Positions 1 through 64,000 of a stretch of DNA of 64,000 nucleotides are shown piece after piece. The notes beneath the pieces are model-generated. The model was not told the DNA's origin and made no database searches. It saw only the letters and a list, made by a program, of their open reading frames with translations. The stretch comes from Dysidea avara. Lineage: Eukaryota > Porifera > Demospongiae > Dictyoceratida > Dysideidae. Numbering within the stretch: position 1 is the first letter of the stretch; the number at the start of each line of letters is the position of its first letter. The position numbers and the translations under genes were made by a program. The stretch is from the NCBI RefSeq assembly GCF_963678975.1, contig NC_089275.1, positions 12,617,682 to 12,681,681 of the forward strand, written 5' to 3'.

Positions 1-77
1 CCCTTCATAATATTTAGGTAATACAGTAATTTTAGTATGTATGTCTAATCTTTAGTAATCAGCTGTCTAATGGATAC

Positions 78-491
78 TAATGTATAGTAAAAGCTTTAAT
101 GAGTTGTGCAGTAATGACATAGACTGATGATAGGAACCAGAAACTGTCATTGACTGCTATCATCCCAACATGATCCTCTGAGGAGTTATTACATGCATGT
201 GCATCAAAATAACAGAATAGATGAATGTACCTGTTTGTCTTAGCTGCTCTAGTGTCATGATGGTCCATAATATCATCAGCTATTGTGTTTGCCACTTGTA
301 CCCGTGTATGTAAAAATAGTAACAAGGTCGGAACAGACTACATAATATGTACGTAGGTAGTCTAGAATATAGAGACTTACAATTTCAATGCACCATCCTA
401 GGGTGAAGGCAAGACATTTCTGTTTAGATGACAATGTCCGGTATCCATACAATTGTGATAGTGTGCTAAGCACCATAAGACCCCTGGTCAT
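78..491 (-). pseudogene. FPPS-like gene, N-terminal half (three exons, inverted)
   Basis: Three minus-strand blocks match farnesyl diphosphate synthase in order. Block 381-491 reads MTRGLMVLSTL...LGWCIEI and ends in a GTAAGT donor. Block 231-301 reads VQVANTIADDIMDHHDTRAA, with the first Asp-rich motif DDIMD that binds Mg-diphosphate, and has donor AG|GTACAT. Block 78-177 contains HVGMIAVNDSFWFLSSVY, like the family's GVGLDAINDSF stretch. WCIEI+VQVANTIADDIMD aligns without gaps to WCVELLQAFFLVADDIMD, from my memory of the family. Oddities: the base pair before block 2 is GG, not AG; the usual TRRG after DDxxD is TRAA; reading phases between blocks 2 and 3 do not join cleanly. I infer a decayed prenyltransferase. 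The remaining exons lie on the plus strand from 798, so this half appears inverted. Upstream (first) exons were not found. Confidence 0.66.
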
Positions 492-797
492 CTCCCTCGC
501 TATACAACATTACCAACATTATTACCACACAGTAGAGGGTGAGGTAATAAGAGGTGGAGAATTTCCCAGGGCTTATGTACAATTGGTATTAGTAACAAAT
601 CAGGCAGAAAACAATATTTGCCATTAATTTCATTGTGATGTTTCCTTCAGTTTCTGCACATACCATTGTACATACATGTAACAACAACTGAATTAGTTGG
701 TTGTCCTACTTAATACAGAGTTTTAGGAACCATCCTTATTATACTGAACTAGTGGAACTGTTCCATCTGGTTACCTAATTGCTACAAACTGTTACAG

Positions 798-3669
798 GTT
801 GTGGAGTATTCTGAAATTGGTAGAATAGTGAGTGCCCTCATCTCTGACAGTAAAACTGATCTGAGCAACTTTACAGCAGAAAAGTGAGATATAAGTTTTC
901 TGAACAGCTTCATTTAATGTATTGACTGGGTGTTTCTGCTTTTACCTGCCAGTGATGGCACTTGGTATGTACTAACTGTAGGTAGTGACACTTGTCTGAT
1001 GTAGTTATTGCATGTAGGCTGGTATTGATGGGATGGCACCTTGTATGCATACAGAAAATAGCACATAATGGGTGTGGCTCATGAAAGAAGCTGGGTTGCT
1101 GCACAGCTATACTATACACTTCCACATCATCATCAACTAATTTCACACATAGGTATTACTTCTATTGGACCTGAATGACTTGGACAAAATGTTACCGGTT
1201 AATTCGACCCAGTTATAACGCTGGTGTACTAGTGACTAAGAAAGTCACAAATGCAAGTAGATTAGAGAATTTGGAGCAAGGCTGAATGGGAGGTACACTG
1301 TTTGTACCACTATTGAAAGCATAATACTCATATTGCATACTGCATACCACATACCTGATTCTGGTAGAATTGATCAATAGCCAGTGCAATATAGACAACA
1401 CTTCATTAACAGCCTTCAATAGATGTACTACAGTTTGTAGGTATGCTGTCTGCAGGCTTGTGTGGAGCCATGCCTATTAATCAATTGTTACTGTACGAGT
1501 TATTGTTTTGCAGCAGCCAGTTTCTTGAAATTCTTTCATGAGCCATGCCCACTTATAGGGAATGTGTGATGCTGTTTGTAGACATATGTGGAGCACACTA
1601 ATTTATTAGTATGGTGTAATGAAGCCACGCCCAAACATATCTTTGCTGTCTGTAAACTTGCATGGATCCATGCTCACTGACTGATTATTTATTATATAAC
1701 TTACCTGTTTATCAACACTGTTGTACAAATCTACATACAAATAATTTTGGAGGGTGTTATGTCACTGATTTATAATCACAATGTAGGATTAGAATACTAG
1801 ATGGCCTAAAGAAAACAACTCTCTTTACATACTGTATATAGTAAGATAGACAAACTAATCTTATGTTTCACAGATGTGGTTGGTCAGTGCTTTGACAAAC
1901 TCAAAAATAAATGTAAATCACATGATCTCTTTGAAAATGGATGCAGACTCCTAAATTTTGTGCAAGCAGTAATAGATGTATGTATATGGCAAACAGGAGG
2001 GAAATGGAGGTCCCTCACTATATTTTAATTGAGATCAAGACATTCTAATAGAGCAGTCATCTATACTCTAATGAAACAGTCAGTTTGTAACTGACATTTG
2101 TATTACTTTTTGACCTGCCGGGTCACTGGTAGAGGCTCCATGAAACATATTGTATGACTTTGTATGGTGTAAAGAACTACTAAACTCAAGATTTGCCAAT
2201 CGTGTAGCCAAGCATCACTTTGTACCAGCTAAGTGCTATGCTGCGTGCATGTGTGTTTGTTTGTGTGTGTCTGTGTGTGTGTTGTGTTAGTGAGTGAGTG
2301 AGTGAGTGAGTGATTGAGTGAGTGAGTGAGTGAGTGAGTGAGTGAGTGAGTGAGTGAGTGAGTGAGTGAGTGAGTGAGTGAGTGAGTGAGTGAGTGAGTG
2401 AGAGAGTGAGTGTGAGTGAGTGAGTGAGTGAGTGAGTGAGTGGAGTGAGTGAGTGGAGTGAGTGGACACGGATATTAATAATTGTCACTGTAACTGGTTG
2501 ACTACAATAGATGTTATGGATCCCTGGGTGTTGCCAGTGTAGACACAAAGGCCTTGCAAGAAGTGTGCCTGGTTGATGATAGTAGAGGCAGTGAGAAGAG
2601 CTGATACTAAACAGAGAGAGGTAACTGCTTTGTATTGTAGTATTATGGAATGTTTTGTTTAGTATTATGTATGTATATAGACTGTTATGTCGTTCATAAA
2701 TAAGTAGCAGCCATTTTTGCTGATTGAATTTTGCTCCATACTTTTGCAACTACTCAAGTATTTAGCAGTGTTGTAGTAGAACTTCTGTATCCTGGACCAG
2801 GACTCTAAATGTATGTGAACCCACACATACAAGCGGGAGACCATGAATATTAATGTACCTATATTCGGAGTGTCCTTTGATGAACCTTGCTGCATTGTTG
2901 GCCACACATCTCTTGAACAGTGATTAGATAGCTGTGCAAACTGTCCTTTACTCTAATAGCTATATGTAGCCTTCCTCAATCATTTATTCATTCTAATTTA
3001 AAATTGTGTTGGTAAAGTTTGCTACAAATTAACCTTCTGCTAGTCACAAGTGGTATTCCAGGTCGTGATAAACTGCTAACTTTCTTCTTGATTGTAACTC
3101 CGGACTTTATACATTAAATCAGTAAAAGCAAGACATATACTTGTGTACTAAACTATTGCACTGTGGTGGTGTGGTCTCAAGCTAAATATAACACTCAGCT
3201 TTGCTTCGTGTTATTGTTAGTCTCTTTACCATGCTCTCGACTATAATTTCATATTGCACTTGCCATGGGGCTTTACAGCACCAAATTTGTACTGGTGTTG
3301 TTGTACCCTATCCTCCTCCTCCAGGCTAACTATGGCAGATCAGATGAAGGTTGTGTAGAGAAGGTGAAGGAGGAGTATGAGTCACTGAACCTGAGACACT
3401 TGTATAGTGAATATGAAGATCAGAGCTACCAGACCATCAGTAAACTAATTGATGAACACAGTCACATATTACCAACACATGTCTTCCTGGAGATGAGGTA
3501 TATCATCTACACAAGGAAACACAAAGATGGATTTTGTATTATTCAACATTTCTTGTATTGTTCTTATTTTTTATTACTAGGCTTTACAGTAAGATATACA
3601 AGTTTAAGTACACTGTTAAAACTAAAGTGTTATGGTAACACCTTAGGTATCATAATGACTACACTGTGA
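798..3669 (+). pseudogene. FPPS-like gene, C-terminal half (four exons)
   Basis: Plus-strand blocks continue the FPPS order. 798-883 (after ACAG, before GTGAGA) reads VVEYSEIGRIVS...DLSNFTAEK, like the family's TEIGQ...DLxxFT. 1874-1977 (after CACAG, before GTATGT) ends LLNFVQAVID, like the segment before the second Asp-rich motif. 2497-2620 reads VDYNRCYGSLGVASVDT, then in another frame KKCAWLMIVEAVRRADTKQR, like DDYLDCYGDP...NKCSWLVVQAL. 3325-3669 reads ANYGRSDEGCVEKVKEEYES and SEYEDQSYQTISKLIDEHSH, the family C-terminus, then runs on past the usual end. The second Asp motif is degraded (VDYNR for DDYLD), block 3 has a frame change, and its acceptor is not AG. The ATG at 3265 lies in the polypyrimidine-rich intron end, so the apparent signal peptide there is not real. 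Family identity is strong at the C-terminus and weaker for 1874-1977. Probably a pseudogene. Confidence 0.68.
2288..2465. repeat. (GAGT)n microsatellite
   Basis: About 175 bp of GAGT repeats with a few interruptions, preceded by GT-rich sequence. It lies in the intron between the second and third plus-strand FPPS-like exons. Open frames through it (THSLTHS repeats) are artefacts. Confidence 0.97.
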
Positions 3670-4815
3670 CTACTACGTACATTTTTATAAAGTATGACTG
3701 TTGTAGAGTGACTGACTATCATTATATTCTATTAGAGTATCAATTTTTTTAATGAAGTAAAAAGGGGCATGCCTCATTTCCCCTGTGTATTATCTATGAC
3801 AAATTTAACACTTTCATTTGCATATAAATTTTATATCTTTAGTTGTATTTTGGATTGGTTGAAATGGAATGGGATTTAAAGTATTTTAATTGCACAGTTT
3901 CTGTCTGTACACGATACACACTTGCTGTGTTCAACATTTCTTGGCACATAGCTATATACCTCATACTTGCAATAATGAATGCACTGTTATCAATACTATT
4001 CTGAGATGATGTTTTAGTGCACATAATGATAATATATCAAATGACTCATATAATGTGGCAAAATGCATATAATCATTAAAGGTTGATCAGAGGACTATAC
4101 TGTACCATGAATATGTGTACCATGAATATGTGTACCATGAATATGCATACTTAATTAAAAATTTATTATAATCCATTTGTGATGCAACTGAAATATCTTG
4201 TTGCTCCTTGTTAACAGCTGTTGTTAACATCCTTGCGACAAGTGACAGGTTCATTAGTTTAGTTGTAGTAAGCCTTGTTCTACAAAATTAAGACACTGTA
4301 TTGACCTCACATCCAGATAGCACCACCTGTCCTTGATTTAGGACCCGTGTTTATTTGAGCCTGTCATACAGCTGTATACAGTGCATAAGTAGATATGTAA
4401 CAAAAATGTGTACATATTTGGTCAAAGATAGCCAATCCATCATGGCAAACTGTCACTGACTAACTATCTGTGATATTACTAGCAAAGTAGCAATGCAGTA
4501 TAAAGTACTGTTTTATAACTAATACATAATACATGTATATATATATGACCACACAATGAGCCACCCAATTTACATACCTACACTATTCTATCCTTTCTTA
4601 TGATCAGCTCATTCAGTTGCCATGCTTGCAGCTGCTACTTCTTTGTCCTTGTCATCTTTGATGGTGATAGTCAGAATGTATATAATAATTGTACTGTTTT
4701 ATTATCATGCGCCTGCAAATACAGTACATACCCCTGTGATACAAACATCTCTAATACATTTTGTACATTGTACAGCTCTGCATTTGTCTTATATGGTGCT
4801 AACATTAGTATATTG
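3663..4815. repeat. Partial third copy of the segmental duplication
   Basis: Sequence from the GACTACTACGTACATTTTTA area to the TACAGCTCTGCATTTGTC area matches 12320-13360 and, in part, 16900-17480 at moderate identity. The shared order includes an ATGAAGTAAA block, a TGTACACGATACACACTTGC block and a CCTTGTTCTACAA block. No lectin-like coding part accompanies this copy. It starts directly at the end of the FPPS-like reading frame. Confidence 0.75.
4101..4145. repeat. 15-bp tandem repeat, three units
   Basis: TGTACCATGAATATG occurs three times in a row without change. Confidence 0.95.
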
Positions 4816-4829
4816 AAATACAACTAATA

Positions 4830-6022
4830 AATTATAAATATTTTAAGTGTGTCCACTTGATCACTCCACCATGAGTTGTTAACATTTTTGAGGTGTGACA
4901 TAATTTTTGTATTAGTTTTACATAGCCATAATTATATCACTACTAGCTATATAGAAATGCAATTTTCTGTTAGATTATTTACTCCAACAGGTAAGTTTAC
5001 ACCATGGACTTAGCTACAATTGTGAATACAAGATATTTAAATAGCTATAATACAAAATGGCAAACTTATAATATATTATTGTTTACTATACACAATAGCA
5101 TACGTATAAGCACACAGTTTCATAAAAAACAACAGTTAACTATATAATATAGAGACACTTGATATCACTTTGTAAGTACATAAGAACTGAATGTGATGAG
5201 CCTTTAAATTGCTAGATGAAAAACTGCTAGAAACTTCATATTAATACACTCTAATTAAACAGCCAGATAACTGTTAAAAATTACACTGTAATTAAGCAAC
5301 AATATATTGTCTTATTGCTGCTTTGTCTCTAATTTCTGCATGTCCAATAGCGACCTTCATAGAATAAGCAAAATTACCAGTTTTAGTGGCCTTATGATAT
5401 GCACATACTGTGTACTTTCACTACACAGTATACGTACTTTGACAAGTGCAGGACCACTACAGAGAGATATATACATGATCACGTTTCCATACATACATAT
5501 GTTGGTAACTCTAAGTATTATTCATTTGTATAAATCTGGACTCTCATTTGGGTTTATATAAATGAAGGCTTGTGATGGTACCACTTTAGTGGAAGGAGTC
5601 ATGCAAAGCAAGACCTATTGTATCTAATGAAATCTGCAGCTTATACAAATAGTAGCTACAAAGAGTAATAGGATTTTCATATATATAGACACTTAAATTC
5701 ACTGTTAGTATTGCTTTATGTATCTGTTTAATACTTAGGCTGATGCTAATAACAAGAAATTCTCTTAATTTTATTGTCCAAAAATCTGGACAATTAACAC
5801 TGCACACTGTTCTTCCTTGCCACATCTAATTCTATAAACTTGGAAGATCGTAACTTAGTGTTCACGTAACATATAAACCTAAAATTTCCTCCATCCATTA
5901 AGCTATGCATGCTGGTACTCACTGCTGACCAAAGTTCTAGTCATTTGCTTTTTCCAATCTGAAGTTATGGATTGTCAAAGTTGGTAAATTGGATTTGTGT
6001 GGAAGACTCCTTTTCACACTTA
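4830..6022. other. No gene seen
   Basis: AT-rich sequence. The short open frames have no splice-site support or family resemblance that I recognise. Confidence 0.5.
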
Positions 6023-6339
6023 GGGGGCATCTCCAAACTGATTTTGGTACGCTTAACGTCATAATGACGTTAAGGGGGGAGGGGGGTTCAGGCCATGACG
6101 TTATAAATTTTTATTAAAGCAGTTATAGTGTAAACAGCTAGGAATAGAGGAATTGACGTGATTAAGCAGCTACACTGCTTGTAGATTATGTTTTCAGGTA
6201 AAGAATATAATGTTTTGTGCTTCTATTGCCAATGCATTGTTTTCATAGTGTGACGTTAAGGAGAGGGGGAGGGGGGGGTCTGAAGTTAGCATCATTATAT
6301 ATGACGTTAAGCGTACCAAAATCAGTTGGAGATGCCCCC
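6023..6339. mobile_element. MITE, Harbinger-like, TTA target duplication
   Basis: The ends are inverted repeats of about 40 bp: GGGGGCATCTCCAAACTGAT at the left and its complement at the right, each followed inward by TTTGGTACGCTTAACGTCA. TTA flanks both sides (6020-6022 and 6340-6342), the 3-bp TWA duplication typical of PIF/Harbinger. It has no coding capacity; the interior holds G-rich runs at 6075-6090 and 6261-6280. Confidence 0.85.
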
Positions 6340-6691
6340 TTATTAGTGTGCAGCAAACTGTACCATAGAGGTACATATGATACTCTGGATTATAATATGA
6401 TTAGTGGCATTTGGTTAGAGATTATGCAAAGTACCTTGTAATTGCATTCCTTTCTTGTGGACAATACTATTTGTATGTATTTCAATGACTAAATAAACAT
6501 GTGCATATCATTATAATATGTACACAGACCACAATGACACCAATAGTTATTATGAGCGATCTAAATATGGCAAGAGGAGTGGCCAGCTAGTACAAATATA
6601 ATAAGCTACCATCTGCATGTACTTCTATTAGTCTTGCAGTGTTCTGTTTGTTGTTGTGATCATAACTAGCTAGATATATAGCTTAGCAGTC

Positions 6692-7445
6692 ATGTTAGCT
6701 GTGACAGGGATACTGTTGTGCCTCTTCCTTACAGTTGATTGCATGGTGAGTAGCCATACATCAGTATATGCTAATGCAGTGTTACTGGTATGTCTGTTCC
6801 ATTTTGTAGGTAATCAAGACTGTTTCTGTGGAGACAAAAAATGCTTTGCTCCCTTTTTATCGAGTGTACACCCCATATTCTCTCCGCTCTAAAGCAGAAT
6901 TCTCTGAGTCATATTCAGTAACCAGGACAGCACTTACCTTCAGTAGTGGAAGTACTTCCTATGGCCGACTCTTTAAGCTACCACTCATACCAGGAAATAT
7001 TTTCCGCAGCACTCTTGCTGACATCACTGTGAAAATAACTGTGGGTTTGGATAATACCATCAGAAATTCAGCTGATAGTGATCCTAAATTCCTACTTAGT
7101 CATGGTCAAGATGGACGGTATGGAATAGGGTTTGAAATGCGAGATGACAGTGTTCGTTGTCAAGGAGTAGAAGGTGTGATGGGATCCTCTTTAGGCTCCA
7201 GAAAAATACATAATGGTGCTAGCCACCTTTCAGAGCCATTACCTGAACAGTTTACGATGATTATTAATCCTTCTGAGCGCTGGGGCTCTTGCTACCATTC
7301 AGTAGATAGTGGAGTAATATCACCAACTTATTTTAACTACTACCCCTACTTAACAAAAGGCTTGTATTTGGAGGTGTACAGGGAAGGTACTAGTGAGCAA
7401 TACAGCTTCAATTACATTATAGTGGAAATTTATGGGAACAGTTAG
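6692..7445 (+). CDS. Secreted protein, unknown family, two exons (229 aa)
   Basis: Exon 1 (6692-6745) encodes MLAVTGILLCLFLTVDCM, a classic signal peptide, and ends ATG|GTGAGT. A 64-bp intron ends TTTTGTAG, and exon 2 (6810-7445) continues in phase 0 to a TAG stop. The mature part of about 210 residues has alternating hydrophobic strands (ITVKITVGLDN, YNYIIVEIYGNS-like end), few cysteines and motifs GRYGIGFEMRD and ERWGSCYHSVDSG; it looks like a beta-rich secreted domain. I have a weak memory of similar uncharacterised sponge proteins but know no named domain. The start is the only ATG giving the signal peptide. An AATAAA follows 18 bp after the stop. It is uninterrupted and spliced cleanly, so this is the best candidate for a working gene in the window. 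Confidence 0.8.
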
Positions 7446-7462
7446 AAACTTGTAGTACCTTC

Positions 7463-7468
7463 AATAAA
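7463..7468 (+). terminator. Poly(A) signal of the secreted-protein gene
   Basis: AATAAA lies 18 bp after the stop of the two-exon gene, followed by a GT-rich stretch. Confidence 0.75.
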
Positions 7469-7780
7469 TGTTCAGTAAAATAACATTGTCTTGTCTTGCT
7501 GATTATAATTTGGAATATACGTAGGCCCTTTATATTGCATGTATTTAATAACAGTGTTTATTTTTGTATGAAGCTGCTGTATGTGCATGTACACAATTAC
7601 TATTAACAATAATCTTATAGGACTGCATAATATTGTAGTTCTGTATTTGTTATTGTTTGCTACCACATTGGTTGAAAGTGAAAGCAACCACAACATGTAC
7701 AATACCACAGGCATCCACCAATGATGATATTATTTTAATAGGATTGTGCAAACCAGTCAATGTTTTTATAGCTCCTTCCT

Positions 7781-7783
<3 letters not shown>

Positions 7784-7873
<90 letters not shown>
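7784..7873. repeat. (CTG)30 trinucleotide tract
   Basis: Thirty uninterrupted CTG units. It sits about 340 bp past the secreted-protein gene, outside any coding region I can support. The poly-Ala, poly-Cys and poly-Ala frames through it are artefacts. Confidence 0.98.
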
Positions 7874-7874
<1 letters not shown>

Positions 7875-7907
7875 GGCAGCAACAGACGTGCAGTTATCTA
7901 CACATAT

Positions 7908-8148
7908 GTGACTGGGCCTGTGAAAATTGGGCATGTGGGCACACGATTTTTGCCTACTTTTTCAAACTTTCATCACTCATAACTTTTTTCTACCATTATG
8001 CTATGGCAATGCAATTTTCATCTCTTAGTAAGCATTTAGTATATAGGTTACAGAATGCGAATATTCTATTCCAATACTGAGATATGATCTGTAGTGTGAC
8101 AGGGTGTAGTTTGTGCCCACATTCTCTATTTTCACAGGCCCAATCACA
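7908..8148. mobile_element. MITE, GTGACCGGGCC family, TAT duplication
   Basis: The ends are inverted repeats (GTGACTGGGCCTGTGAAAAT at the left, complement at the right), with TAT on both sides (7905-7907 and 8149-8151). About 240 bp, non-coding. Same family as 50667-50916 and the truncated copy 11051-11262. Confidence 0.88.
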
Positions 8149-8202
8149 TATACTATTTTATATATTGGCAACTTATATGCTATAGCAGCTGCAGCAGCTG
8201 CA

Positions 8203-9785
8203 TGCCCTTTCCACCAATTAGCTAGTCAGTGTGTCTTCTACTGCATGATTGTTTGTTTTTTGAGTGTCTGGACTCCAGCTTAGAACCATTCTTCCTGTGG
8301 GAAGCAACAAATCATAAAGGATATCTTTTGTTCAAATATTATAATGTTATTTGCTGGACATTATTTTGGTATGACACTAACCATAGCCACACCTCTATCT
8401 CTTGTTTACTGTCTAACAATGTGTATATAGGACACTTATCACTAAGCTGATAAATTCTTTATGGTACACCACAGAATCACATGCCAAATTGGCAACAATA
8501 ATATTGAAGTTGTGTCATTGATCAGTAAGCCAGTCAGGTGGCTTAGCATTGAAGATTGTTAGAAAACAAGGAGGAAGTAAATTAAAAGCTCCATGAGGCT
8601 TCCTTGAAACATTCTGAATGAGGAAGTTTACATGCACTTTCCACCAATTAACTAGTCAGTATGTCTGCCTTTTAAGTGTCTGGCTAGAACCATTCTTCCT
8701 GTGGGAAGCAACACGTACATCATAAAGGATATCTTTTGTTCAAATATTATAATATTTGATTTGCTGGGGTAGCTAGGTAAAAAGTGGACCCGGGACCCAC
8801 GGAAATCTAACTCTGCATGGAATTTTATACACTTCACAGTATTCTATACTTTTACTAGGTACCTTTGCAAGTAGTCTTGCATGGCCAACCCACTTTCCCC
8901 CCCCTCGCGGAGTCTCACACGATGTTTACACTAATTAGAAATTATAAGCGCCTCTGAAAAAATGTCTGAAGCTGACTACATTTATAGGCCACTGCCTGCT
9001 GCACAGTAGGCATACTAGTCTATTATGCTGTCTAGCTCTACTAGAGTAGTTTAGGAACATTGTGCAAATGCACCATGATGTATGAAGAGCTGCTGGAACT
9101 TGCTTAATTAGCTTAGCTAGCTAGTAATTGCTCGCCTGCTGCACAATGAGCTTGCTAGTCTATTATGTCATAGATAGTACGTAGTATATACTATCTATGA
9201 TTATGTCGCCTAACTACTAAAGTTTGAAACATTGTGTAAACAAATATTCTAGAGAAATAGCGAGTGACCTATAATTAATGCAGTCTGCTTCAGACACTTT
9301 TTCAGAGGCGCTTGTAATTTCTAATTGGTGTAAACATTGTGCGAGACACCGCGAGGGTGGATTGGCCATGTAAGATTACTTGCAGAGGTACCTAGTACAA
9401 GTATAGAATACTGTGAAGTGTATAAAATTCCAAAAAGAGTTGGATTTCTGTGGGTCCCCTGTCCCCTGTTTTTACCTACCCTATTTGCTGGACATTATTT
9501 TGGTATGACACTAACCATAGCCACACCTCTATCTCTTGTTTACTGTCTAACAATGTGTATATAGGACACTTATCACTAAGCTGATAAATTCTTTATGGTA
9601 CACCACAGAATCACATGCCAAGTTGGCAACAATAATTTTGAAGTTGTGTCATTGATCAGTAAGCCAGTCAGGTGGCTTAGCATTGAAGATTGTTAGAAAA
9701 CAAGGAGGAAGTAAATTAAAAGTGCCACATCTTTGCTGAGGCTTCTTTGAGACATTCTGAATAAGGAGGTTTGCATCATATGTTT
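8203..9785. repeat. Tandem duplication of about 430 bp
   Basis: Unit 1 (about 8203-8635) and unit 2 (about 8636-9785) share the CTTTCCACCAATTA start, the CCATTCTTCCTGTGGGAAGC block and a long block from GCTGGACATTATTTTGGTAT to GGAGGAAGTAAATTAAAAG. Unit 2 is split by the foldback element 8767-9482. Non-coding as far as I can see. Confidence 0.85.
8767..9482. mobile_element. Foldback element, 8-bp target duplication
   Basis: Arms of roughly 200 bp are inverted copies: GGGTAGCTAGGTAAAAAGTG outward at the left, complement at the right, both containing CGCCTCTGAAAAAATGTCTG or its complement. ATTTGCTG flanks both ends (8759-8766 and 9483-9490), and the undisrupted site is visible in the neighbouring tandem unit near 8350. 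The middle holds direct copies of a CTGCTGCACA...CTAGTCTATTATG segment. No coding capacity; the 8-bp duplication suggests hAT. Confidence 0.85.
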
Positions 9786-10949
9786 TCTATAAAAATCATG
9801 CACTTCACACTAACACATTTTAGTATAACAATAATTATTATTCTTGGAGAGCACTGTCAACACTGTTAACTTTGGTAGTAATCATAACACTTTACCGGCC
9901 AATGTCCATACTAATGTTCAGCACCCTATAGTTGCTGTGAAGGTGTTGTGATGGCACTTGCATGGTGTTGCATAGGAGAGCTAAAGTGTTACAAGAAGTG
10001 TAACACAAGGTTGTTGCTATGCCTTAATTGTGTTATAGTGACACACAATTAAGGCATTCATTTTAATTTTCTGATGTTTTAATTGGGGGTGGAGTCATTT
10101 TGATTACTTCATTTACATTATTGATAGTTATTTAGGAAACACAATTGACCTGTGACATGTAGCAACTTTAAACAGGCTGTGGGACTAGGAGTCCTACAGA
10201 CCTTCAGCACTTGTGCTGTAAACTCTTAATAAATGAATACAGTATAGTAACTCAACAGGATTACACTTACTTCGTCTTTCTAGATTTTATGTAAGTTGCA
10301 AAATGTGAGATTTCATTCACAAGCTCATTACAGATACACTGGTGTGACTATAACACCTCTTAAGGTGCTTGTTATTTTCAGGGATGCTGTAATAACACTC
10401 TCTAGAATTTTAGAGAAAATATTATAGATGTTGTGCTATAACATAGTGTATACGCAGACCAAGCAGTTTACCATAATTATATGCAAAGCTCAGTGAATGA
10501 CTTAGTACTAGTATATAAATACGCCTTACTAGTAAGCCAGATATCAAAGGTTTTCATGAAGTGTGTGAAAAAGAAGATACACCTAGTCTGCAACAAATTC
10601 AGTAAAGAAATTTAGTTGAACTTTGATGGCTCATATTGTTTTCATGAATGAATATGGCAATATTTGGTAAGTGGGGTGCCAAAGGTCAAAGGTGTTTGCA
10701 GCATAAAGTTATTCCACTTGGAAAAGGGAATGCATTCAGATACTGTAGCTATAGCCACACTTATATAGAAAATTTCAGCCAATTATCTATATGCCATGAT
10801 AAAAAGTCACAAAGCTTCAAAGTTCAAAAATTGGGTCAAATTTTGTGTGTGAAAGCGTAACTTTTCACAAATCCAGTCACATGTATATAGTTTCCTTCCC
10901 CAGGGCTTCTCCACCCCCTCCCCCCAAAAAAACCTGAGGGTGATCAAAA
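9786..10949. other. No gene seen; one short hairpin
   Basis: AT-rich, without supported coding sequence. A hairpin lies at about 10019-10057, with ATGCCTTAATTGTGT paired to its complement. Confidence 0.5.
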
Positions 10950-11370
10950 CGTAGTGGCCAAGAATTAGCTGTGATAGTTGCTCAATGGCAAAAATTTTAA
11001 TAATTCAAGTGAATTTGTGTGTTGCCTTCTCCTAAAATTCAACACCAAATGTGACCGGGCCTGCAAAAACAAGGCATGTGGGTACAAACTACACCCCATC
11101 ACTCTACAGGTCTTATCACAGTACTGGAAAAGTACATATTTCCATTCTGTAACTTGCATCATGATGCTAATTAATGTCTTACTAAGAGCTGAAAATTGCA
11201 GTGCCATAGCATAATGTTACAAAACGTTATGAGTGATGAAACTTTGGAAAAGTAGGCAAAAATCATCACAGCCATTTCTTGGCTGCCACCTTGGATTTCA
11301 CATCTTTTTCACCATGGCTTTTTTAGGGTGGGGGAACATTCTTTTTCACAGCTTGGCTGTATGTGATTCA
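10950..11370. mobile_element. Old copy of the 37.5-kb palindromic MITE, split by another MITE
   Basis: 10960-11045 (GTGGCCAAGAATTAGCTGTG and the following AAAAATTTTAATAATTCAAG) matches the left arm of the palindrome at 37494-37814. 11262-11365 (CATCACAGCCATTTCTTGGC ... CACAGCTTGGCTGT) matches its right arm. Between them sits a truncated GTGACCGGGCC MITE. Confidence 0.75.
11051..11262. mobile_element. Truncated GTGACCGGGCC-family MITE
   Basis: Begins GTGACCGGGCCTGCAAAAAC and follows the reverse orientation of the copy at 50667-50916, but lacks the last roughly 35 bp at its right end. Nested in the palindromic MITE above. Confidence 0.8.
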
Positions 11371-11984
11371 GGCCTACGAGTAGGGGAGCAGGCCCATAGC
11401 CAGGGGGGTTCGGAAGAACTGCCCTCTTGGGAAAAAGGTCCACAATTTCAGTAAAAAGGTCCACAATTTTAGCAAAAAGGTCCACAATCTTAGTATACAA
11501 GTCCAAATTTTCAGTAGCAAAAGTCCATTAGTTTCAGTTTAATAAACACCACTAATAAGAAGCTAAATTAAGTGCTCCGGGTAGCTAGCTCATTCAGTGC
11601 TTGTAATGTAATGCAAGATCGAGATACTTTAATAGAGCAGTCAATCACCCTAATAGAGCAATCACTCTAATAAAACAATCACTCTAATAGAAGTCACAAT
11701 TACATTTTTTTTAAAAATCTGTATGTAACTACTTAATTTATTTACAAAACCATATTTGTTGTCTAAACTAGAATATAAAATTTTTGGTGGGCAAGCCCCT
11801 CCCATGCAGAGCCCATAAATAGCATCCATGCTTCAATGCACGATCCAACAGAGTGCTCAATCTTTCCCATTCTTATTTACTATGACATTATAGACACAGA
11901 TGGTATAATTACAGTAGCAGTAGAGATATTTCCCAGATGTCATCCAAATAGCTGGTCTTGAGCTTACCTAAAATTGTTATTTTT

Positions 11985-12110
11985 ATTGACTGGAATGCCA
12001 CTAAATTCAACATTTTAGTGTCTATTTTCAAAATATTTCCTGGTAGGGCATGCCCCCAGACCCCCCTAGTTTCAGCATGCTTTGCATGCTGGGTGACACA
12101 CCACAATATA
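11985..12110. repeat. Dispersed GCATGCCCCCAGACCCCCCTAG repeat core
   Basis: Contains AATTCAAC, then TTTTCAAAATATTTCCTGG, then GGGCATGCCCCCAGACCCCC and CAGCATGCTTTGCATGCTGG. The same order recurs at about 20815-20900, 21265-21400, 23215-23310, 35765-35870 and 57850-57935, at variable identity, often near the CTCTAATAGAG motif. Likely one old transposon family. Confidence 0.7.
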
Positions 12111-12164
12111 ATCCATATAAAAAAGGCCTCAAAAAAGGTCGACTTTTCTTCTAAAAGAACCTAC

Positions 12165-12227
12165 CCAGAAAACCATCATTGCCAAAGTTCCCTCCCGGAG
12201 GGAACTTTGGAAATGATGGTTTTCTGG
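12165..12227. repeat. Hairpin, 31-bp arms
   Basis: CCAGAAAACCATCATTGCCA and the next 11 bases pair with the right arm with a single mismatch and a one-base loop. It stands alone between repeats; it may be the fused ends of a MITE. Confidence 0.9.
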
Positions 12228-13876
12228 AAGTCTTTTCTGTAGGATCTGAGGGCTAGCTTGCCTCCAAGAATATTAGAAGCTCTGGAATAGTCTATATTGT
12301 TACAAGTCAGTTGAGTGGCTACTTACAATTATATAAAATATGACTGTTTTAGAATGACTGACCAGTGATTATTACTCAATTTTTTTAATGAAGTAAAATT
12401 GGCATACCTCATTTCCTCTGCCTATGATCACCACTACCTTACACATGATAAATTTGATACTTTCCTTTGCATATTAATTTTATATCTTTAGTTGTATTTT
12501 GTATTGAGTGAAATTGGTTGAAATGGAATGGGATTTAAAGTATTTTAATGGCAAAGTTTCTGTCTGTACACGATACACACTTGCTGTGTTCAAAATTTCT
12601 TGGCACATAGCTATATGCCTCATACTTGCAATAATGAATGCACTGTTGTTAATACTATTCTGAGATATGTTTTGTTCCAGTGCACATAATGATATATCAA
12701 ACGACTCATAATATTATAAAGTGGCACATTGTTAATCAGAGGACTACATTGTACCATGTATATGAATTAATCCACTTGTGATAAAACTGAAATATCTTGC
12801 AATTCTTGCTCCTCGTAGCAGCTGTTGTTGACATCCTTCTGACAAGCCACGGGTAAGCCTTGTTCTACAACATTAAGACACTGTAGTCTTCAAGCTTATG
12901 CATGACCTCACATAAATTTTAGGTAGCGCCCCTGTCCTTAATTTAGGGCCCTGCATTTGTTTGAGCCTGGCTATAATATGGCTCTATATGGTGCATGTGT
13001 ATATTAATGTGTACATATATTTGGTCACGATACCAATCCTATTATGACGTACTGTCATTAACTAACTATATCCGTGTATAGCAATGCGGTATTAAGTACT
13101 GTATTATAATACATAGTCAGATGTCCACCAATACAGTATTACCTATTTGCATACTATACCTCCACTGCCCTATACTTCCTCAACTATCATGTTTGCAACA
13201 CCATCCAGCTACTACTGCTTTGTCCCTGTCACTATAGTGCTATATATCATCATTGATGGTCAAAGCCAGAATGTAGCTATTGTAAATATACGTACCTGTG
13301 ATACAGACGTCTTTAATACATTTTGTACCTCGTACAGCCCTAAATTTGTCACTCCTTAATTATAATGGTTAAAGGTTAAAGGTTATAGCTATTATAATAT
13401 TCCCTGTATGTTTTTCACTATACTTACTATAAAATAGCCAACTTTAATTTGATGCAGTTGCATTTTGCCGCTGTTCTAGGGTGACTTGCTAGCAATTATA
13501 AAAGTAAAATTGACTCAGCCCTCAGAGAAGCAGACCCCATATTTTCCTTTAAGAACTCCTCTGCCTGGTGGTAACTAATACTGCCCATCATATCATAGTT
13601 AAATTCATTAATGCATACTACTACTGTAAGGTGATAGATGGGTAGAATTGGAATCCAATTACCGTATATATGCAATGCAGGAATTTAATTCATATTGACT
13701 GAAAATACTGTATGTAAATAAATTAATATAATAACGAAATATAGAATCATTTAATAGTGCATGTCTGAGTGGCTGCAAGGCGAAGCATGGTGGGTGGCTA
13801 TATAGCCACCCCCTTTGTATCAGCCTCTGGTAATCATAATCAATTGAATATTAATAATATTGTAGTACATAGATAC

Positions 13877-14187
13877 CAGGGGCGGATCCAGACTTATGGA
13901 AAGGGGGTCAAAAATGAACTGAGGCACTACATTGTCTCTGGTTTGATAGGGTGAGACAAAAAAAAAAAGGTCACAGCCAGCTGACAATAGCTGCCCACCT
14001 CACCAACCACGCATTTATAGCTAATAAAGTACATAAAAATCCTTAAATAGCTCACTACACACTGTTCTAATACTCTGACTGCTTTATTAGAGTGAATGCT
14101 CTATTAGAGTGTTTCGATCTTGGTATACTAAAAATTTTTGGAGGGGGGGTCAAGAGCCCCCTTTGACCTCCCCTGTATCCGCCCCTG
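13877..14187. mobile_element. hAT MITE with 8-bp target duplication
   Basis: Ends CAGGGGCGGATCCAG and TGTATCCGCCCCTG are the terminal type common in hAT elements. ATAGATAC flanks both sides (13869-13876 and 14188-14195). Copy B of the duplication has no insert at the corresponding place, so the element arrived after the duplication. The interior carries the CTCTAATAGAG motif twice in inverted form. Non-coding. Confidence 0.93.
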
Positions 14188-14399
14188 ATAGATACATTAA
14201 ACTCAAGTGCTGGATCACACAATTAACACTATAATTATATATATATATAGGGACTAGCCTAGCTTCTGAGGTCTACATGGTACATACCTACAGGTTATAT
14301 GATTGTAAGAACTGAAACATACAAGTGTATGTTAAGTACAGGAATAAAATGTTACTGATTACACTAATAAATGTAGTATTTTACTGAATGTAGAGCTCC

Positions 14400-15919
14400 A
14401 GTTGATCAATCAAAGGGGATCCAACAGAAAATACCATTGTCTGCATATTCTGGCTTCTATATCACTTGTAGCTACTTCTCTTGTTCAATTATTGGTTGGG
14501 TCAGGGCCGCCCACAGGGGGGGGGGCAACTGGGGCATTTTTCCCCGGGCCCCAGCCTGAAAGGGGCCCCAGGAAGGGCCCCCTGAATACCTGTTTAAAAT
14601 ATCGATATACTCTAATAGAGCAGTCACAGTATTCTTCAGAGGAGCAGTGTAGCAAGCTTATAGATAAGGAGATATGGTTGGTGATGGGTAGTTATTGTCA
14701 TTGCCAGCAGGTTGTGACCTTTTTTTTTTTTTTTTTTTTTTGGTCTTCACCTTACAACTTGGGTCAAGGGCCCCACTTTAACTCTTTGCCCTGGGCCCCT
14801 TAATTTCTCTGGGCGGCCCTGGGTTGGGTAGCAACAGTTAGTACTACTGTAGCAATTAGATCCATCCCACAAAGTTTCATTAAAGAAATAGGCTGAAGTG
14901 CTATAGGCTTGAGTGTTGATGTTTACTGATTCACAGTAATATTTAGTACCCATAAAGGAGGGTGGGGCTGTTCCTCTACCAGCAGCACATGGACAATTGT
15001 ATGTGTATGTATGATTATCATACAAGCCAACTGCATAAGCCCAGATGTGGTGATAAGACTTCCATAAGTGATTAATAGTCCATCAACATACCAACCATCA
15101 ATTGTTTGGCTTTCGGCATCATGACAGCATGATGTGCATAGAATCCTTCCCCTATTCCCTTCTGATATCCTCTTGCTCTACTACACACCCTCTGGTAACT
15201 TGTTCCATTAGTGAAGAAGTTGGCAGACGTGCAAGTATGAATGTTGTCACTGACCACACAACAGAAGAATTACTGGCTTGATACCATCCACTGGGACAGT
15301 CATCCCCTGCACTGATATCAACATTGATTATTCTTCTCCATCCTCCACCCACACCAGCACATGTTGTGATAAAGCCAGCAGCAATTGCAGTTTCTGTCAT
15401 GTTGCAATATTTCCATTGTGTGTCATTAATACAATAGTATCCTGACTTGTCGAGAGTTTCATGATTATTGTTGAAGAAGTTCAAACAAGATACTCCAGTA
15501 TAAGTCATCCCACAGAAAACTTTGCTTGGTCCATCAATAATCCTGATCTTGACCTCTCATGGCTTTCAGGGTTGTTGTTGTAAATACGTTCACAAGACTC
15601 ACCAGGGTAGAATGGAGCTTTAAACCAATACACAATACATTGATCAGTAGCCATCACCAGTTCCTTAGTGAGTATCACTATTATAATGTAATAAACTACT
15701 GACATTAGTATCAATAAGTGCAGTAGTGAGTGCAGAAGTGAGCAAAAATTGTTTATACTCTGTGTACCACATCTCCCATACTAAAGCTGTCACGTTTGCA
15801 GTGCACTTTTTGGCTTCTTGTACTGCTTGCATGCATGGAGTGTTTAAAGATACGTATTCATAAAGACTATGAAGCAGGCACATGCATACCAGAACCGCAG
15901 CAAGACAAAGTATATTCAT
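14400..15919 (-). pseudogene. Cysteine-rich secreted lectin-like gene, copy A (decayed)
   Basis: Starts at 15919 with MNILCLAAVLVCMCLLHSLY, a signal peptide, then ACT-type short Cys blocks (GESCERIYNNNPESH, FCGMTYTGVSC). The main domain follows: GGWRRIINVDISAGDDCPSG, GTSYQRVCSRARGYQKG, HHIWTYAVGLYDN-type, YNCPCAAG, FMGTKYYCESVNIN, ETLWDGSNC, and finally ATSDIEARICRQW near 14440. This matches an unnamed secreted domain (GWRR...HIWTYA...NYYCES...WDG...CC...DIEARIC) that I recall as expanded in sponges and cnidarians; extracellular binding is likely but unproven. Relative to copy B it has a small deletion near 15550, a 13-bp-type loss near 15275, an 11-bp insertion near 15115, a one-base loss near 15060, and a hAT MITE (14502-14821) in the last block. 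It cannot encode the full protein. Confidence 0.72.
14502..14821. mobile_element. hAT MITE inside lectin-like pseudogene A
   Basis: Ends CAGGGCCGCCCACAGGG and CTCTGGGCGGCCCTG; GGTTGGGT on both sides (14494-14501 and 14822-14829). Contains a CTCTAATAGAG motif at about 14610 and a T-run of over 20 at 14718-14741. Absent from copy B. Confidence 0.93.
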
Positions 15920-16334
15920 TAAGTCTCAGTATTTGTGTGAGAAAGTGCTTGATAACACTATCAAACTGAACTATTGTCCATCAAATGAAATGCTGGCTGA
16001 TATGACTATCAAAGGACAAGTGGTTGGATTTTTTCAAACCCTTCTAGGAATTTGCTCTATTTCACTTTAATTAAAGGTTTTGCTTAGGTTCTTTGGCCTG
16101 TGATAAACACCTTGTGCAAGCTCTGTCTCCAGTGCCTAACTGGTAAAGATAAAAACAAAAGAAGTTGACATGTCTAAAAAATAACTGGAATGTCTGCTCA
16201 TGGGTGAGAAGGAGTTATCACTCTGGTCAGACAATTAAATTTTTGGGTGTAATTTTACTAATTTAAGGTGTACTATATTTAGTAGGTCTGTACATTGAAA
16301 GGGTAAAGGTATACACTACTCGAAACATTAAAAT

Positions 16335-16715
16335 ATTTCAAGTAGTATGTAAAATTCAAAATCATAAGCTATAAGTGTTGCTGTCATGTGAGAAACTATG
16401 ATAAAAGTTTACAATGTGCCCTGTTGACTGTTCTATAATAGATTCCAGATTCTGGAAACATGAAGTTTTAATTTCTTACAATTAAGAAATTAAAATTTCA
16501 ACTATTATTTAACTAAGATAAAAGTTTACAATGTGTCCTGTTCCATAATAGATTCCAGAATCTAAAATCTATTATGGAACAGGACACATCCAAAATCATA
16601 AGCTATAAGTGTTGCTATCATGTGAGAAACTATTATTTAACTAAGATAAAGGTTTACAATGTGCCCTGTTCCATAATAAATTCCAGATTCTGGAAACTGA
16701 AGTTTTAATGTCTTA
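16335..16715. repeat. Local direct and inverted repeats with a perfect 24-bp stem
   Basis: AATCATAAGCTATAAGTGTT occurs at about 16360 and 16592. A TTTACAATGTG(T/C)CCTGTT block occurs at about 16407, 16525 and 16655. At 16531-16554 ATGTGTCCTGTTCCATAATA plus four bases pairs perfectly with 16566-16589 around an 11-base loop. It lies between the two segmental copies. Confidence 0.88.
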
Positions 16716-16841
16716 TAGCTTCTGATTTTGGTGAAAAGATTGAGATACTCTAATAATGCAGTCAGGCAATATGAACTACTCTAATATGTCATATAGCTAT
16801 AGTGGAAACCCTTTTCAAAATTCCTGCGTACGCTCCTGAGC

Positions 16842-19768
16842 TTGCCTCCAAGAATATCAGAAGCTCTGGAATTGTTACAAGTCAATTGAGTGGCTACTTA
16901 CAATTTTATAAAACATGACTGTTTTCGAATGACTGCTCAGTTATTATTAGAGTATCTCAATTTTTTAATGAAGCTAGTAAAATTGGCACACCTCATTTCC
17001 TCTGCCTATGATCTCCACTACCTTACACATGATAAATTTGATACTTTCCTTTGCATATTAATTTTATATCTTGTAGTTGTATTTTGGATTGGGTGAAATT
17101 GTTTGAAATGGAATGGGATTTGTAAGTATTTTAATGTCACAGTTTCTCTCTGTACACGATGCACACTTGCTGTGTTCAAAATTTCTTGGTACATAGCTAT
17201 ATGCCTCATACTCAGGGATGTAGCCAAGGGTGGGCATGGGCGGGCATTTGCCCAAACATTACAGTTTCTTGCCCAACCATCACAAACTTTTGCCCAACCA
17301 TCACAAGTAGTTTAAGATTCACGCAAGGATTTACAGCAGCACCCTGCTTTAATATTGTAAAGTATAAACGTGTATCTCAAATAAATGTACCTGTGATACA
17401 GACAATAAATATATGTACCTGTGATACAGACATCTTTAATACATTTTGTACATTGTACAGCCCTAAATTTGTCACTCCTTATAATGGTTAAAGGTTATAA
17501 CTATTATAATATTCTCTGTATGTTTTTCACTATACTTACTATTAAAATAGCCAACTTTCATTTGATGCAGTCGCATTTTGCCACAGTTCTAGGGTGACTT
17601 GCTAGCAATTATAAAAGCAAAATTGACTCAGACGTCAGAGAAGCAGACCCCATATTTTCCTTTAAGAATTCCTCTGCCTGGTGGTAGCTATTACTGCCCA
17701 CTATATCGTAGCTAAATTCACTAATGCATACTGCTACTGTAACGTGATAGATGGAATCCAATTGGCATATGAAATGCAGGAATTTAATTAATTCATATTG
17801 ACTGAAAATATGCAAATAAATTAACATAATAATGAAATATAGAATCATTTAATAGCGCATGTCTGAGTGGCTGCAAGGCGAAGCATGGTGGGTGGCTATA
17901 TAGCCACCCCCTTTGTATCAGCCTCTGATAATCATAATCAATTGAATATTAATAATATTGTAGTACGTACATACATTAAACTCAAGTGCTGGATCAAAGA
18001 ATTAACACTATATATAGGGACTAGTCTATCTTCTGAGATCTACATGGTATATACCTACAGGTTATATGATGGTAAGAACTGAAACATACAATTGTATGTT
18101 AAGTACAGGAATAAAATGTTACTGATTATATACACTAATTAATGTACCATAGTAATTTGCCAAATGTATAGGGCTCCAATTGATCAATCAAAGGGCATCC
18201 AGCAGAAAAATACCATTGTCTGCATATTCTGGCTTCTATATCACTTGTAGCTACTTTCCTTGCTCAAATGTTGGTAGAACCACAGTTGGGTAGCAACAGT
18301 TAGTACTACTGTAGCAATCAGATCTGTCCCACAAAGTGTCATTAAAGAAATAGGTTGAAGTGCTAGGTTTGAGTGTTGATGTTTACTGATTCACAGTAAT
18401 AGTTAGTACCCACAAAAGAGGGTGGGGCTGTTCCTCCACCAGCAACACATGGACAATTGTATGTGTATGTTTGATTATCATACAAGCCAACTGCATAAGT
18501 CCAGATGTGGTGACGAGGACTGCTATAAGTGATTAATAGTCCATCAGCATACCAGCCATTAATTGTTTGACCTTCAGTATGATGTGCATAGAATCCTTCT
18601 CCCATTCCCTATTGATATCCTCTTGCTCTACAGGTGATAACTTGTTCCATTAGTGGAGAAGTGGGCAGAAGTGCAAGTATGAATGTCGTCACTGACCACA
18701 AGACAGAAACTAACACCAGAATAACTGGCTTGACGCCATCCACTGGGAAATTCATTCCCTGCACTGACTTCAATGTTGATTATTCTTCTCCATCCTCCAC
18801 TCACACCAGTACATGTTGTGATAAAGCCAGCAGTAATTGCAGTTTCTGTCATATTGCAATATCTCCATTGTGTGTCATTAATATGATAGTATTCTGAGAG
18901 TTTCAGGATTATTGTTGAAGATGTTCAAACAGGATGATCCAGTATAACTTAAGTCATCCCACAGAAAAGTTTGCTGGGTCCATCAGTAATCCAGTAATAT
19001 TCTGACCTCTCATGGCTTTCAGGGTTGTTGTTGTAAATATGTTCACAAGACTCACCAGGGTATACGTAGAATGGAGCTTTAAACCGATACACGCTACACT
19101 GATCAGTGGCTAATATCAGTTCCTTAGTGAGTATCACTGTTATAATGTAATATATAAACTACTGACATCATTTACTAATACTAGGCCGGTATCAATGGGT
19201 GCAGTATCGACTGCTAGAAGTGAGCAAAAACTTTGTTTATACTGTGTCTACCACATCTCCCACATAAAAGCTGTCACATGTGCAGTGCACTTTTTGGCTT
19301 CTTGTATGGCTTTACTGGAGTGCTTAAAGATATTCATAATGACAATCAAGCAGGCATGTGCATAGCAGAATCACCACAGTACCACAGCAAGACCAAGCAC
19401 ATTGTTTGTGACACAGTGCTCGATAACACTATCAAACTGAACTATTACCCATCTAATGAGATGCTGAGTGATATGATGACTATAAAGGACTAGTGGGTGG
19501 ATTTTTCAAACTCTTCTAGGCTTTAGTTAAAGGTTTTTGCTTTGCTCATGGTAAACACCTCATACAGGCTCAGCTTCCAGTCTTCATCATCCAGTGCCTA
19601 ACTGGTAAAATTGACATGTCTAAGAAAATGACTGGAATGTTTGCCCATGAGTGAGAAGGAGTGTATAGAGAAATGCAATCTGGTCAGACAATTAACTTTA
19701 ACATTTGGGTGCATAGACTGTGTAATTTAAGGTTTAAAAGACTATCATGAGCTTTAGTAGGTCTAGAA
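16842..19768. repeat. Segmental duplication, copy B
   Basis: Starts GAGCTTGCCTCCAAGAATAT and ends near TTTAGTAGGTCTAG, collinear with 12251-16285. It lacks both hAT insertions of A. About 640 bp of A (roughly 12620-13290) is missing; in its place 17212-17340 begins CAGGGATGTAGCCAAGG, the broken end of another hAT-like element. Confidence 0.88.
18190..19390 (-). pseudogene. Cysteine-rich secreted lectin-like gene, copy B (decayed)
   Basis: Shows the same domain order as copy A: GESCEHIYNNNPESHERSEY, YWITDGPSKLFCGMT, TAGFITTCTGVSGGWRRI, SGVSFCLVVSDDIHTCTSAH, INGWYADGLLITYSSPRHHI, WTYAVGLYDNQ, FVGTNYYCESVNIN, and TSDIEARICRQW near 18220. Frames that are broken in A (near 15550 and 15115) are intact here, but B lost about 8 bp of the GTSYQRVC segment near 18632, has an in-frame TAG a few codons later, and its N-terminal signal exon (around 19380) no longer reads through. 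The last block is out of frame with WFY-type sequence in both copies, so that change may predate the duplication. Function of the intact family is unknown; secreted and disulfide-rich. Confidence 0.72.
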
Positions 19769-19769
19769 A

Positions 19770-22330
19770 ATTCTACCTGTAGTGCTACATAAACAGATAT
19801 GTGCTTGTACTGGTGTAGTGACTCAAATTATTGTCATTTTTTTGCATTGGATTAATGTTTGAGCCATCTGCTAGCACTAGTTCTACACAATAAGTACTGC
19901 TCTATGTTAACACATATTGTCCATGATATTCTTTATCTAAATGTGCATGAGTTACTGTGTACCATGTATTACTACTGTGCGTTATATGTTACACCATACA
20001 GTACAATAGTGCTGTAATGGAAGTTACATGTGCACTTTTTTTGCAAAAAAAATTGTTGATAATTAAAAACTAACTTCACAACCTTTACGGCTGACACCTT
20101 GGTAGTATATTTGATAGGTATAATCTCAAGCCCAAAGTGTCTTCAGTGCTACTCAAAATGCTCTATGTAGGTTGCTACTAAATTGTATTATTTAGTGGAA
20201 TTTCTACCGACTAACTACTGAATACTTCAGACAAACATAACTCATAACGGCTAAGGCTACAAGCTTGATTTTTTCACTATTAGATGTCACTCACTTTTGG
20301 CATACCATAGTACTTACAATGAATGTATCACGGAATTACTCCTTTGTGTATCCTTTTCACTAAGAGCACAAGTTGTCAATTCACTGTAGCACATAAAGGT
20401 TTCCTTGTGCTGCAGCTGACTATCATGTGAATACACATTTCCATCATAATTGCTAACTGAATTCATTGCAGGGGCATTTCTTGCAGGGGCGGATCCAAGG
20501 GGTTTCACTGAGAAACTAGTCAAGTATATTTAGGCAATGAAAACTTTCCATTGATTTGCAAAATTATCAAAGACTTAGACCAAAATACTCTAATAGAACA
20601 GTCATATTTCATGTTTCTCAAAAACACTTGTAGTTTACCTATACCTCAAAATCTGCAATTCCTCCCCCCCTCAGAATGGAATACACGCATGTCCTTCAAA
20701 TTGCCCCACCTCAATCTCTACTCTCTGGCCTGCTCCTGATACTGAACCACCAAAAGCAAGCTATAAATTTAAAATGTCAGCCTAAAGATTTTTTGGTGAA
20801 AACTGTTACCAGATTCAATCTCAGAATACAAAATTTCTTTGGGGAGCATGCCCCAGGTTTAAGTGTGCATACAACACATTTCTCACTAAAAGTCCTGAAG
20901 CCACCCTTGTCCTGTACTGCTATATCACTGAGTCATTGTGTAACAGGCTGAACATACATAGCTGAAAACAAAGCGTAATGACCACTTCACTTTTCAGTAG
21001 CTAGTAATGATAGTTGGGATGAGTCATTGTTTACGCACAAAATATGTCTGTCAACTTTTGATGTGGTATGTGTGAGATTACCGGATATACCAGTAACTAC
21101 AAAATGTTGAAATTACAGTAGGAATTTTAAGTTTGAATAGGGATCATATAAGATATTATAGAAATAAAAAGCAATGAAAAAGGGAGGTGCCTATATACAC
21201 CTGCAAATATACTAGTGGACATTTATCATCCTGAGGATTAAATGTCTACTATACAGATAAAGTTTCAGTCAAAACTGTCTCCAAATTCAATCACAGAATG
21301 CTATTTTTTTCAAAATTTCTCAGGAATCATGCTGGCTTCCAGACCACCCTCTATAGAATGCTCATGCTTTGCATTTTACAGAGTGTGCACACTGTGCAGA
21401 CACTTAAGCTTCTACCATATGCTAGCAAAATCCTAGATCTTCACTCCCCTGTGTGTTTGTACATTCATACTACTTATTTCCGTTATCTCAATACCTGTGT
21501 GCCAGTTAAATTGCAAGAAATGTCGATATAAATAAAGCATATAAGAGTGAACAATTCATAAAGGCTAATTTCAACTACTCTAGTTCCAATAGAACATTTG
21601 ATTCTACTGTTCAGATAGTTATTGCATTATTATCCCTCTATACATAGGTACCAGGTTATAGTGATATACAAGACAGTTTATTACTTCTTCTTTCTGCCAG
21701 TCAGAGCTGTTATGTACATAATTAGGTCTACGTATAATTATTATGTAATAAATAATTTTACAAGAAGTCCTGATATTTGGTATTGCATATTATTCTGACG
21801 TGTTGTGTCAGTGTTTTGAGACTAGTAGTAACTGTACATTATATTTGTACACATGTAACTTATGCATGTATGTTGTGAGATTACAACTTGCATTGCACAT
21901 ACTAGCACCCTAATGGAAGATCCATATTATAGTTATTAAACTAGACACTAGAGTAAGTTTCAAAAGTGCCTCTAGTGCAGTTGGTCTGTTGTAACTGTTT
22001 CAGTAGAACAGTACCGATTTAATGTCCCAGTACAGTCCGTCGGAATACAGCAATGAGAGCAGGTACCAAGATTTTTGTTAAAGCCTTTACTACATACAAG
22101 GATGCAGTATAGCAAACCCGATATTCTTAATAATGTGAATGGGTTACTTGACCAACTTGTGTTTGGATAAATGCACTTAATTCTGAAATAATGTGTGCAT
22201 GGAATGGATGAAAGAACAACTACATACAATTTACTGTAATAATCTTCAAATTAGACCAAATATTTGATAAATGGAATACTGGATAACTGGTGAATGGGAT
22301 AAGGTCCCACTGTGTCATCAGGAGCTTGTA
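19770..22330. other. No gene seen; repeat fragments
   Basis: Contains a likely hAT left end CAGGGGCGGATCCAAGG near 20482 without a visible partner, a CTCTAATAGAACAGTCA motif near 20587, and two copies of the GCATG(C)CCCC core (about 20815 and 21265). No supported exons. Confidence 0.5.
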
Positions 22331-22518
22331 CAGTTGGACCTCCATTATCCCAACACATGTGTGCCAATTTAGCCTCAAACGCACAACTGTTGTGATAAAT
22401 AAAGCCCATTCATTTAATACACATAGTTCTGTTACATAGTTATTAGAACATTTACCAAAATATACAACAGTTGATATTATACTCTAATAGAATGGTCACT
22501 TATGCTGAGGTCCTACTG
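22331..22518. mobile_element. Mariner/pogo-like MITE, TA duplication
   Basis: Left end CAGTTGGACCTCCATTATCC and right end GAGGTCCTACTG are inverted, with TA on both sides. 188 bp, non-coding; carries a CTCTAATAGAATGGTCA motif near its right end. Confidence 0.8.
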
Positions 22519-22632
22519 TAGGTTTGTTGAATGGTTGACAAATTTGGAAAAATGTTTACAACAATACTGGTAGCTACATAAATTAAAAAGACATACTAGC
22601 TGTTCACTCACTTCCAGAAGAGAAGCTTGTAA

Positions 22633-22719
22633 TTACCAACAACTACACTTGTTGTCTTCAGTGTCTGTCCCAACCTTCCCCATCACATTCGGATCACCAT
22701 AACAATGCAAAAAGTCATC
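22633..22719 (-). pseudogene. Orphan FPPS exon around the second Asp-rich motif
   Basis: After a pyrimidine-poor TTCTTAG acceptor the minus strand reads DDFLHCYGDPNVMGKVGTDT then EDNKCSCW and a stop. This is the conserved FPPS segment DDYLDxYGDPxVxGKxGTDIxDNKCSWLV. Only this exon is present; nothing on either side within about 2 kb resembles other FPPS exons. The last Asp of DDxxD is His, and one extra base after KCS shifts WLV-type sequence out of frame. It is distinct from the degraded equivalent at 2497-2620 and closer to the family consensus, so it comes from a second FPPS copy. Confidence 0.8.
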
Positions 22720-22979
22720 CTAAGAAGAAATCAGCATGATTATATGTATGTGTCCACACATATATGCAGCATACTCACACACAACTGTCACACATACTAC
22801 ACAACTTGTGCATTACTCACTCACTAAATGTACAGCCCCCTATAAGTGTAGGTAAATTCTCCTGGGGATAGTCACTTCTTTAATAGGACCACCTTGTTAT
22901 AGTGGTGACCTCTAGAAAGTACACACCAGAGCATATGTAACCTTTCCAACAAGACCATCTTAATAAATTATTGAGTGCA

Positions 22980-24055
22980 CGAGATCGATGTACTCTAATA
23001 GAGCAGTCACCTAACTACTCTAATAGAACATTCAGTGGAATCATATGAGTTGGTTCTGCTATGCAATTAATTCAATCTGTCTCCATTAATTGATATGTAA
23101 TTAAGAGCATGAGTCTGCCTGAAATGCCTTTCATTTACTACTGTATCTACAGTACCTTAATGATGGTCATTGTTATAATATTATAGGAGTATAGTGCATG
23201 TACCACTGAAAATACTCTCAGATTCAATCTCAAAGCATTCAAATTTCAAACTTTTCCTGTGGGGGCATGCCCCCAGATCCCCCTAGTATTGGCAAGCTTT
23301 GTATGTTGGTATGCTTCAGCAGCTTTGCTCACTAAGGTAAAGTAAATGATTTGAAAACACTTTGTAACTTACAGCCACTCCACATGACTTTCCCCCCCAC
23401 TTTTGAGTACTGTTCTCCGCCCCTGGTTGCTCCTAAGCACACAGCAACCCTACTCCTACACATCTTCATTTCACATCAGCAATCGATTACCAATTCTTTT
23501 ATATTTAGTTGTGACAACAACATAGATTACATAAATGTGACCAGATTTTACAAAACCAATCCAAATCACACATCAGGCAAAATCAAACTAACACCTCCAG
23601 TGGATAGTTACACCATTGTGCTAATAGTCTTGACCCTTACTACTACTCAAACTACTTGAGGCTAGTTTCAACAGACATCTTTTCTGGGTGGTGTGTGTAG
23701 AGCTCAAATAGTGGTTTCCGGTCTTGTGAAGGACCAATGCTTCAAATTGTACCTATAAAATTGCTATAAATTAATTTTGGTGAACTTTGAGACATTGTGA
23801 AAGGTAACATGGTTACAGCTTTTGGGGGCCCCTGCTACTAGAGATTCTATACTCTGGTCAGCCCCCCTCATATCAACTACTTCCTCCGCCACTGCTGAAA
23901 GGTAATTTATTGATGCATCTTTTGTGTAATTTCATAGCGTGCTTGCTATCTTTGGCAAATTACTTTGGTTTATCTCGAAACTTCTAATGTGCGATTTGGA
24001 TTGTTTTTCCAAGATCCATGCAGTCACAAATTACACTACAGATAAGTTTAAATGG
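22980..24055. other. No gene seen; repeat fragments
   Basis: Holds paired CTCTAATAGAGCAGTCA motifs at about 22990-23035, a GCATGCCCCCAGATCCCCCT core at about 23265, and at 23856-23898 the right end (CATATCAACTACTTCCTCCG) of the hAT MITE family seen whole at 58164-58478. Confidence 0.55.
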
Positions 24056-24097
24056 GCCCATGGGACCATCCATGATTCATGGGATGGTCCCATGGGC
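24056..24097. repeat. Perfect 16-bp hairpin
   Basis: GCCCATGGGACCATCC at 24056-24071 pairs exactly with 24082-24097 over a 10-base loop. GC-rich against an AT-rich background. Confidence 0.92.
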
Positions 24098-24178
24098 TAG
24101 TTTAATTAAATAAACTTTCATAGCAGTTAGTCAACCGATATACAAACACGAAACTACTGCAAACCTTTGCACTTGCAG

Positions 24179-24249
24179 TGGACCACTGGATCCACTGCAG
24201 GTGTTACCACATTATGGACCACTGGACCCACTGCAGGTGTTACCACATT
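24179..24249. repeat. 36-bp tandem duplication
   Basis: TGGACCACTGGATCCACTGC plus 16 bases occurs twice in a row with one change in the quoted part. Confidence 0.92.
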
Positions 24250-24944
24250 GGTGTTGATATGTCATTGTTGAAAACAAAGTGGAATGGTCACTTTGCATTT
24301 CAATTATTGATAATCAGGGAGCACGTTCAGTCATGCATATAAGGCAGGGATTTGCCTTCAGTAGTTGGCACCAACCACCACTCAAATAAAATAACCACCA
24401 CTACCACTCAACAGCCACTACAGATTCACCTCTGACCTACACAAGTCAATGCTCCACGCCGACTCAATTATATAGTAGCCAATACTATTCTAAACCTGAG
24501 CACATCATTTATAAGGTGTTTGGTTCCATTTTTCCTTTTGATGTGGTGTGCAATAGGTTGCAGTAATGAATTATGTTACTATGAAACAAGTAAACAAACA
24601 AGTGCTTTATATATGATATTATTGCTACTCAAACTAATTTTAGTAGGGATCAAAGTGATAATTATCATTATAGTAAAACAAGAGTCACTGTGCATATATA
24701 TGTGGGAAAATCCCTGAACAAATTGTAATAACATGTTTGTATTGCTATATATACTTGTGGATTTTTCACTCGCTGAAATTTGCAATTGTTATAGCGAACC
24801 CAAAGGAATAATCATTAGTGCATGATCTGAAAGAGCCAATTATTGTTAATTTGTAGTCAATGTAGGATTGTTACTGCTTCAAAATTTGCCAATATTGTAA
24901 CAAGAATAGAGCACAAGTATTATGCTATTTACTAGATGTGCTAT

Positions 24945-27461
24945 TAGTAGGGTCAAAAATAGTGGTTTCGTGACCAACCTTTGGCTAACAAAGTTTGATG
25001 GTTTAATATTGTATTTTAGGGTATTTTAAACAAAATGAACTCCCACACCGCTTTTTAAAGTCCGGGGAAAGTTCGGTAGAGCCAAAAATCCAAAATGGCT
25101 ACTAGCTGACATGTGCAAAAGTAAAATAATGATATACGTAAAAGTCAAATAAAGGTTCTTTTTAGACTAATTTGGGATCAAGGAATCCATTTCTGATGTT
25201 ATTTTTGTGATTGGATGTTCTGTTAATGTAAAATTTCAACAATTTTGCTCAATAAGATGTAATGCATATAAATAGCGTGTTAAGTCTAATTCAATGTTCA
25301 TCCAATGACTCCAACTCATTTGATGATTCAGGTTCAGTATCAAAATCAGATTCAGATGCAGCTTCAGATTCAGCTTTGAATTGGCAGAGTCATAGTCATC
25401 CTGTTACACTGATGGGACTGAAAGTGAAATTGGAAGGGCAGGTTTGTGTGGCCACTGATCTGCAACAGCCATTCACCAATTCCCAACCATGACCTTTAGG
25501 AGAGGGATGTCTTCTCAGGTCATGGTGGTACTGAACATAGGCTAAAAAGTTGGAACATTTGATATGCTGCTCAAGATTGTCATCATCAGGAAGCAAACGC
25601 ATTGAAGATGTTTTTCTTTAGTCTTTCCACTTGGTTGCACGGGCTAGATTCAGAGAGGAATTTAGTGTGTCTCCATACATGTAGCAGATAACAAAGGACT
25701 TTAGGTCATTCAAGAATCATCACTCAGCAGAAGGCCTTCTCTACACTTTGAGATGAGGCTACGGGCCTCAGTACTTTTTGACAGTTTCTCATAGAGGGAT
25801 ATCTTGCTGTGCCCAGAAAAACAGCTGTTGGCTTACAGCCAGTCAAGGCATGAAAAGGTATGAAGATTTGGCAAAATCATCAATACATATGCTTCTGCAA
25901 AAAAAAAAAAAAACCTGCTTCTTAGAGGTATTATAATACCTGGAATGTAATGTGAAATGGCTACAGCCTGAATGTACACATCTGTGTCTTCTGCATCAAT
26001 TACTATGAGATTGCTATAGCCAGGTGATATCGATCTTAGAGCTGCATAAGCAGATAGCATAATTGTGTCAGCCTCATCCTTACTAAAGCACAGGCTTTCT
26101 TTGGTGTCACCAGTTGACAGACTCACACAGTCCTCACCCACTGAGTAGACTAGTTCCTGACTGATATACTTAGACAGTTCTGAGAGCTGATGAGTTTTGA
26201 TTAGAGCCTGGAGGCATTTCTTATTGCCAGCAGTGTAGAGAATTGTCTTGAATTTGTAGGCCATGGGAAACAGATCAGCTGGCTTCATATACACATTGGG
26301 TATGGGACCTTGACCCTGAATGCGCAATTCACGCTCATCATCTTTGGTGGACTAAGCATAGTCACGGGGATCATTGATGCAGATGATGGTGGTAACACTG
26401 ACATGCAGTGCCAGGATCACAGACCCTATTTTGTTGGTGTAGTCATCCCAAGTGTATGGAGGCCCATCACTCTTGACCCATAAGTGATGCTAGGCACTAC
26501 ATCATGTCCACTAATGCTGTGTAGGAGTTGACATCAAGAGGCTGTAATGCTAACTTCTGCAGAAGTTTGCTCTTTTGAGTCTTTCTGAAAGTACCATTGG
26601 GATTAAATGGTGTTAGGTATTCTTCAGATATATGATGTTTCATGAGCTCAGGTAGAGACAGTAGACCACTGACATCAACACAGATGCTAGTGTCCTGATA
26701 TCCATTTTTCCTTGTTGTATTTTTAGTGTCTTTTCAGAGACTTTTTTTTTCTCCCCATCTTGCGTGGCCTTCTTGAAGTCTAAAATGAGCTCAGGAGTAG
26801 CTGGAATAGCTAATTGTAAGGGTCTTAGAGCAGGTGATGCTGGATCAAATGGAAAGCAACGTTGAAGCATGATGTTAGATCTTTTACAGCTTGCCCATCT
26901 CTGTGCATACGTGCTGGAGTATATTCCTTATGCTTTTGAGAGAGTTGCTTTCTATTTACCTGAGCAGCTTGAATTCGACCAATGTTGTTGACAATTTTTG
27001 GTATCAGTCATTAATTGCTTCTCATTGCAAAGAATTGACAGTCAGCTAGTTTTAGTTAGCTAACTCTGTCAAGGAGGTTGTGCACTGTCAAGAAAGGTAC
27101 TACTGACTGTGGAGCTGAAAGAACAAGGCTTAATCACTGTAAACAGCTAGCTAGTTGTTCGTTCTGGTAGCTACCAAACTTAAATTTCTTGGTTATAAGA
27201 ACATCCAATCACAAAAGTAAATGGATTCCTTGACCCCACATTAGTCTAAAAAGAACCTTTATTTGAATTTTTATCATTATTTTATTTTTGCACATGTCAG
27301 CTAGTAGCCATTTTAGACTTTTGGTTTTACTGAACTTTCCCCGGACTTTAAAAAGCGGCGTGGGAGCTCATTTTGTTTAAAATACCCTAAAGTACAATAT
27401 TAAACGATCAAACTTTGTTAGCCAGAGGTTGGTCACGAAACCACAGTTTTTGACCCTACTA
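24945..27461 (-). mobile_element. DNA transposon with TIRs of about 270 bp, TAT duplication
   Basis: TAGTAGGGTCAAAAA starts the left end and its complement closes the right. The inverted arms continue for about 270 bp (24945-25220 and 27190-27461), including TGGTTTCGTGACCAACC, TTTCCCCGGACTTTAAAAAG-type and CAAGGAATCCATTT. TAT flanks both sides. The interior (minus strand) encodes a decayed transposon protein. The 3-bp duplication and long TIR do not let me name the superfamily. The arms are still very similar, so the insertion is not ancient. Confidence 0.85.
25500..26870 (-). pseudogene. Transposon-encoded protein (EADT...DTDV...HALTGC type), broken
   Basis: The longest frame (25833-26327) includes SKDEADTIMLSAYAALRSIS and NLIVIDAEDTDVYIQAVAIS. 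These match a protein type I recall in invertebrate transposons (EADTRxxxHAxxA...VVIxSPDTDVxVLxL...HAxTGCD), probably with a PIN-like nuclease fold. Continuing left in other frames are FHALTGCK, KISLYEKLSKSTEARSLISK, and a C-terminal LEQHIKCSNFLAYVQYHHDL, ending in the Ser/Asp/Glu-rich stretch opposite 25290-25375. At least three frame changes and a 14-base A/T run near 25900 break it. 26640-26870 gives an upstream piece, PFDPASPALRPLQLAIPATP. Not the catalytic transposase as far as I can tell. Confidence 0.6.
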
Positions 27462-27494
27462 TATAAGAACTTCCTAGGTGTGTGTTGATCATAT

Positions 27495-27728
27495 GTGAAC
27501 CAGTCTGTGAAAAGGGGTTTATAGCCTTTTCAATTGCATGTACTTGTCTACCTGTAACCTGACTTGTGAATGTGGTATCAATTTGAAATGTAGTCCCCTT
27601 ATACCCTTAACATAGCACTATGGCTTGGTTTAATATGAAGGTGATAAGTTGAAAACATGAGGAGTTATGATTAGTGAAACTTAAAAATTTGGAAAGGCTA
27701 TCTGACCCCTTTTGCAGACCGGATCACA
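27495..27728. mobile_element. MITE, GTGAACCAGTCTGTGAAAAGGGG type, TAT duplication
   Basis: Inverted ends GTGAACCAGTCTGTGAAAAG and the complement of TGTGATCCGGTCTGCAAAAG, with TAT on both sides. It sits 30 bp from the long-TIR transposon. The end sequence resembles the GTGACCGGGCC family and the left boundary of the satellite block at 37981. Confidence 0.82.
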
Positions 27729-28314
27729 TATTGTAGTGATCATTTTAAATAGGCATACGTATATACTGATAATAGCATTAAAGCAGAACAAAAAATTAAA
27801 CGTTTTTTGGTCATACATGCACTGTTGCAGTGTTAAGTTGTAGACCTTTCATCAGTGCAACTGAGAATCTAAATGCACTTCATTTACATCCATGTAAAAA
27901 GTTATTGTTTGTAGTTAAAATTAGCCTATTGTAGTCAATAAAGTAATAGTAAAAATATTGTATTTAAAGCATCGAGGTACAATCCTGAAGCACGAACAAA
28001 ATAAACTGTGCTACATACAAATGTACAACTGCTTGACATGTTCATATTCCAAATGGTTACATAACTTCTTGACATTTTCATAGTATAACTACAAAGGTTG
28101 ATGGAATATAGTAGACAGCAATACTGCACCAAAGTATATAGTCTGTAGATTCAAACTTCTAAAAAAGTTATAAAACACAAACAGTTTTATCACAAATAAC
28201 TGAATAATCTCTAGACAAGTTTAGATGCACACACTAATTATCTATCATTAAAACAAAGCTACTAAGTCAGCTTCTATGTAGAAGATACCACCTACTATAG
28301 TATATACGTACATG

Positions 28315-28574
28315 TTGAGCTGAGCCCTGAGAAAACAGTTAAAGAAGAAAAGTTTTTTTTTCAAGAGAAACAGCACTTCATCTAACTAGATGATTAGTAA
28401 CGACGAAGAGTCAAAATGTGCAGATTGGAAGTTTTGGAAAGGATCCTTTTGTAGCTTGGAAATGTATAGTGAGCATTTTGATTGGTCACAAATAAAGTGT
28501 CAGATATTTGAATGAAAAGAGTTTGAAATATTTTTAGTGGGTCAAGCAGTACTGCTTTTGAGGGCTCAGCTCAA
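28315..28574. mobile_element. MITE with TTGAGCTGAGCCCT ends
   Basis: TTGAGCTGAGCCCTGAGAAA at the left is inverted at the right as AGGGCTCAGCTCAA. About 260 bp, non-coding. Target duplication unclear. It lies just past the end of the ankyrin gene. Confidence 0.72.
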
Positions 28575-28684
28575 TGTTTATGTGGACTGCGATACACACA
28601 CACATACATAGCAACATCATGGACATAACATAGAGCTGCTGTGCATAGGTGTATCACCTCTGTAGTACTTGCTATGGCTTTATT

Positions 28685-31600
28685 CTATAAGAATTGCACA
28701 ACATCACTATGACCATCCTGTAGTGCTAAGTCATGATCAAGTGGTGTCCTGTTTTCCTATATAAGAAAAGAAACACTTGTACCATAAAGTCATACACCTG
28801 GATATCAGAGTTAATCAGAATGCTAAAATGATTATTCTTTACAAAATATTTGAATGTTTTTGTAAATTATTTTAATTTTTTAATTTGAAATATATGGGAA
28901 ATGAAGCACTACACGATCCCTTAGTCTCACAAGGCCAATTATGTGTCAGGTGCTTAATTAATTTACAATACTGTCTCGGCTGGGTTGAAATATGGTTTAA
29001 GGTACTAGATTGGAATACTGCAGTTGTTCTAGTGCAGGGTGCTAGACAATTAAGGCATGGGTAGTATTTTGAAAATGATTTTGTTCTTTATGATATTCAT
29101 GCTTGTGACTGGAACTAGTCAGGTTTGATTCATTACTGCAAACTCAAGCTCTAAGCTGCATTATCAATTTTGTTGTCAAAATAAGCTAAAGTTGAATGGT
29201 TCACTTTTTCCGGCTGCTGTTTTCAAGCCCAATGGCAATCTACACTTCATAGTATTGGATAATTACCTGTGCTGTAAATTTCTTTGCATTTTAACCGATA
29301 CGTTCAGGATCACAACAGCTAATTAAAATGGCAGGAAATTTGGCTGTTAACTGGATGTTCTGGAAGGTGAGGAATTAATGCAAAACATGTAGATTTGGTA
29401 CATGTAGCCTCACCATTGGTGTGCTACAGCATTTTCTTCATACGACAGAAATGATCACATTTGTGTGCAGCAATCATTTGCTTATTGTTTATTCAATTAG
29501 CTGTCTAATACCATACCTGTTTCACTGCCCATACAAAAGTCTCAATAGTAGCAGTGAAATTTATCCCGTATTTCACTGGTAGCAGTGAAAAAGTTGTAAT
29601 TGCAATTTCATTGGCTAGAATTTATGTTAACAATTAGTGTTGACACATGTTTAGTACATAGTGACAATTTGCGTACATAGCAACGCTAATGCACGGCATG
29701 CGCATATGTAGCGAGTATGGTATTAACTGGGAATAGCATGGGTAGCAGTGAAATTTGGGATAAATACCACTCTTGTTGTATTGGAAATGGTAAATTTCAC
29801 TCGGCTTCGCCTCGTGAAATTTATCCCCATTTCCAATACAACACTCGTGATATTTATCCCAAATTTCACTGCTACCCATGCTATTACTAGTACTAATGCA
29901 ATCAGTGAGATAACCAACTTCTCTCTAATACATAGCAGTTCATCTATAAGAACAAAAGCAGTGTTGTAATATCCCCAGACTAGATTACAGTGGTTGCTTA
30001 ATAACTTGATAAGTGCCTGTCATGAAATTGGTCTGGCCATGCCATGCAAGACAAGTGATCCCTGAGGGTTGAGGTTTCATTGATAAGTGATCATGAATGT
30101 GCTCAGCAAAACAAAAATCCATTTAAAAGACTATGTTGACCTACTTAATAAACTTGCTAGTTCAAAGCATGCGCGCACTTATTGATTATAACTATAACAT
30201 TTGTGAAACTGATCATGATCTATATATATATTTACCATAAAGTATTTGATCCTGGACCAGCTAATTTCACTCCATAAGACTATAGCTCACCTTATTTACT
30301 GCATTATAATCTGTTCCTAACCTGATCAGAGTTTCTACCACCTCAAGTTGGCCTTTCTTAGCAGCATGATGTAATGCCGTCCTCTTGAACTACATTTCAT
30401 GAATAAATCCAGTGATTATTTAACAACCACAATGAAACAATGAATTAATCATTCACATATTTTCAGTTGCTAATTTTCCAAGACAATAACCAATATTCTA
30501 GCATAATTAATTAAATTAATTAAAATGTATTTAATTAGGGGGTCCTAAAGAAACACATCGATAATCAATACCCTAATGAAACATGAAAAGGTTTAAGCAC
30601 TGGTTGAATGCAGAAAAAATCCTGGATCCCAGAACTCCATAGACACTTGCCTATACTGCAAGCTCTCTGTGGATCAAGTCACGTGCTGGGATATTTTCTG
30701 CATTCAGAGTTTTAGTATCTGCTATCATGTTTCTGACTCCCTACTGTGGAAGTCCCTTTAATATAGTACTAAAAATAATAACAATAATGTGAGCATAATT
30801 TTGTTTTTGAGATAAATGTCATTGAAATACATTGGGTAAAAAGGGTGTACTACAAAAACAATTTACACACATTTCAGTAAACAACAAAAGAAGACTCGAA
30901 TTGAAACATTTAATGCATCACTATTATTTGCCTCTTGAGAATATCATTGTTGCATTTTTGCACAATGAAGCAATCGTGAGTTATGTGTGTCTTTCTATGT
31001 TGTGGTAAAACAAAACCTTATTGTCACCATTTCTAGGATAGCTTTCTTGTGGGTGGATATATACATGTAGGCCAAAAACTGAATGCCTTAGGTCATGATG
31101 AACACAATGAGATAACTGTGATTGAAGGGGTCTTATACAGTTTTTCCAAGTATGTATGTTGATCATAACTACTCATATTTTAACCTATCCCCACAAAATT
31201 ACAAGTAATAGCGGTACAGGAGAGTTCGGGATAAAATGCGATCAAATTTCAAGGTTGTATCTGACTAATTCACATGTTGACCTTAGGGAAAAGCAATTGT
31301 GACATTTTGCTACTTTCACGATTATAGGATACAACATTATTTCTCACAAGTATGATACTGTAGCTATCACAATGTTATAACGTACATGCATCAGTAGCAT
31401 GCATTGTGTATGCACAACAACTTTGTATTATAACAACTTTGTATTATAACAATACAAGATGAAGCCATAGGGAGTTACAGTTTAATATAATGAATAATAG
31501 TATCCTTAGAAATTCAATGGTTTCTAACAGGTAAGCTTTTAACTACTGCATAGCAAGACACAATGAACCGTCTCAGAAGTGTAGGCTTGTTTTTTGGAGT

Positions 31601-34600
31601 GTGTTCTTCCATGACAATATGTGCCACAAATTTGAATTTACTATTGCATGTGATGTCACAACATCACGATTATTTATAATACACCTCAAAATTATGATGT
31701 TCAAAGACAATTAATCATGATTAAAACCACAAACAATATAATCTCCCAGCCCTAATAAACTTATGAGTTGTCAGGTACATGCAACATGGTATTATATTGG
31801 TGTACGTAAGCAAGCTACATCACTGTTTAAAGCACATTCATTTGATTTGACTTAATTTTAAACTCTAGACAGTTGGCAATAGCTGTTCTTCCCTCTGGCT
31901 CTTTTCTGCCAGAGGCATAAATAGCTACAAACGCATAACTACGTATTTACAATCAAAAACACAGGAGCAAACACACACACAAACACACACAAAAAAACTG
32001 TGATGCATTGACACATACAGTGATTTCTTGTACCATAATTTCACTTTGGTTTCATGTACAAACTATGTTAAGATGAATGAAAATTATTTTATGTGTTTTG
32101 ATATTTTGCAAAACTGGAAGCTACAGTAGTAGAGAAAGATTTAGCTACAGTTTTGATGGCTATTGTGTATTATATGTAACTGTTAGGTACAGCTGAAGGA
32201 AGTAAGCCACACAGTTAATGCTCGGGAACTTTCTACATATAGCTAGCTACGTAGTTGTGCAAAAAAAACTGTGTAAGAAATTTTTGTATGAGTATTGCAT
32301 GTAAAAAAACTATTAATGATCTAAAGTAAATTATGGAATTTGCATGCATGCGTAATTATTGTAATTTACTTCCAGTTGTGATAATGTTGATGCAGAGAAG
32401 TTGTGGTCGCAACGTACTGTAGTACAGTAGGTTGATTTTCTGCTGTATTTGATTGTACATTAGGTTTTGTGTGACTGCACATTATAAATGTATCATTACA
32501 ATACAAGAAAGCTAAGCATGTACACACACAGAGTAATTTTTATACGGATAGCATGACATTTTCTTACACAATTTTGATCCAGAGGTAACCACATGCTGTC
32601 TCTGGAGAGGTCTAAGACATGCCTCACAGAATATTTTAATGCTTGTTGAAACCAATTTTAAGGGTAAATTTATGCAATGAACCTTCTACTAATAACTGAC
32701 TACCCTATTAGAGTAGTTACAATTAAGACCATATATATATCAACATTCAGCCCCCTTAATTATACATTCAGCCCCCTTAATTCCCTCACCCTCAGGGTTG
32801 CTAGCCTCTGACCTACGATATCTCATAAGACAATAACACACTTTTTCAATAACCAACTGAACCATACACTATTAGACATATGTATGTACTAACTAACTTT
32901 ATCAAGCGCATTCACATCTGCTCCTAATCTGATCAATGCTTCTATTACGTGAACTTGCCAATTCCTGGCGGCTAAATGCAGAGCAGTCAGGCTTATCTAG
33001 AGAAAGATTAGCAACAAGTCATTCACAATTACAAATATTCTTGAATATTGACATGCCACTGTCACTCACCAAGGTATAGCAACACTATATATGTTACTTT
33101 CAGAAAGTTTTGTTCTCAGCAATGATCAGAAATTTCTATTGTAATTATATGGAGTGTTATTACAGAAATCTGTATGTATTAAATATGCATACTGTAGCAC
33201 AACCCAACCATGCTAGTCATGCTAGCATAATACATACTTTACATCAAGAGTAAATAATGGTATACAACTGCAAATAGTTGAGGAAAGTATTTTAGAATTT
33301 TTGAAAATTATGTTTCATGAAAAATTGTGCTGCATATAAATTGGTCTTGGTAAGGACTGATCTATGCATTATTTTTATGGCCTAAATTGTGTGGATGAAA
33401 CAATGCCAGTATACTAACCACAGTGGTAGCAGTGTTCACATCAATGCATCTGATGTTTACTAGTCTCCCCACTATAGTGATATCACCTGTCCTAGCTGCA
33501 TCTATTAGTTGGCAGCATTCTTCTTTCTGCAGTATAACATTGTTGTATTTATATGTAGATGACAGAAGTATATACTTTATAGAAATGAATTTCATGGCAA
33601 CATGTTTCAATCATTCTGGTTTAAGTACATGTTTGCTGTACTAGAAACCCAGAAGCAAGTACCAAAATATTGAAACATCAGTCATTAACAATCCCTTCCC
33701 ATCTTCTCAAGAAAAGGCATTAATCAAGAGAAAAATGTTGGAGTGTTGACAAACTTAAAACTTGGCTTAGCTACATGGTTGCTGAGCAGGCTGAGTGAGA
33801 AAGATCCACACATACAAAACACACTGTTTACTGCCAAAAACAATTACACTGAAACCTCTCTAATCCGACATTGATTAGGATAAGAAAATTGTGCTGGATT
33901 AGCAAGGATGTCAGATTATTGAGGTAGTATTACACAGAAAAGGTCTTTGGTATACAAAATAATGTCAGATTATAGAGGTATTCTGGATTATAGAGGTGTT
34001 GGATTAGAAAGGTTTCAGTGTACAGAAAATCAGGAGAGCAAATGCTTATTATTATACATACTGTATATGTAGCATTACCATATAGCATAACTTGTTGATG
34101 GGGATTTTTTTGTTTAAATTGCAAGTTATTCATGAAAAACTTTCCCCTTGAAATGTGAAACTCAGTCAAAATGGCATTGTTCAGTATGTAAAGCATAAAG
34201 ATTCTGAAGAAACAAAATTTCCCCCTTGAAGTTTTGAAATTAATACTGATTGGAAATGACCCACTATATAGTATCGTATTTCAACAAATAAATGTGTATT
34301 GTAAATAACAATGCACAGTGCACATCCATGTACATAGTACTTATAATACATGCCTCACATTGTTTCTGTAGTCAAATACCACTATTGAAGATATTTTTAA
34401 GTATACAACAAACTCAGCAAGTAACTTGCCAACATTCTTTTCAGCTTTGCGTATCATGCATGTAGCAGCACTGACAGGAATAAACCTTTCAAACACTACA
34501 GAGAAAAATGGACAGGCTTTAGAAAATGGAGAAATCACTTAGGCTCCACTCCACAATGATCTGCTATGAATTGTTTAAACTCATCATACTCCTCCTTTGT

Positions 34601-35092
34601 GATGGACGAGAATATTTTCTTGTCAACAATTGCAAACATTTTGTGGTAACCTTCTGGAAATTCACTTCTATCTTTCAAGCAATGTTCATATATCTCTCGT
34701 AGTAGTTTTATTTTAACATCTATTTTTGTCTGAAAGTTTTCTAGCAATTTTAAGCACTTTTCTGCATAATTTTAACAATGACATAAGTACTTTTAACATG
34801 GAGTGGTCATCCCATCTGTAGCAGTGACGTAACCTAACCACTAAGAGTGTATTGGTATTATCACAAGCATCCTTGCAAGCATCTATGCCTTCAAGTTCAC
34901 TATCATTAAACATCCTTACACCAGACTTGTCCTTGACATTTTAAAGCAGATGATATTATCTTAAGCAATTCTAGATTGTCACTTTCATTTTTCTTTAACT
35001 CCTTTAAAAATTCTCTAAGAAGAACACCAAACTCCACACTGGCCTGATCAGCTGTTTTTACTATGTCTTTAGTCGTAATCTGCATACACCAC
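28685..35092 (-). CDS. Ankyrin-repeat protein with N-terminal helical region
   Basis: Four exons give clear ankyrin repeats. 33419-33526 reads ECCQLIDAARTGDITIVGRL. 32898-32996 reads TALHLAARNWQVHVIEALIR then LGADVNALDK. 30291-30389 reads TALHHAAKKGQLEVVETLIR then LGTDYNAVNK. 28685-28756 reads RTPLDHDLALQDGHSDVVQF then L and stop. All have AG acceptors and GT donors (GTTAGT, GTTAGT, GTGAGC) and join in phase 0. Two are exactly 99 bp, one repeat each. The AATAAA at 28684-28679 follows the stop at once. Upstream, 34359-34495 (FERFIPVSAATCMIRKAEKN, donor GTGAGG), 34535-34747 and 34713-35092 encode Lys/Leu-rich helices (FGVLLREFLKELKKNESDNL). These lie in different frames, so either small introns or frameshifts separate them. 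Ankyrin repeats bind other proteins; the N-terminal domain is unrecognised. No start exon found. Possibly functional, possibly decaying at the 5' side. Confidence 0.7.
29732..29885. repeat. Long hairpin of about 154 bp
   Basis: AATAGCATGGGTAGCAGTGA and following bases pair with the right side to 29885, with few mismatches, around a CGGCTTCGCCTCG centre. Related AGCAGTGAAATTTATCCC and AGCAGTGAAA sequences at 29540-29590 suggest one MITE of about 370 bp. Lies in the last intron of the ankyrin gene. Confidence 0.85.
30607..30706. mobile_element. 100-bp MITE in ankyrin intron
   Basis: GAATGCAGAAAAAATCC at the left and GATATTTTCTGCATTC at the right are inverted repeats flanking about 65 bp. Target duplication not clear. 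Confidence 0.55.
33847..34020. mobile_element. Mariner/pogo-like MITE, TA duplication
   Basis: Ends CACTGAAACCTCTCTAATCC and GGATTAGAAAGGTTTCAGTG, with TA on both sides. 174 bp, non-coding, in an intron of the ankyrin gene. The end type is that of Tigger/pogo-derived MITEs; a longer relative is at 62360-63085. Confidence 0.88.
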
Positions 35093-35106
35093 CTCTGCAA
35101 TGACAT

Positions 35107-37493
35107 TAAACAACAACAACAACACTAAGTGCTAGAGTGGTTAACAGTAACTATTAGAAGTATTTGTATCATACCCATGTTCTTATTTAATAGCTGATAT
35201 ATAAACATAATATCAGCTGGTTAGTCCAGGTCAAGTCGTCCAGTGCTTGGGTTTAAATCACACACTTGATTGTGCTTGAAAATGATATGTGAGCTATTGC
35301 TGGTGATTAATGCAAAAAGTTTCAGTCACTTTCCCCCAGGGTGGCAGATTACAATCCATCTTTTATTAAGGGGGGAGCTCATGATCTCTGATACAAAAGA
35401 GCTATGTATTAACTCTTGGTGTTACCCTGAAGAATAGGAACTGGAGGACAACACCCAAAAGTGTACAAACAACTTCAAAATCATGTACAAACCCTTGAAT
35501 AGCAATTAATCACCACATCATGTTACTATCTCTAGGGTTACATGGAATTACTTATTACTATACAAATTAGAAATTTTTAATTGACTATAGGGAACAAGTA
35601 GTGAAATCAGAGTGGTCACCTATTGTATACCGGCAGATATATATGTATTAGTGGCACAGAACCCTCACTCTTATTTTACAGGGGGCTTAGCCCCTTCACT
35701 TTTAAAGATTGATATACTCTAATAGAGCAGTCATGTACTAAATAAAGCAAAGTTTAGCCGAAATTGTTATGAAATTCAATCTCAAAGGCTACTGTACTTT
35801 TTCAAACATTTCTTGTTGGGGGGAGGCATGCCCCCTGACCACCCTAGAAAGTGCGTGTTCTGCATGCTAAGTGAGCTTATACATTGTGCTGCAAATTGTA
35901 TAAACCAGTCACCAACCTGCTTAACCCCCTCACTATAAATATTGTAGCAATATATGCCTCTGACTAGTGAACATTTAATCCCAACTTCACATTGTGGTTG
36001 AACCTATAATTTCTAAGTTCCTTGTACTTGTTTTTAAAATTACTGCCAGCATTGTGACCAAATGTTACCATTGGTACACATCTGTTTTAAGTATACCAAA
36101 TTACATCATGGTCAGCCCACACCTGCATACACATTTAATTGTTTTCATTGCCACTACCCATTATTATAATAAACCATCTTGACTAAAGGAGCTAAGGATT
36201 GAATTCATACTTATCCTCCTTGTTTAAGCACTTTAATTTAAAGATCCAACTTGTAATTATACAATACAATAATACTATTATAGTAGGGACCCCACCAAAA
36301 GAAAGAAAACAAAGATGTACACCCTACTAAAATTCTACCCATAAAACCATCATAGAAACATCTTATGCAATAAAAAGCACTATTATGTAAGAGTCTTAGT
36401 GCTACAAATGGCAGAAATAGTAGACAAAAACCTTACAGAAGAATGGATAATGAATTTTTTTTTTAAATTTCTACCAGGGGCGTGGCTAGCTTTCTGGATT
36501 GCCCGGGCACAAGTCCCCATGCAAACTATTTAGCAAGAAACACGAGCCCATCTCTGTGGACTATTTAATTTGTTACACATTTGCTTTTGAAAAAGTGCAT
36601 ACATGTATCTAGCTGGTTACTATGATACACTGCTGTTTGTACAGCTTAATTAGACTAAGATACTACTGTATGAAAAATATAAAAGCTAAATCTAAACAAT
36701 GATGGACTGACTTAACCTCCAACCCCAGTATCAGACTTCTTTTTCACTCTTCTGCATGACACCGGCAGAGCTTTATGTAGCATCACTACCTCTGTAACAA
36801 CCTACTTGTCTACTTCAGAATAACTGGCATTGACTAATTACTATAAACAATATGGGCACTCACTACCTGTTCAACATTCACCACTGACCAAAACAATGGA
36901 TGCTAATTAATCTTAAAGCTACCCTTGTGATACATGATCAGGCTGCTATCTATATACGGAACTTTTAACTGTGTTTTTTTTTAAATGTTGCAATTGTGTA
37001 TACTGTAATTTATGGTTTTGTCTTGCCAGGGCTAGAATTGGGGAGAATGCACCTGTTGATGTAAATGGTCCTGGTTCCAATCCAGCCCAGAGATGGTATA
37101 CTGAGGGGATTGTTACCTGAAGACATAAACTTTGTTTTCAAATTGGCATGTATCAGGGGTGTAGCCAGGATTTTTTTGAACGGGATTAGGATTTAAAGTG
37201 GAATGTCTTAAATGATGGGAAGGCCTGGATGCTTCTCCTAGACCATGTTTGAACAATGATGCATGCACAAAACGTGCCCTTAGAACATTAAAAGGTGCTG
37301 CTTGTGCATCTAACTAGCTAAAACCTACACACTGCTGTTTATGCAGCTTATAGAAACTATACTGAAACCTATTGTAAAAAACTAATCTTCACTTCCAGAT
37401 AGCATACTGACAGCCAACTTCAATTTCCTAGTGCATGAAAGCCCTCTACAGTCAAGTCCCTTAGTTGGCAATACTTCTTTCCAGCTATACATT
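35107..37493. other. No gene seen; transposon fragments
   Basis: Holds CTCTAATAGAGCAGTCA at 35715 with a GCATGCCCCCTGACCACCCT core at 35827, and hAT-type left ends at 36477 (CAGGGGCGTGGCTAGC) and 37153 (CAGGGGTGTAGCCAGG) whose partners I did not find. 35210-35290 has weak box A and box B-like sequence; not enough for a SINE call. Confidence 0.5.
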
Positions 37494-37814
37494 ATCTAAT
37501 CCAAAACAGCCAAGCTGTAAAAAAAGTGTGCGGCCCTCAGAAAGGCTATGGTGAAAAAAGATGTGAAATCCAAGGTGGCGGCCAAGAAATGGCTGTGATG
37601 GTAGGTTAATGGTAAAAATTTTAATAATGACAATTCAGGTAAATTTTGTGAAGCAGCACAAAAATTCACCTGAATTGTCGTTATTAAAATTTTTACCATT
37701 AACCTACCATCACAGCCATTTCTTGGCCGCCACCTTGGATTTCACATCTTTTTTCACCATAGCCTTTCTGAGGGCCGCACACTTTTTTTACAGCTTGGCT
37801 GTTTTGGATTAGAT
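37494..37814. mobile_element. 320-bp near-perfect palindromic element
   Basis: Arms of about 145 bp are almost identical inverted copies, from ATCTAATCCAAAACAGCCAA inward to TGACAATTCAGGT, around a loop near 37640-37665. Both strands therefore carry nearly the same open frame. An older, split relative is at 10950-11370. The arm identity implies recent origin or ongoing correction. Confidence 0.92.
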
Positions 37815-37980
37815 TTCATTTCTTTTTGTATTTGTATACCCCAAAGCCGGCCTATGGCCAGCTTTGGGACTTTTTTAACCTATGTTTTTTTTCTTTACTA
37901 CAGGAAGACGAAAACATGAAGTAGATGTACTTTAAATATTTTATCAGTAAATGTACAAATTATATATATAATACATATGT

Positions 37981-38083
37981 GATCGGATTTGCGAAAAGGG
38001 GTCTTCCACACACATCCAATTTGCCAACTTTGACAATTGATAACTTCAGATTGGAAAGAGCTATTGCCTTGAAATTTGGACAG
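37981..38083. mobile_element. Left boundary sequence of the satellite block
   Basis: After TAT, the sequence GTGATCGGATTTGCGAAAAG resembles the ends of the MITEs at 27495 and 50667. No matching right end is seen. It may be the left terminus of a larger element that carries the satellite. Confidence 0.4.
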
Positions 38084-41000
38084 TGGTGATTTCTTTGCAG
38101 CTGAACTCTCTACATGATAGTTTCTTTGTAGCTGAACTCTCTACAAGGTAATTTCTTCTAGCTGATCTCTCTACAGGGAGATTTTTTGTAGCTGAACTAT
38201 CTACAAGGTAACTTCTTCTAGCTGATCTCTCTACAGGGTGATTTGTTTGTAGCTGAATTCTTTACAGGTGATTTGTTTGCAGCTGAGCTCTTTACAGAAT
38301 GGTTTCTTTGTAGCTGAACTCTCTACAAAGTAACTTCTTCTAACTGATCTTTCTACAGGGTGATTTGTTTGTAGCTGAACTATCTACAAAGTAACTTCTT
38401 CTAGCTGATCTCTCTACAGGGAGATTTGTTTGTAGCTGAACTCTCTACAGGTGATTTGTATGTAGCTGAATTCTGTACAGGTGATTTGTTTGTAGCTGAA
38501 TTCTGTACAGGTGGTTTCTTTGTAGCTGAACTCTCTAAAAGGTAACTTCTTCTAACTGATCTTTCTACAGGGCAATTTGTTTCTGGCAGAATTTTCTACA
38601 GGGTGATTTCTTTGCAGCTGAACTCTCTACATGATGGTTTCTTTGTAGCTGAACACTCTACAAGGTAAGTTCTTCTAACTGATCTCTCTACAGGGTGATT
38701 TGTTTGTAGCTGAACTATCTACCAGGTAACTTCTTCTAGCTGATCTCTCTACAGGATGATTTGTTCGTAGCTGAATTCTGTACAGGTGATTTGTTTGCAG
38801 CTGAGCTCTTTACAGAATGGTTTCTTTGTAGCTGAACTCTCTACAAGGTAACTTTTCTAGCTGATGTCTCTACAAGGTAGCTAGTTTGTAGCTGAACTCT
38901 CTACATGGTGGTTTCTTTGTAACAGAACTTTCTACAAGGTGACTTCTTCTAGCTGATCTTTCAATAGGGTGATTTGTTTGTAGCTTCACTCTCTACAAGG
39001 TAACTTCTTCTAGCTGATCTCTCTACAGGGAGATTTGTTTGTAACTTAACTTTCTAAATGATGGTTTCTTTGTAGCTGAACACTCTACAAGTTAACTTCT
39101 TCTAGCTGATCTCTCTGCAGGGTGATGTGTTTGTAGCTGAATTCTGTACAGGTGATTTGTTTGCAGCTGAGCTCTTTACAGAATGGTTTCTTTGTAGCTG
39201 AACTCTCTACAAGGTAACTTCTTCTAACTGATCTTTCTACGGGGCAATTTGTTTCTGGCAGAATTTTCTACAGGGTGATTTCTTTGCAGCTGAACTCTCT
39301 ACATGGTGTTTTCTTTGTAGCTGAACTCTCTACAAGGTAACTTCTTCTAGCTGATCTCTCTACAGGGTGACTTGTTCGTAGCTGAACGATCTACAAGGTA
39401 ACTTCTTCTAGCTGATCTCTCTACAGGGAGATTTGTTTGTAGCTGAACTCTCTACAGGTGATTTGTTTGAAGCTGAACTCTCTAAATGATGGTTTCTTTG
39501 TAGCTGAACTCTCTACAAGTTAACTTCTTCTAGCTGATCTCTCTACATGGTGATTTGTTTGTAGCTGAACTATCTACAAGGTAACTTCTTCTAACTGATC
39601 TTTATACAGGGCAATTTGTTCGTGGCAGAATTTTATACAGGGTGATTTCTTTGCAGCTGAACTCTCTACATGGTGGTTTCTTTGTTGCTGAACTCTCTAC
39701 AAGGTAACTTCTTCTAGCTGATCTCTCTACAGGGTGATTTGTTTGTAGCTGAACGATCTACAAGGTAACTTCTTCTAGCTGATCTCTCTACAGGGAGATT
39801 TTTTTGTAGCTGAACTCTCTACAGGTGATTTGTTTGAAGCTGAACTCTCTAAATGATGGTTTCTTTGTAGCTGAACTCTCTACAAGTTAACTTCTTCTAG
39901 CTGATCTCTCTACATGGTGATTTGTTTGTAGCTGAATTCTGTATAGGTGATTTGTTTGCAGCTGAGCTCTTTAAATAATGGTTTCTTTGTAGCTGAACTC
40001 TCTCAAGGTAACTTCTTCTAGCTGATGTCTTTACAGGGTCACTAGTTTGTAGCTGAATTCTCTACATGGTGGTTTCTTTGTAACTGAACTCTCTACAAGG
40101 TAACTTTTTCTAGCTCATCTTTCTACATGGTGATTTATTTGTAGCTGAATTCTGTACAGGTGGTTTGTTTGCAGCTGAGCTCTTTAAAGAATGGTTTCTT
40201 TGTAGCTGAACTCTCTACAAGGTAACTTCTTCTAGCTGATGTCTCTACAATGTCACTAGTTTGTAGTTGAGCTCTCTACATGGTGTTTTTTTTGTAACTG
40301 AACTCTCTACAAGGTGACCTCTTCTAGCTGATCTTTCTACAGGGTGATTTGTTTGAAGCTGAACTCTCTACAAGGTAACTTCTTCTAGCTGATCTCTCTA
40401 CAGGTAGATTTGTTTGTAGCTGAACTCTCTACATGATGGTTTCTTTGTAGTTGAACTCTCTCAAGGTAACTTCTTCTAGCTGATGTCTTTACAGGGTCAC
40501 TAGTTTGTAGCTGAATTCTCTACATGGTGGTTTCTTTGTAACTGAACTCTCTACAAGGTAACTTTTTCTAGCTCATCTTTCTACATGGTGATTTATTTGT
40601 AGCTGAATTCTGTACAGGTGGTTTGTTTGCAGCTGAGCTCTTTAAAGAATGGTTTCTTTGTAGCTGAACTCTCTACAAGGTAACTTCTTCTAGCTGATGT
40701 CTCTACAATGTCACTAGTTTGTAGTTGAGCTCTCTACATGGTGGTTTTTTTGCAACTGAACTCTCTACAAGGTGACCTCTTCTAGCTGATCTTTCTACAG
40801 GGTGATTTGTTTGAAGCTGAACTCTCTACAAGGTAACTTCTTCTAGCTGATCTCTCTACAGGTAGATTTGTTTGTAGCTGAACTCTCTACATGATGGTTT
40901 CTTTGTACGTAGTTGAACTCTCTCAAGGTAACTTCTTCTAGCTGATGTCTTTACAGGGTCACTAGTTTGTAGCTGAATTCTCTACATGGTGGTTTCTTTG

Positions 41001-42440
41001 TAACTGAACTCTCTACAAGATAACTTTTTCTAGCTCATCTTTCTACAGGGTGATTTATTTGTAGCTGAATTCTGTACAGGTGGTTTGTTTGCAGCTGAGC
41101 TCTTTAAAGAATGGTTTCTTTGTAGCTGAACTCTCTACAAGGTAACTTCTTCTAGCTGATGTCTCTACAAGGTCACTAGTTTGTAGCTGAGCTCTCTACA
41201 TGGTGGTTTTTTTGTAACTGAACTCTCTACAAGGTGACCTCTTCTAGCTGATCTTTCTACAGGGTGATTTGTTTGAAGCTGAACTCTCTACAAGGTAACT
41301 TCTTCTAGCTGATCTCTCTACAGGGAGATTTGTTTGTAGCTGAATTCTCTATAAGGTGATTTGTTTGTAGTTGATCTCTCTGCAGGTTGATTTGTTTTAG
41401 CTGAACTCTCTACAGGCTGATTTGTTTGCAGCCGATCTCTCTACAGGATAATTTGTTTGTAGCTGAACTCTCTAAAAGTTGATTTGTGTGTAGCTGACCT
41501 CTCTTCAGGGTGATTTGTTTCTAGCTGATCTCTCTACAGGGTGATTTTTTGTAGCTGACCTCTCTTCAGGGTGATTTGTTTCTAGCTGATTGCTCTACAG
41601 GTTGATTTGTTTGTAGATGAACTCTCTACAGGGTAATTTGCTTGTAGCTGAACTCCTTACTTTGTGTCTAGTTTGTAGCTGATCTCTCTACAGGGTGATT
41701 TGTTTGTAGCTGAACTCCTTACATTGTGTGTAGTTTCTAGCTGATCTCTCTACACAGTGATTTGTTTGTAGCTGATCTCTCTACAAGTTGATTTGTGTGT
41801 ATATAGATGATCTCTCTGCAGGTTGATTTGTTTGTAGCCGATCTCTCTACAGGTAATCTGTTTGTAGCTGAACTCTCTATAAGGTGATTTGTTTGTGGCT
41901 GATCTCTCTGCAGGTTGATTTGTTTTAGCTGAACTCTCTACAGGGTGATTGCTTGTAGCTGAACTCCTTACATTGTGTCTAGTTTCTAGCTGATGTCTCT
42001 ACAGGGTGATTTTTTTGTAGCTGAACTCTCTTCAGGGTGATTTGTTTCTAGCTGATCTCTCTACAGGTAGATTTGTGTTGATTTGTTCATTGCTGATCGC
42101 TCTAAAGGTAATTGATTTGTTGCAGTTGAACACCCTGCAAAGTGTTTTGTTTGTAGCTGATCACTCTAAAGGGTAATTTGTTTGTAGCTGAACTCTCTCC
42201 ACAGTGACTTGTGTGTAGCAGAATTCTGTGTAACTGAATTCTCTAGAGAGTGACTTAATTGTAGCTGAATTCTCTACACAGTGCATGACTTGTTTATAGC
42301 TGAACTTTCTTCAGTATGACTTGTAATGTTCTGAATCTCTATAGTGGTATATTTGCTTAACTCTCCACATGGTGACTGTCTTCTTGCTGAACTGTCTATA
42401 AGATTAACTGTTTGCAGCTGAACTCCCTACAGAATAACTT
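38084..42440. repeat. Satellite array, monomer about 31 bp
   Basis: About 140 tandem copies of a unit like TTTGTAGCTGAACTCTCTAC plus AGGGTGATTTG, alternating in places with TTCTAGCTGATCTCTCTACA plus AGGTAACTTC. Monomers differ by several bases but the AGCTGA(A/T)CTCTCTAC core is constant. The array becomes more degenerate from about 42100. No frame is open through it and no gene is inside. Confidence 0.97.
40001..41380. repeat. Higher-order repeat of about 460 bp, three copies
   Basis: The rare variant TCTCAAGGTAACTTCTTCTA recurs at 40001, 40459 and 40921, spacings of 458 and 462 bp. Between these marks the order of monomer variants (GTCACTAG, CTCATCTTTC, AGGTGGTTTG, GGTGACCTC, GTTTGAAGC) is the same in all three. 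Each block holds about 15 monomers, and blocks resemble each other more than adjacent monomers do. Confidence 0.93.
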
Positions 42441-42529
42441 GTGATGTAATAAAATTCTATAATGGAGTAAATAAATTAGCCGAATGCTCTATTAGGGTGA
42501 CTGTTCTATTAGAGTATCTCGATCTCGCA

Positions 42530-43330
42530 TTTGCTACACGGAGTTGGCTTTCGAATCATAACTCAGTGGTTTGTAATCCGATTCTTCTGTACTACTGCAA
42601 GGACTTTCTATGAAGATTATTCCAGCTATACATCGATTTTCAGCTCATTGCTCTAAGCGGTTTGCCTAGTAGGCTTGAAAACTAATACTTTTTTATTCAT
42701 AAAAATCGATCGCGTAATTGTGACACAGATTGGGTTTTGTGTCATATCTCCGTGGTCTTTATCTCGATTCCTTTCAAACCACCAAAAGGCACTCCTACGA
42801 TGGTTACTCCATCTACATAGCAATTTTCAACTCATTCCATGAAGCGGTGTACCCTGTAGGCGTGACAACAAATCGATCTTGTTTTACGCGAATAATCGGT
42901 CATAACTCCTGAACCATTCATCGGATTTGTACCAAAGTTGATGCTAGGATTCGCCTTTGGACTCCCTTTCTGTGAGCCAAATTTCAAGGCGATCGGAGTA
43001 CGCGTTTGCTTGTTATAGCAATTTTTTGTAAGTGTGCGAAAAGACGAAGAAGAAGAAAAAAAAACGAAGAAAAAAAAACGAAACTTTGGCAGCTCGTATC
43101 TCGGAAATGGCTGGAGCGATTTCCTTCAAATTTGGAATGTAGACTCCCTTGGCTGGCGGGCAACTGTGTAGCAAATTTGGTTCCAATCAGATAAGTGATC
43201 ACCGAGATACAAAAGTGTGAAAATGACGTTTTCGTTCTTCCTGTCAATATACTCACGGTGTGGCGCGCCGGCTTCTTGGGCCGCACGACACACTACCGTG
43301 TGTCTTGATCTTCTCGGCCGGTCCACCTGT
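42530..43330. repeat. Diverged longer repeats flanking the satellite
   Basis: Four or so units of about 160-195 bp share a pattern: TCATAACTC or TCGTATCTCGG, then CGATT/GATTT(C/G)..., a CAAA block and a CTCATT/GATC block (starts near 42560, 42743, 42899, 43096). Composition is more GC-rich than the array. An A-rich GAAGAAGAAAAAAAAACG run at 43045-43080 and a small inverted ACACAC...GTGTGT at 43287-43302 follow. I cannot name it; it may be the other half of an element carrying the satellite. Confidence 0.5.
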
Positions 43331-43405
43331 TTATGGTAAATAAATTCAGACTTGGCTTGTACAATATGTTCAAGGCATCACGTGCCCACAACATGTAATA
43401 CAGAG

Positions 43406-43570
43406 TCAACAACTTACAGTTTGTGCTAATCTGACACATGTATAACACGACCACTCATGATCAAGTTTAGCAACTGCTGCCTTGTAATAGACTATGTCTC
43501 GACCAACCATTGAACATGCAGGGCCTGATGATGCAGTCTTTCGCCATTTCACTTGCACCATTTCAACCAT
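43406..43570 (-). CDS. Candidate exon, unknown protein
   Basis: Minus-strand frame MVEMVQVKWRKTASSGPACS through KLDHEWSCYTCVRLAQT, then a GTAAGT donor (43412-43417) just before a stop. Balanced amino-acid use and a clean donor make it exon-like; the WSCYTC pair might be a small zinc site. No partner exon found. It could equally belong to a transposon. Confidence 0.3.
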   Translation of the reverse strand: MVEMVQVKWRKTASSGPACSMVGRDIVYYKAAVAKLDHEWSCYTCVRLAQTVSC

Positions 43571-43922
43571 GCATCATGTGCGCAATTGATCACGTGATGC
43601 AATGACATGTTGTATTTATGCTTTACCAGGGCAATTGTTATTTCAACTTGGTACCCCTGAGTCTGGGTCCCCATTATCTCTTGTAGGTTGTCATACTTTT
43701 CATGACATCATCATCATTAAATTTTGTAATGGTCCAAGATTAATGTAATGTGACCTTCAAGAGTAGCTACAGAGGAGCGCCAGTGGGCAAGTAGCTACTG
43801 GAGAGCTCCAGAGCAGTAAGATTTGGTGTGATTTTTAATTTTAAAATATACTGCCTCTGAAAATGGGGTTAGTCCAGACCATCCAAATTCCCCCCTGCCT
43901 ACGCTCTTGCATATGTCTTGTG

Positions 43923-44553
43923 CAGAGCTGGGGTAGTTACTTCATAAAAGTAACTAGTTACTAGTTACTCGTTTTGTTTATCCCATTTAACTTAGTTATA
44001 GTTACAGTTACTTTTGAAAAAGTAATAAGTACTCTAGTTACTAGTTACTTTCGTAGTATAAATTATGACTTGTTATTAGCTTTTGTAACATGAATTTTGC
44101 TGAGATATGCATCATTAAGGGATGCAGTACATATGTGCACTTAAAATGATAATTCTGTGGCTATTTCAGGTAAGTTTTAATTATTGCTATGTCTGTTACT
44201 CAAGCTGAATCATAGAGAGCAGTACACAGAATCTGTCTACTTAATGTGGCTATACAGCATATATGGCACAAAAATTGAAGTGCTCTTGCTTTTTTAAAAA
44301 GCATAATTAGTTATAGTTACATTGTAACTATTGTAACTTAGTTACTTTTAGTGCTCTTGCTTTTAAAGCATAATTATAGTTACAATGTAACTATTGTAAC
44401 TAGTTACTATTGTAACTTAGTTACTTTCCAGACAATTACTCTTAGTTACAAGTTACTAGTTACAAAGAAGGTATCTAGTTACATTACTAGTTACTTTAAA
44501 AGTAATCAGTTATGTAACTTAGTTACAAAAGTAACTAGTTACCCCCAACTCAG
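43923..44553. mobile_element. hAT-type MITE rich in AGTAACTAGTTAC
   Basis: Ends CAGAGCTGGGGTAGTTAC and GTTACCCCCAACTCAG; GTCTTGTG on both sides (43915-43922 and 44554-44561). The interior is full of palindromic TAACTAGTTA words and has a local duplication of AGTGCTCTTGCTTTT. Non-coding, 631 bp. Confidence 0.93.
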
Positions 44554-44799
44554 GTCTTGTGGCATATCAGGAATGGCACATCCTGTTTTCCCATTTTTGG
44601 CTATTAAGTTTGTTTTTTTAGTTTGTGGTATGATTTCGTCTTTATAAAAAGAGCGAGAATTTGCTGTTCCATGTGTTGTACAGACCTTACAGATGCTAAT
44701 TTAGGGGTTAAGGGTTTAGAATGGCCTGAGTAGCCAGTCCTTGCTACTCACCACTGAAGGGATATCCTTCAAGAAGAGAGAAGAGTTAGGAGAAAGCCT

Positions 44800-45060
44800 C
44801 GTATCAGTTGACTCATCATGCTGCCACTGAGCTACACTAAAAAAGACAGTGCAATATTGAAGAATAGGAAAGTGCAATGCTCCTAAGCAACAATCCTTTG
44901 CAACATCTATCTCCATTGCCAAAACGTCATTTCAGTTGGCTCATTATGGTGTCACTGAGCTACGCTAAAAAAGACAGTGCAATATCGAAGAAAAGGAAGG
45001 TGCAATGCTCCTAAGCGATTACGCAACCATCCTTTGCAACATCTAGGTCTCCATTGCTTT
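44800..45060. repeat. Tandem duplication of about 125 bp
   Basis: CAGTTG(A/G)CTCAT and the following CACTGAGCTACACTAAAAAA, AGTGCAATATTGAAGAA and AAGTGCAATGCTCCTAAG occur in two direct copies (about 44806-44922 and 44935-45055). It lies just outside the large TIR element. Confidence 0.88.
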
Positions 45061-45571
45061 CATCATCGTTTTCTTCACAGGCAACGGGTAAATTATTGAC
45101 ATGGCCGGAGCGAGCGAATTTTTTTTTTGGGCACACTTTGGACTTAGAAAATTTTCACGAAATATTTTTTTCCGGATAATGTTGTGTACGTATCCTGGAT
45201 ACTGACATGTTCAAGACTAGTTAGCAGTGCCAACAACGTCGTGCTCTCCGCCAGGCTGGCAGCCGCTAGAAAAGAAGGGCGAAAAAATTGAGCCAGTTTA
45301 GAAGAACTCTTAGTTTCTCCTGCCGTTTTTTCAGAAGGACTGTTCTTACCTTGTTTCTCTCACTGGCTGCCTTGCTGGCTGCCTCATCACTATGAACTGA
45401 TTTGTCAGTGGCGTCTCGCATTATCTGGCAGCACAGAGCTATTCACAGGTATTGGTGAAACTGATTATGTGAGTGTGAAGCAGCTTGTGTTTTATTCTTG
45501 TGACACCACTATGTGATTCTTGTAACACCACTATGTGTGTGTGTGTGTCTCGTTTTTGTGCTATGTAATGT

Positions 45572-45844
45572 ACCTATCAATGTCACGCCCCACCTACCCC
45601 AGGTCGGACAGCAGGTGGGGATTTGTAGGGGATTTGTCACCCAAGCTCATCCCCAGGGTAGGGGCATTTGCAACACGAATATCCGTACTTTTTCATACTG
45701 TTGTGATTCCCGGGATAATTAGTAGGGGATTCGTAACTCAAAGTTGTCCCCAGGGTTGGGGAATTTGCATTCTCGCATTTGCAAATCCCCAACAGTCCCC
45801 ACCTCTGCCCGACCTGGGGTAGGTGGGGCTTGACATTGATAGGT
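45572..45844. mobile_element. MITE with ACCTATCAATGTCA ends
   Basis: Ends ACCTATCAATGTCACGCCCC (left) and its complement (right) continue into CACCTACCCCAGGTCGG on both sides. 273 bp, GC-richer than its surroundings. Inserted in the left arm of the giant element; the right arm lacks it. Confidence 0.88.
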
Positions 45845-46424
45845 GCATAACTGTTTGTACCTCCTGCAAGGAAGAACAGCTTAAGCCGATTGCATTGAGT
45901 TTAAACAATAAATCAAATCTGTGCGTGCATGTGCTTGTGTGTCACTATAGGTGTTACGAATTCTCTCATGGAAGAACGGCTCTGCCGAATGTGTTGAGTT
46001 TAAATTTAAAAAATTCTGACATTTGTTAACTTATCTGCTTTACCAGTTATAACTGAACAAGGGATGGTCACTACCTATGTATGGTCCTGTAAAACTATCT
46101 GTGACTGTGATCAAGATATTTGATCAACCTTGATTTCATCTCAGGAAAAGGGGACAAAGCTTAATTTACTGTTTTGCTAAAACAAGCCACTTGATTGCCT
46201 CTTTTAAGTCAGTAGAAATTAACATCACAGTGTTGATCTCTTGGTTGATCGCTGTCGTGGATAGTTTTACAGGAGTATTATATATGTGTGAACAAGCAGT
46301 TGTGCTTTTGATGGGTTTAATAAAGAGATGTTTTGGTCCTTGGACGCTATGATATTTGTTGTATTGGAGATAACTTTGATTCAACCAGTTCTACGACTAT
46401 GCTGCTGTAATCTATGGGCCTCAT

Positions 46425-46790
46425 TATTAGGGTGACATTAACAGAGTTGAATCACTTAAACACAGAGCTTCAAAACTAGTTAGTGACTTTCATCGTTATG
46501 AAAGATTACAACCACCCACCTTAGTATACAGAAAATTTAGAGAGCCACATATCAAAAATTGAATGGTAACATGCACCAATCCTTGCAGCTTACCAGATCC
46601 ACCATTTCCCATTGACATTCAATTGTACAAGCATGCAGTGCATGAAAATTTGTGAAGAAATAATTATTTTCTAAAGAATAATAATTGAACATTGGAATGC
46701 ACTACCGAAACATGTTGTAATGGTTAACAATTTTAAGTGAGATTACTATAAAAATTAAAAAATGTGATTTGAATTGATCAGCCATCTGTC
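46425..46790 (+). pseudogene. LINE reverse-transcriptase C-terminal remnant
   Basis: Reads GDINRVESLKHRASKLVSDF then HRYERLQPPTLVYRKFREPH, followed at 46690 by EHWNALPKHVVMVNNFK. This is the RT tail of CR1/Jockey-like LINEs (I..VExxQxRAxK...WNxLPxxVVxxxSxxxFK). Stops interrupt it; only about 350 bp remain. It lies in the interior of the giant TIR element. Confidence 0.62.
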
Positions 46791-46799
46791 TTAACCTTA

Positions 46800-49303
46800 T
46801 TAAGTATTAAAGGAAGACATACAAAAGCATGATAATTATGTGTTTGTTATTTTATTGTTGTAATATCAAGTGACTACAAGTTTAAGCACACAATTCACAA
46901 TATAAAGTAATATTTTTCCCTAATTTGCCACTCAGATGTTCCTTGTACCACAGAAATGTTGCTGTTTTTATGTACATTATAGGTATATTATATTAGGTAA
47001 TGATTCACTACTTTATTATGTGGTGATGATTTTGTGTGCTGATCTATGATTGAGTGTAATGTTCTTAATTTGTAGGTGGATTCACATTGTTATTGTGAAT
47101 GATTTACTTCTCGTCTAAATGAGGTGTGGAACAATGAGTCCGTACTATGGTGATCTTGTGAGATGACTGATCTATGTTTAATGATGAACAATTTGACTGT
47201 GAGCATTCAAGGGTAACAGCAACAACAAAAGACATGATTGAAGTTTTGCATTTAGGTGTATATTACAATAGCACCAGTGTGTGTATTGTAAAGCACCTTT
47301 ACACAACTAATTTTTGTTGATGGCTACATGTTATTGATATCACCCTCTTTAAGAAAATGTTATATTCTTTTTGCTGGAGTGTAGCCAATCGTATTTTGCT
47401 GTACATAGAGTGTATGCTCACCTCAATATGCTAGCTGTATCCTCACACCTGAAGGCTGCATTAGTGTTAGTGTAGTAGATTTAGTGCAAGTTATTTGCTA
47501 TTTTATCCAATGGTAAATTTGCAGAAGTACTTTTATTACTCCATGATTTATAAGGTAGTTGTGCTTGAAAACTTATTGTCCTTTACTGTCTAAATAATGC
47601 CTGCATGGCTGACAGCTGTAAAGAAATTACTCGTACAGTGCTTCCTGACCCCTAGGTACCAAGACATGTTCAGATAATCAAAGCCTATTTTTATACAGAG
47701 TTATTCTAATGGAATGAACGCCTTAGACGAAATACTCTAATAGAACAGACACATCTACTGTAAGTGTGTTGATAGTCGAAGGTCAGATAATCAAGTATTC
47801 ACTTCTATTAGGTGTGATATATTCATTGTTGTGACAGCTATAGTGGATACTTTATGAGTGTACTAATTGTGTCACCATATCATCTCTTGTACAACTAATG
47901 ATAGCCTAATGAATTAAGGGGATAAAAAATGAAGTTGTGAAGTTTACTCTCCCATATACTACTGGTATCAGTTCTCAGGTGCTATAATATAAGAGCACAT
48001 GTCATTCAAAATTTCCGCAATAAAAATCAATGCATCCTCGTCAATTTTATAGAGTACATCTACTGTCCTTCTTTATGCATGTATGAACTTGAAGTGCTAT
48101 TGTTATTAACACTTTACAGTGACCAGCACTGAAGGTCTATTAGTGTGTTAGTGTCAGGTCATTTGGGTTGCATTTCAAGGGACTTAATGTGGAGCTATAC
48201 TCATGCACCATTTGAGAATGTTTTGGTGTCTTAAGTGATATATGGAGCCACACCCACATCCTCTATGGTATTATGCCCACTTATTGGGTTTGTGTTGTTG
48301 TACGCAACAAGTCTGCATGGCATCAAGAAAAGTGCTATGCCTGCTTATGGGAGCCTGTAGACTACCATGAAACCACACCCACTTATTGATCATTGGATAT
48401 GTGTTTTGATACCTGTAGCTACTTGTTCGTTTTCTTTTGCATACAATTCTTCCTGTTGGTCGACAACCTTGACTTGCACCATGTAACTCTTACTCCTGAA
48501 TTTAAAAAGCATTGATGGATTATTTAACTGTAGAATCTCTCTTAAAGTACCCTCCACTATAAAGAAAAATTTCTGTGGTTCCTATAGAATACAATTTAAA
48601 GGACAAACTCTCAGTAAGATTTCATCAGTTGGTCTCAAACTGTTCGTTACATACGTACGTAGTGGTTCGTTACATAGTGGTTCCAATAGATAAGTTTATA
48701 TATATATGTACATAATTATACCATACATACACTAGGTCATTCAACATATGCTTGACTCATACTGTACGGGAGCAGTTCTAATTACCAATAATATTAGAAA
48801 TGTTCCTGTACAATAACCTGTATAAGAGATAGCACTGAGAATTTACAAATTTGTCTACAATGAAACCTCTTAAAGATTGGTAATTTTTGTCCTTTATAAA
48901 AAAGATGTACCTTAACTGTATGGTTGAGTCATATACGTAGAACTATGTACTACATTTGCCAGCAAGTAGACTGTCAGTCACTCAATTAAATGGTTAACAG
49001 TAATCACATCTGTGGATCACAATTCCTGCACAGTATGTAACATAGTTATTAGAAACTACAGTGAGTTTCTTTTCTGTTTTCATCAGCTCCCACATATTTA
49101 CCCATTATTGCAGATTTAACAATTATTTTGTCTGAATAACAAAAAACTTGAATATGCAGCAAAAGTACAACATTTGTATATAGGTACCTAACTAGTCTCA
49201 CATGCCAGACAGTTTGTGTGGGGGCGAGAAATAAACAGTCTGATCACTGTTGTACACTTTCTATGAATAAACTGACATGCAATTAGATTACATCACGCTA
49301 CTG
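46800..49303. other. Interior of the giant element; no gene seen
   Basis: AT-rich sequence with a CTCTAATAGAACAGACA motif at about 47733 and a mariner-like left end (ATGAAACCTCTTAAAG) near 48861. No supported coding sequence. Confidence 0.5.
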
Positions 49304-49407
49304 TTTTGTGGCAAGGATGAATCGTGCAAGTCACGTCTGAGCAAGCTGAGGTAAATTTTGTGGCAAGGATGAATCGTGCCAGTCACGTCTGAGCAAGCTG
49401 AGGCGAA
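49304..49407. repeat. 52-bp tandem duplication
   Basis: TTTTGTGGCAAGGATGAATC and the next 32 bases occur twice in a row, with differences at one internal base and at the end. Confidence 0.93.
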
Positions 49408-49470
49408 AATTGTACTGGTAATGTCATGATGTATTTGAAACATTGCTGAAGGTCTTCCTCGACAATTCCA

Positions 49471-50549
49471 CTACTTCACAAATCCAATGATTATAAGAGC
49501 TCTGTATAAGGGGAACAAATATCCTAAGCCTATGGCATTGTTAAACTTCAGTCCTTTATTACAGTAAGAATTTGAATAATTGGTGTTTGTTTTATAGAGC
49601 CCGCAAGGCAATCTGATTGGCTCTGCCAACATTCCACAGTGGTCACAGAATGTGTGCAACAGTGACTAGAAGCTTATTTGCCACCCCCACACACACCGTC
49701 TGGCATGGAGACTAGTTGGAACAATGAGTCCTTATTCTCACAGTGATTGCATAAAGATGAGATGACTTCGATCCAATAAGCATTTCTTGGCATTCTGTAG
49801 TGTGATAGGTTACCTCATTAGACGTTGAATTCCCTAGCCAGTTGCTTGCAATATCTGAGTTTCCACCTACAAATAAGAACATCATACCCAATACACACAA
49901 CATCACACAAAATCATGACCACGTTACCACATAATAAAGTGGTGATGAAAATTAAAATATCTATAATACACCTATCAATGTATTTACAGGGAGAATTGAC
50001 ACAAAACTGTTGCTGCACTATAGGACATTAATTTTGATAATCATTCATTAAGCACACAAGTACACTTTTTCTTGTAACTTGTCATATCTCTGTGTGGATA
50101 AGTGAGGATTTGACACAATAGGTTTGCCCTTCTATGGGTCATTTGACATTCAGCTGTTTGAAATCCCCATATATGCCCAAGGGCAGGATAGTAGGGTAAT
50201 ACATTGATAGGTGAATTAACGTATATAACAGTAGCATCTCTATAGGGCAAGGAACATCTCTAAGTAGCGAAATGTTATTTTCTATTGGGACTTAATGTCA
50301 CTACAAATATCAGTCACTTAATTGTTACTACAATAGAATAGTAAATAATTTTTCATATTTCTTTCTGAGAAAGTAGAATTTGGTAATACTAATAAGATGA
50401 CAAAAACCACAACTGACGTTCAGCAACATAATATTATAGTTCCAATACTCAGTAGGACCATCTGCACAGTCGTAGATGGTTTTACAGAACCACACATAGG
50501 TAGTGACCATCCCTTGTTCAGTTATAACTGGTACAACAGATAAAAACAA
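49471..50549 (-). CDS. Candidate exons of an unknown minus-strand gene inside the giant element
   Basis: Three pieces look coding on the minus strand. 50328-50549 has VITEQGMVTTYVWFCKTIYD then CADGPTEYWNYNIMLL. About 49821-49872, after TTATTTGTAG, reads GNSDIASNWLGNSTSNE with donor GAG|GTAACC. 49471-49659 reads HTFCDHCGMLAEPIRLPCGL through a hydrophobic end, LFPLYRALIIIGFVK, stop. The first piece also extends into the TIR and is partly present in the left arm. MULEs often carry captured host exons, and that is my best guess. I do not recognise the protein, and the pieces are not proven to be joined. Confidence 0.3.
49969..50213. mobile_element. MITE with CACCTATCAATGTATT ends
   Basis: CACCTATCAATGTATT at the left is exactly inverted at the right. 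245 bp. Shares the CCTATCAATGT terminus with 45572-45844 but not the interior, so a related family. Confidence 0.8.
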
Positions 50550-50666
50550 ACAAGTTATCTAATGTCAGATTTTAAAAAAAAATTAAAACTCAACACATTC
50601 GACAGAGCCGTTCTTCCATGAGAGAATTCATAACACCTATAGTGACACACACACACAATTTGATTT

Positions 50667-50916
50667 GTGACCGGGCCTGCGAAAACAGGGCATGTGGGCA
50701 CATGATTTTTGCCTACTTTTTCAAACTTTCATCACTCATAACGTTTTGTACCATTATGCTATGGCATTGCAATTTTCAGCGCTTAGTAAGCAATTAATTG
50801 GAATCATGATGCAAGTTACAGAATGGTAATATACTTTTCCAGTACTGAGATATGACCTGTAGAATGATGGTGTGTAGTTTGTGCCCACATGCCCTGTTTT
50901 CGCAGGCCCGGTCACA
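50667..50916. mobile_element. MITE, GTGACCGGGCC family (best copy), TTT duplication
   Basis: GTGACCGGGCCTGCGAAAAC at the left and its complement at the right; arms extend through GGGCATGTGGGCAC. TTT flanks both sides. The corresponding place in the left arm of the giant element (45905) is uninterrupted, so it inserted after the giant element formed. Confidence 0.92.
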
Positions 50917-50989
50917 TTTATTGTTTAACCTCAATGCAATCGGCTTAAGTTGTTCTTCCTTGCAGGAGGTACAAAGAGAGAAGAACCAT

Positions 50990-52745
50990 CAGTATTATTG
51001 ATGACACAAACAATTACAATCAAATGTCCTCGGACACATGCTACCACAAAAATAGGGCATAAAAAGCCCCACAGGTGGGCATGGCAAGGAGTACAATTAA
51101 CAAAAAACAAAACACACACACACAATTAATAATGAAAAATGTCTTGCCAACATAATGTTCAAAAGTCCACACACCATTCTTGGCAGCTCTTCGCCATAAA
51201 TATTCTCCTAGAAGAGGATATTGAAATTGCCGCTGCTAAATCAAAGATTCTCTTACATTGAGATTTTAACATAGTGAAATTATTTTGAATGAAGTTCACA
51301 CAGTTCCGAAAAGAAGATAATGAACTTGGCAGATAGTGACCCAATACACTCATCTCAATTGTGTCATAAAAGTTAACAATGCCAAGGCGATCTAGCTCAG
51401 ACAAAAGTAGTTGATATTCTTCCTTTTTTAAAGTTTATGGTCTCTTGCAAGTTCAAGGTGACGGACAGAGTCCAGGGGACAAGTAAGCTCCAATAAGGCT
51501 ACTGAATTACTTTCTTTATTGTGAATCACAATATCAGGGCGATACGGCGTAATGAGAAGAGCGGGAGGTATAGAGCAGTTTCAAAACCATGGTAACCAAA
51601 AATTACGCAATGGACACACCCAAATTGCCATGTTTTTGTACCAGACTGTTTCATGTTGCAAGTTGAAATCCTCGCTAAATTCATGTCAAGACTTATTAAT
51701 ATGTAAGTAAAAGAGATGCCAGAGATAGAATAAAGCATGTAGGTGAGTTATTACGCATTAAAAGATCCGTACTGCCTCCCAACAGGGTAGTTTCGTAGGA
51801 AGGAGAAATGCGTAAAGATGGATTTGGCCAAATTTCGACCTATTCACCGCCCAAAGGTGGTTAAAACTAGGGGAAACCTGCAGTATAGGTCTTTATCCAG
51901 CACCACAGCATCGTACAGCCACATCGAGCTATCCCCGAGTTAGCCAGAATCGCTCATGTGCTGGGATTCCCACTTCGTGTGAAAAATCAGACAGCAAAAT
52001 AAGACCGCTAAAGTTTAACTGATGGTTGATTTCGACAATAAAACTTAACTCTAGCAAAATTCACCACTAAGAGTATTCTTTTGCTGGCGTTTTATCACAG
52101 TTTGGTAGTACGCCATTGCCGGTCTCGTGCCTTTCAGGAGCTCTGGGTAACCCTGGGATAGCTGGATGTGGCTGTACGCTGCTGTGGTGCTGGGTAAAGA
52201 CCTATACTGTAAGTTTCCCCTAGTTTTAACCACCTTTGGACGGTGAATAGGTCGTAATTTGGCCAAATCCATTTTTACGCATTTCTCTTTCCTTCGAAAC
52301 TGCCCTGTTGGGAGGCAGTACGTATCTTTTAATGCCTAATAACTCACCTGCACATTTTATTCTATCACTGGCATCTATTTACTCACGAATTAATAAGTCT
52401 TGGCATGGATTTAGCGAGGAATTCAACTTGCAACATCAAGCAATCTGGTACAAAAACATGGCGATTTGGGTGTGGTCCATTGCATAATTTTTGGTTACCA
52501 TGGTTTTGAAACTGCTCTATTGTCGCCTGAGGGGAATCACTTGCTCGCCTTCCAGGTAGGTCAGCATAAACGATGCACTGATCAGTCAAAACTTTAGAAA
52601 GCTCAGTGAACAAACAGTCCAGAACTTGGTTATGCCTATATGTATAGCGACCCTGTGTCAATGCACTGGGGCAGCCGCCCAAAATATGCGCAGTGGTTGG
52701 TTGAGTACCGCCACACAGTATGCACTTTGCGCTCAGTTTAATACA
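50990..52745 (-). pseudogene. 5'-truncated LINE with restriction-like endonuclease domain
   Basis: Minus strand from 52745: CILCGGTQPTTAHILGGC, a CCHC-like zinc knuckle, then GRYTYRHNQVL and a linker ending SPQAT. After a hairpin insertion it resumes PPALLITPYRPDIVI then VALLELTCPLDSVRHLELAR, then KKEEYQLLLSELDRLGI and a C-terminal tail to 51160. CCHC plus RPDIVI...ELTCP is the layout of the C-terminal restriction-like endonuclease of R2/R4/NeSL-type non-LTR retrotransposons. A one-base frame change precedes KKEEYQ. The reverse transcriptase itself is missing. The 3' region 50990-51158 is an untranslated tail with a GT-rich run. It is inserted in the right TIR arm of the giant element; the left arm shows the uninterrupted sequence. 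Confidence 0.72.
51572..52517. mobile_element. 946-bp hairpin element in the LINE, TAT duplication
   Basis: Arms of about 400 bp (51572-51965 and 52125-52517) are inverted copies, starting AGAGCAGTTTCAAAACCATG and containing CATTAAAAGATCCGTACTGC or close variants. TAT at 51569-51571 and 52518-52520. Removing it with one TAT rejoins the endonuclease frame (SPQATI then PPALLI). Non-coding. Confidence 0.88.
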
Positions 52746-53092
52746 TAGCACAAAAACGAGACACACACACACAGTGGTGTCAAGAATAAAACACAAGCTG
52801 CTTCACACTCAAATAATCAGTTTCACCAACCTGTGAATAGCTCTGTGCTGCCAGGTAATGCGAGACGCCACTGACAAATCAGTTCATAGTGATGAGGCAG
52901 CCAGTGAGAGAAACAAGGTAAGAACAGTCCTTCTGAAAAAACGGCAGGAGGAAAGAGTTCTTCTAAACTGGCTCAATTTTTTCGCCCTTCTTTTCTAGCG
53001 GCTGCCAGTCTGGCGGAGAACACGACGTTGTTGGCCCTGCTAACTAGTCGGCTTCAACATGTCAGTATCCAGGATACGTACACAACATTATC

Positions 53093-55579
53093 GGTGGGGA
53101 CTATTCTACGGAACGGAACGGAACGGAACGGAACGGAATGATGGACTAAACTGCGGAACGGAATGCTTTCTCAGATTGAAGCTTGCAGCTTACCATTGCT
53201 GTACAAGTTATCAGTGGCACTTCCAGCAGGTAATCAAACGTTACCCCAAGAAAGATAAAACGAATTTAAGGATCGATTGTGGGTTCTTGTTGGTTGTCAT
53301 TAGTAACGAAGTACTAATTGTGGGAATAGCTGACTCAGTGTGTTCATCTTCGGATATATCAAGTAGGGAACTAATGAATGACTTGTTTTTACTAGTATGT
53401 GAGTTATTTTTACTTACTTGACTTTAGAATGTACAGTCTGAGGCCCAGCCTTTCTAATCGGCATAAATCAGTATGTGTATAGCTACACTACAAAGGAAAC
53501 AAGTATGGTGACAAGCTGAATCAACTCAGTCTAAGCAGAATCTAAAGGAATTTTGTGCAGTGTGTGAGGAGCAAACATTCAGATACCTCAAGGAGGCTAT
53601 ATTGTCAATGATTCATTAACAGAGTAGTGGACTATTGTCAGATATCTCAGCCTGAGTACTGAGTTGAATTCTGGATGGGGTCTATTTTACAGAATGGAAT
53701 GTTTTCTGAATCAACTTGCAGCTTGGCTAGCTGCTATCATTGCTGAAATTGCATTTTATCAGTGGAACCTCCAGGAAAATGGAATAGGATAATTATAAAA
53801 CATTAATTGATTGTTTAGGTAATCATGACTTTATTCAGTCTAATAAACAGAATATATGGTTGATTGAGTGAGGTATCACTTTCAGAATGTTCAGATGACC
53901 AGTGATGAGATGCATGGATTCATCGAATTTTTGTTGTGGTTGGAGACATTAAATATCCAAAAGCAAACTTACTGTATAATATTAATTCACTTTCTTTATA
54001 TTTTCTCAATTTTGAGCCTGTATACAAATAATTGAATTTTCGTTGTCAATAGAAATCCTAGAATAAGATGGGAGAGAAACTTATCTTTGTTTACCTATAC
54101 TGTACAACCAAGAGTTTGTAATACTGATTTGTATGGGAGAGAGTGTCTAACTCTCAGTATGGCCTGTACAAACACCCTGCGTAAAGTTCACCTTTCATCA
54201 AATCAACACCTTTACTGGGGGATAGAAAACTGTTGATTAGTGTTGCTGAAGAAGGTAAAGCCTTTGTTCTGAAATAAGGCCTAGGTGTTACTTTAAGCAG
54301 GGTGTTTGGTGAATGCGTTCAAGTTAGACACTCCACCTTATTATGAACTCTTGGTACAACTTCAAAGGAAAATGAAGAAAACATACAGATGAATCAATAA
54401 AATCACTACAGTAAGGTGAATTACAGACTAGTGAGATCTTGGTTAATTAATGACAGTGGTTGGAGATTAAGTGTGGTAGCTTCTTTTTCTTGAATAAGTT
54501 GCAAAGTGGAAGTACAAATCAAAATGGGATATCAATTTCATTATGAAAAATACATAAGTAATCTAGCATTACTATTTCATTTGTCCTCCACTTAAACATG
54601 CTACAACAGTACTAGTGTCAGTACATTGGCAGTGAGTCTACCTTGAAATCTCAACTCTAGAGTAGATCCAACACAGGACAGCCCGCACTGTAACAAATAC
54701 ATGTAATTTCATGGACCAGCTGGACTGGGAATCACTTGAAAATAGACGAACAAATTTAACCTGTTTTGTTTGAAGTGAAGCATGTGAAATGTTACACTTA
54801 AGAAATCCTAGGATCCTTAGGTGGTATGTAATTAATGTGAGTGTTCCATTTCAGGTCTGACTAGATACATTGAAATTACACACACATCCTGGTCCAAATC
54901 ACGTTTGCCTGGTGGCTACAGGCATGGTTTCACATGTGGCTTATAATAGAGATTTGGCTGATCTTGGAGTTTTGGCATTTAGCCTGATTCAAGGCTAGCA
55001 GTCAGACACATCCTTGAATTGTGCAACAGATAAAATCAGCTCACTATTGAATACGGCATTAGTCCACTGCACCAGCTGTTAATATATAAATAACTCCATG
55101 CATACACTTCAGTGATGTTTGCAGAATATACCCTCCTTGCGGTCTGCCAAAATATTTGCTCCTCACACACTGCACAAAATTCTTCAAGTTTTAATTCAGC
55201 TGGCTCTTTCCTGTTACCAGTATCTTCCTGTTTGCTTTATTTATACACTGACTTATGACTTGAAAGACCGGCCCAGACTGTTTTCTAAAGTCTAAATAAG
55301 AAAAACAGCTCACATAAAGTTCCCTTCCGTATGGACGAACATCACTGATACAGCTCATCCCACAATAATACTTCGTTACTGATGACAACCAACAAAAACC
55401 CACAATCGATCCGTTAATTCTTTTTATCTTATGTTTAATCACCCACTGGAGATGCCACTGCTAACTTATAAGGGAAGTTTCAGCAATGGTAAGTTGCAAG
55501 CTTCAATTTTAGAAAGCGTTCCGTTCCGTGGTTTGGTCCATCATTCCGTTCCGTTCCGTTCCGTAGAATAGTCCCCACC
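53093..55579. mobile_element. Second Mutator-like TIR element, nested, 9-bp duplication
   Basis: Ends GGTGGGGACTATTCTACGGA and its inverse; AACATTATC on both sides (53084-53092 and 55580-55588). TIRs of roughly 500 bp (to about 53600 and from about 55130) share the ACGGA pentamer run, GATTGAAGCTTGCAGCTTAC, ATCGATTGTGGGTT and GTGCAGTGTGTGAGGAGCAA. A further diverged copy of the outer TIR (GGGGTCTATTTTACAGAATG) lies just inside the left TIR at about 53677. Frames in the TIRs are open but I find no family resemblance. Inserted in the right arm of the larger element. Confidence 0.88.
54102..54358. mobile_element. MITE with ACCAAGAGTT ends
   Basis: The left arm (GTACAACCAAGAGTTTGTAA ... AACACCCTGCGTAAAGT) is inverted at the right (AACACCCTGCTTAAAG ... 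ACCAAGAGTTCATAATA). About 255 bp inside the nested Mutator-like element. Confidence 0.78.
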
Positions 55580-55658
55580 AACATTATCCGGAAAAAAATA
55601 TTTCGTGAAAATTTTCTAAGTCCAAAGTGTGCCCAAAAAAAAATTTCGCCCGGAGCGA

Positions 55659-56049
55659 TGTCATTTTTATAGATTAATTGCTTGGACCTACGGTCCAATA
55701 AACGTTGGTTTGCGATTTATATATATAACGTAACCACTGCAGGCTAGGTTCGATTGTGGTATAAATAATAATGTATTATGTGACGGCCGAAGTTCTGGCA
55801 CACTTAATCTTACGTGTGCACTGCAAGCAATGCTGTCACTCCTCCCAAAAGATCTTTGAGATACTTCACGGAAAGCCGGACGTACGTATGCTATACGTTG
55901 TCCGGATGCTGAGGCAGCGAGACGAAGCAAAAACATGGCACCTCAACGCGAACATCGAGGCTGGGATACTACAGCGTGTTCTTGTTGAACTACAAAGGCT
56001 ACATTGAACTCTTGTTGAGAACAATGAAATTCAGTGTCGCTCTAGCTTA
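55659..56049. other. No gene seen
   Basis: Open frames on both strands at 55688-56007 (for example MYYVTAEVLAHLILRVHCKQ) have moderate GC but no splice signals or family resemblance that I recognise. Possibly an old gene fragment. Confidence 0.35.
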
Positions 56050-56104
56050 GTCTGGCGCCGCCCGCCCCTTCGCATAAAATAAGAAGGGGCGAGCGGCACC
56101 AGAC
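56050..56104. repeat. GC-rich hairpin, 22-bp arms
   Basis: GTCTGGCGCCGCCCGCCCCT plus TC pairs with 56083-56104 with two mismatches, over an 11-base AT-rich loop. This is among the GC-richest spots in the window. Confidence 0.9.
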
Positions 56105-56321
56105 TTGTTCTCGCTATGTTGGACAAACACGTGCACATGCTGCAGTGCGGGCACCCATGCCAGTCAGTGTATTTACTGGCCTGAAGAACTGACAATACTG
56201 GAACTTTAGATGTAAGTCGAAACATAAATCAGGAATACCGCCAAATCAGGTAAGAGACACAGCATTGCATTGGTAACTACATTATGGCACACAATTTTAC
56301 TTCTAAGAGGTGACTTCCATT

Positions 56322-56630
56322 CAAGGGGGTGCATGGTACTCCGATATATTCTGTACTCCGATCTTCGTCCTCGGTCAAAACGAAAGTCAAGGAAGAAATT
56401 TGCAGTAGGTCAAAAGACAAGCTTCGTTTGGAAAGTGTATACTACAACTGATACTTTTAAAGTGACAACATAACTAATTTTACGAAAATAAGCAAAAATG
56501 TGGTCAAAAGTCGTGCAAGGATTTTCGTGTAAGTCAACTAGTCAAGGGTCAAGGCTTATTTTTCGACTTTGACTGCTTTGACCGAGGAAGAAGATCGGAG
56601 TACAGGGTATATTGGAGTGCCACCCCCTTG
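56322..56630. mobile_element. MITE with CAAGGGGGTG ends, 6-bp duplication
   Basis: CAAGGGGGTGCATGGTACTC at the left and GGAGTGCCACCCCCTTG at the right are inverted, with arms reaching through GATCTTCGTCCTCGGTCAAA. TCCATT on both sides. 309 bp. Six-base duplications are known for IS3EU-type elements, but I make no firm assignment. Confidence 0.85.
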
Positions 56631-57044
56631 TCCATTGCTTGTAATAAATTATTTTCACCAGGAAGGATTGATCACACATCAGTGGCGTAGCTACCATTGA
56701 GGCAGCTGCCTCGGTAAAAAATGTTCAGCAATTCAGGCTGAGCAGGCCTGAGTTTTGGCTCCAGATTTTTCTACTGAAACGTTATAATATATATATATAT
56801 ATATAGACAGTATTTAATACTGTACCACACAGATAGAATCTATGGCTGTAGTACTAAGCAGGGCTGGAGCCCACAGTGACACGGTCTCGGATTGGCTGAA
56901 CCACTTTTCAGCTACTTGAATTTGTATGAAAAAGATCGAGATACTCTAATAGAGCAGTCATCGTAATATACTCTAATAGAGCATTCAGTATAGACTTTAG
57001 CCACTGTTCTCATTACACTGCATGACATTGCATTGAGCTAATTG

Positions 57045-57825
57045 ATTATTATTATTATTTATCTAATTTGTCAAAATGACAGGGTGGCACCAAAAGGCAC
57101 AGCCTGTACAAGGGTGCTTCCCTAAACACATACATTACAAAAATAACACTACAAGGACAAAGAATAACAACACAAAAGTACACTACAAAGAAAAGAAACA
57201 ATAAATACAGTAAGCAAAACACACACAGAGACTTAAAAAGCTACATACAAAAAAGATGATAAATGGAGCGACGAAAATGATTTACAGATTTAATAGTGAG
57301 TGTATCAAATGATACAGTGTTCCACAAAAATACAGTATTCACAAAAAAAGAATAACGGTGACTGTTGATAGAAGATAGTAAAGGTACAATAGACAGTTCA
57401 TGGGCTCTGGTGCAGGAAGTATTATAGCGATAGTAATCATAAAAGTTAAGAGATGTTCTGTTGTTGAGGATATCATACAGTGTTGACACAGACAGATAGT
57501 TACGATGATCAGTGAGACTAGGCCAGCGCAGTGAATTAAGACAATCATCAGATGACTTACTCTATTTCCTGGAAATAGGATCCGACTGGCTCCCACATGC
57601 CCACCTAGCAGCACGACGTTGCACAGACTCTAGGCCAGATATATCACGAGCAGTATGTGGACTCCACACTTGACAAGCGTACTCAAGCAGTGGTCTAACT
57701 AAACACTTGTAAGCTACAGATTTTGCAGCTGTGGTAGCTCCCCATAAACTGACGCAGATGGTTTAGTGATCTCCTGGCCTTGGCAGAAACAACTTTACAA
57801 TGATGAGACCAAGATAAGGTAGATC
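57045..57825 (-). pseudogene. 5'-truncated LINE, reverse-transcriptase C-terminus
   Basis: Minus strand: SWSHHCKVVSAKARRSLNHL, AAKSVAYKCLVRPLLEYACQ, VWSPHTARDISGLESVQRRA, then STLYDILNNRTSLNFYDYYR ... HRYSFFVNTVFLWNTVSF and SVNHFRRSIYHLFCM, stop. This is the RT thumb region and tail of CR1/Jockey-like LINEs (KTLVRPxLEYAxxVWxP...IExVQRRAAR). At least two frame changes. The 3' end is an AAT-repeat tail at about 57045-57060. Only the last 780 bp is present, as usual for 5' truncation. Confidence 0.85.
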
Positions 57826-58163
57826 ATGCATATCATGCATTAGCAGCCATTTCAAACCTATATTTTCAAAAATTTCCTTGAAAGAGCATGCTCCCAGACT
57901 CCCTAGTTTGACATGCTTAGCACATGCAGTTGAGCATCATATGAAAGAGGTAATCTCTGACTTAAATATCACACCAGATCAATAAAAGTTAGTGTGCATG
58001 ACTATGGCCTCTGTTGCAGTCCATGGATTGACTTGACTACTCAAAATATCTCCGGAGTCAGTAATTTCTTTTGTGTTGAGTATACAATTGAACTAGCATG
58101 GTATACATATATACCATTAACTAAGCTGGAGTATTGCTTATGACATGTAGAAAACGTTCAGAG

Positions 58164-58478
58164 CATAGGCGGCGGAAAGGGGGGGGGGGCTAGGGGGCTG
58201 AAGCCCCCCCTCAGAATGATATCACACTGAAATTATCTTTCTTGGAGTGGGGCTGAAAATCTTGATAAAGATCGAGATACTCTAATAGAGCAGTCACTCT
58301 AATAAAGTAGTCAGTGTAGCGAGCTATGTAAGGATTTTTATGTAGTTTATCAGCTAGAAATGGTAGCTGGTGAGGTGGAAAGCTCTTGTCTTATTTTTTG
58401 GTCTCACCTTACCAAACTATAGAAATAAGTCTGGATCAGCCCAGCCCCCCCTCATATCAACTACTTCCTCCGCCGCTG
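58164..58478. mobile_element. hAT MITE with 8-bp duplication
   Basis: Ends CATAGGCGGCGG and CCGCCGCTG; GTTCAGAG left (58156-58163) and GTTCTGAG right (58479-58486), one mismatch. A G/C-run follows the left end, and two CTCTAATAGAG-type motifs lie at 58272-58305. A right-end fragment of the same family is at 23856-23898. Confidence 0.85.
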
Positions 58479-59513
58479 GTTCTGAGTCTTCTAAAACAGT
58501 TTCTGTCATCCATCCCTATAAATGCTGTACCACCCATGCTTGAAAGCGTTTGTGATTAGTTGAGTCAAACCCTCTCAATGTATAAACTTTGCCTCGGTAA
58601 AAATTTTTTCCTAGCTACGCCACTGCACATATATAGTTACTATTCTTCCAGTTCCAGAAAAAATTGTCATATTGTACTTATGGCAGTCATCCATCTATAC
58701 TGACAAGCAAATAGTTGTATGATTAGTGGAGATAGTGAGTCCGAAGCGAGGCAAGATTGTTCCAAACTCTGCACCAAAACTGACTTACCTTTGTACACTG
58801 AGACAGTGAAAGACATCATTATGTTTAACATGCAGAAGTTAGGGTTGGGTTAGGGTGGCATGATTGGTGTTCAGCTTTGGTTTCTGCTTTTGGCCATGTG
58901 TAGGTTCTTTCATACTTTATTATCAAACGCTAAGGGCAAATTTTTTTTTTGGACGCACTTCTGACTTAGAAAATTTTTCATGTTTTGTGAACTTACCGTT
59001 TTTCTTTGTTTTACGGATCATTTGCGGATAAGGAAAAGGTCACACTGAAACTATTAGCCCCTGTGTATTGAGTGTGTTGGTCGTCTTCAAAGACGTTGTG
59101 AACAAAGGACGAGACCTACCTGAATGGACATTTCTTCCCTGCCGTCCGCCTGTCATCTCACAACACTGGCGTGACTCGACTCGATGGCTGAAAACTTCCG
59201 AGTGAAGGCCAAGGTGAAGGCATGAAAGGATAGAAGGACACTTGTAAGAAGGTGTCACAAGTAATAAAGACAGTTGGGAACTGAAAGTGTAGTATGTGAC
59301 TATAATATCCTTGTTTGCTGTATACACTGTGACTACCTATAGCTATCTTGTACTTGAATTAAATGTCATGTTATGTATCCAGGTTGTGACCACAGTAGTT
59401 TGTTTGTTGTGTGTAAAGTTAACATCATTTTCATTATGCTATGTACCGTAGCATTGTGTGATTGAATAAAGTTTGCAACTGCCGGGGTATGAAAAGGCTA
59501 GCACTCGCTTTAA

Positions 59514-59864
59514 AACACTCCAAATAAATTCTGCTTCACATCCACCACCCGGCCGCATCTCTTTATTCCCAGCTCTAAGATGTTTAATTATTCCGTATCA
59601 GTTCTTCCATTATTTTCTGCATACTGTACAGGTTTAATAAAATTGATTTTTGTAAGGTTTACCAGCTCACATGTCAGAATGTTATCACTGTTCATGTTTG
59701 TAATATTCTTGCAATGTAAACGATGAAGGCACAAGCTGAAAATGTTATTATGTTGTTTGCTATGGCTGTACCTAGGCAAATAATAACTTGAAAAGCTGCC
59801 AATTTCATAATAGAAATACATGGACCGCATGCTAAGAAAAGTACAGAATTTATTTGGAGTGGCC
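59514..59864. mobile_element. MITE, CACTCCAAATAAATTCTG family
   Basis: CACTCCAAATAAATTCTG at the left and AGAATTTATTTGGAGTGGCC at the right are inverted. Older, more diverged relative of 62597-62934. Confidence 0.72.
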
Positions 59865-60723
59865 TCACTAGCTTCATTCATTCAAAGTCTACAAAATACA
59901 AATGGGATCCACACTGTAAGAGTTTTAAATATTGTGTTGTACCGCATCTTTGGCTCTCAGAAGAATTTTGTTTTTGTTCTACAATTGCACTACACCCTTG
60001 AATACTGCGTTGTGAATTCATGTTACTGATGCTGTCATTCTTACCAACGTTTTAAGTGCCTTCATCGTTTGAGTTACATTTTGTCCAGGTTTAGCGGGTC
60101 TCATCCACTTTTGAATAATTATTGGAATGACCTCAAATTAGCTAGTAATTATAGGAATGGCCAGGAATAAATCCCAGGCCAGGTAGTGACTTGATCCACA
60201 GACTTATTGTAGTATCCATGATCAAATTAACACTAACCTGTGACCAAACATAATGTGAATAGCTATCTGTAGCTATCTAGTCTGCAGTTATGAATTATCA
60301 AATTTGGAAGAGACCTATTTCACAATATGGTCACATAATGGGCATTCAAAGGTAGCATATTGCTAATTTGCTTAGGCTGACCATGGTCATGAAATTATAA
60401 CTGTTGGCTTTCTACCCAAAACAAGTCAGCCATTGATAGAACAAGATTGTTATTTACGTTGAAGTAAAGTAACACTTAGTCCTAACTACTTAACTTTACT
60501 ACTCAAAATTTAGATTTAAATCACACAGTTATACTTTAGACCACATGTAATTATTTTTGAAGGCCTTGGTTTGATAATTTATATGGACTATCAATATGAT
60601 TGGCAAGATTCAGTCAAATCATTGTACTGGCTACTTCACCAACAAAAGAAGAACTACCACGTCCATCTCTTTTCCACCCAATAATCAAACATGTAAGGGT
60701 AACGATGAGATCAAAAAATGAAA

Positions 60724-61081
60724 TCAATTGTCAATTAGCCAGCCATTGGAGACGTGTGCATACACAATGAGTTCAGTTACACATTTCGAGATAAGGTGAA
60801 CATCATTGTAACGACCATTAATGATTAACCGGACATTGAGGTTGTGCTGCACATCTACCAATTAGTTGATACTACTGGCCCACACTACTTTTATAGATTT
60901 AAAAAAAAAAACATTCTTGCCCATATATTGATTTGCAATAATTATCTGATTGAATCTACCAAATCTGACTAGTTAGCACAACCTGCAATTCTGGTATACT
61001 ACCCCGCAACTTGATTGCTACATCTATACATAATTTCCCTTGCTCCACTTTAGCAATACATTCAGCTGCCTTTGTACAAGG
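60724..61081 (-). CDS. Candidate two-exon C-terminus of an unknown protein
   Basis: Exon 60983-61081 (after TTTGACAG, before GTTGTG) is exactly 99 bp and reads PCTKAAECIAKVEQGKLCID then VAIKLRGSIPELQ. Exon 60724-60846 (after TGTGCAG) reads HNLNVRLIINGRYNDVHLIS then KCVTELIVYAHVSNGWLIDN and a stop. Both are phase 0 with a 136-bp intron. Composition looks coding, but I recognise no family. Another open minus-strand stretch at 61360-61569 (FGTSIAMAFLEMMFSELENH) could be upstream. It lies inside the third Mutator-like element, so it may be captured host sequence. Confidence 0.33.
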
Positions 61082-61733
61082 CTGTCAAACGTAAGATGTT
61101 TTAAAGCAGCCTGGCTGATTTTAAGGTATAGATGGACATAGCTTTATCATTATTCAACACTTTAATTTGATACCTGAGAATTTCACAAGCATGTACATAT
61201 GTACGTACGTACGGGAGCTAACAAATCTAGTCACATATATTAATTACTACATTGACGTTAAGAATATTCTACGAGTCAGTGATTATTATGTACAACATTA
61301 TATAGTTATGTAGTATACTCTTTAGCAGTTTTTTAAAACAATGTGATAGCATTTACTTCCTAGTACACTATTTTGCAGACCTCATACACACACTCCAAGT
61401 TTGTCTCATGTATGCATATATAGTATTGCGTAAGTATTGTACTGGCTTCTTGTGTATATGCGACTGGCCCTTCATGGTTTTCCAGCTCACTAAACATCAT
61501 TTCCAAGAAAGCCATGGCTATAGAAGTACCAAAGCTGCAGAAACCAGACTCTCCAGTTCCGTAAAACAAAGAGCAGAATGTGGCGGTCTATTTAGCCAAC
61601 AATTCAAAAGATGAGTTTGATTTGGTGATTGTGGAAGCCAAATCAGTACATGAACACGACGAGTACATACACACATAGTGATACCTTATAAAATTGTAAT
61701 ATAGTAATACTCACGTTGAGTAACAAACATAGT

Positions 61734-62160
61734 TAAGGTGTACTTGAAAACCTCATTGAGACCACCTCATTATAGTGACGATGTCAAGTATGTCCCAAAC
61801 ATAGCTAATTAATAAGACCACCTCATTATAGTGTCAAGTACATCCAAAACATGATCTTAGGTGTACTGCATGACCTCATTAATAAGACCACCTCATTACA
61901 ATGACCATGACAAGTACATCCCAAACATGATCTAAAGTGTACTACATGACCTCATTAATAAGACTACCTCATTACAGTGACCATGTTGAGTAGCTAGGTC
62001 TCAAACATAGCTAAGGTATACTCGACAAGCTCATTAATACGATTATCTCATTTAAAGTGACCAACTCAAGTAGGTCCCACACATAGCTCATGTGTATTTT
62101 AAGACCTTGTTGAAAGATCACCTCATGATATAACGTCCATGTTAATTAGGTCCTCAGCCT
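61734..62160. repeat. Minisatellite, unit about 60-85 bp, five to six copies
   Basis: A unit with CCTCATTAATAAGACCACCT, CATTA(T/C)AGTGACCATG, CAAGTA, TCCCAAACATAG and AAGGTGTACT repeats about every 80 bp, with one shorter unit. Copies differ at many positions, so it is old. Confidence 0.88.
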
Positions 62161-62359
62161 TAGCTAAAGTATAATTATATACTTCATGCATAATACAAGT
62201 ACCATTTTTATGTAGTTAAACACCACCACACCTTTAATTGTGGCCAAATTTGAGCAGTGTCATAATAAAAAAAACATTGTTTTATACTGAGCAGTGGTCA
62301 AGTTTGAATAGTTGTTGCATCAATTTTGTGAACAGGTGTAATAAATGCTAACATAAGTA

Positions 62360-63085
62360 CAGTGAAACCTCTATAATCTGATGCTCAAAAGATTGTATAT
62401 TTTATTAAGGCTAAATCTGAACTAAAATTATAATCAAGGTTGCTTGACTATCAAGGTATAGTGTTAAATGATTCGGGGATGTGTCCATAGTGGTCGGAAC
62501 CAGCTGCCACTGAATTACCACAGTATTGCCACATAATAATTTTTTAAATACCAACTGCTACATATTCACCACTAACTCATGCAAGTATATAGCTAAGGCC
62601 ACTTCAAATAAATTCTCTGTTTTCTGTCCGCATATTTACATGCGGGTGATTGGCAGCTTTTCAAGCCACTATTTGCCTAGCACAACCATAAAGTTACATA
62701 AAAGCATGCTTAAGCTTGTTCCTTCCTTTTAAGTTGCAAAAATAGCACAAACGTGAAGTTTGTGCTGACTTGATAGCGATGCTGACACTGTTTCAAAATG
62801 GCTTTTACTGAGTCTGTCAGTATGCAAGAATAACTGGAAAATAATGGAAGAATACGGAATAATGGAATAGTTAGAGCTGACAGTAACTAGATGTGGGCAG
62901 TGGATGGGAAACAGAAAATTTATTTGGAGTGGCCTAAGGCCCCACACATTTTCCCCTAAATCCTCTGGACCTAACCTTGTTTCTTGTATTCTAAACCTGG
63001 GTACATCCTTGATGATTGATGGAACAGGCAGTAGCGTTAGCCTATACTGGATAACAAATGTGTCCAATAAAAAAAGGTTTCACTG
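62360..63085. mobile_element. Mariner/pogo-like element with a nested MITE, TA duplication
   Basis: CAGTGAAACCTCTATAATCT at the left, GGTTTCACTG at the right, TA on both sides. Split by the Harbinger-like MITE at 62597-62934. The rest is non-coding. Confidence 0.72.
62597..62934. mobile_element. Harbinger-like MITE, TAA duplication
   Basis: GGCCACTTCAAATAAATTCT at the left and AATTTATTTGGAGTGGCC at the right; TAA on both sides (62594-62596 and 62935-62937), the TWA duplication of PIF/Harbinger. 338 bp. Confidence 0.85.
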
Positions 63086-63643
63086 TAGTGGAGTTCCACA
63101 GATGTTATAGCAAAAAAAAACAAACACTACAGTCTATAGTACACAAGTAAAAATATTTTGAGTAGCTAGCTACATATTGTAAAATTAGTGACATGCATGC
63201 ATCGCTGAAAAGATAACCATAAACATCTAGATACCGATTACCCAGAGTCTACCACTACAGCTCTCAATAGTCACATACTACACATTCAGTTCCCAACTGT
63301 CTTTATTACTTGTGACACCTTCTTACAAGTGTCCTTCTATCCTTTCATGCCTTCACCTTGGCCTTCACTCGGAAGTTTTCAGCCATCGAGTCGAGTCACG
63401 CCAGTGTTGTGAGATGACAGGCGGACGGCAGGGAAGAAATATCCATTCAGGTAGGTCTCGTCCTTTGTTCAAAACGTCTTTGAAGACGACCAACACACTT
63501 AATACACAGGGGCTAATAGTTTCAGTGTGACCTTTTCCTTATCCGCAAATGATCCGTAAAACAAAGAAAAACGGTAAGTTCACAAAACATGAAAAATTTT
63601 CTAAGTCAGAAGTGCTTCCAAAAAAAAAATTCGCACGGTACGG

Positions 63644-64000
63644 TCGTACCAGCAGTCGCCCTAATAGAACAGTCACATGTTTATAGCTAGCTGTATGCTT
63701 TTCCAAAAAAAAGTAAACAAACTAGTATATTAAAAATTATAAATTTAAAAATAAAGTAGGAATCCAAGCGATAAAAAGTAGTGAAACAGGAGAAGAATGA
63801 TGATAGCTATTACAGCATAGCTTGGTGGGATTTCGTAACCATTTTGTCAAAGTTTTATGCTGTAAGAGTAACTATTTGTCCAGGATCATATGAATAGTTG
63901 AATGTACTGACATAGTTATGAAACATGAGCTGGACTACATGTATGCAATATATTTTGTTATCGAGTGATTAGCTGTTGCTTCATGTAAAATGAAAAAAAA
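63644..64000. other. No gene seen
   Basis: AT-rich; one CCTAATAGAACAGTCACAT motif at 63659. Nothing else recognised. Confidence 0.5.

Follow-up and report, generated by a model that had tools for sequence, protein, structure and literature searches.

Two sub-kilobase inversions in a degenerate FPPS-like duplicate of the sponge Dysidea avara

Background

Among described systems, the closest to the inversions reported here are the microinversions analyzed by Potapova et al. (2022; PMC8755829). In the parts of that report drawn on here, 59 definite human-chimpanzee microinversions span 17-33 nt, microinversions are edged by short inverted repeats (3-10 nt in nine chimpanzee-bonobo cases), and microhomology-mediated break-induced replication (MMBIR) is proposed for them. 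For the gene family, our points of reference are animal farnesyl pyrophosphate synthase (FPPS) and expanded families of prenyl diphosphate synthases, such as the GGPPS of termites (PMC13143122). Our literature search found no paper joining intragenic inversion, pseudogene and within-gene breakpoint, and none that names both farnesyl pyrophosphate synthase and demosponges.

It is rare for an intragenic inversion to be mapped to the base with its unflipped form close by. In the locus described in this report, breakpoints, microhomology and added lesions are readable, because sister copies within 110 kb show the unflipped state directly.

Results

FPPS-like pieces on both strands

The window, by which we mean the whole 64-kb stretch of DNA that was analyzed, is contig positions 12617682-12681681, numbered here as 1-64,000. 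Typed chick, human and yeast FPPS sequences were used as tblastn queries against it. With chick FPPS, the minus strand carries RGLMVL...LGWCIEI (485-363) and ADDIMD...VNDSF (283-119), with a joint E value of 2.8e-6. The plus strand carries RNHPYYTELVELF (725-763), SEIGR...FTAEK (792-884) and FYLP (925-960) at a joint E value of 0.020, then KCAWL (2561-2623; E 0.20) and the FPPS C-terminus (3316-3519; E 1.8e-13). Solved FPPS structures are matched by the C-terminal frame (E 2.4e-11); the WCIE frame alone had no significant match in the PDB (best E 0.37).

On a three-sequence FPPS profile, the C-terminal, WCIE, RNHPYY and ADDIMD/VNDSF frames scored 48.2, 18.0, 13.7 and 13.4 bits, and the top score among 10 dinucleotide shuffles was 7.2 bits. 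On the same profile KKCAWL, FYLP and SEIGR (7.1, 4.8 and 4.3 bits) did not exceed this shuffle maximum, and we accept these weak frames because nucleotide alignment to the sister copies supports them. PF00348 had no match in five window pieces or in six frames of 1-5000, Pfam searches of 10 window frames returned three weak matches that were all under their cut-offs, and comparison of the C-terminal frame with viral contigs gave nine pattern matches and no relative.

The first Asp-rich motif (DDxxD) is kept as IADDIMD within the minus-strand match at 283-119, and the second is not kept, reading VDYNR at 2497. Among the chick-FPPS matches listed for the window plus 200 kb to its left, there is no N-terminal exon for the window copy or for the sister copy s1. 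With this exon not found, and with frame lesions and cut exons, the window copy shows no complete FPPS reading frame. Its features are as follows (window coordinates).

116-119, plus strand: left breakpoint overlap of inversion 1, GACA
116-175, minus strand: split exon, first part, DHVGMIAVNDSFWFLSSVYV (tblastn and sister alignment)
116-705: inversion 1, 590 bp, inverted relative to two sister copies (blastn, collinear flanks)
230-301, minus strand: ADDIMD exon, with GG in place of the acceptor AG and 11 nt missing relative to s1 (tblastn and sister alignment)
381-497, minus strand: exon REMTRGL...LGWCIEI, followed by donor gtaagt (tblastn and sister alignment)
702-705, plus strand: right breakpoint overlap of inversion 1, TGTC (reverse complement of GACA)
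702-769, plus strand: split exon, second part, VLLNTEF-RNHPYYTELVELFHL, with one inserted T (sister alignment)
798-884, plus strand: exon VVEYSEIGR...FTAEK (tblastn and sister comparison)
925-972, plus strand: FYLP exon, degenerate (tblastn; sister alignment 771-1033)
1018-1033, plus strand: GID exon, first bases (sister comparison)
1034-1417: inversion 2, 384 bp, inverted relative to five sister places (blastn and sister comparison)
1355-1417, minus strand: GID exon, remainder, flipped (sister comparison)
2497-2620, plus strand: second-Asp exon, VDYNRCYG...KKCAWL, frame broken (sister comparison)
3316-3519, plus strand: C-terminal exon (structure match and tblastn)

Inversion 1

Inversion 1 is real, and its ends are bounded to four bases. 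The unflipped state is seen in s1 (12510407-12511308) and s2 (12577791-12578709). By blastn, window positions -111 to 119 are collinear with s1 12510407-12510642, window 116-705 matches s1 12511235-12510639 in inverted orientation (78.8%), and window 702-779 is collinear with s1 12511232-12511308. The same pattern is found with s2, in which 12577791-12578019 is collinear, 12578636-12578016 inverted (78.3%) and 12578633-12578709 collinear. The breakpoints, 116-119 and 702-705, are each placed within 4 bases and have the edges GACA and TGTC; no inverted pair of at least 14 nt links them. When 116-705 is turned around, the alignment to the sisters continues across both joins. The turned exon reads SSVYV and then LLNTEF in frame across the join, with one inserted T following, and both sisters read SSVYVLLNAEF. 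The flipped state is derived: two sister places within the 264 kb formed by the window and the 200 kb to its left are unflipped, and turning the segment restores the coding order.

These alignments bear out the proposal, made in an initial annotation of this DNA, of an inversion through a broken FPPS copy. The breakpoint that it expected between 492 and 797 is found at 702-705, and the other breakpoint (116-119) also lies in the window. The annotation had placed FPPS segments on the minus strand at 491-78; the strand is right and the end is not. In the sisters, the collinear counterpart of 1-119 lies upstream of the WCIE exon, so that minus-strand coding ends at 116. Its plus-strand half, given as 798-3669, is mostly on that strand, except that the split exon resumes at 702-706 and the larger part of the GID exon (1417-1355) is read from the minus strand. 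FPPS alignment to the left of the window, for which 20 kb had been suggested and 200 kb were covered, yielded complete collinear sisters and no missing exons of half genes.

Inversion 2

Window 1034-1417 is inverted relative to s1 12511832-12512238, and its flanks (771-1033 and 1446-1733) are collinear. It is also inverted relative to three further sister places and to a fifth, at 12486240-12486611. One breakpoint falls inside the GID exon, which corresponds to the s1 exon AGIDGKTVNDEVLSISLAIGEFYQNQ, and splits it into first bases on the plus strand (1018-1033) and a remainder on the minus strand (1417-1355). Because it is cut in this way, the exon had been seen neither in the initial annotation nor by protein search. 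The right join lacks about 11 bases. No clear microhomology was found at these breakpoints; the 4-bp inverted microhomology is seen at inversion 1 only. Here, too, the flipped state is derived, since five sister places in the 264 kb are unflipped and turning the segment restores the coding order. The sequence at 706-1033 is collinear with the sisters, and the two inversions are thus 328 bp apart.

Two other readings of this part of the window were set aside. The interval 770-797 was considered as a genuine tiny intron and dropped: s1 has an intron of about 218 bp at that place, which is nearly gone in the window copy (between 769 and 798). The piece at 1873-1974 (VVGQCFDKLKN...) was considered as the GEYFQIQ exon and rejected: in blastp its matches to the three typed FPPS sequences were only two residues long, and the true exon has its two parts at 1018-1033 and 1417-1355.

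Survey of inverted pieces and a second remnant

Inverted pieces were surveyed with 2107 blastn pairs (E values up to 1e-8) from the same 264 kb. A strict two-sided test, with flanks within 120 bp, left five rows: two for inversion 1 (with s1 and s2), two for inversion 2 (with s1 and s4) and one 119-bp case. A looser survey gave 27 rows inverted beside collinear pieces, of which eight represent three FPPS events and three are self-palindromes, and 11 rows of the converse arrangement.

The third FPPS event concerns a further FPPS remnant, located at 21.6-22.7 kb. The initial annotation had stated that no FPPS segment is present twice, but two segments are doubled in the window by this remnant.

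21637-21723, plus strand: RYQ...FFLP exon (tblastn)
22642-22719, minus strand: DDFLHCYGDP exon (tblastn)
22029-22965: segment inverted relative to sister 12606757-12607727 (collinear left flank only)

The flipped segment takes in the DDFLHCYGDP exon and is 83.4% identical to its sister. Its left flank, 21474-21907, is collinear with 12606037-12606538; for the right flank, the sister comparison found no homologous sequence. This inversion is less certain than inversions 1 and 2.

Decay of the window copy and state of its sisters

Several lesions are private to the window copy. The acceptor of the ADDIMD exon has changed from AG to GG, and that exon has lost 11 nt; the split exon has gained 1 nt, the GID exon has lost 3 and gained 4, and the second-Asp exon has lost 12 and gained 7. 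Private codon changes number 20 non-synonymous and 13 synonymous in the window copy (2 and 5 in s1). For the C-terminal exon, its dN/dS is 0.34 when compared with s1 and 0.82 with s3, both ratios resting on few differences. Identity to the sisters is 0.83 and 0.82 inside the inversions and 0.85-0.89 outside them. After being turned around, the window copy groups with the sisters in a tree and has the longest branch among them (0.067, compared with 0.017, 0.033, 0.023 and 0.039 for s1 to s4), with low node support within the sister group (0.000-0.641).

The sisters are themselves damaged in part. In s2, the WCIE exon has gained 4 nt. One nucleotide is missing from the second-Asp exon in both s3 and s4, and the C-terminal exon of s4 retains 148 of 195 nt. 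Given this damage in s2 to s4, and an N-terminal exon that was not found for s1, the sister group may already have been dead, or altered, by the time the inversions occurred. The VDYNR sequence had been read initially as a sign of decay, but the motif occurs in three sister places (IDYNR at 12513414, VDYNR at 12544671 and 12584634). Since it is common to the sister copies, it marks the sister group and not the decay of the window copy itself.

The surrounding cluster

A PF00348 search of the assembly (550.8 Mb in 108 contigs) gave 10 matches, eight of them on the window's contig between 12396835 and 12499969. We recognize an FPPS-like cluster at 12396835-12640400 in which the second Asp motif is variously DDYLD, DDFID, I/VDYNR or DDFFH/DDFLH. 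Minus-strand copies of the DDFID type lie at 12.418-12.432 and 12.496-12.504 Mb, and a third copy of this type at 12.396-12.404 Mb. On the plus strand, 12439132-12448064 has a copy in which the two motifs are both DDxxD. Copies and fragments of the I/VDYNR type occupy 12.51-12.59 Mb, and a remnant with DDFFH is found at 12.606-12.608 Mb. Between s1 and the copy c421, the dN/dS of the C-terminal exon is 0.18, which indicates that the lineage was under constraint at some time. The cluster may merit separate study for its group of copies with an altered second Asp motif.

Other features of the window

The window has no tRNA genes and no Rfam match at the gathering threshold. A 211-residue open frame at 6810-7442 had no Pfam match up to an E value of 1, and 7784-7873 consists of 30 perfect copies of CTG. 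Positions 12255-16272 and 16839-19736 are collinear duplicated stretches, 79-89% identical in the longer pieces, that carry similar NDTQW-YCNMTETAI-AGFITTC frames. A palindrome at 37494-37814 (96.9%) adjoins an array of 31-bp units that extends over 4.1 kb (38080-42227), and related palindrome-plus-array pieces lie near 12613192-12614394 and, inverted, near 12550698-12555612; we take the repeat near 37.8 kb to be reminiscent of sponge repeats. A pair of inverted 368-bp arms (98.4% identical), separated by about 4 kb, bounds 58936-63634 and possibly represents the ends of a recent mobile element.

Discussion

We conclude, with very high confidence, that the locus is a degenerate FPPS-like duplicate hit by two sub-kilobase inversions. 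Window 1-3.6 kb is a decayed duplicate from a local multi-copy cluster. In it, the segment 116-705, edged by GACA and TGTC, was flipped in place, which split an exon between a Val and a Leu codon, and 1034-1417 was flipped too, cutting the GID exon. The most likely cause would be repair of a break or stalled fork via short inverted microhomology, by MMBIR, template switching or end joining. The MMBIR model of Potapova et al. would extend to these events by inference, because the events here are larger, and two breaks rejoined by end joining across a 4-bp overlap would explain them equally. The locus probably makes no FPPS.

Exons on opposite strands of a raw window need not represent two genes. 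The initial annotation had offered, as an alternative, two separate truncated FPPS copies placed head to head, one extending left of the window, and the region does contain many FPPS copies and pieces of copies that point either way. This arrangement is highly improbable: no continuation of the minus-strand half adjoins the window in the 200 kb to the left, and window -111 to 119 is instead collinear with the s1 intron upstream of the WCIE exon. It is also contradicted by the joins, both of which share the identical two sister coordinates to 4 bases in two sisters, and by the exon that turning the segment restores. We consider it very unlikely that the flips are assembly errors, even though paralogous copies can confuse assemblers and an assembly flip would likewise leave identity inside the inversions near that outside. 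The flipped segments measure 590 and about 384 bp, and an assembly of 550.8 Mb in 108 contigs suggests long reads, which would span them. No inverted pair of at least 14 nt connects the two breakpoints of the first inversion, the second lacks about 11 bases at one join, and the copy carries other private lesions. There is next to no chance that a living gene joins exons from both strands by trans-splicing. Several exon pieces are still open and the donor gtaagt is retained after WCIEI, but two exons are cut internally, frames are broken and one acceptor is lost.

The number of events is a separate matter. Both inversions and the loss of the intron at 769-798 might stem from a single complex repair in which the template was switched several times, given that the two flips are 328 bp apart and both absent from the sister places seen, and that little is left between them of the s1 intron of about 218 bp. 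We regard this as rather unlikely, because nothing dates the lesions relative to each other, and separate events in an unconstrained copy would fit too. A broader proposal, in which one multi-switch event, together with 22029-22965, marks a stretch of the genome unusually prone to sub-kilobase inversions, we hold to be unlikely. Whether made at once or separately, the two inversions in this degenerate duplicate are a known, ordinary kind of mutation in a decaying copy, with unusually good internal controls, and the locus is a clear record of the decay of a duplicated gene.

Comparison with known systems

The window copy resembles animal FPPS (polyprenyl_synt, PF00348) in its exon-level similarity over most of the protein and in keeping ADDIMD. 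It differs in having VDYNR as the second motif, a broken frame and an N-terminal exon that was not found. As judged from the parts of the termite GGPPS report considered here (PMC13143122), the two systems would have in common that a gene for a prenyl diphosphate synthase has multiplied locally, and they differ in that the family described here is FPPS-like and the window copy is broken. Compared with the microinversions in the portions of PMC8755829 cited above, the inversions are alike in that a short segment is reverse-complemented in place, and inversion 1, with GACA and TGTC, may also share the short inverted repeats at the edges. Unlike those microinversions, they are as long as 590 and about 384 bp, and each interrupts a coding exon in a duplicate that has decayed.
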